A stretch of 22,795 bases of DNA from IMG/VR virus record IMGVR_UViG_3300032287_002969, positions 1 through 22,795 of that record; one strand, 5' to 3'. The position numbers were made by a program, and so were the translations under genes. The notes under the pieces were generated by a model. The model was not told the origin of the DNA, made no database searches, and was given only the letters and a program-made list of their open reading frames with translations. The first letter of the stretch is position 1. Every line of letters begins with the position of its first letter. Below, one piece after another: positions 1 to 22,795 of the stretch. Origin of the DNA: a virus.

Positions 1-29
1 CGGCCAATCAGGCCTCGTCAGTTATACTT
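1..29. repeat. 3'-flank direct repeat, copy A
   Basis: The stretch matches positions 1365-1393 at 28 of 29 bases, with one G/A difference at position 17. It contains the self-complementary stem GGCC-AATCA-GGCC (2-14). On the minus strand it lies just after the 78-aa gene, exactly as copy B lies after the 57-aa gene. It starts at the window edge, so it may be longer. A role as a 3' processing or termination element is inferred. Confidence 0.8.
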
Positions 30-265
30 TAGTCGTATTGCACGATTTCTTCGATAGAGGTTAGCGCGGCTTCTAAGTTATTAACGGCATCTTCTAAGGC
101 AGAGATTTCTTCTTGTGCTTTTTCGCCTTTGTCTGATTCTTGCCATCTTTCAGAAGCTGTGTCAAAGCGTTCCTGCATGTCATCGCGTTTGATTTCAAGT
201 TCCTCGAGAATTGCACGAAGTTGTTCAGCTTTCTTAGTGATAAATTTAATGTTACCTTGATTCAT
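29..265 (-). CDS. Small coiled-coil protein, unknown function
   Basis: This 78-aa acidic protein is almost entirely predicted helix. Heptad-like Leu/Ile/Ala spacing runs from about residue 8 to 74, with many Glu, Lys and Gln, no Cys and no hydrophobic membrane segment. I do not recognise a family. The start ATG (263-265) follows an AAAAGGAAA ribosome site, and a promoter with a perfect TATAAT lies upstream at 303-330. The gene's 17-nt leader element and 3' repeat recur around the 57-aa gene at 1396-1569, so both probably belong to one early regulon. A coiled coil of this size could be a small phage regulator or a host-interacting protein. That is inference; only the coiled-coil character and the expression signals are seen. 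Confidence 0.75.
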   Translation of the reverse strand: MNQGNIKFITKKAEQLRAILEELEIKRDDMQERFDTASERWQESDKGEKAQEEISALEDAVNNLEAALTSIEEIVQYD

Positions 266-270
266 GATTA

Positions 271-287
271 TTTCCTTTTCGACATTT
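271..287 (-). repeat. Shared 17-nt leader element, copy A
   Basis: On the minus strand this reads AAATGTCGAAAAGGAAA and is identical to 1574-1590. It includes the ribosome binding site (AAGGAAA) of the 78-aa gene. Identity extends beyond the Shine-Dalgarno core into ATGTCG, so a common origin or a shared RNA-level control is likely. Confidence 0.8.
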
Positions 288-302
288 GGTTGGTGAGATT
301 TA

Positions 303-330
303 ATTATACAGCAAAAATTTTAAGTGTAAA
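303..330 (-). promoter_or_regulatory. Sigma-70 promoter P1 with AT-rich palindrome-like spacer
   Basis: Reading the minus strand, TTTACA (330-325) is followed by a 16-nt spacer and a perfect TATAAT (308-303). The spacer and flanks form an imperfect inverted repeat, ACA-N4-AAATTTT-N-TGT in outline. The core from 303 to 323 recurs at 1620-1640 and, less well, at 1987-2006. The promoter points at the 78-aa gene and starts right after the tRNA 3' end. Confidence 0.7.
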
Positions 331-334
331 AAAC

Positions 335-409
335 TGGTTGACCCATCGGGATTCGAACCCAAAACCGTCAGCTTATGAGGCCGCTGCTCTACCGTTAAGC
401 TATAGGTCA
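335..409 (-). tRNA. tRNA with CAU anticodon (elongator Met, or Ile2)
   Basis: On the minus strand a cloverleaf can be drawn by hand. The 7-bp acceptor stem is TGACCTA/TGGGTCA, the D arm is GCTT-loop-GAGC and the anticodon loop is CTCATAA with U33 and anticodon CAU. The T arm has the loop TTCGAAT, the discriminator is A and the CCA is encoded (337-335). The anticodon stem pairs 4 of 5, with a G-A mismatch at its outer end. The paired 1-72 end and absence of GGG/CCC in the anticodon stem argue against initiator tRNA. CAU could still be modified to lysidine and read AUA (tRNA-Ile2), which sequence cannot decide. A T-run follows CCA immediately. Phage tRNAs usually supplement host codon supply. 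Confidence 0.92.
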
Positions 410-417
410 AAAGACTT

Positions 418-436
418 AGGGGCTTGCTAGGCCCCT
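418..436 (-). terminator. Hairpin terminator or processing site after DUF932 gene
   Basis: Reading the minus strand, the stem AGGGGC/GCCCCT closes a 7-nt loop. It is followed within a few bases by TCTTTT, a weak U-tract. It sits between the DUF932 gene stop (445) and the tRNA 5' end (409), so it may terminate the mRNA or serve as a spacer hairpin before tRNA processing. Confidence 0.5.
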
Positions 437-444
437 TACCTGAT

Positions 445-1308
445 TTAAGCAAAAATTTCGGCGGTCTCTAACACACGTTCCAAGCGGCCTTGATTGAATA
501 ACAGGCCTGTTGCTGCCGTGTCATCCTTGTACTGCTTATGCGTGACGTAGTCGGTCAAGGTGTTGTACAGCGCGTAAGCATTGCTGCCGAGTTCGTCTGC
601 GTAAGAATCCCACTTGGCAATCACGCCGAGGATCATCTTCGTTGACATCGCTTTCTGGTCGTTATGATCGACGTTGAAAAATTGGCCAATCACTTCCATT
701 GCCACGTCATCGGTGATACGGCGTGACATCATAGCGGTCCAGTATTCGCCTGCTGTGCGGAAGTTCTGCAACATCGCGATGACTTTGGCAGCACCGGCTT
801 CGACGTTAAGCGAAGGATTATGTGTCGATGAATACGCGCCTACCGTTTTACCAATGATCTGACCATTCAGGCATTTCATACGGAAGCCACCAACTTTGGT
901 GACGTAACGGGTAGAACCGTCAAAAGAATTTAAGGCAACGATCTGGAGTTGGGTCTTTGACGTGTCGCCAAAGGTGCTAACGGTTTCGTTAGGGAAGCGG
1001 AAGTCGACCATGGTTTTTGCGCCGTTATTGGCAAACTTTACATTAACTTCTGCGTCAGTCGCATCGATACCTGAATCGACCACGTTACGCAGAAAGCTGT
1101 TAAAGATTTCTTCGTTAGACACAGTGCGGTAAGAAGTAGAGACGACCGACATTGGCAAACCTGTCGCTTCGTTAATCAGTGATTTCTTGCCGGGGATAAT
1201 GATACCTGAAGCAGTTTGGATAGCCTCTTCACGCACATTGAACAATGCGTTTTTGTCTTGAAGTTGAGCCATTAAGTTGTTGTAAATTGCGTTTGATGAG
1301 TTAGACAT
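445..1308 (-). CDS. DUF932 phage/plasmid-like protein
   Basis: This 287-aa protein matches the DUF932 family (phage/plasmid-like protein, TIGR03299 type) in general pattern. An N-terminal region contains V-x-S-x-x-Y-x-x-V-x-N-E-E (about 56-68). A central part has the stretch L-N-S-F-D-G-S followed by G-G-F-R-M-K-C-L-N-G (about 126-150), and a helical C-terminal half contains the A-D-E-L-G-S-N-A-Y-A segment (about 237-246). The biochemical role is unknown; family members occur in phages, plasmids and ICEs, often near replication or early genes. The start ATG (1306-1308) has AAAGGAAA upstream. No exact copy of the shared leader is present, though the Shine-Dalgarno segment is similar. Length is within the family's usual range. 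Family assignment is from recalled motif pattern, not a search. Confidence 0.8.
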   Translation of the reverse strand: MSNSSNAIYNNLMAQLQDKNALFNVREEAIQTASGIIIPGKKSLINEATGLPMSVVSTSYRTVSNEEIFNSFLRNVVDSGIDATDAEVNVKFANNGAKTMVDFRFPNETVSTFGDTSKTQLQIVALNSFDGSTRYVTKVGGFRMKCLNGQIIGKTVGAYSSTHNPSLNVEAGAAKVIAMLQNFRTAGEYWTAMMSRRITDDVAMEVIGQFFNVDHNDQKAMSTKMILGVIAKWDSYADELGSNAYALYNTLTDYVTHKQYKDDTAATGLLFNQGRLERVLETAEIFA

Positions 1309-1348
1309 TTTATTTCCTTTACGAGATTTTTAAGTTAGGTTGTATAAG

Positions 1349-1378
1349 ACCGCCGTAGCGGTTTCGGCCAATCAGGCC
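1349..1378. other. Double stem-loop between DUF932 and 57-aa genes
   Basis: There are two adjacent hairpins. ACCGC-CGTA-GCGGT (1349-1362) is a perfect 5-bp stem with a 4-nt loop, and GGCC-AATCA-GGCC (1366-1378) lies within repeat copy B. On the minus strand they follow the 57-aa gene and precede the DUF932 gene. There is no T-run, so an intercistronic processing or Rho-type boundary is more likely than intrinsic termination. Confidence 0.5.
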
Positions 1379-1393
1379 TCATCAGTTATACTT
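1365..1393. repeat. 3'-flank direct repeat, copy B
   Basis: This is the partner of positions 1-29, with 28 of 29 bases identical. It begins three bases beyond the stop codon of the 57-aa gene on the minus strand. The coding sequences abutting the two copies are not similar, so the repeat is a property of the flank, not of the protein. Confidence 0.8.
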
Positions 1394-1395
1394 GA

Positions 1396-1569
1396 TTAGC
1401 ACCGTGCCATAGAGATAAACATATCGGCACATTCAGAGACAGACATATCGTCATAGCTAGCGAGTTCTGCGTCTGATGCTTGGATGACTAAAGTAAAAGC
1501 GTTGTAAGGAACTTTCATACCGACTTTTTTCATTTCGGTCAATTCTTTCATTAAGTGGCTGCGGTTCAT
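1396..1569 (-). CDS. 57-aa protein, unknown function
   Basis: The minus-strand frame opens with ATG at 1569-1567 and closes with TAA at 1398-1396. It gives a 57-aa protein beginning MNRSHLMKELTEMKK and ending in F-I-S-M-A-R-C. It is rich in Met (eight) with an acidic middle (S-D-A-E-L, Y-D-D-M) and two Cys near the end. No domain is recognised. The start is supported by AAAAGGAAA seven bases upstream, inside the 17-nt leader shared with the 78-aa gene. The shared promoter core and 3' repeat make it very likely to be a real expressed gene despite its size. Confidence 0.72.
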   Translation of the reverse strand: MNRSHLMKELTEMKKVGMKVPYNAFTLVIQASDAELASYDDMSVSECADMFISMARC

Positions 1570-1573
1570 GGTG

Positions 1574-1590
1574 TTTCCTTTTCGACATTT
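1574..1590 (-). repeat. Shared 17-nt leader element, copy B
   Basis: Identical on the minus strand to 271-287. It carries the ribosome binding site of the 57-aa gene. Confidence 0.8.
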
Positions 1591-1619
1591 TGTTTAGGTG
1601 TGCAACTCGCACAAGAAGA

Positions 1620-1647
1620 ATAATACAGTAAAAATTTTAGTTGTGCG
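1620..1647 (-). promoter_or_regulatory. Promoter P2 sharing the P1 core
   Basis: Reading the minus strand, the -10 is TATTAT (1625-1620). A 16-nt spacer precedes it and the -35 is poor (CGCACA, 1647-1642). The core at 1640-1620 differs from P1 at only a few positions and keeps AAAATTTTT and CTGTAT. The weak -35 suggests either lower activity or dependence on an activator binding the AT-rich core. Confidence 0.55.
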
Positions 1648-1679
1648 TGCTTTTGTTAACTTTTTTAAAATATTTTCAA

Positions 1680-1973
1680 TTATTTTTTAAGCGACCGTGT
1701 TTTCGGCTTAGTCTCTACCGATAAATGGCGCAGGCTTTCATAGTCGGAACGCAGCTCCTCTAGGCGGAAAGGGATCTTTGGATCAGCGTCGATAGCCAAT
1801 GCCGCGTAGCGGCCAATCTTCCCCCTGATCATCATCAGATTGACCGCAGGAGTAGTCATATTTAGCGCAGCGGCCGTAGCATGGTGAGAACCAAAATGGC
1901 TAATTAGTTTCTTCAAAGCTTTAAGTTCTAACTTCTTGATGGCGGTGACGTGGCGGTCAAAGGGTGAGGTCAT
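1680..1973 (-). CDS. Cro/YdaS-like helix-turn-helix regulator
   Basis: This 97-aa basic protein is probably a DNA-binding transcriptional regulator. Residues about 20-50 fit the Cro/YdaS helix-turn-helix pattern: F-G-S-H-H-A-T-A-A-A-L-N, a turn, T-T-P-A-V-N as recognition helix, then I-G-R-Y-A-A-L-A-I-D. The usual family tail L-E-E-L-R-x-D-Y follows at about 71-78. The C-terminus is Lys/Arg-rich. Start ATG (1971-1973) has AAGGACA upstream. It sits at the left side of a divergent control region facing the primase gene, the classic place for a Cro-type repressor. The imperfect palindromes overlapping P1, P2 and P3 are candidate operators. Specificity and whether it acts as Cro or as a lysogeny repressor cannot be told. 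No integrase is seen. Confidence 0.72.
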   Translation of the reverse strand: MTSPFDRHVTAIKKLELKALKKLISHFGSHHATAAALNMTTPAVNLMMIRGKIGRYAALAIDADPKIPFRLEELRSDYESLRHLSVETKPKTRSLKK

Positions 1974-2090
1974 ATGGTGTCCTTGAGATATACAATAAAA
2001 ATTTAATTATATACAGGGTTTGTATGTTTCGTTCCTTGCACGGTGTATGATATTCACTCTTTTCGTCTAAAAATTTTGGAGCATTACTCT
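1974..2090. promoter_or_regulatory. Divergent control region between regulator and primase
   Basis: This 117-bp AT-rich region separates genes on opposite strands. On the minus strand, the core at 2006-1987 (TTAAATTTTTATTGTATATC) resembles P1 and P2 and would start RNA very close to the regulator's ribosome site. ATATACA occurs twice as a direct repeat (1989-1995 and 2010-2016), a candidate operator pair. On the plus strand, TATGAT (2046-2051) is a possible -10 without a convincing -35. An AAAAATTTT stretch lies just before the primase ribosome site. Confidence 0.55.
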
Positions 2091-4553
2091 ATGAATGAAC
2101 TTCATTCGGAGCAAAAAGAAGGCCCCAGTGGGAAGACTGGAGCCGAAGATACTACAAACCAAGGAGATACCACAAGTACTAAGGTTATCATTCTACCGCA
2201 AAGTACGGCTAAGATCATGCAGACGATCTTTGGCGATGATGTAGATAACGCCGTGATCGGGTCATACGCTAAGAGTCCTGTGCAGTATTGGCCTGTTAAG
2301 CGGTTTGCTGATATGGGCGCATCTGATCTACCTAAGGCCAATGATAACTACACATGCGTGGGGACTTATTCGGCGAATGGTCAAGGAAAGGCCAATAGAC
2401 TTAGTTCGAATTGCCTTGGCGTCTATTTGGTCGTACTCGATGACATTGGTAGTAAATATGAACCTCCCACAGGTTGGGGTGAACCGTCCTATAGGATGCA
2501 GACTTCTATAAACGAAGACGGTGTGGTCAATGAGCAGTGGGGTTATTTATTAGATACACCCATCAAGGACGTGGTCTTTGCCAAAGAGTTTTTGCGCGCC
2601 ATGGTCAAACATAGCGGGAGCAGTGATAATGTTGGCGACCTGACTCGGTTTATTCGTCTCCCTGGGAGCAATAACAAACCAAAGTACGCAGGCCAGAATC
2701 AGATGGTCAGGTTGACCCAGTGGTCGCCCATGAGCAGGTATAGCGTGGAGACTATGCTCGGATGGATTAGTAAGACTCGCGAAGAGATTGTCGCTTTAGG
2801 TAGAGGACACTCGGATATTGTGGTCAGCGATGCGTCGGATCATCCGATCGTGAAAGCATTCTGGGACGCGGATCTACTGTTGACAGATGAGCAAAATGAT
2901 GAGGGCTGGCTCGATGTGACATGCCCATGGGAGGAGAGGCACACGACGAACACCGGCACTCATACGGGGCTATTGGTAAGGACTGACGGCTCATGGCATG
3001 TGCACTGTTTCCATTCGAGTTGCAAACCGGAGGGCGAAGATAAATTTAAAAACGAAGAGGTTTTGAGCAGACTTAGCTCCCTGGGAGCGAATATCGGTGA
3101 GCAGACCGAGGTAGACTGCGCAAACTGGGCGGCGGTTCGCGACTTTGACGGTGCAGTCATCGATGCAGGTGGTCCAGCAGAGGCGGGTATCATCCCTGAT
3201 CAGCGGTACATTTTCCTCACAGGCGAGAACATGTATTGGGATAAGGTCAAGAAGATGGCCATCAAAAAAGAAGCACTCGATACACTTTGGGGCCACATCT
3301 ACACGGGGACGCGAACTAGACCTAAACTAAGCAGAGTCTTGGAACGCAGCGCTAACAGGGTGAATGTGGACGGCATCGGCTTTCATACTATTAACTCAGA
3401 TGTGTTTGGCTTCGAGGGCCTAATGTACGCCAACATGTACCGACCGCCCTCATTGGTGCCAAAAGCGGGAAGTGTCGATCTCTGGTTGCAGCTCATGACA
3501 CACATCTATGGGCAGTACGCGGACTTGGTCATTGATCACATGGCTTACACGGTCCAGAAGCCAGAGAATAAGATCACTTGGCAGGTGCTGGTATTTGGTA
3601 AGCCGAGGACTGGGAAGACCTTATCGGTCGAGCCCATTAGACATATCTTCGGCTCGGCGTGTAAGACAGTGAACGTAGTCATCGATGAGAAATACGATGA
3701 CGCCTATGTAGGGAGCAAGGTCGTGATCTTCGAAGAGATCTGGGGTGATAGGCGAAACTATAACCATCTAAAATCTAAACTCGCCAACTCTAATATCGAG
3801 ACCCTTAACCCGAAGAGCAAGTCCAAGATCGCCCAGATGAATCGCTATGCCATGTATATGTTCTCTAACCACGAGGACGCGCTCTCCATTGACCGTGACG
3901 GCGATAAGTTATTGGTGATCGAGGGGCCTGATGTGGCGATGGCAGCATCGTTCTATACCCAGTATGCCACAGAGATTGAAACAGGGGACTTAGCCAATAG
4001 AGTCTATGCGTTTTTATTAGCGCGCGATGTGAGCGCTTTTAGTCATGGCAGGCTCCCAGTGAGGACGGCAGCAGCGATGGCAATGGTCGATGCTGCGGCG
4101 CCTGAAGCCGAGGCAGCAATCCAAGATGCGATCGAAAGCAGCGAGGAGCCCTTTGAAGGTCATGAGTTTGAAGGCATCATGCTTAAACCAGATTGCAAGT
4201 CATTTACGACGATCGCAATCACGCGTGATCAAGTCCGTGAGTTTCTAGGTAAGAAAAGGCTCTGGTCTAATGCAACATCGGTGAAAAGTATTTTGGCAGA
4301 ACAGGGATTTGAATTGGTGCGAGGCGTGAAAAAGGACTACGGCAGTACGCCGTCGCTCTATGTTCAGGACCGTTACATGGTCAGTGCGCTGCGACCGACA
4401 GACCTGTTTGAATGGATGTTGAAGTTCTACGTGCTGACCGATCGGAAGCTTACAAAGTCAATGAAGGACTATCTTAAGGATAGCAAAGTGAATTGGTCTA
4501 AAGAATCGTTGATGGCGGAGATCATCGATGAAGAGGCGTTGCTACTTTCGTAG
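2091..4553 (+). CDS. Phage primase-helicase (AEP/RepB-like primase, SF3-like helicase)
   Basis: This 820-aa replication protein has three recognisable parts. Residues about 40-225 look like an archaeo-eukaryotic primase-type domain of the RepB/phage group, with an acidic pair in V-V-L-D-D-I-G (D117, D118) and the typical G-D-L-T-R-F-I-R-L-P-G-S-N-N-K (from 182). Residues 278-311 hold C-P-W-E-E-R-H and C-F-H-S-S-C, a probable metal-binding segment. Residues about 470-650 form a DUF5906/SF3-type ATPase with Walker A GKPRTGKT (503-510), acidic pair E548-E549 after a hydrophobic strand, and a sensor-like M-F-S-N-H (N593). It should prime and unwind phage DNA. I chose ATG 2091 because GGAG (2078-2081) lies nine bases upstream; an in-frame GTG at 2043 would add 16 residues but has no ribosome site. 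Confidence 0.85.
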   Translation: MNELHSEQKEGPSGKTGAEDTTNQGDTTSTKVIILPQSTAKIMQTIFGDDVDNAVIGSYAKSPVQYWPVKRFADMGASDLPKANDNYTCVGTYSANGQGKANRLSSNCLGVYLVVLDDIGSKYEPPTGWGEPSYRMQTSINEDGVVNEQWGYLLDTPIKDVVFAKEFLRAMVKHSGSSDNVGDLTRFIRLPGSNNKPKYAGQNQMVRLTQWSPMSRYSVETMLGWISKTREEIVALGRGHSDIVVSDASDHPIVKAFWDADLLLTDEQNDEGWLDVTCPWEERHTTNTGTHTGLLVRTDGSWHVHCFHSSCKPEGEDKFKNEEVLSRLSSLGANIGEQTEVDCANWAAVRDFDGAVIDAGGPAEAGIIPDQRYIFLTGENMYWDKVKKMAIKKEALDTLWGHIYTGTRTRPKLSRVLERSANRVNVDGIGFHTINSDVFGFEGLMYANMYRPPSLVPKAGSVDLWLQLMTHIYGQYADLVIDHMAYTVQKPENKITWQVLVFGKPRTGKTLSVEPIRHIFGSACKTVNVVIDEKYDDAYVGSKVVIFEEIWGDRRNYNHLKSKLANSNIETLNPKSKSKIAQMNRYAMYMFSNHEDALSIDRDGDKLLVIEGPDVAMAASFYTQYATEIETGDLANRVYAFLLARDVSAFSHGRLPVRTAAAMAMVDAAAPEAEAAIQDAIESSEEPFEGHEFEGIMLKPDCKSFTTIAITRDQVREFLGKKRLWSNATSVKSILAEQGFELVRGVKKDYGSTPSLYVQDRYMVSALRPTDLFEWMLKFYVLTDRKLTKSMKDYLKDSKVNWSKESLMAEIIDEEALLLS

Positions 4554-4560
4554 TGGTAGT

Positions 4561-4586
4561 TGGTAACAAATAGCATTTAGTTACTT
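4561..4586. repeat. GTAAC element 1 (inverted half-sites)
   Basis: TGGTAACAAAT (4561-4571) is followed by AGTTACTT (4579-4586), giving GTAAC and GTTAC in inverted orientation. The 11-mer TGGTAACAAAT recurs exactly at 4820-4830. Confidence 0.6.
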
Positions 4587-4638
4587 ATTTTTCTTACTAG
4601 GAGCTATTTTATCTATACATATCATATATTTACTATTA

Positions 4639-4660
4639 GGTAATAGGTAACAAGTAACTT
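4639..4660 (+). repeat. GTAAC element 2
   Basis: GGTAATAGGTAAC plus AAGTAACTT. The segment 4642-4659 is the inverted partner of 4746-4763 (17 of 18 bases). The whole unit also resembles 4813-4835 in direct orientation with one inserted base. Confidence 0.65.
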
Positions 4661-4745
4661 ATATATTAGATAGAGAGATATATAGTAAAAGCTGTGGGCT
4701 GAATAGCTGAGGGGCGAAAAGTAGAGATGCTTTGCGATGTGGGAG

Positions 4746-4763
4746 AGTTACTCGTTACCTATT
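4746..4763 (-). repeat. GTAAC element 3 (inverted copy)
   Basis: The reverse complement is AATAGGTAACGAGTAACT, matching 4642-4659 at 17 of 18 bases. Two GTAAC half-sites eight bases apart sit on the same strand, as in elements 2 and 5. Confidence 0.65.
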
Positions 4764-4772
4764 TTTCAATGT

Positions 4773-4802
4773 TTGGTGTCACGCAAGTCATTGATTTATA
4801 AT
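4773..4802 (+). promoter_or_regulatory. Candidate promoter for the nuclease-terminase operon
   Basis: TTGGTG (4773-4778), 18-nt spacer, perfect TATAAT (4797-4802). The -35 matches only TTG. The start point would fall near 4809, just before GTAAC element 4, so a repressor bound there could block it. Confidence 0.45.
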
Positions 4803-4804
4803 AT

Positions 4805-4849
4805 AAAAAGCAGGTAATATGGTAACAAATGACTTTTTTGCTGCTTTTT
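4805..4849 (+). terminator. 9-bp inverted repeat AAAAAGCAG/CTGCTTTTT around GTAAC element 4
   Basis: AAAAAGCAG (4805-4813) and CTGCTTTTT (4841-4849) are perfect complements around a 27-nt loop. The loop contains GGTAATATGGTAACAAATGACTT (4813-4835 in all), a relative of element 2. It ends in a T-run as terminators do, but the loop is long and the ribosome site of the next gene follows at 4856. It could be a weak terminator, a leader hairpin or a protein-binding site. Confidence 0.4.
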
Positions 4850-4865
4850 ACAAAAAGGGACTATT

Positions 4866-5258
4866 TTGGCTAAAGCGACGCGTTTAGAGAGTACCGAGCA
4901 GATTATTTTGGTAAACAGGATAAGACAGTTTTATCCCGATGTGCTGCTGTTCGCAATCCCGAATGGTGGTCAGCGCTCGATCACAGAGGCCGTGCGCCTT
5001 AAAGCCGAGGGTGTCCTAGCGGGTGTGCCTGATCTATTTATAGCTCGAGCATCAGGCGCTATGCATGGTCTGTTTATAGAGATGAAGCGCGCAAAAGGAG
5101 GCGTAAACGGCAAGAGTGGTGGTGGCAAGGTCAGCGAGAAGCAGCAGGCTGTTATGTTGACCCTAAGTCAGGAGGGCTACGCTGTCATGGTAGCTCACGG
5201 GTGCGATGAGGCGTGGCCTTTCGTGAAACAGTATCTAAATGAGAGCAAAACAGCATAA
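4866..5258 (+). CDS. VRR-NUC domain nuclease
   Basis: This 130-aa protein has the whole VRR-NUC signature (PF08774), a PD-(D/E)XK nuclease fold. Early Glu in S-T-E-Q (E11) is followed by N-G-G-Q at 33-36, G-V-P-D-L with D56, then I-E-M-K with E72 and K74, and E-K-Q-Q at 91-94. It probably cuts branched or recombining phage DNA, a Holliday-junction-resolvase-like job, though stand-alone members are poorly characterised. It starts with TTG (4866), chosen because AGGGA lies five bases upstream and no ATG is available in frame nearby. It stands between the replication gene and terminase, fitting a role in clearing branches before packaging. Glycine-rich insertion at 78-88 probably forms a flexible loop. 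Confidence 0.88.
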   Translation: MAKATRLESTEQIILVNRIRQFYPDVLLFAIPNGGQRSITEAVRLKAEGVLAGVPDLFIARASGAMHGLFIEMKRAKGGVNGKSGGGKVSEKQQAVMLTLSQEGYAVMVAHGCDEAWPFVKQYLNESKTA

Positions 5259-5297
5259 AATGTCAATATTCTAGTTTTCAGGACAAGTTGAAAAACT

Positions 5298-5636
5298 ATG
5301 GCTAATACCGGCTGGGTTAAAGGCATGCCCAAAGTGGCAGGCTCAGGTATGAAGAAAGGTCAGGTCACAAAGCGCGTCGCCGACACGCAGGAGACCTTCC
5401 AAAAGATTGTGGACACCTACGGTGATCCACTGCTCGCACTCGCCGAGATGGCGTTTAATCCTGCGAACGATATAACGATTAGACATAACAGTCTAAAAGA
5501 AGTGTCCAAGTATGGGTACGCACAACGCAAGGCGCTCGAGGTTAGTGGTCCGGACGGTAGTCCCCTCGCTATAGACATGAGAATGCAACTGATCGATCAG
5601 ATCACAGAAGCATTCGAGAAGCTGGCGACAAAATGA
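5298..5636 (+). CDS. Terminase small subunit (probable)
   Basis: This 112-aa protein lies immediately upstream of, and overlaps by ATGA with, the large terminase. It has a basic flexible N-terminus (1-30), a helical middle (T-F-Q-K-I-V-D-T-Y-G-D-P-L, about 33-45) and the segment Y-G-Y-A-Q-R-K-A-L-E-V-S-G-P-D-G-S (72-88). That segment resembles the Y-x-x-x-K-x-x-x-E-x-S-G-x-D-G-x element seen in many TerS proteins. A helical C-terminus follows. It would recognise the pac site and regulate the large subunit. No clear ribosome site is near the ATG: AGGA lies about 15 bases away. TerS proteins diverge strongly, so the call rests mainly on position and this short motif. Confidence 0.75.
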   Translation: MANTGWVKGMPKVAGSGMKKGQVTKRVADTQETFQKIVDTYGDPLLALAEMAFNPANDITIRHNSLKEVSKYGYAQRKALEVSGPDGSPLAIDMRMQLIDQITEAFEKLATK

Positions 5637-7060
5637 GTCGCATCTCGGCCGCTGAGATCAACGCGTTAAAGCGGGGTATGTCTCAGCTCGAGATCGCGGA
5701 CCTCGCCATGATCGCATGGCGCTTGAATTGGTTAGGCACTGCTCGTGATAAACAGCTCATGCCTGCAGGTGATTGGTGGACGACGTGGTTAATTCTAGCA
5801 GGTCGCGGCTGGGGCAAGACCAAGACAGGAGCGCAAGCACTAGGCTGGTATGCAGCGACACACCCAGAGACCCGAGCAGGGATCATCGCGCCGACGACCA
5901 ATGACGTGCGAGCCGTATGCTTGGAAGGCGAGAGCGGTTTAATGGGTATACTCCCAGAGTCGATCATTGCTAGCTATAACAAGTCGCTGCTCGAGGTCAC
6001 GCTAAAGAACGGCAGCATTATCCGTGGGTTCTCTGCCGAAGAGCCTAGCCGATTGCGCGGTCCTCAGCATCACATAGTCTGGTGTGACGAGGCAGCCGCT
6101 TGGCAATACCCTGATGAGACGTGGTCTATGATGAAGTTTGGTCTGCGTTTAGGGGAGACGCCCAAGGTGATAGTGACGACCACGCCTAAGCCTATCGACC
6201 TCGTGCGCCAACTCGTAGAAGAAGCCGATGACAATGACAGCTCTACGATCATGACTACCGGCTCTACGTTCGAGAACAAAGAGAACCTAGCCAAGTCCTT
6301 TATCGATGAGCTCGCCCAGTTCGAGGGCACGCAGCTCGGCAGGCAAGAGTTATACGCAGAGGTGATCAGCGATCTAGAAGGCGGCATCATCAGCGAGAGC
6401 TGGTTTAAACTCTGGCCTGCTGACCGACAATTACCTAAATTCGAGTACGTGGTCCAGTCCTACGATGTGGCCACTTCAGATAAGACGGTCAATGACCCGA
6501 CGGCCTGTGTGGTCCTTGGGATCTTCAAGCCATCACCCGACAAGCCTATGAGTGCTATGCTGATCGACTGCTGGAGCGAGCACATGCTCTATCCCGATCT
6601 GCGGCCTAAGGTGATCGATGAGGCTACCTCGATCTACGGCGATGAGAACGAATTCGGCCACGGCAAGAAAGTCGACCTGATCCTGATAGAGGACAAGTCC
6701 GCAGGCATTAGCCTGATCCAAGACCTGCAGCGCGCAGGCCTGAATGTACGTGGGTACAACCCAGGGAAAGCCGATAAGACTATGCGGCTTAACCTGATTG
6801 CCCCCTTGATCCAACGTGGGCGAGTCTACTTACCTGAGTCTGAAGCGAGAGCCGGACACCCTCGTAAGTGGATCGAGCCTTTTATTCGTGAAGTCTGCAG
6901 CTTCCCTAATTCAAAGCATGATGACTACTGTGACGCGCTGAGCCAAGCGCTTCGCATCTTGCGTGACATGGGTCTGTTGGGCATTGACCCAGTGTCCGAT
7001 GACTCGGATCGCTATGCAGATGATGAGAGACCCAAGCGAGTGAACCCATATGCCGTATGA
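5633..7060 (+). CDS. terL: Terminase large subunit
   Basis: This 475-aa DNA-packaging motor has both expected domains. The N-terminal ATPase has Walker A GRGWGKT (57-63), Walker B V-W-C-D-E (D152, E153) and the coupling-like motif V-T-T-T-P-K-P. The C-terminal RNase H-like nuclease has Y-D-V-A (D278), L-I-E-D-K-S-A-G (E353, D354) and H-D-D-Y-C-D-A (D430, D431, D434). This matches the Terminase_6N/6C arrangement. It docks on the portal, translocates DNA and cuts concatemers. The gene starts in an ATGA overlap with TerS, suggesting translational coupling, and its 3' end overlaps the next gene by 11 bases. All catalytic residues appear intact. Confidence 0.97.
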   Translation: MSRISAAEINALKRGMSQLEIADLAMIAWRLNWLGTARDKQLMPAGDWWTTWLILAGRGWGKTKTGAQALGWYAATHPETRAGIIAPTTNDVRAVCLEGESGLMGILPESIIASYNKSLLEVTLKNGSIIRGFSAEEPSRLRGPQHHIVWCDEAAAWQYPDETWSMMKFGLRLGETPKVIVTTTPKPIDLVRQLVEEADDNDSSTIMTTGSTFENKENLAKSFIDELAQFEGTQLGRQELYAEVISDLEGGIISESWFKLWPADRQLPKFEYVVQSYDVATSDKTVNDPTACVVLGIFKPSPDKPMSAMLIDCWSEHMLYPDLRPKVIDEATSIYGDENEFGHGKKVDLILIEDKSAGISLIQDLQRAGLNVRGYNPGKADKTMRLNLIAPLIQRGRVYLPESEARAGHPRKWIEPFIREVCSFPNSKHDDYCDALSQALRILRDMGLLGIDPVSDDSDRYADDERPKRVNPYAV

Positions 7061-8744
7061 TCCGACCATCGATCGCTCGATTCCTCAGGCAACGCCCGAA
7101 GGCCAGTACATCGAGACTCCGCCAACTCCCGCTCAGCAGAAGTTTGAGCTGATGCTTAAAGATCCCAGCTTTAGGGATCGACTCATCGCAGCGGGTGAGA
7201 CCGCTATGATGGTCGGCACCTCGCCCATTGGCTATCTGGCTGGAATTGCAGGAGCAGGTTACGGCTTGGCAACAGGTCAAGATCCACGCGAGACAGGTGC
7301 GAAGTGGGAGCAGGCATCGACCTACCAACCGCAGACGCCGGTTGGGCAGTACTACGCTGAGCAGGTTGGTGAGAAGCTAGGTGCACTCCCGCCTGTCATC
7401 TCTGGGATCCCGCACTTGCGCATGGGTCCTAATGCTGGACGCTTTGCCGCTGAGACTTATGCCAAACCGGTGGCAGAGATGGCAAGCGACCTGTACATGG
7501 CAGGGCAGATCCCGGGAGTGCCAAGTCCTGCAAGTTACGTGGTCGACCCCAAAGGCAATCTAAATTTCAGACCGAATATCACAGGCGAGATGTTTAAGGG
7601 GCCAGAGACGCAGCCTGTGTCGAGTTTTTTAAATCAGGTGCAAGGTATGCCCGGCATGACAGCAAGTGGGCTAGAAACTGGGTTTGGTCCAATCCGTGCC
7701 CTTGACCCAAATGAGAAAGTCACCAAGGGCGCACTGGCTGATAAGGTCAGGCCGTCTGAGTATCAGAAGGTCGATCTTAAAGGCGCATCGGACAATAATC
7801 TTCAGCATTATATAGACGAAGCGTTTGACGATTTGTATGATGACGATAATGTTAATCGAACTGTCTTTAACCAATTAGGATTTGGACCGCAAATGGAAAT
7901 GCCTTTATTAGACGCATTCGGTGCGGGTAATTTTGATAGTTTGACACCTAGACAACGTCAAATTGTTAGGGACAGAGGGTTCAGAACTTATGACCATTTT
8001 GAAGAAGCCTTTTACGACATACAGCGCGATATAGCTTTTGATAGGGCGACTGCGCGCATGGCGGAAGAAGGCACGTCAGGAGACTATGCGTATCGCAATG
8101 ACCAACGTTTAAAACAAGATACACTTGATGATGATCGTTATTTTGAGATAGGCGTCACGCATCCTGACTATAAAGAACCGTATCGTCACTATGATAAAGC
8201 GCCTAGTGGAACGATCGGCCATATACGAGGCTCGTTTTTGCAAGATCCTACTGACATGGGACAGACCCATACTCAATTGGAGACAGGACCGTATACAACT
8301 CGTCTCAATGACCCCGGTGCAATGCTTATAGAAGAGATTCAGTCTGATGCCAACAAAGGTGCAAAACAAACTGGACCTCTGCATCAGGTGCACGGTCTTT
8401 TATTTAAAGCCGCTATTCAGCACGCCTTAGAGAATGGGGCAAAAACTGTCTACGCGCCTACAGCTAAAGCCATTGCAGCAGTACGATCAGGAAAACCTGA
8501 AAGGTACGCGCCAATCTATGATCAGCAGATTGTCAAAGAAGGGATCACCCCGCTTAAAAAGATTAGAGGCGTGACGGTCACAAAGGTGTTTGCCGACCCC
8601 GGATTTAGTGGCGCCGGTAGCGACCATCACATGTTAGATAAGATCGACTTCACGCCCGAAGCAATAGAACACATACTTAAAGGTGAAGGCCAGAAACTCC
8701 CCGGCTATAAAATAGGCGGATTCGTGAACACATTTAGGAAATAG
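7050..8744 (+). CDS. Polyvalent-type phage protein, 564 aa
   Basis: This large protein of unknown biochemical role is placed between terL and the portal. Residues 29-111 contain K-F-E-L, a hydrophobic Gly/Ala-rich stretch (about 45-76), Y-Q-P-x-x-P and L-P-P-V-I-S-G-I. The same series of motifs occurs in the next protein. The middle (about 250-370) is Asp/Glu- and Tyr-rich. The C-terminal part holds M-L-I-E-E-I-Q-S-D (E428-D433), then L-L-F-K-A-A-I-Q-H-A and A-K-T-V-Y-A-P-T, then E-R-Y-A-P-I-Y. This order is characteristic of a module in phage polyvalent proteins (Iyer, Aravind and co-workers), thought to be injected with DNA. It ends K-I-G-G-F-V, a variant of the GG motif. The start is within the TerL gene and has only a weak ribosome site. 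Confidence 0.65.
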   Translation: MPYDPTIDRSIPQATPEGQYIETPPTPAQQKFELMLKDPSFRDRLIAAGETAMMVGTSPIGYLAGIAGAGYGLATGQDPRETGAKWEQASTYQPQTPVGQYYAEQVGEKLGALPPVISGIPHLRMGPNAGRFAAETYAKPVAEMASDLYMAGQIPGVPSPASYVVDPKGNLNFRPNITGEMFKGPETQPVSSFLNQVQGMPGMTASGLETGFGPIRALDPNEKVTKGALADKVRPSEYQKVDLKGASDNNLQHYIDEAFDDLYDDDNVNRTVFNQLGFGPQMEMPLLDAFGAGNFDSLTPRQRQIVRDRGFRTYDHFEEAFYDIQRDIAFDRATARMAEEGTSGDYAYRNDQRLKQDTLDDDRYFEIGVTHPDYKEPYRHYDKAPSGTIGHIRGSFLQDPTDMGQTHTQLETGPYTTRLNDPGAMLIEEIQSDANKGAKQTGPLHQVHGLLFKAAIQHALENGAKTVYAPTAKAIAAVRSGKPERYAPIYDQQIVKEGITPLKKIRGVTVTKVFADPGFSGAGSDHHMLDKIDFTPEAIEHILKGEGQKLPGYKIGGFVNTFRK

Positions 8745-8746
8745 TC

Positions 8747-11700
8747 ATGGCTCAATACGATGATGAGGCGCCACCACCCGGGTACCGCTATCACTATTTC
8801 GGTGATCCTGCTAGCGGAGTTAGCGGCCGCTATCCTGTCCCAATAGAGACGCCTATTGGCGATGGCTCAGGACGCCCCATTGCGCCACACAGGGAAGTTG
8901 CTGGTGAAGTCCCAGGGACTGGGCCTAGTCTTGATCAGATGAAGTTTGAGCTATCACAGCAACAGCAACCGCAACAGACGCAGACTCCGTCTTTGCCTGA
9001 TTACTTAGCGAATTTGCCGCGTGAAATACGTGACCAAGTCATGGCGTTAGGCGAAGTCGGTCTGTCCATGTTCACCAGCATGATCTCGCCTCCAGTCGGT
9101 GCTGTCGCAGGTGTAGGTAAGAACCTGTATGACTACGTCACCAAAGGTAAGATAGATCCGGCAGCCAGCAAAGATTTTGCCAATACTGCTGCGGGAATGG
9201 TCACGTATCAACCCACATTGCCCAGTGCGCAAAGCATAATGCAGGTTATGGGTGAAGCGCCTGCGTACTTTATGGGCACCGAGCAAGGTCTGCCTCCGAT
9301 CGTGTCGGGTATTAACCCACGCGCATTGCAAACACCGCGCGGCACAATGGGCGCGCTCAGCCAAGGCGTCAAACGTGATGTCGGCCAATTCAGCAATGAC
9401 GTGTTTAACGCACAGCGCGGAATCACGCCCGGGTATCCGACCATGGGTTCAGAGTTTAGTAGCGCGTTTGTAGATCCTAAGCCGTCGGTCTATGAGATGC
9501 TTGCAGGTTTAGAACCTTCCAATGTGCCCAGCACTGCATCGGCCGCAGTCAAACCTGTGGGAAGAGGTGTACAAGCCTCTGATCTCGGTAAGCCATTTCC
9601 GAGTCTAGAAAACTATAGCGGAATGACGCAAGAATTATCTGACAGATATAAGCATACTGGCATAACTAGCGCAATACGTTATTGGCGCGATGACTATACG
9701 ACTAAGCTTGGTAGGATAGATTGGCGTGTTGAACAGGCATATGAAGATGGACTCCGCGACTACAAAGCTGCCAATAAACCAATAGATCCTGCTACGGGTC
9801 AACCGCATAAGGGATCACTTCAAGACGATGTTATATACAGACTTACTAATGAATATACAAAGATTTGGAATGAACAACATCGTGCAGAACCCGAAAAACA
9901 AGTTATACCGCCGGAACGATTTGAACTTGCTGCCCAGTTAGAAAACGCGTGGCGAACAGGCCCGCGTAAGAAATACATAGAAACTAAAATGGGCACAGGC
10001 GTAGCGACTGATCCTCTTTTAGCGCAAGTCGAACAGACTGGAATTAGGTTCCATGATGAAATGACTGATGCCGATAGACTTAATTCTTTAAATAACGCAA
10101 ATTCTAATCGTGCAGATGCAGCGCTTTTACATGGCGAAGATCCTAATTCGTACAAAGGACCTATGGGCGTAGGTGAGTATAAATATCCATTAGTCGGGAC
10201 TAGAACAGCAGTCACGCCTGCAGGAAAAGAATATGAAGATCTAATAGATAGATACATCAATACGACTACAAAGAATAGCACGTACGCTCCATATGCAACA
10301 CCTGAACAGCTATCCTATATTACGGACACCGCGCCAATATATGACATTAATGCGCATATAGGCGATCACCCGCTTAGCCCAATTGATGAACGGTTTAGAC
10401 AAGACGCTTTAGCGGGACGTATTAAGCTCGAGAATGTAAATCAAATCAGCCCAGAACGTATTGCACTTCAGCTTCTTAAAGAAAAACAGGCGGAGATAGC
10501 CAAAGCAAAGAAATCAAATGACGCGCTCAAGGTCTTTAAACTCGAACGCCTGAACACTCTCCCTGGGCAAGTGTTCCCCGGCACAGGCAATAAACTCATT
10601 ATATTTAATAAGGCCATGGTCACTGATCCGGCTTCTGAGCACATGATGGTTCGCGATTTGTCGACAGACTGTTATGACTTAGACCATTGCGTAGCGCATG
10701 CCGGAAAACCGCCACAACGACTTACAGATGATTTTTATGATACGGACGAATTTAAAAAGCGCCACTACCGTCCACTTGTTATTCCCCATACAGGAAAAGA
10801 ACCTCCGAATGCAGCGTACTACCCGAACATGGGATCTGAACCTCCCGAGCCCGGAAGGCCTCATGGGCATACACCATTTACTCGAGGTGTAGAACAGGGC
10901 ACTAAAGAGATTGCGTCGTTGCGCGATCCGGCAGGCAATGTATTAGTTACTTCGGAGACAAGTCCACCTGATAAAAAAGGTGAGTTTGACGTCATTCAAG
11001 TCCAAGGTTATCAAGACGGCGGCGTCGATGATTCAGGTCCAAAAGATAGCGGGCGCAAAGCTATAACCCCAGAAGCGGCCCAAGATATGGTTACTTGGTT
11101 TAACGAAAACGCCAAGAAAATTGGGTACATTTCTATAGGACAGGGCTTAAATAAACTTCAAATTGCGGACATGGGTCGCGCTTTTACTCATCATTCTAAC
11201 CCTATGCACAACTCAGGGTTAGATGAGATAAATCCTTCATGGGATCATAAACAGGTCAAGACTATAATTGACGAATATAACGCCGACGCGGCGGTGACAG
11301 GCTCGCCTCTTGCACCTAGATTTTTAAATGGAGATCAAATCAAGGCTATCATTGCACAGATGGACATGACGCCGTATGCTCTTCCTACTCTTGATCCTGC
11401 AGACCATCTAACTAATGCAACGACTTTGACCCAATTTATTACTAAATTTGAAAAGTTAAAACATCAAGTTAGTCTTGGGACGGATACTGCAAATAATCTT
11501 GCCGATGTGGAACGGCATATTGCCACGCTTAAAACAGCGCGTGAGCAAGAAAATGTATTACATGCTGAGCAATTAAAGCAAAGACGTGCCGCAACACAGG
11601 CGTTAAGTACTACTTTTAGCGATCAGATATCAAGACTAGCTGCTTCTAATATAACAGATCCTAATTTTAGTTTTAATCTTGACAGTCTACCAATAGAATT

Positions 11701-13291
11701 TAGGACTTTAGGGCATGCTTTAATGGGCAACATCTATAGTCCAAGTTCGCAATTACCTCCTGCTCTTCATAAAAAGGTCATAGACGTGGCACTTACTCAT
11801 TCGCCGAGCGATGTACGAAAGCTAGCGACTGCTGTACGTGAAGTGCATTACCATGATCCGACTAATACGGCTGTATTGACTCAGCATGGACTTACTGACG
11901 TAGCAAATCTCACCGAGGCGCAAAAGCATAATCTATCAGATATTCTTATGAGCTTTGATAACGTATCTACTAATACCCAAGGCCTTGCTGTTCCTGACTA
12001 TAGTCCTTATTTTGTGCAAGTGAATGACTTAATAAATTCTGCAAAAGCTCTTCATACTAATGAAAATATACATGATCAGACGATAAATCTGCAGACGGCG
12101 CTTGCTGAATTTGAAAATATGCCGCTGGATCAAGGGGCTCGTAGCGATGCGTTACGTGCAGGTCGAAATTTTAGACATGCAACACAAGAGACTTTAAATA
12201 GACACTTAGATTTTGTTACAAATTTCTTTTCCCCCATTGATATAAATGTCCCTGCATATATTAAAGACAGGGTTACTCCTGATCTGCGTGATGACGCGCT
12301 CTTACTTTCGCAGCTTGTGACTAATCCCGTTCAAGGCACAAGCCTACCAGAATTAAGAGAGTTTGCTGATCGCTATACGCACAATATCACGGACAGCATG
12401 TATAACAGTGTGGACATGCATAACGTATATAAGCAGATGACGCAAATCGATAAATTCCCAGCTTCTGTGGTCGATAACGGAAAAGCTGTTTTAAGACAAT
12501 TTGCACAAAAGCGACTTTTGCCTGAGCAATTTGCAGCTTTTACGAGAGACGCTGACGGAGTGGACGCGCATTTTCAAACTCTGCGCGATCAATATAATGT
12601 TCCTGCCGATATGACTGTCCCTGCATTTATGCGAGAAGAAGTGACTCCTACGTCTGACCCAATGCGCATTGCTTTAAGTGGCATACATACCGGACTCAGC
12701 GAATTGCGTAGAGGTCCTATGACCACTGTGGATGAGTTTGTAAGGCGTGTTGCTGCTCAACACGGTCTAAATACCAAAGAGCAATTTGGAATTCAGGTTA
12801 TTCTTGGTGATGACGGCGTACAACTTGCCCCCGGTCTTAGAGCTAAACTTAATAGCGTAATACTCGATGATCATCCATCTTACGGTGAAGTTAATGGATT
12901 CATAACCAGAGTGATGGCTGAGGGTTGGGAGAATGAGCAAAAAGTAAAAGCGCTAACAGTTCTAAATAATTTTATGAAGTTACGAGGCGCCGATCTTTCA
13001 CAAGTAGTCAATTCATATCTAGCCAGCCCTGATTTGACGCCCTATGTGCGGATACATCCAAATATCCCTAACATGGCTCGAGGCGGTAGAGTCAGACGCA
13101 TGGCAGACGGCGGCGCAGTGACCGACACTCTGGATAAAATGGTAAAAAATCGTCAAGCATCAACGCTATTAAACTTAGATCTGCCAAATCTAATTGCTGC
13201 AAAGCGACAAATCCCAGCTAAAAGACGCGGTGGTAAGGTAGAATTCTCAAATAATATAGACGACATGCGCTACGCGCTGACCCGTCGCTAA
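8747..13291 (+). CDS. Giant polyvalent-type phage protein with PcfJ-like segment, 1514 aa
   Basis: The N-terminus (60-230) repeats the motif series of the preceding protein: K-F-E-L, R-D-Q-V-M-A-L-G-E, Y-Q-P-T-L-P, L-P-P-I-V-S-G-I, F-V-D-P-K. Around 640-790 lie D-H-C-V (H647, C648), then A-S-L-R-D-P-x-G-N-V-L-V-T-S-E (R726, D727) and I-Q-V-Q-G (about 750). This series is typical of a PcfJ-like/polyvalent-protein module. Residues about 885-965 look coiled-coil, followed by a long helical region to about 1430. The C-terminus carries three GG motifs: A-R-G-G-R-V, A-D-G-G-A-V, R-R-G-G-K-V. It starts two bases after the previous stop with AGGAA upstream. Its size, location and company suggest a virion-packaged or ejected protein; enzymatic activity is not demonstrable. 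Confidence 0.65.
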   Translation: MAQYDDEAPPPGYRYHYFGDPASGVSGRYPVPIETPIGDGSGRPIAPHREVAGEVPGTGPSLDQMKFELSQQQQPQQTQTPSLPDYLANLPREIRDQVMALGEVGLSMFTSMISPPVGAVAGVGKNLYDYVTKGKIDPAASKDFANTAAGMVTYQPTLPSAQSIMQVMGEAPAYFMGTEQGLPPIVSGINPRALQTPRGTMGALSQGVKRDVGQFSNDVFNAQRGITPGYPTMGSEFSSAFVDPKPSVYEMLAGLEPSNVPSTASAAVKPVGRGVQASDLGKPFPSLENYSGMTQELSDRYKHTGITSAIRYWRDDYTTKLGRIDWRVEQAYEDGLRDYKAANKPIDPATGQPHKGSLQDDVIYRLTNEYTKIWNEQHRAEPEKQVIPPERFELAAQLENAWRTGPRKKYIETKMGTGVATDPLLAQVEQTGIRFHDEMTDADRLNSLNNANSNRADAALLHGEDPNSYKGPMGVGEYKYPLVGTRTAVTPAGKEYEDLIDRYINTTTKNSTYAPYATPEQLSYITDTAPIYDINAHIGDHPLSPIDERFRQDALAGRIKLENVNQISPERIALQLLKEKQAEIAKAKKSNDALKVFKLERLNTLPGQVFPGTGNKLIIFNKAMVTDPASEHMMVRDLSTDCYDLDHCVAHAGKPPQRLTDDFYDTDEFKKRHYRPLVIPHTGKEPPNAAYYPNMGSEPPEPGRPHGHTPFTRGVEQGTKEIASLRDPAGNVLVTSETSPPDKKGEFDVIQVQGYQDGGVDDSGPKDSGRKAITPEAAQDMVTWFNENAKKIGYISIGQGLNKLQIADMGRAFTHHSNPMHNSGLDEINPSWDHKQVKTIIDEYNADAAVTGSPLAPRFLNGDQIKAIIAQMDMTPYALPTLDPADHLTNATTLTQFITKFEKLKHQVSLGTDTANNLADVERHIATLKTAREQENVLHAEQLKQRRAATQALSTTFSDQISRLAASNITDPNFSFNLDSLPIEFRTLGHALMGNIYSPSSQLPPALHKKVIDVALTHSPSDVRKLATAVREVHYHDPTNTAVLTQHGLTDVANLTEAQKHNLSDILMSFDNVSTNTQGLAVPDYSPYFVQVNDLINSAKALHTNENIHDQTINLQTALAEFENMPLDQGARSDALRAGRNFRHATQETLNRHLDFVTNFFSPIDINVPAYIKDRVTPDLRDDALLLSQLVTNPVQGTSLPELREFADRYTHNITDSMYNSVDMHNVYKQMTQIDKFPASVVDNGKAVLRQFAQKRLLPEQFAAFTRDADGVDAHFQTLRDQYNVPADMTVPAFMREEVTPTSDPMRIALSGIHTGLSELRRGPMTTVDEFVRRVAAQHGLNTKEQFGIQVILGDDGVQLAPGLRAKLNSVILDDHPSYGEVNGFITRVMAEGWENEQKVKALTVLNNFMKLRGADLSQVVNSYLASPDLTPYVRIHPNIPNMARGGRVRRMADGGAVTDTLDKMVKNRQASTLLNLDLPNLIAAKRQIPAKRRGGKVEFSNNIDDMRYALTRR

Positions 13292-13299
13292 GGATAATT

Positions 13300-15870
13300 A
13301 TGGCCACTGAAATGCCTATCCCGCAGGACTATGGACGCTTTGTCGATTCTGCTCAAGAAGACGCAGAGCGCGAGGAATTTGCTGACATTCCAGAGATCAA
13401 ACTCTTTGACCAAGACGTCGAAGAGCAAGAAGACGGCTCGGCCATTGTCAAACTGGACAATCTAAAGACACCTGATGAGTCACCTGATTTTTATTCTAAC
13501 TTGGCTGATGAGTTAGATACTTGGGAGCTCAGTAAACTGGCATTGAAGTACATCGAACTCGTCGAAAAAGACAAAGACGCACGCGAAGGTCGCGATAAGC
13601 AATACGAAGAAGGTCTTCGCCGCACTGGATTAGGGCACGATGCGCCCGGAGGCGCTCAGTTCCAAGGGGCAAGTAAGGTTGTCCACCCTATTATGGCCGA
13701 AGGATGTGTCGACTTCGCCGCACGAGCCATTAAAGAGCTATTTCCGCCTGACGGACCAGTAAAAACTAAGATAATTGGCGATGTGACGGAAGAAAAGACA
13801 GATAAAGCCGAGCGCAAGCGCGATTACATGAACTGGCAGCTCACCGAGCAGATCGAAGAGTACCGAGACGAAGAAGAGCAGCTCTTAACCCAGCTTCCAT
13901 TAGGCGGTTCGCAGTACATGAAGCTCTGGTATGACGCTCAGAAGCGCCGCCCCTGCGCCGAGTTCTTGCCAATCGATAACGTATACCTACCATTCTCTGC
14001 TGCTAACTTCTATACGGCGAGCCGTGTGACCGAGGTTAATGATATTACGCAGGAAGAATTTGAGATCCGTGTGTCATCAGGCATGTACCGCGATCTCGAT
14101 GTCTATCGCGCCACTCAGGAGCCGGATCAAACACGGCCAGAGAAGGCCAATGACAAGATCGAAGGCCGCAGTCAACAGGATTCCAATATAGATGGTGTGC
14201 GCCGTGTTTATCACGTCTATACTTGGATGGAATTGGAAGATGACTCACATTCCAAAGGTGAACGCGCCCCTTATATTCTAATGGTCGATGAGCTGACTAC
14301 CGAAGTCGTCGGTCTTTACCGTAACTGGGAAGACGGCGATGAGGATATGAACAAACTTGACTGGATCGTAGAGTTTAAGTTTATTCCTTGGCGAGGCGCT
14401 TATGCAATTGGTCTTCCTCATCTTATTGGTGGGCTGTCTGCTGCTCTTACTGGTGCCCTGCGCGCTCTTCTTGATACTGCTCATATCAACAACTCAGCCA
14501 CTATGCTGAAACTGAAGGGCGGCAAGGTGTCAGGCCAAAGCTTGGTGATCGAGCCAACTCAGGTCGTTGAGATCGAGGGTGCGCCCGGAGTCGATGACAT
14601 CAGAAAGATTGCAATGCCTATGCCTTTCAATCCACCGTCTGCTGTGCTGATGCAGCTCCTTGGGTGGTTAACAGCAGAAGCTAAGGGCGTAGTCACCACG
14701 GCAGAAGAGAAAATCGCTGATGTGACTTCTAACTCTCCTGTAGGCACAACCCAAGCGCTGATCGAACAGGGCGCAGCGGTATTCTCATCGATCCACGCAC
14801 GTCTCCATACCAGCCAAGCGCGAGTGCTGAAGATCATTGCTCGTCTAAATCGCTGGTACCTCGATGACGCTATGGACGAGACAGCAGAAGAGCTAGGCGT
14901 CAGCTCTGCAGATTTTGAAAAAAATACGGACATCGTCCCAGTCTCGGACCCACACATCTTTGCGGAGTCACAACGCTATGCTCAGGTTCAAGCCCTTGCT
15001 GCACGCGCGCAGGCGAATCCAGATCTTTACAATAGACTGGCGGTCGAGAAACGAATCCTTAAGCAAATCAAGTTACCCGACATTAACGAGGTCTTACCCG
15101 ACCCCCAAGATGTACAGGACATGAACCCTGCGCTCGAGAACGTGGCGATGACACTTGGCAAACCTGCCGGTGCGTTTCCCGCTCAAGATCATTTAGCTCA
15201 TATGCAAGTACACTTGGACTATGCCAAAGACCCGATGTATGGGGCTAGCCCAATTATTGCACCGACCTTCTTGCCCGGGTTTATCGAGCACATGAAGCAG
15301 CACTTAACGCTTTGGTATCTAAACCAAATGGATCGCTATGCAAGCGAGTCTTTAGAGCGGCCATTTAATATTCTTAAAGTAGAACCCATCGTGCGCGAAG
15401 CTCAACGGCTCTTGGCCGCAGCTTCACAGCACGTGTTCCTAGATGTGCAGCAGGGCCAGTTTGCGCAAGTCGGTCCTATCATTCAGCAGGCTGTACAGAT
15501 GATGCAACAGCTTAGAGGGCAGATGCAACCTACGGATCCGTCTGTGCAAGCGTTAGTGCAAACACAAATGGCAGAGACGCAACGCAAGGGCGCCTATGAT
15601 CAAGCTAGACTTCAGCTCGATGCAGCTAAACTTCAAGCAGATACTCAAGCCAAGCAAGAAAAAAATGTGGCTGATCAGCAAATTAAAGCCGCAGAGATTA
15701 CTCAAAACGTAAGTGTTCTCACGCTGGAGCAACAGCATGAGATGCAACGCCAACAGTTGGCAGCACAACAGCAGCAACAAATGGCCGCACAACAGGCGGC
15801 TCAGCAACAAGCAGCGCAGCAACAAGTAATGCAATCACCTCAATCTGCACCACCAGCTCAAGGAGTTTAA
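13300..15870 (+). CDS. Portal protein
   Basis: This 856-aa protein is recognised as a portal of the large podovirus-like type. It has D-T-W-E-L-S-K-L-A near the start (about 71), G-G-A-Q-F-Q-G-A-S-K-V-V-H-P-I-M (117-132) and then F-A-A-R-A-I-K-E-L-F-P-P. A beta-rich wing contains F-L-P-I-D-N-V-Y-L-P-F. A stem-like region follows with S-N-S-P-V-G-T-T-Q-A-L-I-E-Q-G (about 477-491), a motif common in portals of this class. It forms the dodecameric DNA channel to which TerL docks. The C-terminal 120 residues are a long predicted coiled coil ending in Gln/Ala runs, as in portals with a barrel extension. GGA lies upstream of the ATG. The separation from terL by about 6.2 kb of two big genes is unusual. 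Confidence 0.85.
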   Translation: MATEMPIPQDYGRFVDSAQEDAEREEFADIPEIKLFDQDVEEQEDGSAIVKLDNLKTPDESPDFYSNLADELDTWELSKLALKYIELVEKDKDAREGRDKQYEEGLRRTGLGHDAPGGAQFQGASKVVHPIMAEGCVDFAARAIKELFPPDGPVKTKIIGDVTEEKTDKAERKRDYMNWQLTEQIEEYRDEEEQLLTQLPLGGSQYMKLWYDAQKRRPCAEFLPIDNVYLPFSAANFYTASRVTEVNDITQEEFEIRVSSGMYRDLDVYRATQEPDQTRPEKANDKIEGRSQQDSNIDGVRRVYHVYTWMELEDDSHSKGERAPYILMVDELTTEVVGLYRNWEDGDEDMNKLDWIVEFKFIPWRGAYAIGLPHLIGGLSAALTGALRALLDTAHINNSATMLKLKGGKVSGQSLVIEPTQVVEIEGAPGVDDIRKIAMPMPFNPPSAVLMQLLGWLTAEAKGVVTTAEEKIADVTSNSPVGTTQALIEQGAAVFSSIHARLHTSQARVLKIIARLNRWYLDDAMDETAEELGVSSADFEKNTDIVPVSDPHIFAESQRYAQVQALAARAQANPDLYNRLAVEKRILKQIKLPDINEVLPDPQDVQDMNPALENVAMTLGKPAGAFPAQDHLAHMQVHLDYAKDPMYGASPIIAPTFLPGFIEHMKQHLTLWYLNQMDRYASESLERPFNILKVEPIVREAQRLLAAASQHVFLDVQQGQFAQVGPIIQQAVQMMQQLRGQMQPTDPSVQALVQTQMAETQRKGAYDQARLQLDAAKLQADTQAKQEKNVADQQIKAAEITQNVSVLTLEQQHEMQRQQLAAQQQQQMAAQQAAQQQAAQQQVMQSPQSAPPAQGV

Positions 15871-15872
15871 TC

Positions 15873-16145
15873 ATGGCAGAAGCAATTTCGCAACACAAGC
15901 GTATGGCAATGGGCGAGTCAGTCCCATTAGCTCCCGGTAAATCAGTGATTCAGAAATACGCAAGAGGCGGGCAGGTCATGCCTGAAAAAGGCGTTGCCAA
16001 TCTTCCGGCTAAAGGCACTGTCGCTCCTGTGCCAAAAGCGACAGGCGCAAAGATTGCAAGTTTTAATAAGGGCGGCAAAGCTAAAATGCCCGGGCTGACT
16101 ATTGCGATTGCTATTCCACGCAAGGCTGCGGGCCGTGGCCGTTAA
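15873..16145 (+). CDS. Small basic GG-motif protein, 90 aa
   Basis: This 90-aa basic protein starts two bases after the portal stop, with AAGGAG inside the portal's last codons. It contains I-Q-K-Y-A-R-G-G-Q-V (26-35) and F-N-K-G-G-K-A (64-70), is rich in Lys, Pro and Ala, and ends R-K-A-A-G-R-G-R. No known domain is recognised. The I-Q-K-Y-A-x-G-G-x-V string reappears in the protein at 21333-21908 with different synonymous codons. It is probably a minor head component or packaging-associated peptide; this rests only on position and shared motif. Confidence 0.75.
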   Translation: MAEAISQHKRMAMGESVPLAPGKSVIQKYARGGQVMPEKGVANLPAKGTVAPVPKATGAKIASFNKGGKAKMPGLTIAIAIPRKAAGRGR

Positions 16146-16314
16146 TCCTTTAAGTGATCTTATCGGAAAAGTCAAAGCGCGGCGTCTAGAAATAGCGCTG
16201 GCTTTGGCTGACGGGCATGCTATCAATATAGAGTCGTATCATAGACTGGTTGGCCAGTATCAGGGCTTGGGTGAAGCTTTAGATATACTGGATGAACTGT
16301 TAAAAGAAGAATAG
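16135..16314 (+). CDS. Small helical protein, 59 aa
   Basis: The likely start is GTG at 16135, overlapping the end of the preceding gene by 11 bases, with AAGG nine bases upstream. An ATG 33 bases further up lies deeper in the previous gene and lacks a better ribosome site. The protein is mostly amphipathic helix: D-L-I-G-K-V-K-A-R-R-L-E-I-A-L-A-L-A, then a break, Y-H-R-L-V-G-Q-Y-Q-G-L-G-E-A, and an acidic end D-E-L-L-K-E-E. Short helical proteins like this often follow portal genes in environmental phages, from recollection. Function is unknown. Confidence 0.68.
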   Translation: MAVNPLSDLIGKVKARRLEIALALADGHAINIESYHRLVGQYQGLGEALDILDELLKEE

Positions 16315-16319
16315 TTATT

Positions 16320-16332
16320 AGTTACTAGTTAC
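16320..16332 (-). repeat. GTAAC element 5, distant copy
   Basis: The reverse complement is GTAACTAGTAACT, two GTAAC half-sites eight bases apart as in elements 2 and 3 (GTAACAAGTAACT, GTAACGAGTAACT). It lies in the gap before the GroES-like gene, 11.6 kb from the other copies. Confidence 0.6.
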
Positions 16333-16403
16333 AGGTCTGCCCTATACCTGAACCAAAAATAGGGCATAAGCATTGCAACCTTCCCGCGCCGAATGGCGCT
16401 TTT
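16332..16403 (+). promoter_or_regulatory. Candidate attenuator: two competing stems, then terminator-like hairpin
   Basis: CAGGT (16332-16336) can pair with ACCTG (16346-16350), while GCCCTAT (16339-16345) can pair with ATAGGGC (16359-16365). The second stem overlaps the interior of the first, so both cannot form fully. GCGCC-GAAT-GGCGC-TTTT (16386-16403) follows as a small intrinsic-terminator-like hairpin, directly before AAGGAG (16407-16412) and the start at 16419. Confidence 0.4.
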
Positions 16404-16418
16404 AATAAGGAGTGTCGC

Positions 16419-16823
16419 ATGACACTGGACGAAGCGTTTCCCGTAGTTGATTCCGGCTGTGCCCCGCTTGGCGCTCGTATCTTAGTGCAGTTCAAGCAAA
16501 CCCCAAAGAAGACCACGTCAAGTGGGATCATTCTGGTCGAAGAGACTAAAGACACCGAAAAATGGAATACCCAAGTTGCAAAAATCGTTGCAATGGGGCC
16601 TCTTGCATTTAAGCAGCGCGACACTATGCTGCCTTGGCCTGAAGGTAGTTGGGCGGAGATTGGTGAATTTGTGCGAGTCCCTAAATGGGGCGGTGACCGC
16701 TGGGAAGTTCCTCTTAAAGAAAACGAAGATAATCCTGAAATGGCTTTGTTTGCTATTTTTAATGACCACGAATTGATTTCTAAGGTCACGGGTGATCCAC
16801 TTAAAGTGAAGGCGTTCCTATGA
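16419..16823 (+). CDS. GroES-like cochaperonin
   Basis: This 134-aa protein has the Cpn10 pattern. A first strand, P-L-G-A-R-I-L-V-Q (16-24), precedes a flexible loop about 27-42 with T-T-S-S-G-I-I-L-V-E-E. The Ile-Ile-Leu (37-39) matches the GroEL-binding hydrophobic tripeptide of the GroES mobile loop. V-A-K-I-V-A-M-G (53-60) follows, then I-G-E-F-V-R-V-P-K-W-G-G and a final A-I-F-N-D-H-E-L-I-S-K-V. It is longer than bacterial GroES, as are phage cochaperonins such as T4 gp31. It probably caps host GroEL for folding the capsid protein; no GroEL gene is in the window. AAGGAG lies six bases before ATG, and the stop overlaps the scaffold start (ATGA), so both are likely translated together. 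Confidence 0.82.
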   Translation: MTLDEAFPVVDSGCAPLGARILVQFKQTPKKTTSSGIILVEETKDTEKWNTQVAKIVAMGPLAFKQRDTMLPWPEGSWAEIGEFVRVPKWGGDRWEVPLKENEDNPEMALFAIFNDHELISKVTGDPLKVKAFL

Positions 16824-17779
16824 ACTCGACAGATAAACTTGAAATGCAAGTCGCAGAAGAACAAGACGGTAGTGCTTTGGCGCAATTACCAGAGACCGAA
16901 GAAAATCCTCAAGAGCTTGCAGAAGGCGGAGAAGTCGATAACCACCCTGATGATACTGCTGGGGTCGATGCTGATGATCCAGATCGTGAAGCCATACGCG
17001 TTGCACGACGCGAAGAGCGCCGGCTAAAGAAACAAATTCATCGCGAAAAGGCTAGCCAGTCTAACCACCTGATCAATGCTTTAAAGAAACAAAATCAAGA
17101 ATTAGCAGGCAGATTAGCTAATCTTGAGACACGCACTTCAGGCGCAGAACTGGCTCGTGTCGATAAGGTCATCGAAGATACAGGTGTCCAAATTGAATAC
17201 GCTAAGATGAAGATGCGTGAAGCGGTCGCTAGTCAAGACGGTGACGCTGTCGTCAAGGCGCAGGAATTGATGTATGAATCGCAGCGCAGGCTCGAAGCAT
17301 TAAAAAACATCAAAGACAATGCCACCAAGCAAATGGCAGCGCCTAAGCAGAATATCAATGTACCGGATCCTCAGGTACAACGCAATGCTGCTGACTGGAT
17401 GTCACGCAATGAGTGGTATGACCCTCAAGGCAAAGACATGGACTCTGAGATTGCTCAGCGGTTTGATAAAAAACTTACCGACGAAGGTTTCGACCCGTCT
17501 TCGGAAGAATATTGGGAAGAACTCGATGATCGCCTTGCAAAATATTTACCTCACCGTTACGGCGCGGCGGCCGCTAAGCCTCGTATGACTCAGCGCCCAC
17601 GTTCAGTAGTTACAGGTTCGGGTCGGGAGACCACTCCCGTCGGCCGCGCCAATGAGTTTCGCCTCTCGCCTGAACGCGTCAGCGCCATGAAAGAAGCTGG
17701 AGCGTGGGACGATCCCGTGCGCAAAGCTGCAATGGTGAAGCGTTTTGTTGAGTTTGACCGCAAAAATAAAGGAAATTAA
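16820..17779 (+). CDS. Scaffolding protein (probable)
   Basis: This 319-aa protein has the usual scaffold layout. There is an acidic disordered N-terminus (1-55), a charged coiled-coil region (about 58-190), then a mixed helical part and a basic C-terminal helix (R-K-A-A-M-V-K-R-F-V-E-F-D-R-K-N-K, about 301-317), the position where scaffolds bind coat protein. It would guide procapsid assembly and then leave or be degraded. It starts in an ATGA overlap with the GroES-like gene. Residues 34-39 read A-E-G-G-E-V, the GG motif in an acidic setting. Scaffolds have little sequence conservation, so order (portal, scaffold, capsid) and composition carry the call. Confidence 0.75.
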   Translation: MNSTDKLEMQVAEEQDGSALAQLPETEENPQELAEGGEVDNHPDDTAGVDADDPDREAIRVARREERRLKKQIHREKASQSNHLINALKKQNQELAGRLANLETRTSGAELARVDKVIEDTGVQIEYAKMKMREAVASQDGDAVVKAQELMYESQRRLEALKNIKDNATKQMAAPKQNINVPDPQVQRNAADWMSRNEWYDPQGKDMDSEIAQRFDKKLTDEGFDPSSEEYWEELDDRLAKYLPHRYGAAAAKPRMTQRPRSVVTGSGRETTPVGRANEFRLSPERVSAMKEAGAWDDPVRKAAMVKRFVEFDRKNKGN

Positions 17780-17781
17780 TC

Positions 17782-18318
17782 ATGACTGATGACCGTATTA
17801 AGAAAAGTCTGAACTCGGGCCGCGAAAGCCGCGCTGTTCAAGACAAGTCACGCGCTGCTCCTGAAGATAATTTTATGTCTGCAGCGGAACGCCGCAAAAT
17901 GTTTAAGACAGAGTTTACGCAAGAAGCTTTGCCAAACGTACCTGATAGTGACAAATGGCACTATTGCTGGTTATCGACGACTAATCAGTACGATCCGATC
18001 CATAAGCGTATGCGCTTAGGCTATCAGGCTGTTAAATCTGATGAATTACCCGGGTTTGAACATCTAAAAGTTAAGGCCGGCGAGAACGTAGGACACATTT
18101 CTTGCAATGAGATGGTGCTCTATAAGCTTCCTATGGATATTTATCAAGGCTATATGTTGGAAACTCACCACTACGCCCCCATGGAAGAAGCAGATAAGAT
18201 TCGGATGCAGCAAGATCAGCTTCTAAATGCCCGAGACAGCAACGGGAAGAGTCTGGTTAAGCAAGAAGGTGATGGAATTCCTGATGATAGTTCTATTCCG
18301 CTACCTGTTTTTGAATAA
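17782..18318 (+). CDS. Conserved phage head-region protein, unknown function
   Basis: This 178-aa soluble protein has a basic N-terminal tail (1-30) and a compact core. The core carries W-H-Y-C-W-L-S-T-T-N (59-68), Y-D-P-I-H-K-R-M-R-L-G-Y (70-81) and Y-M-L-E-T-H-H-Y (about 143-150), with an acidic C-terminus. Aromatic residues and two Cys (C62, C108) stand out. Similar proteins sit between scaffold and capsid genes in environmental phages, from recollection; no function is known to me. It begins two bases after the scaffold stop with AAGGAAA upstream. It could be a capsid accessory or assembly factor. Confidence 0.72.
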   Translation: MTDDRIKKSLNSGRESRAVQDKSRAAPEDNFMSAAERRKMFKTEFTQEALPNVPDSDKWHYCWLSTTNQYDPIHKRMRLGYQAVKSDELPGFEHLKVKAGENVGHISCNEMVLYKLPMDIYQGYMLETHHYAPMEEADKIRMQQDQLLNARDSNGKSLVKQEGDGIPDDSSIPLPVFE

Positions 18319-18320
18319 TA

Positions 18321-18349
18321 TTGTAAATTTTAAAATAAGACGTTATAAT
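18321..18349 (+). promoter_or_regulatory. Strong sigma-70 promoter for capsid genes
   Basis: TTGTAA (18321-18326), 17-nt spacer, perfect TATAAT (18344-18349). It begins two bases after the preceding stop codon. The predicted start lies around 18356, a few bases before a 12-bp hairpin. It would drive the decoration and major capsid genes separately from the upstream operon. Confidence 0.7.
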
Positions 18350-18358
18350 TAATGCATA

Positions 18359-18442
18359 GCTGCCCATTTTGCATAAAGTGGGCAGCACAAAAATCCTAAA
18401 ATCACGTTATTAGGTGATTTTGCTGCTAGCTTTGAAGAAAGC
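18359..18442 (+). other. Three consecutive stem-loops in the capsid mRNA leader
   Basis: Hairpin 1 (18359-18386) has a 12-bp stem with one G-T pair and loop GCAT. Hairpin 2 (18398-18421) is AAAATCAC/GTGATTTT around an 8-nt loop. Hairpin 3 (18429-18442) is GCTTT-GAAG-AAAGC. None is followed by a convincing T-tract except that hairpin 2 ends in TTTT. Hairpin 1 would sit at the very 5' end of RNA from the 18321 promoter, where it could protect mRNA. Confidence 0.6.
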
Positions 18443-18481
18443 GAAAACCAAAATTTCTTTTAACTATTTTAGGAGCAATCC

Positions 18482-19069
18482 ATGAGTGCAACCTCTGCAC
18501 CTTTTGGCCTGCGGCCCGCATACTTTCCAACAGGGTTGGAACGCGCACAGGCACTGGCTAATGGTATTACCTCCGGCTATGGCACTGCAATCCTGAAAGG
18601 TCAGGCCGTGCAGTATTCGCCTAATGCTGGCGTTATTCTTCCCGTTTTAGATACAACTACCAACAGCGGTTTGGTCTCTGGTGCCTTTGCAGGTGTCGAG
18701 TGGACTGATACAACTGGTCGTCGTCGTGTATCAAACTATTGGCCCGCAAGTACAGCTGCTATCGCAGGTAGCATTGTTGCGTATTTCTATAACGACCAAC
18801 AAATCGTTTATGAAATTCAAACTGACGGCACAATGGCTCAGACAGCTATCGGCAATGAAGCGAATTTGAGCAATTTTGCTGCTGGTTCTACTACAACTGG
18901 TTTGTCGCAAGCAACTTTGTCGGCATCGCTCGTTGGTTCAGGTAGTGCCGGACAGTTCCGTATTGTTGATATTGCACCTTACCCAGACAATAACTGGGGC
19001 GATCCTTTTGTGATTGTTCGTGTACAGGTCAGCAAGCCTCAGTTCATCGCAACTGTTAACGCTATTTAA
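18482..19069 (+). CDS. Capsid decoration-like structural protein, 195 aa
   Basis: This protein is mostly beta-structure: M-S-A-T-S-A-P-F-G-L-R-P start, then G-L-E-R-A-Q-A-L-A-N-G-I, repeated Gly/Thr/Ser strands, and a C-terminal I-V-R-V-Q-V-S-K-P-Q-F. It belongs to a type commonly found beside major capsid genes in aquatic phages (the N-terminal A-P-F-G-L-R-P is familiar). Such neighbours are usually head decoration or stabilising proteins. It has GGAG eight bases before ATG, its own promoter and a structured leader. Its stop codon overlaps the strong Shine-Dalgarno of the capsid gene, so the two should be produced together. Exact role is inferred from position. Confidence 0.65.
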   Translation: MSATSAPFGLRPAYFPTGLERAQALANGITSGYGTAILKGQAVQYSPNAGVILPVLDTTTNSGLVSGAFAGVEWTDTTGRRRVSNYWPASTAAIAGSIVAYFYNDQQIVYEIQTDGTMAQTAIGNEANLSNFAAGSTTTGLSQATLSASLVGSGSAGQFRIVDIAPYPDNNWGDPFVIVRVQVSKPQFIATVNAI

Positions 19070-19082
19070 GGAGGACTAGAAA

Positions 19083-19997
19083 ATGGCCGCTCCAATGCGC
19101 AGTACTGACTTTCGGAGTATCGTTGAGCCAATCCTCAACGAATGCTTCGATGGCATCTATGACCAACGTGCCGATGAGTGGAGCAAAGTGTTCCGCGAAC
19201 AAATTGGCATCCCAAGGAACTACCACGAAGAACCCGTTCTCTACGGTTTCGGCGCGGCTCCTGAGCTCCCAGACGGTAGCCCAGTGTCGTACCAACAAGG
19301 TGGCGTTCTCTTCCTGCAGCGCTATGTGTACAAAGTCTACGGTCTTGCTTTCGCACTGACGAAAGTTTTGGTCGAAGACGGCGATCACATCCGTATCGGT
19401 CAGGTCTATGCCAAGCACTTGGCACAGTCTTTGATTGAGACGAAAGAAACCCTCGCAGCGAACGTATTGAACCGCGCGTTCAACAGTTCGTACAGCGGCG
19501 GTGACGGCGTGCAGTTGAGCTCCAACGCTCACCCAATCGTTAACGGTACGTTCAGCAACCTGTTGACCACAGCAGCTAACTTGTCGCAAACCTCGCTTGA
19601 GCAGATGCTCATTCAGGTTCGTCAAGCGGTGGACAACAACGGCAAGAAGATTCGTCTTCAGCCTACTAAGTTGGTTGTTGCTCCCGGAAACGTATTCCAA
19701 GCTGAAGTCTTGCTGAAGTCGGTCCTTCGTACCGGTACTGCCAACAACGACATCAACCCAGTTAAGTCAATTGGTTTGATGCCTGAAGGCGCTGCTGTTA
19801 TGTCGCGTTTGACTTCTTCGACAGCATGGTGGGTACAGACAGACGCTCCAGAAGGCTTGAAGCTGATGATGCGCCGTGGTCTTGAAAAGACTATGGAAGG
19901 CGACTTTGAGACTGACTCGATGCGCTATAAGGCCACCGAGCGTTATTGGATTAGCTGGACAGATCCACGCGCAGTCTACGGGACTCCCGGAGTCTAA
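19083..19997 (+). CDS. Major capsid protein (Mu gpT-like, HK97 fold)
   Basis: This 304-aa protein matches the Mu-like gpT/HK97-fold capsid pattern. An N-terminal arm precedes Q-R-Y-V-Y-K-V-Y-G-L-A-F-A-L-T (79-93) and L-S-S-N-A-H-P-I (145-152). A helical spine contains S-L-E-Q-M-L-I-Q-V (171-179), then P-T-K-L-V-V-A-P-G-N (194-203), N-N-D-I-N-P-V-K-S (221-229) and a beta-rich A domain with W-W-V-Q-T-D-A-P. It forms the icosahedral shell. The ribosome site TAAGGAGG (19067-19074) is fully complementary to the 16S tail, eight bases before ATG, as expected for the most abundant virion protein. A strong terminator follows. No cleaved delta domain is evident, consistent with a separate scaffold. Confidence 0.9.
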   Translation: MAAPMRSTDFRSIVEPILNECFDGIYDQRADEWSKVFREQIGIPRNYHEEPVLYGFGAAPELPDGSPVSYQQGGVLFLQRYVYKVYGLAFALTKVLVEDGDHIRIGQVYAKHLAQSLIETKETLAANVLNRAFNSSYSGGDGVQLSSNAHPIVNGTFSNLLTTAANLSQTSLEQMLIQVRQAVDNNGKKIRLQPTKLVVAPGNVFQAEVLLKSVLRTGTANNDINPVKSIGLMPEGAAVMSRLTSSTAWWVQTDAPEGLKLMMRRGLEKTMEGDFETDSMRYKATERYWISWTDPRAVYGTPGV

Positions 19998-20007
19998 AGT
20001 AGGACAG

Positions 20008-20036
20008 GGGGCTAGCGTAAAACCTAGCCCCTTTTT
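20008..20036 (+). terminator. Rho-independent terminator after major capsid gene
   Basis: GGGGCTAG (20008-20015) pairs perfectly with CTAGCCCC (20024-20031) around the loop CGTAAAAC, followed by TTTTT (20032-20036). It begins 11 bases after the capsid stop and would end or reduce transcription before the next structural gene. Confidence 0.9.
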
Positions 20037-20074
20037 CAATTAACCCGAGTGGTTCAAGCCACAGGAGATTAAAA

Positions 20075-21322
20075 ATGCCTCAATTTTCAGACGACCTATT
20101 TTTAGGTTCTGCACCAACTTTTATGGGTACAGGTCTACGCAACTATTCAACTACCGCAATCGGTGGCACTGGTAGCGTTTCGTCCACAACCTTAACAATC
20201 ACCTCTGTGGGCTTTGGCGCACCGATCACGCTCGGCATGTTTGTTGATGGCGCAGGCGTGACTGACGGTACGTACATCACTGCTTTTGGTACCGGTACCG
20301 GCGGCGTAGGTACTTATACTCTTAACCAAGCAATTAATATTGCAAACACTGTTGCATTGACTTTGCATGATTTAGAGCTTTTTGACAATCCGTCTCCAAT
20401 GAGCATTGGTGTTGGCCCACTAGGTCGCATCTACGTTTGGGATGTGGTTCCTCAAGCTGCTGTTGCGAATAATATTGCCGCTTCACAAACTCCTGCTGCC
20501 GCGGGTGCATTGACGTTAACGGCTGGGACAAGCGTAAAGTCAATTACAACAGCCGCTGGCACTTCTGCTTTTGCTCTTGATGTGCCTCGTGGCGTTAGCG
20601 TAACAACTGCAACTGCCGCTGCTGCAACATTATCAAGCGTTGTGATTGCAGGCACTGGTGGTCAAATCACCTTCACCTCGCAAGCTGGTTTGGTAACTGG
20701 TCAGCGTTTGACAATCTCTGGCACTTTAGGTGGCACAGGTACTATCACTGGCTACACCAACCCAACGACCTACATCCTGACCGCTGTGACAGCAACCTCT
20801 GCAACGCTCACTACTACAGCAGGTGCGGCAGTGGTGACCACGGCAGGTACACCGACAGGCTTGACTTACACCTTGGGCGTGGCTCCTGTGACTGTGACTG
20901 TCTCTGGTTTTGACGTTTACGGTCAAGCAATGAGCGAGGCAATCACCTCTAGCGCTGCTGTGAGCACTGCTGTGAGCGGTTTGAAAGCCTTCTACCTCAT
21001 CACCTCTGTGAGCGTGAGTGGCGCGACTGGTACTGCCTTGACTGTTGGAACAACCAACGTGTTGGGTTGCCCAGTTCGTGTTCCTAACATTGCTTATGTG
21101 GCAAGCGTTAAGAGTAACAACGCTTTGGCGCAAGATGGCGGTAGTTTTATTGCCGCTGATACTGCAACTGCTACGACCACCACTGGTGACGTTCGCGGTA
21201 CATACACCCCTGCTACCGCATCGAATGGCATCGTTCGTACAGTAGTCGGAATCTTGTTGCCAGCAATTGCTGTTGGTCCAAACTCAACTCGTACCGGCGC
21301 TCTCGGCGTCACTCAAGCCTAA
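20075..21322 (+). CDS. Modular beta-rich head decoration/fibre-like protein, 415 aa
   Basis: This protein is extremely rich in Thr, Ala, Gly, Ser and Val. Its core (1-29, 99-180, 290-415) has D-V-P-R-G-V-S-V (169-176) and V-T-V-S-G-F-D-V-Y-G-Q-A-M (293-305), which read as one continuous decoration domain if the insert is removed. Two segments look inserted. Residues 30-98 have G-x-G-V-T-D-G-T-Y-I and G-T-G-G-V-G-T-Y-T-L-N-Q. Residues about 185-289 have L-V-T-G-Q-R-L-T-I-S-G-T and G-L-T-Y-T-L-G. Both are module types that recur in phage surface proteins. It probably displays on the capsid exterior. AGGAG precedes ATG; expression depends on read-through of the upstream terminator or an unseen promoter. 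Confidence 0.65.
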   Translation: MPQFSDDLFLGSAPTFMGTGLRNYSTTAIGGTGSVSSTTLTITSVGFGAPITLGMFVDGAGVTDGTYITAFGTGTGGVGTYTLNQAINIANTVALTLHDLELFDNPSPMSIGVGPLGRIYVWDVVPQAAVANNIAASQTPAAAGALTLTAGTSVKSITTAAGTSAFALDVPRGVSVTTATAAAATLSSVVIAGTGGQITFTSQAGLVTGQRLTISGTLGGTGTITGYTNPTTYILTAVTATSATLTTTAGAAVVTTAGTPTGLTYTLGVAPVTVTVSGFDVYGQAMSEAITSSAAVSTAVSGLKAFYLITSVSVSGATGTALTVGTTNVLGCPVRVPNIAYVASVKSNNALAQDGGSFIAADTATATTTTGDVRGTYTPATASNGIVRTVVGILLPAIAVGPNSTRTGALGVTQA

Positions 21323-21332
21323 GGAGTAGATC

Positions 21333-21908
21333 ATGGGTTTTAAAGAGATGAAGATGATGAAATCAACTGAGCCATCAGTTGATGAAGTTGGTAAAGGTAT
21401 GAAGAAAGGCGGCAAGACTAAAATGGCCGATGGCGGTATGCCTATGGGCGCATTGCAAGCGGCCGCTGCGGCAGCTCCCGCAATGACTCGTCGTCGTCCT
21501 ATGCCTGCTCGTCGCCCTGATCCTCGTGCAGCTATGATGGAAGCGGCCATGGCGGAACAAGCCGCTGCTCGCCCTATGATGCGTAAAAAAGGCGGCGAAG
21601 TTGAAAGCAAAGCAATGCACATGAAAGAAGAAAGCCAGATTAAAGGCATTAAGAAAGAATTAATGTCTCATGAAGGCAAACCGGCATCAAAGGCCCATAA
21701 AGGTCTTAAGACTGGCGGTGTGGCTAATGCTCAAGGCGGCTACAAAAAAGGCGGTATGCCTAAATACGCAACTGGCGGAATTATCCAAAAGTATGCAACT
21801 GGCGGCGTAGTTAATGGTCAAGGTGGCTATAAAGATGGCGGCTTTGCTAAAATGATGTGCGAAGGCGGTTCAGGCCATAAAGCCATGAAAAAAGGCGGTT
21901 CCTTTTAG
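21333..21908 (+). CDS. GG-motif-rich basic protein, 191 aa
   Basis: This low-complexity basic protein carries twelve G-G pairs, most preceded by Lys/Asp/Thr/Gln and followed by a hydrophobic or Lys residue (pairs at 26, 34, 87, 128, 135, 140, 148, 157, 164, 169, 178 and 188). K-Y-A-T-G-G-I-I is followed at once by Q-K-Y-A-T-G-G-V-V. N-x-Q-G-G-Y-K-x-G-G occurs twice. Residues 40-80 are Ala/Met/Arg/Pro-rich. There is one Cys and no membrane segment or known domain. AAGGAG lies before the ATG. Similar GG-rich proteins are frequent and unexplained in environmental phages, from recollection. It may be a DNA- or capsid-binding minor head protein. Confidence 0.75.
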   Translation: MGFKEMKMMKSTEPSVDEVGKGMKKGGKTKMADGGMPMGALQAAAAAAPAMTRRRPMPARRPDPRAAMMEAAMAEQAAARPMMRKKGGEVESKAMHMKEESQIKGIKKELMSHEGKPASKAHKGLKTGGVANAQGGYKKGGMPKYATGGIIQKYATGGVVNGQGGYKDGGFAKMMCEGGSGHKAMKKGGSF

Positions 21909-21912
21909 ATAA

Positions 21913-21938
21913 GCATGGGGGTTCGCCCCCTGCTTTTT
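21913..21938 (+). terminator. GC-rich hairpin with T-run between structural genes
   Basis: GCA-T-GGGGG / CCCCC-TGC around TTCG, with one bulged T, followed by TTTTT (21934-21938). It resembles an intrinsic terminator, but GGAG for the next gene begins at the next base, so it may only trim expression or block RNases. Confidence 0.65.
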
Positions 21939-21948
21939 GGAGATATTT

Positions 21949-22368
21949 ATGACTATTACTGCCACCTCGCAGACATTGTTTGACGGCGAGCGCGTCGCTA
22001 TTATGAAGTTTTATACCACCATGAGCACAACGGAGAACGAATCCGCTGTGGCAAAAGTCACGCCTTCTGCGCTTTTACCTTCAAATGCCGGTGGTGCTTG
22101 TGATGCTGTAAGCATTTTAAAGATACACGCGTTGACCCACGGCTTAGAAGTTCAGTTAAATTGGGCAGCCACTGCGCCAGTGGTCATTGGAACAATCCCA
22201 CAGAATACAAATTACACCCAAGACTTTTCTGGCTTTGGCGGTTTGTGGAATAACGCAGGCGCCGGTAAGACGGGTGTCATTACGTTTACAACGCTAGATG
22301 GATCGGCAGGTGATACCTATACGATTATTCTAGAAATGCAAAAGCATTATGTAAATCCTACAAACTAA
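21949..22368 (+). CDS. Small structural-type protein, 139 aa
   Basis: The start is ATG 21949 with GGAG six bases upstream; an in-frame TTG at 21937 would place the ribosome site inside the gene. The protein is beta-rich with no Lys/Arg clusters. It has L-F-D-G-E-R-V-A-I-M-K-F-Y, L-N-W-A-A-T-A-P-V-V, Q-D-F-S-G-F-G-G-L-W-N-N-A-G and D-T-Y-T-I-I-L-E-M-Q-K. Proteins with this D-F-S-x-F-G-G-L-x-N-N-A-G string are frequent in phage structural regions, from recollection, and usually stay unannotated. It may be a capsid-associated or neck component. Confidence 0.72.
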   Translation: MTITATSQTLFDGERVAIMKFYTTMSTTENESAVAKVTPSALLPSNAGGACDAVSILKIHALTHGLEVQLNWAATAPVVIGTIPQNTNYTQDFSGFGGLWNNAGAGKTGVITFTTLDGSAGDTYTIILEMQKHYVNPTN

Positions 22369-22370
22369 TC

Positions 22371-22795
22371 ATGCCAAGCAAATCACCTGAGCAGAAGCGC
22401 TTGATGCAAGCGGTGGCCCATAGTCCTGAGTTTGCCAAGAAAGTTGGTATTCCTCAGAAAGTGGGTAGAGAGTTTGCAAAAGCAGATAAGACCATGAAAG
22501 GCGGTGGTCTATATGAGAATATCCATGCCAAGCGTGAACGCATTGCAGAAGGCTCTGGTGAGAAAATGCGCAAAGTAGGAAGTGCCGGTGCACCGACTGC
22601 TGAGGCGTTTAAGCAATCGGCCAAGACCGCTAAGAAGAAAGACGGCGGTGATGTATCACTTTCAGTGGGTCGTGGTGAAAAATTATCTGTTGAGCGCGGC
22701 GCTGGACTCACAGCCAAGGGTCGTGCCAAATACAATAGAGAGACGGGAAGCAACCTAAAAGCGCCTCAGCCCGAGGGGGGTTCTCGTAAAGATTC
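22371..22795 (+). CDS. Two-module phage protein, 3' end outside window
   Basis: The open frame from ATG 22371 runs without a stop to the window edge (141 codons). The N-terminal part M-P-S-K-S-P-E-Q-K-R-L-M-Q-A-V-A-H and K-K-V-G-I-P-Q-K-V-G-R-E-F (to about residue 40) is a short module familiar in many phages. The later part L-T-A-K-G-R-A-K-Y-N-R-E-T-G-S-N-L-K (about 113-130) is another widespread phage module, normally followed by a Cys-containing segment outside this window. The linker is basic and includes K-D-G-G-D-V (about 94-99), the GG motif. It follows the previous stop by two bases and has no obvious ribosome site, so coupling is likely. Function is unknown. Confidence 0.7.
   Translation, partial: MPSKSPEQKRLMQAVAHSPEFAKKVGIPQKVGREFAKADKTMKGGGLYENIHAKRERIAEGSGEKMRKVGSAGAPTAEAFKQSAKTAKKKDGGDVSLSVGRGEKLSVERGAGLTAKGRAKYNRETGSNLKAPQPEGGSRKD

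Follow-up and report, generated by a model that had tools for sequence, protein, structure and literature searches.

The head-gene region of this phage raises the question of why several otherwise unrelated proteins share a short double-glycine (GG) motif and what the peptide does. The window, meaning the whole stretch of DNA that was analysed, is a single viral contig of 22,795 bases. Its genes run from primase, a VRR-type nuclease, small and large terminase, p564, p1514 and portal through p90, a GroES-like co-chaperonin, a putative scaffold, p178, p195 and the major capsid protein to p415, p191, p143 and a protein with DUF6321 that the end of the contig truncates; the scaffold, small terminase and nuclease were named partly from position and inspection. 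A tRNA-Met gene lies on the minus strand near the contig start (335-409), and the tag and motif sites located in the window below are on the plus strand. The major capsid protein has relatives at 88-94% identity in 80 fetched viral contigs, and further relatives in deposited phages (MW202545; Caulobacter phages RW, RLK, KcrB and GB2A; Roseobacter CRP-901; Pelagibacter HTVC023P; Planktothrix Pag-Yong1). Half of the bacterial bins with relatives (n = 10) were labelled betaproteobacteria, and these metagenome bins suggest freshwater betaproteobacterial hosts for the tagged phages. With p90 on one side and the scaffold on the other, the GroES-like gene (16419-16823) is matched by 97 related proteins across the loci and is therefore a stable part of the head module. 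Because the phage encodes GroES, mimicry of the GroEL mobile loop by the GG motif was considered; it was dropped, the residue following GG being usually polar.

To define the motif, we returned to the strings quoted in the first-pass annotation, all of which were present, either where it had placed them or within 1-3 bases: KIGGFV in p564, ARGGRV, ADGGAV and RRGGKV in p1514, IQKYARGGQV in p90, AEGGEV in the scaffold, twelve GG pairs in p191 and KDGGDV in the last protein. The loose pattern drawn from them also matched the portal (KGGKV), TerL (EGGII), primase (AGGPA) and p415 (TGGQI), and both this pattern and bare GG were rejected as over-permissive definitions. Bare GG was not enriched (45 in the window versus 47.4 in shuffled proteins of the same composition; 33 versus 41.9 without p191). 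Glycine content thus accounts for the bare pair but not for its context, as [YM][AKQ]xGG occurred 14 times in the window against 0.75 expected (7 against 0.5 without p191). Across the window and 86 related loci, the consensus around GG was K-[YM]-[AK]-x-G-G-x-V. The core was found 119 times in the head module of 11 near-complete relatives (contigs >50 kb), where 10.4 were expected, and 20 times outside it, where 22.9 were expected in twice as much protein, so non-virion genes show no excess of the motif.

The motif is confined to p90, p191, p141, some scaffold N-termini and the very large proteins whose genes lie between terminase and portal. When the clustered proteins of 167 loci were surveyed by family, the core was carried by p191 (97/97), p90 (65/65), p141 (53/77), scaffold (14/122) and the large-protein families, and by almost none of the capsid (0/105), GroES (0/97), TerL (0/70) and portal (1/131) proteins. 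In p90 (15873-16145), the motif IQKYARGGQV (15948..15977) recurs in all homologues, and their alignment shows no or almost no change in the GG columns despite free variation at synonymous positions. This bears out the earlier proposal of selection on the peptide and shows the motif to be conserved in orthologues. A second p90 motif, FNKGGK (16062..16079), came from motif analysis and the same alignment. The scaffold (16820-17779) had been listed as a further bearer: AEGGEV is present near its N-terminus (16919..16936), but a matrix built from the p90 family does not recognise it, and it is poorly conserved, as the census counts show.

What the first-pass annotation overlooked is a second and more specific half, D-x-M-[RK]-x-[EA]-L, which together with the GG motif forms a bipartite tag at the C-terminus of the large proteins. 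The tag opens with GGxV, runs through a linker that varies in length to D-x-M-[RK]-x-[EA]-L, and closes with a few basic residues before the stop codon, all within about the last 25 residues. In p1514 (8747-13291), the tag RRGGKVEFSNNIDDMRYALTRR (13223..13288) ends at the stop codon and is supported by an HMM, by comparison with the closest relative (L208) and by pN/pS. Further GG motifs, MARGGRV and MADGGAV, lie near this C-terminus (13076..13117), the latter scoring 14.9 bits with the p90-family matrix, and PSLDQMKFEL, a copy of the second half, lies at residues 60-69 (8924..8953). In p564 (7050-8744), the tag PGYKIGGFVNTFRK (8700..8741) is the first half alone and aligns with PGYAKGGTVQRPATLDDMKFALMMRRA, which ends the same effector domain in two relatives (L232 and L263). 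A possible degenerate second half, AQQKFEL, was read from the sequence near the p564 N-terminus (7131..7151), where it lines up with the N-terminal end of the cargo protein in L208.

The tag is attached to many different proteins. A C-terminal pattern search gave 73 matches, and the 250 residues upstream of them fell into 15 clusters without mutual similarity (BLAST E 1e-3), of which 14 were judged real and one (cluster 13) was rejected as a spurious match. Trained on just the largest cluster, an HMM detected the tails of the other clusters (whole-protein E down to 2e-16), and the p1514 tail was found by an HMM trained only on the tags of other proteins (whole-protein E 2.6e-9). In large proteins, the C-terminal zone (the final 22 positions) held 66 copies of the second half per 10.5k residues and the middles 52 per 362k, a roughly 44-fold difference in density, with the middles near the shuffled level. 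The second half was also about 9-fold denser near the N-termini; these copies were not counted as independent evidence, because 48 of the 51 share one homologous domain. The p1514 tail is under purifying selection (pN/pS 0.20, dS 0.75), again in agreement with selection on the peptide. The tagged gene usually lies directly 5' of the portal gene, and the tag or its GG half also ends genes away from the portal (p564; a 222-aa protein in L009; a 301-aa protein in L078). Inside large proteins, the GG half was weakly tied to domain borders (7.3% versus 5.1%), and internal GG motifs were not retained as domain-border marks on this weak support.

To assess the breadth of the tag, we completed a scan for D[EQ]MRYEL over 2.9 million viral contigs. 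The results showed 40 stretches, 29 of them in this phage group, where 16 sit 3-11 residues before a stop; the 11 outside the group look like chance. Among the in-frame matches listed for the DNA pattern GGxV...DAMR, seven loci were recognised as tag-bearing, all in this group. In the distant HTVC023P-like group, the pattern is more dilute (104 cores versus 32 expected), with C-termini such as FATGGMVERKR and small basic proteins bearing 3-5 GG copies. The 24-aa consensus tag and p191 gave no matches by tblastn against cultured phages, for which the short query and the low-complexity filter are the probable cause, and six representative peptide strings did not occur in the literature text searched. 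The tag is specific to this lineage, modular and subject to selection.

The domains in front of the tag turn over while the tag stays. Between p1514 and L208, identity is 39% for residues 1-801 of p1514 and 84% for residues 1452-1514, and the intervening residues 802-1451 lack a counterpart in L208. Similarly, proteins of 1732 residues (L263) and 1825 residues (L232) end in a domain shared with the C-terminal part of p564, there followed by the full tag. Domains found in relatives include ART-PolyVal, PcfJ, GH108 lysozyme, GP88 and DUF6973, with the GH108 lysozyme placed just upstream of the tag; among the carriers, ART-PolyVal occurs in L081, ART-PolyVal with GH108 in L261, and PcfJ in L012 and L270. 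In p564 and p1514 themselves, no Pfam domain was found at its cut-off; both are encoded between TerL and portal, that is, among virion genes. Residues 167-559 of p564 form an effector-like domain with conserved IEEIQSD...HQVHGxLFKAAIQ...YxPTAK, and neither tblastn nor a contig scan for this domain recovered relatives of it in other phages. Because its structural model was poor (pLDDT 60) and its GNAT-superfamily matches weak (best E 0.008), we claim no function for it. Phage polyvalent proteins are predicted to be packaged in the capsid and injected (PMC5512222), and the ART-PolyVal, PcfJ-like and GH108 lysozyme domains of the cargo fit such injected proteins. The large, fast-changing tagged proteins are, on this comparison, probably carried in particles and injected into bacteria.

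The GG half alone is repeated in small basic proteins. The families of p90, p191 and p141 carry one to 13 copies each, have a net charge of +11 to +15 per 100 aa and contain few hydrophobic residues. The 191-aa, Gly-rich p191 (21333..21908) has nine motif sites that pass the matrix trained on the p90 family, and its family holds 578 motif copies over its 97 homologues, from 2 to 13 per protein, at a mean net charge of +11.5 per 100 aa. As a separate observation, a cysteine is the last residue or lies within the final three in at least 54 complete members of this family (e.g. L070:3645-4604 and L035:11968-13188) and is not found there in the window copy. The last protein (22371 to the window end), with DUF6321 above the Pfam cut-off, contains KKKDGGDV (22632..22655; core in 53 of 77 homologues). 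Large cargo and a GG-repeat protein occurred together in 40 of 46 scorable loci, compared with a repeat protein in 2 of 7 loci without large cargo, in a count that ignores phylogeny. This co-occurrence makes the GG-repeat proteins candidate partners of the tag, with p191 a candidate multivalent one. Among six deposited relatives compared, those without cargo (Caulobacter phage RW, for example) have no repeat protein either and do not bear on the receptor.

The scaffold is another candidate docking partner. Its conserved segment EAIRVARREERRLKK (16988..17032) is like the second half of the cargo tag, and 92 of 114 scaffold homologues have a pattern resembling EAIRxARREERxLKK. In a few scaffolds (L022, L055, L058 and L060), a GG motif stands directly before EAMR, the same order as in the cargo tag. 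This likeness is a lead only.

We propose that the peptide works as a short linear docking tag by which proteins reach the interior of the phage head, a reading to which we give an even chance; the packaging, the partner and the ejection are what we infer. The large polyvalent cargo (p564, p1514 and relatives), bearing the C-terminal tag (in p564 its first half only), would be recognised during procapsid assembly by a common partner, be it the portal, the scaffold or the GG-repeat proteins in the role of a multivalent core. Recognition would lead to packing of the cargo, perhaps close to the portal, and to its ejection together with the DNA during infection. In a more tentative form, which we find possible though clearly less likely to hold, the C-terminal GGxV + DxMRxEL would be a dedicated cargo-loading code that admits any effector and is read by multivalent p191/p90, and its second half may mimic scaffold EA[IM]RxAR, so that cargo docks at the scaffold's site. 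Three roles had been suggested earlier, and of these the packaging tag has the most support, since varied cargo proteins bear the peptide and keep it when their domains are replaced; DNA or scaffold binding by the basic repeat proteins is possible, and double-glycine cleavage was weakened.

Known systems resemble this arrangement in part. Encapsulin cargo-loading peptides, which direct diverse proteins into an HK97-fold shell, are likewise short C-terminal peptides on diverse proteins; encapsulins have no scaffold, portal or DNA, and we know of no sequence relation between their peptides and the tag. The capsid targeting sequence (CTS) of T4 is N-terminal and is removed by the prohead protease. 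Diverse T4 internal proteins have only a conserved targeting sequence in common (PMC3012670). The peptide described here is similarly short, conserved and constant on unrelated, varied proteins, which would here too be internal, whereas it is C-terminal, bipartite, unrelated in sequence and half repeated in small basic proteins. Like phage polyvalent proteins, the cargo is large, is encoded in a late gene cluster and, in some relatives, has recognisable ART-PolyVal, PcfJ or lysozyme-type domains, as many as two in one protein (L261); unlike the present case, passages of the paper on polyvalent proteins (PMC5512222, Iyer et al. 2017) describe no packaging peptide. A further point of comparison is the podovirus ejection proteins of P22 and N4. 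To our knowledge, no tag is common to them. They are large injected virion proteins carried in the head (see also PMC8402733).

Several other explanations address the same observations. The basic GG-repeat peptides might bind or condense DNA in the head, or self-associate, with the cargo tail anchoring to DNA likewise, and the charge and scarcity of hydrophobic residues in the p90, p191 and p141 families, together with the small basic 3-5-copy proteins of the HTVC023P-like group, are consistent with this. However, the GG flanks and D-x-M-R-x-E-L are more specific than charge alone demands, and the second half includes acidic and hydrophobic positions; we consider DNA anchoring unlikely. The tail could also be a recombination scar, left where cargo genes were swapped beside the portal gene by crossovers within the last codons. 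Such swapping would suit the usual position of the tagged gene immediately 5' of the portal and the turnover of upstream domains, but the tail is under purifying selection. Since tags also end genes away from the portal and the motif occurs in the p90, p191 and p141 families, a scar alone is insufficient, and we regard it as rather unlikely.

A cleavage site would explain why GG is the most invariant part of the motif: a head protease would cut after GG in a T4-like maturation, trimming the cargo tails and cutting p191. Adenovirus and ASFV proteases cut after GG, and the bearers (scaffold, injected proteins and small basic core proteins) resemble the substrates of the T4 prohead protease. Against this, searches for prohead proteases of the S78 and ClpP types came up empty in 16 records >50 kb, a difference from T4 as far as these types go, and the major capsid protein lacks the motif; a search for a C48-type protease (PF02902) gave no match in the 16 records, and none in the control genomes either. 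When p178 was checked for a protease fold, its structural model gave no protease-like match, and it was rejected as the protease. Residues are also conserved on both flanks of GG, including the separate DxMRxEL element that cutting would discard. With no S78/ClpP-type protease found and both flanks conserved, cleavage after GG becomes less likely, and we judge it improbable. Low-complexity drift, in which slippage produces Gly-rich disordered tails of no specific function, would account for the variable copy number in the p191 family and for the lack of enrichment of bare GG; the invariant GG despite free synonymous change, the confinement to the head module and the precise C-terminal position on 14 unrelated upstream regions make it very improbable and largely exclude it.

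With the docking tag as the preferred reading, a conserved end peptide on cargo, half of which is repeated in small companion proteins, looks like an undescribed packing label. We know of no general explanation for how large, fast-evolving polyvalent proteins enter phage heads, and a conserved tag would make their packaging directly testable. The tag would also flag candidate injected effectors and counter-defence proteins in unannotated freshwater phages through their last 25 residues, and in the laboratory it could be used to bring foreign proteins into phage heads.

Not all large proteins end in this way (e.g. ...DDLIIEERPL and ...GRIIPEHTI). The conserved endings GGGVFNTDPDxTDxGxIIPEHT[IL] and GGxITxDDLIIEERxL, which follow a GG motif (L055:875-4552, L058:985-3918, L037:2-2533 and L062:1-2577), could be alternative tags. 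In related contigs (L414, L419, L422, L427, L434, L439, L442 and L446), open frames of about 730-940 aa close with a longer-linker tag, GGxVKPxGYTKEKVTVSPxLDQMRYELxSVKH..K, whose GG is not visible in L439. In L082 (26189-27931), in L083 (35465-37384) and on the far side of near-complete relatives, a second large, tail-side protein ends in or near IPPKAKSPLxYLK, and several relatives have GYAxGGxxEH about 100 residues before its end, where several of the 20 cores outside the head module lie; this may be another injected protein with the GG half.
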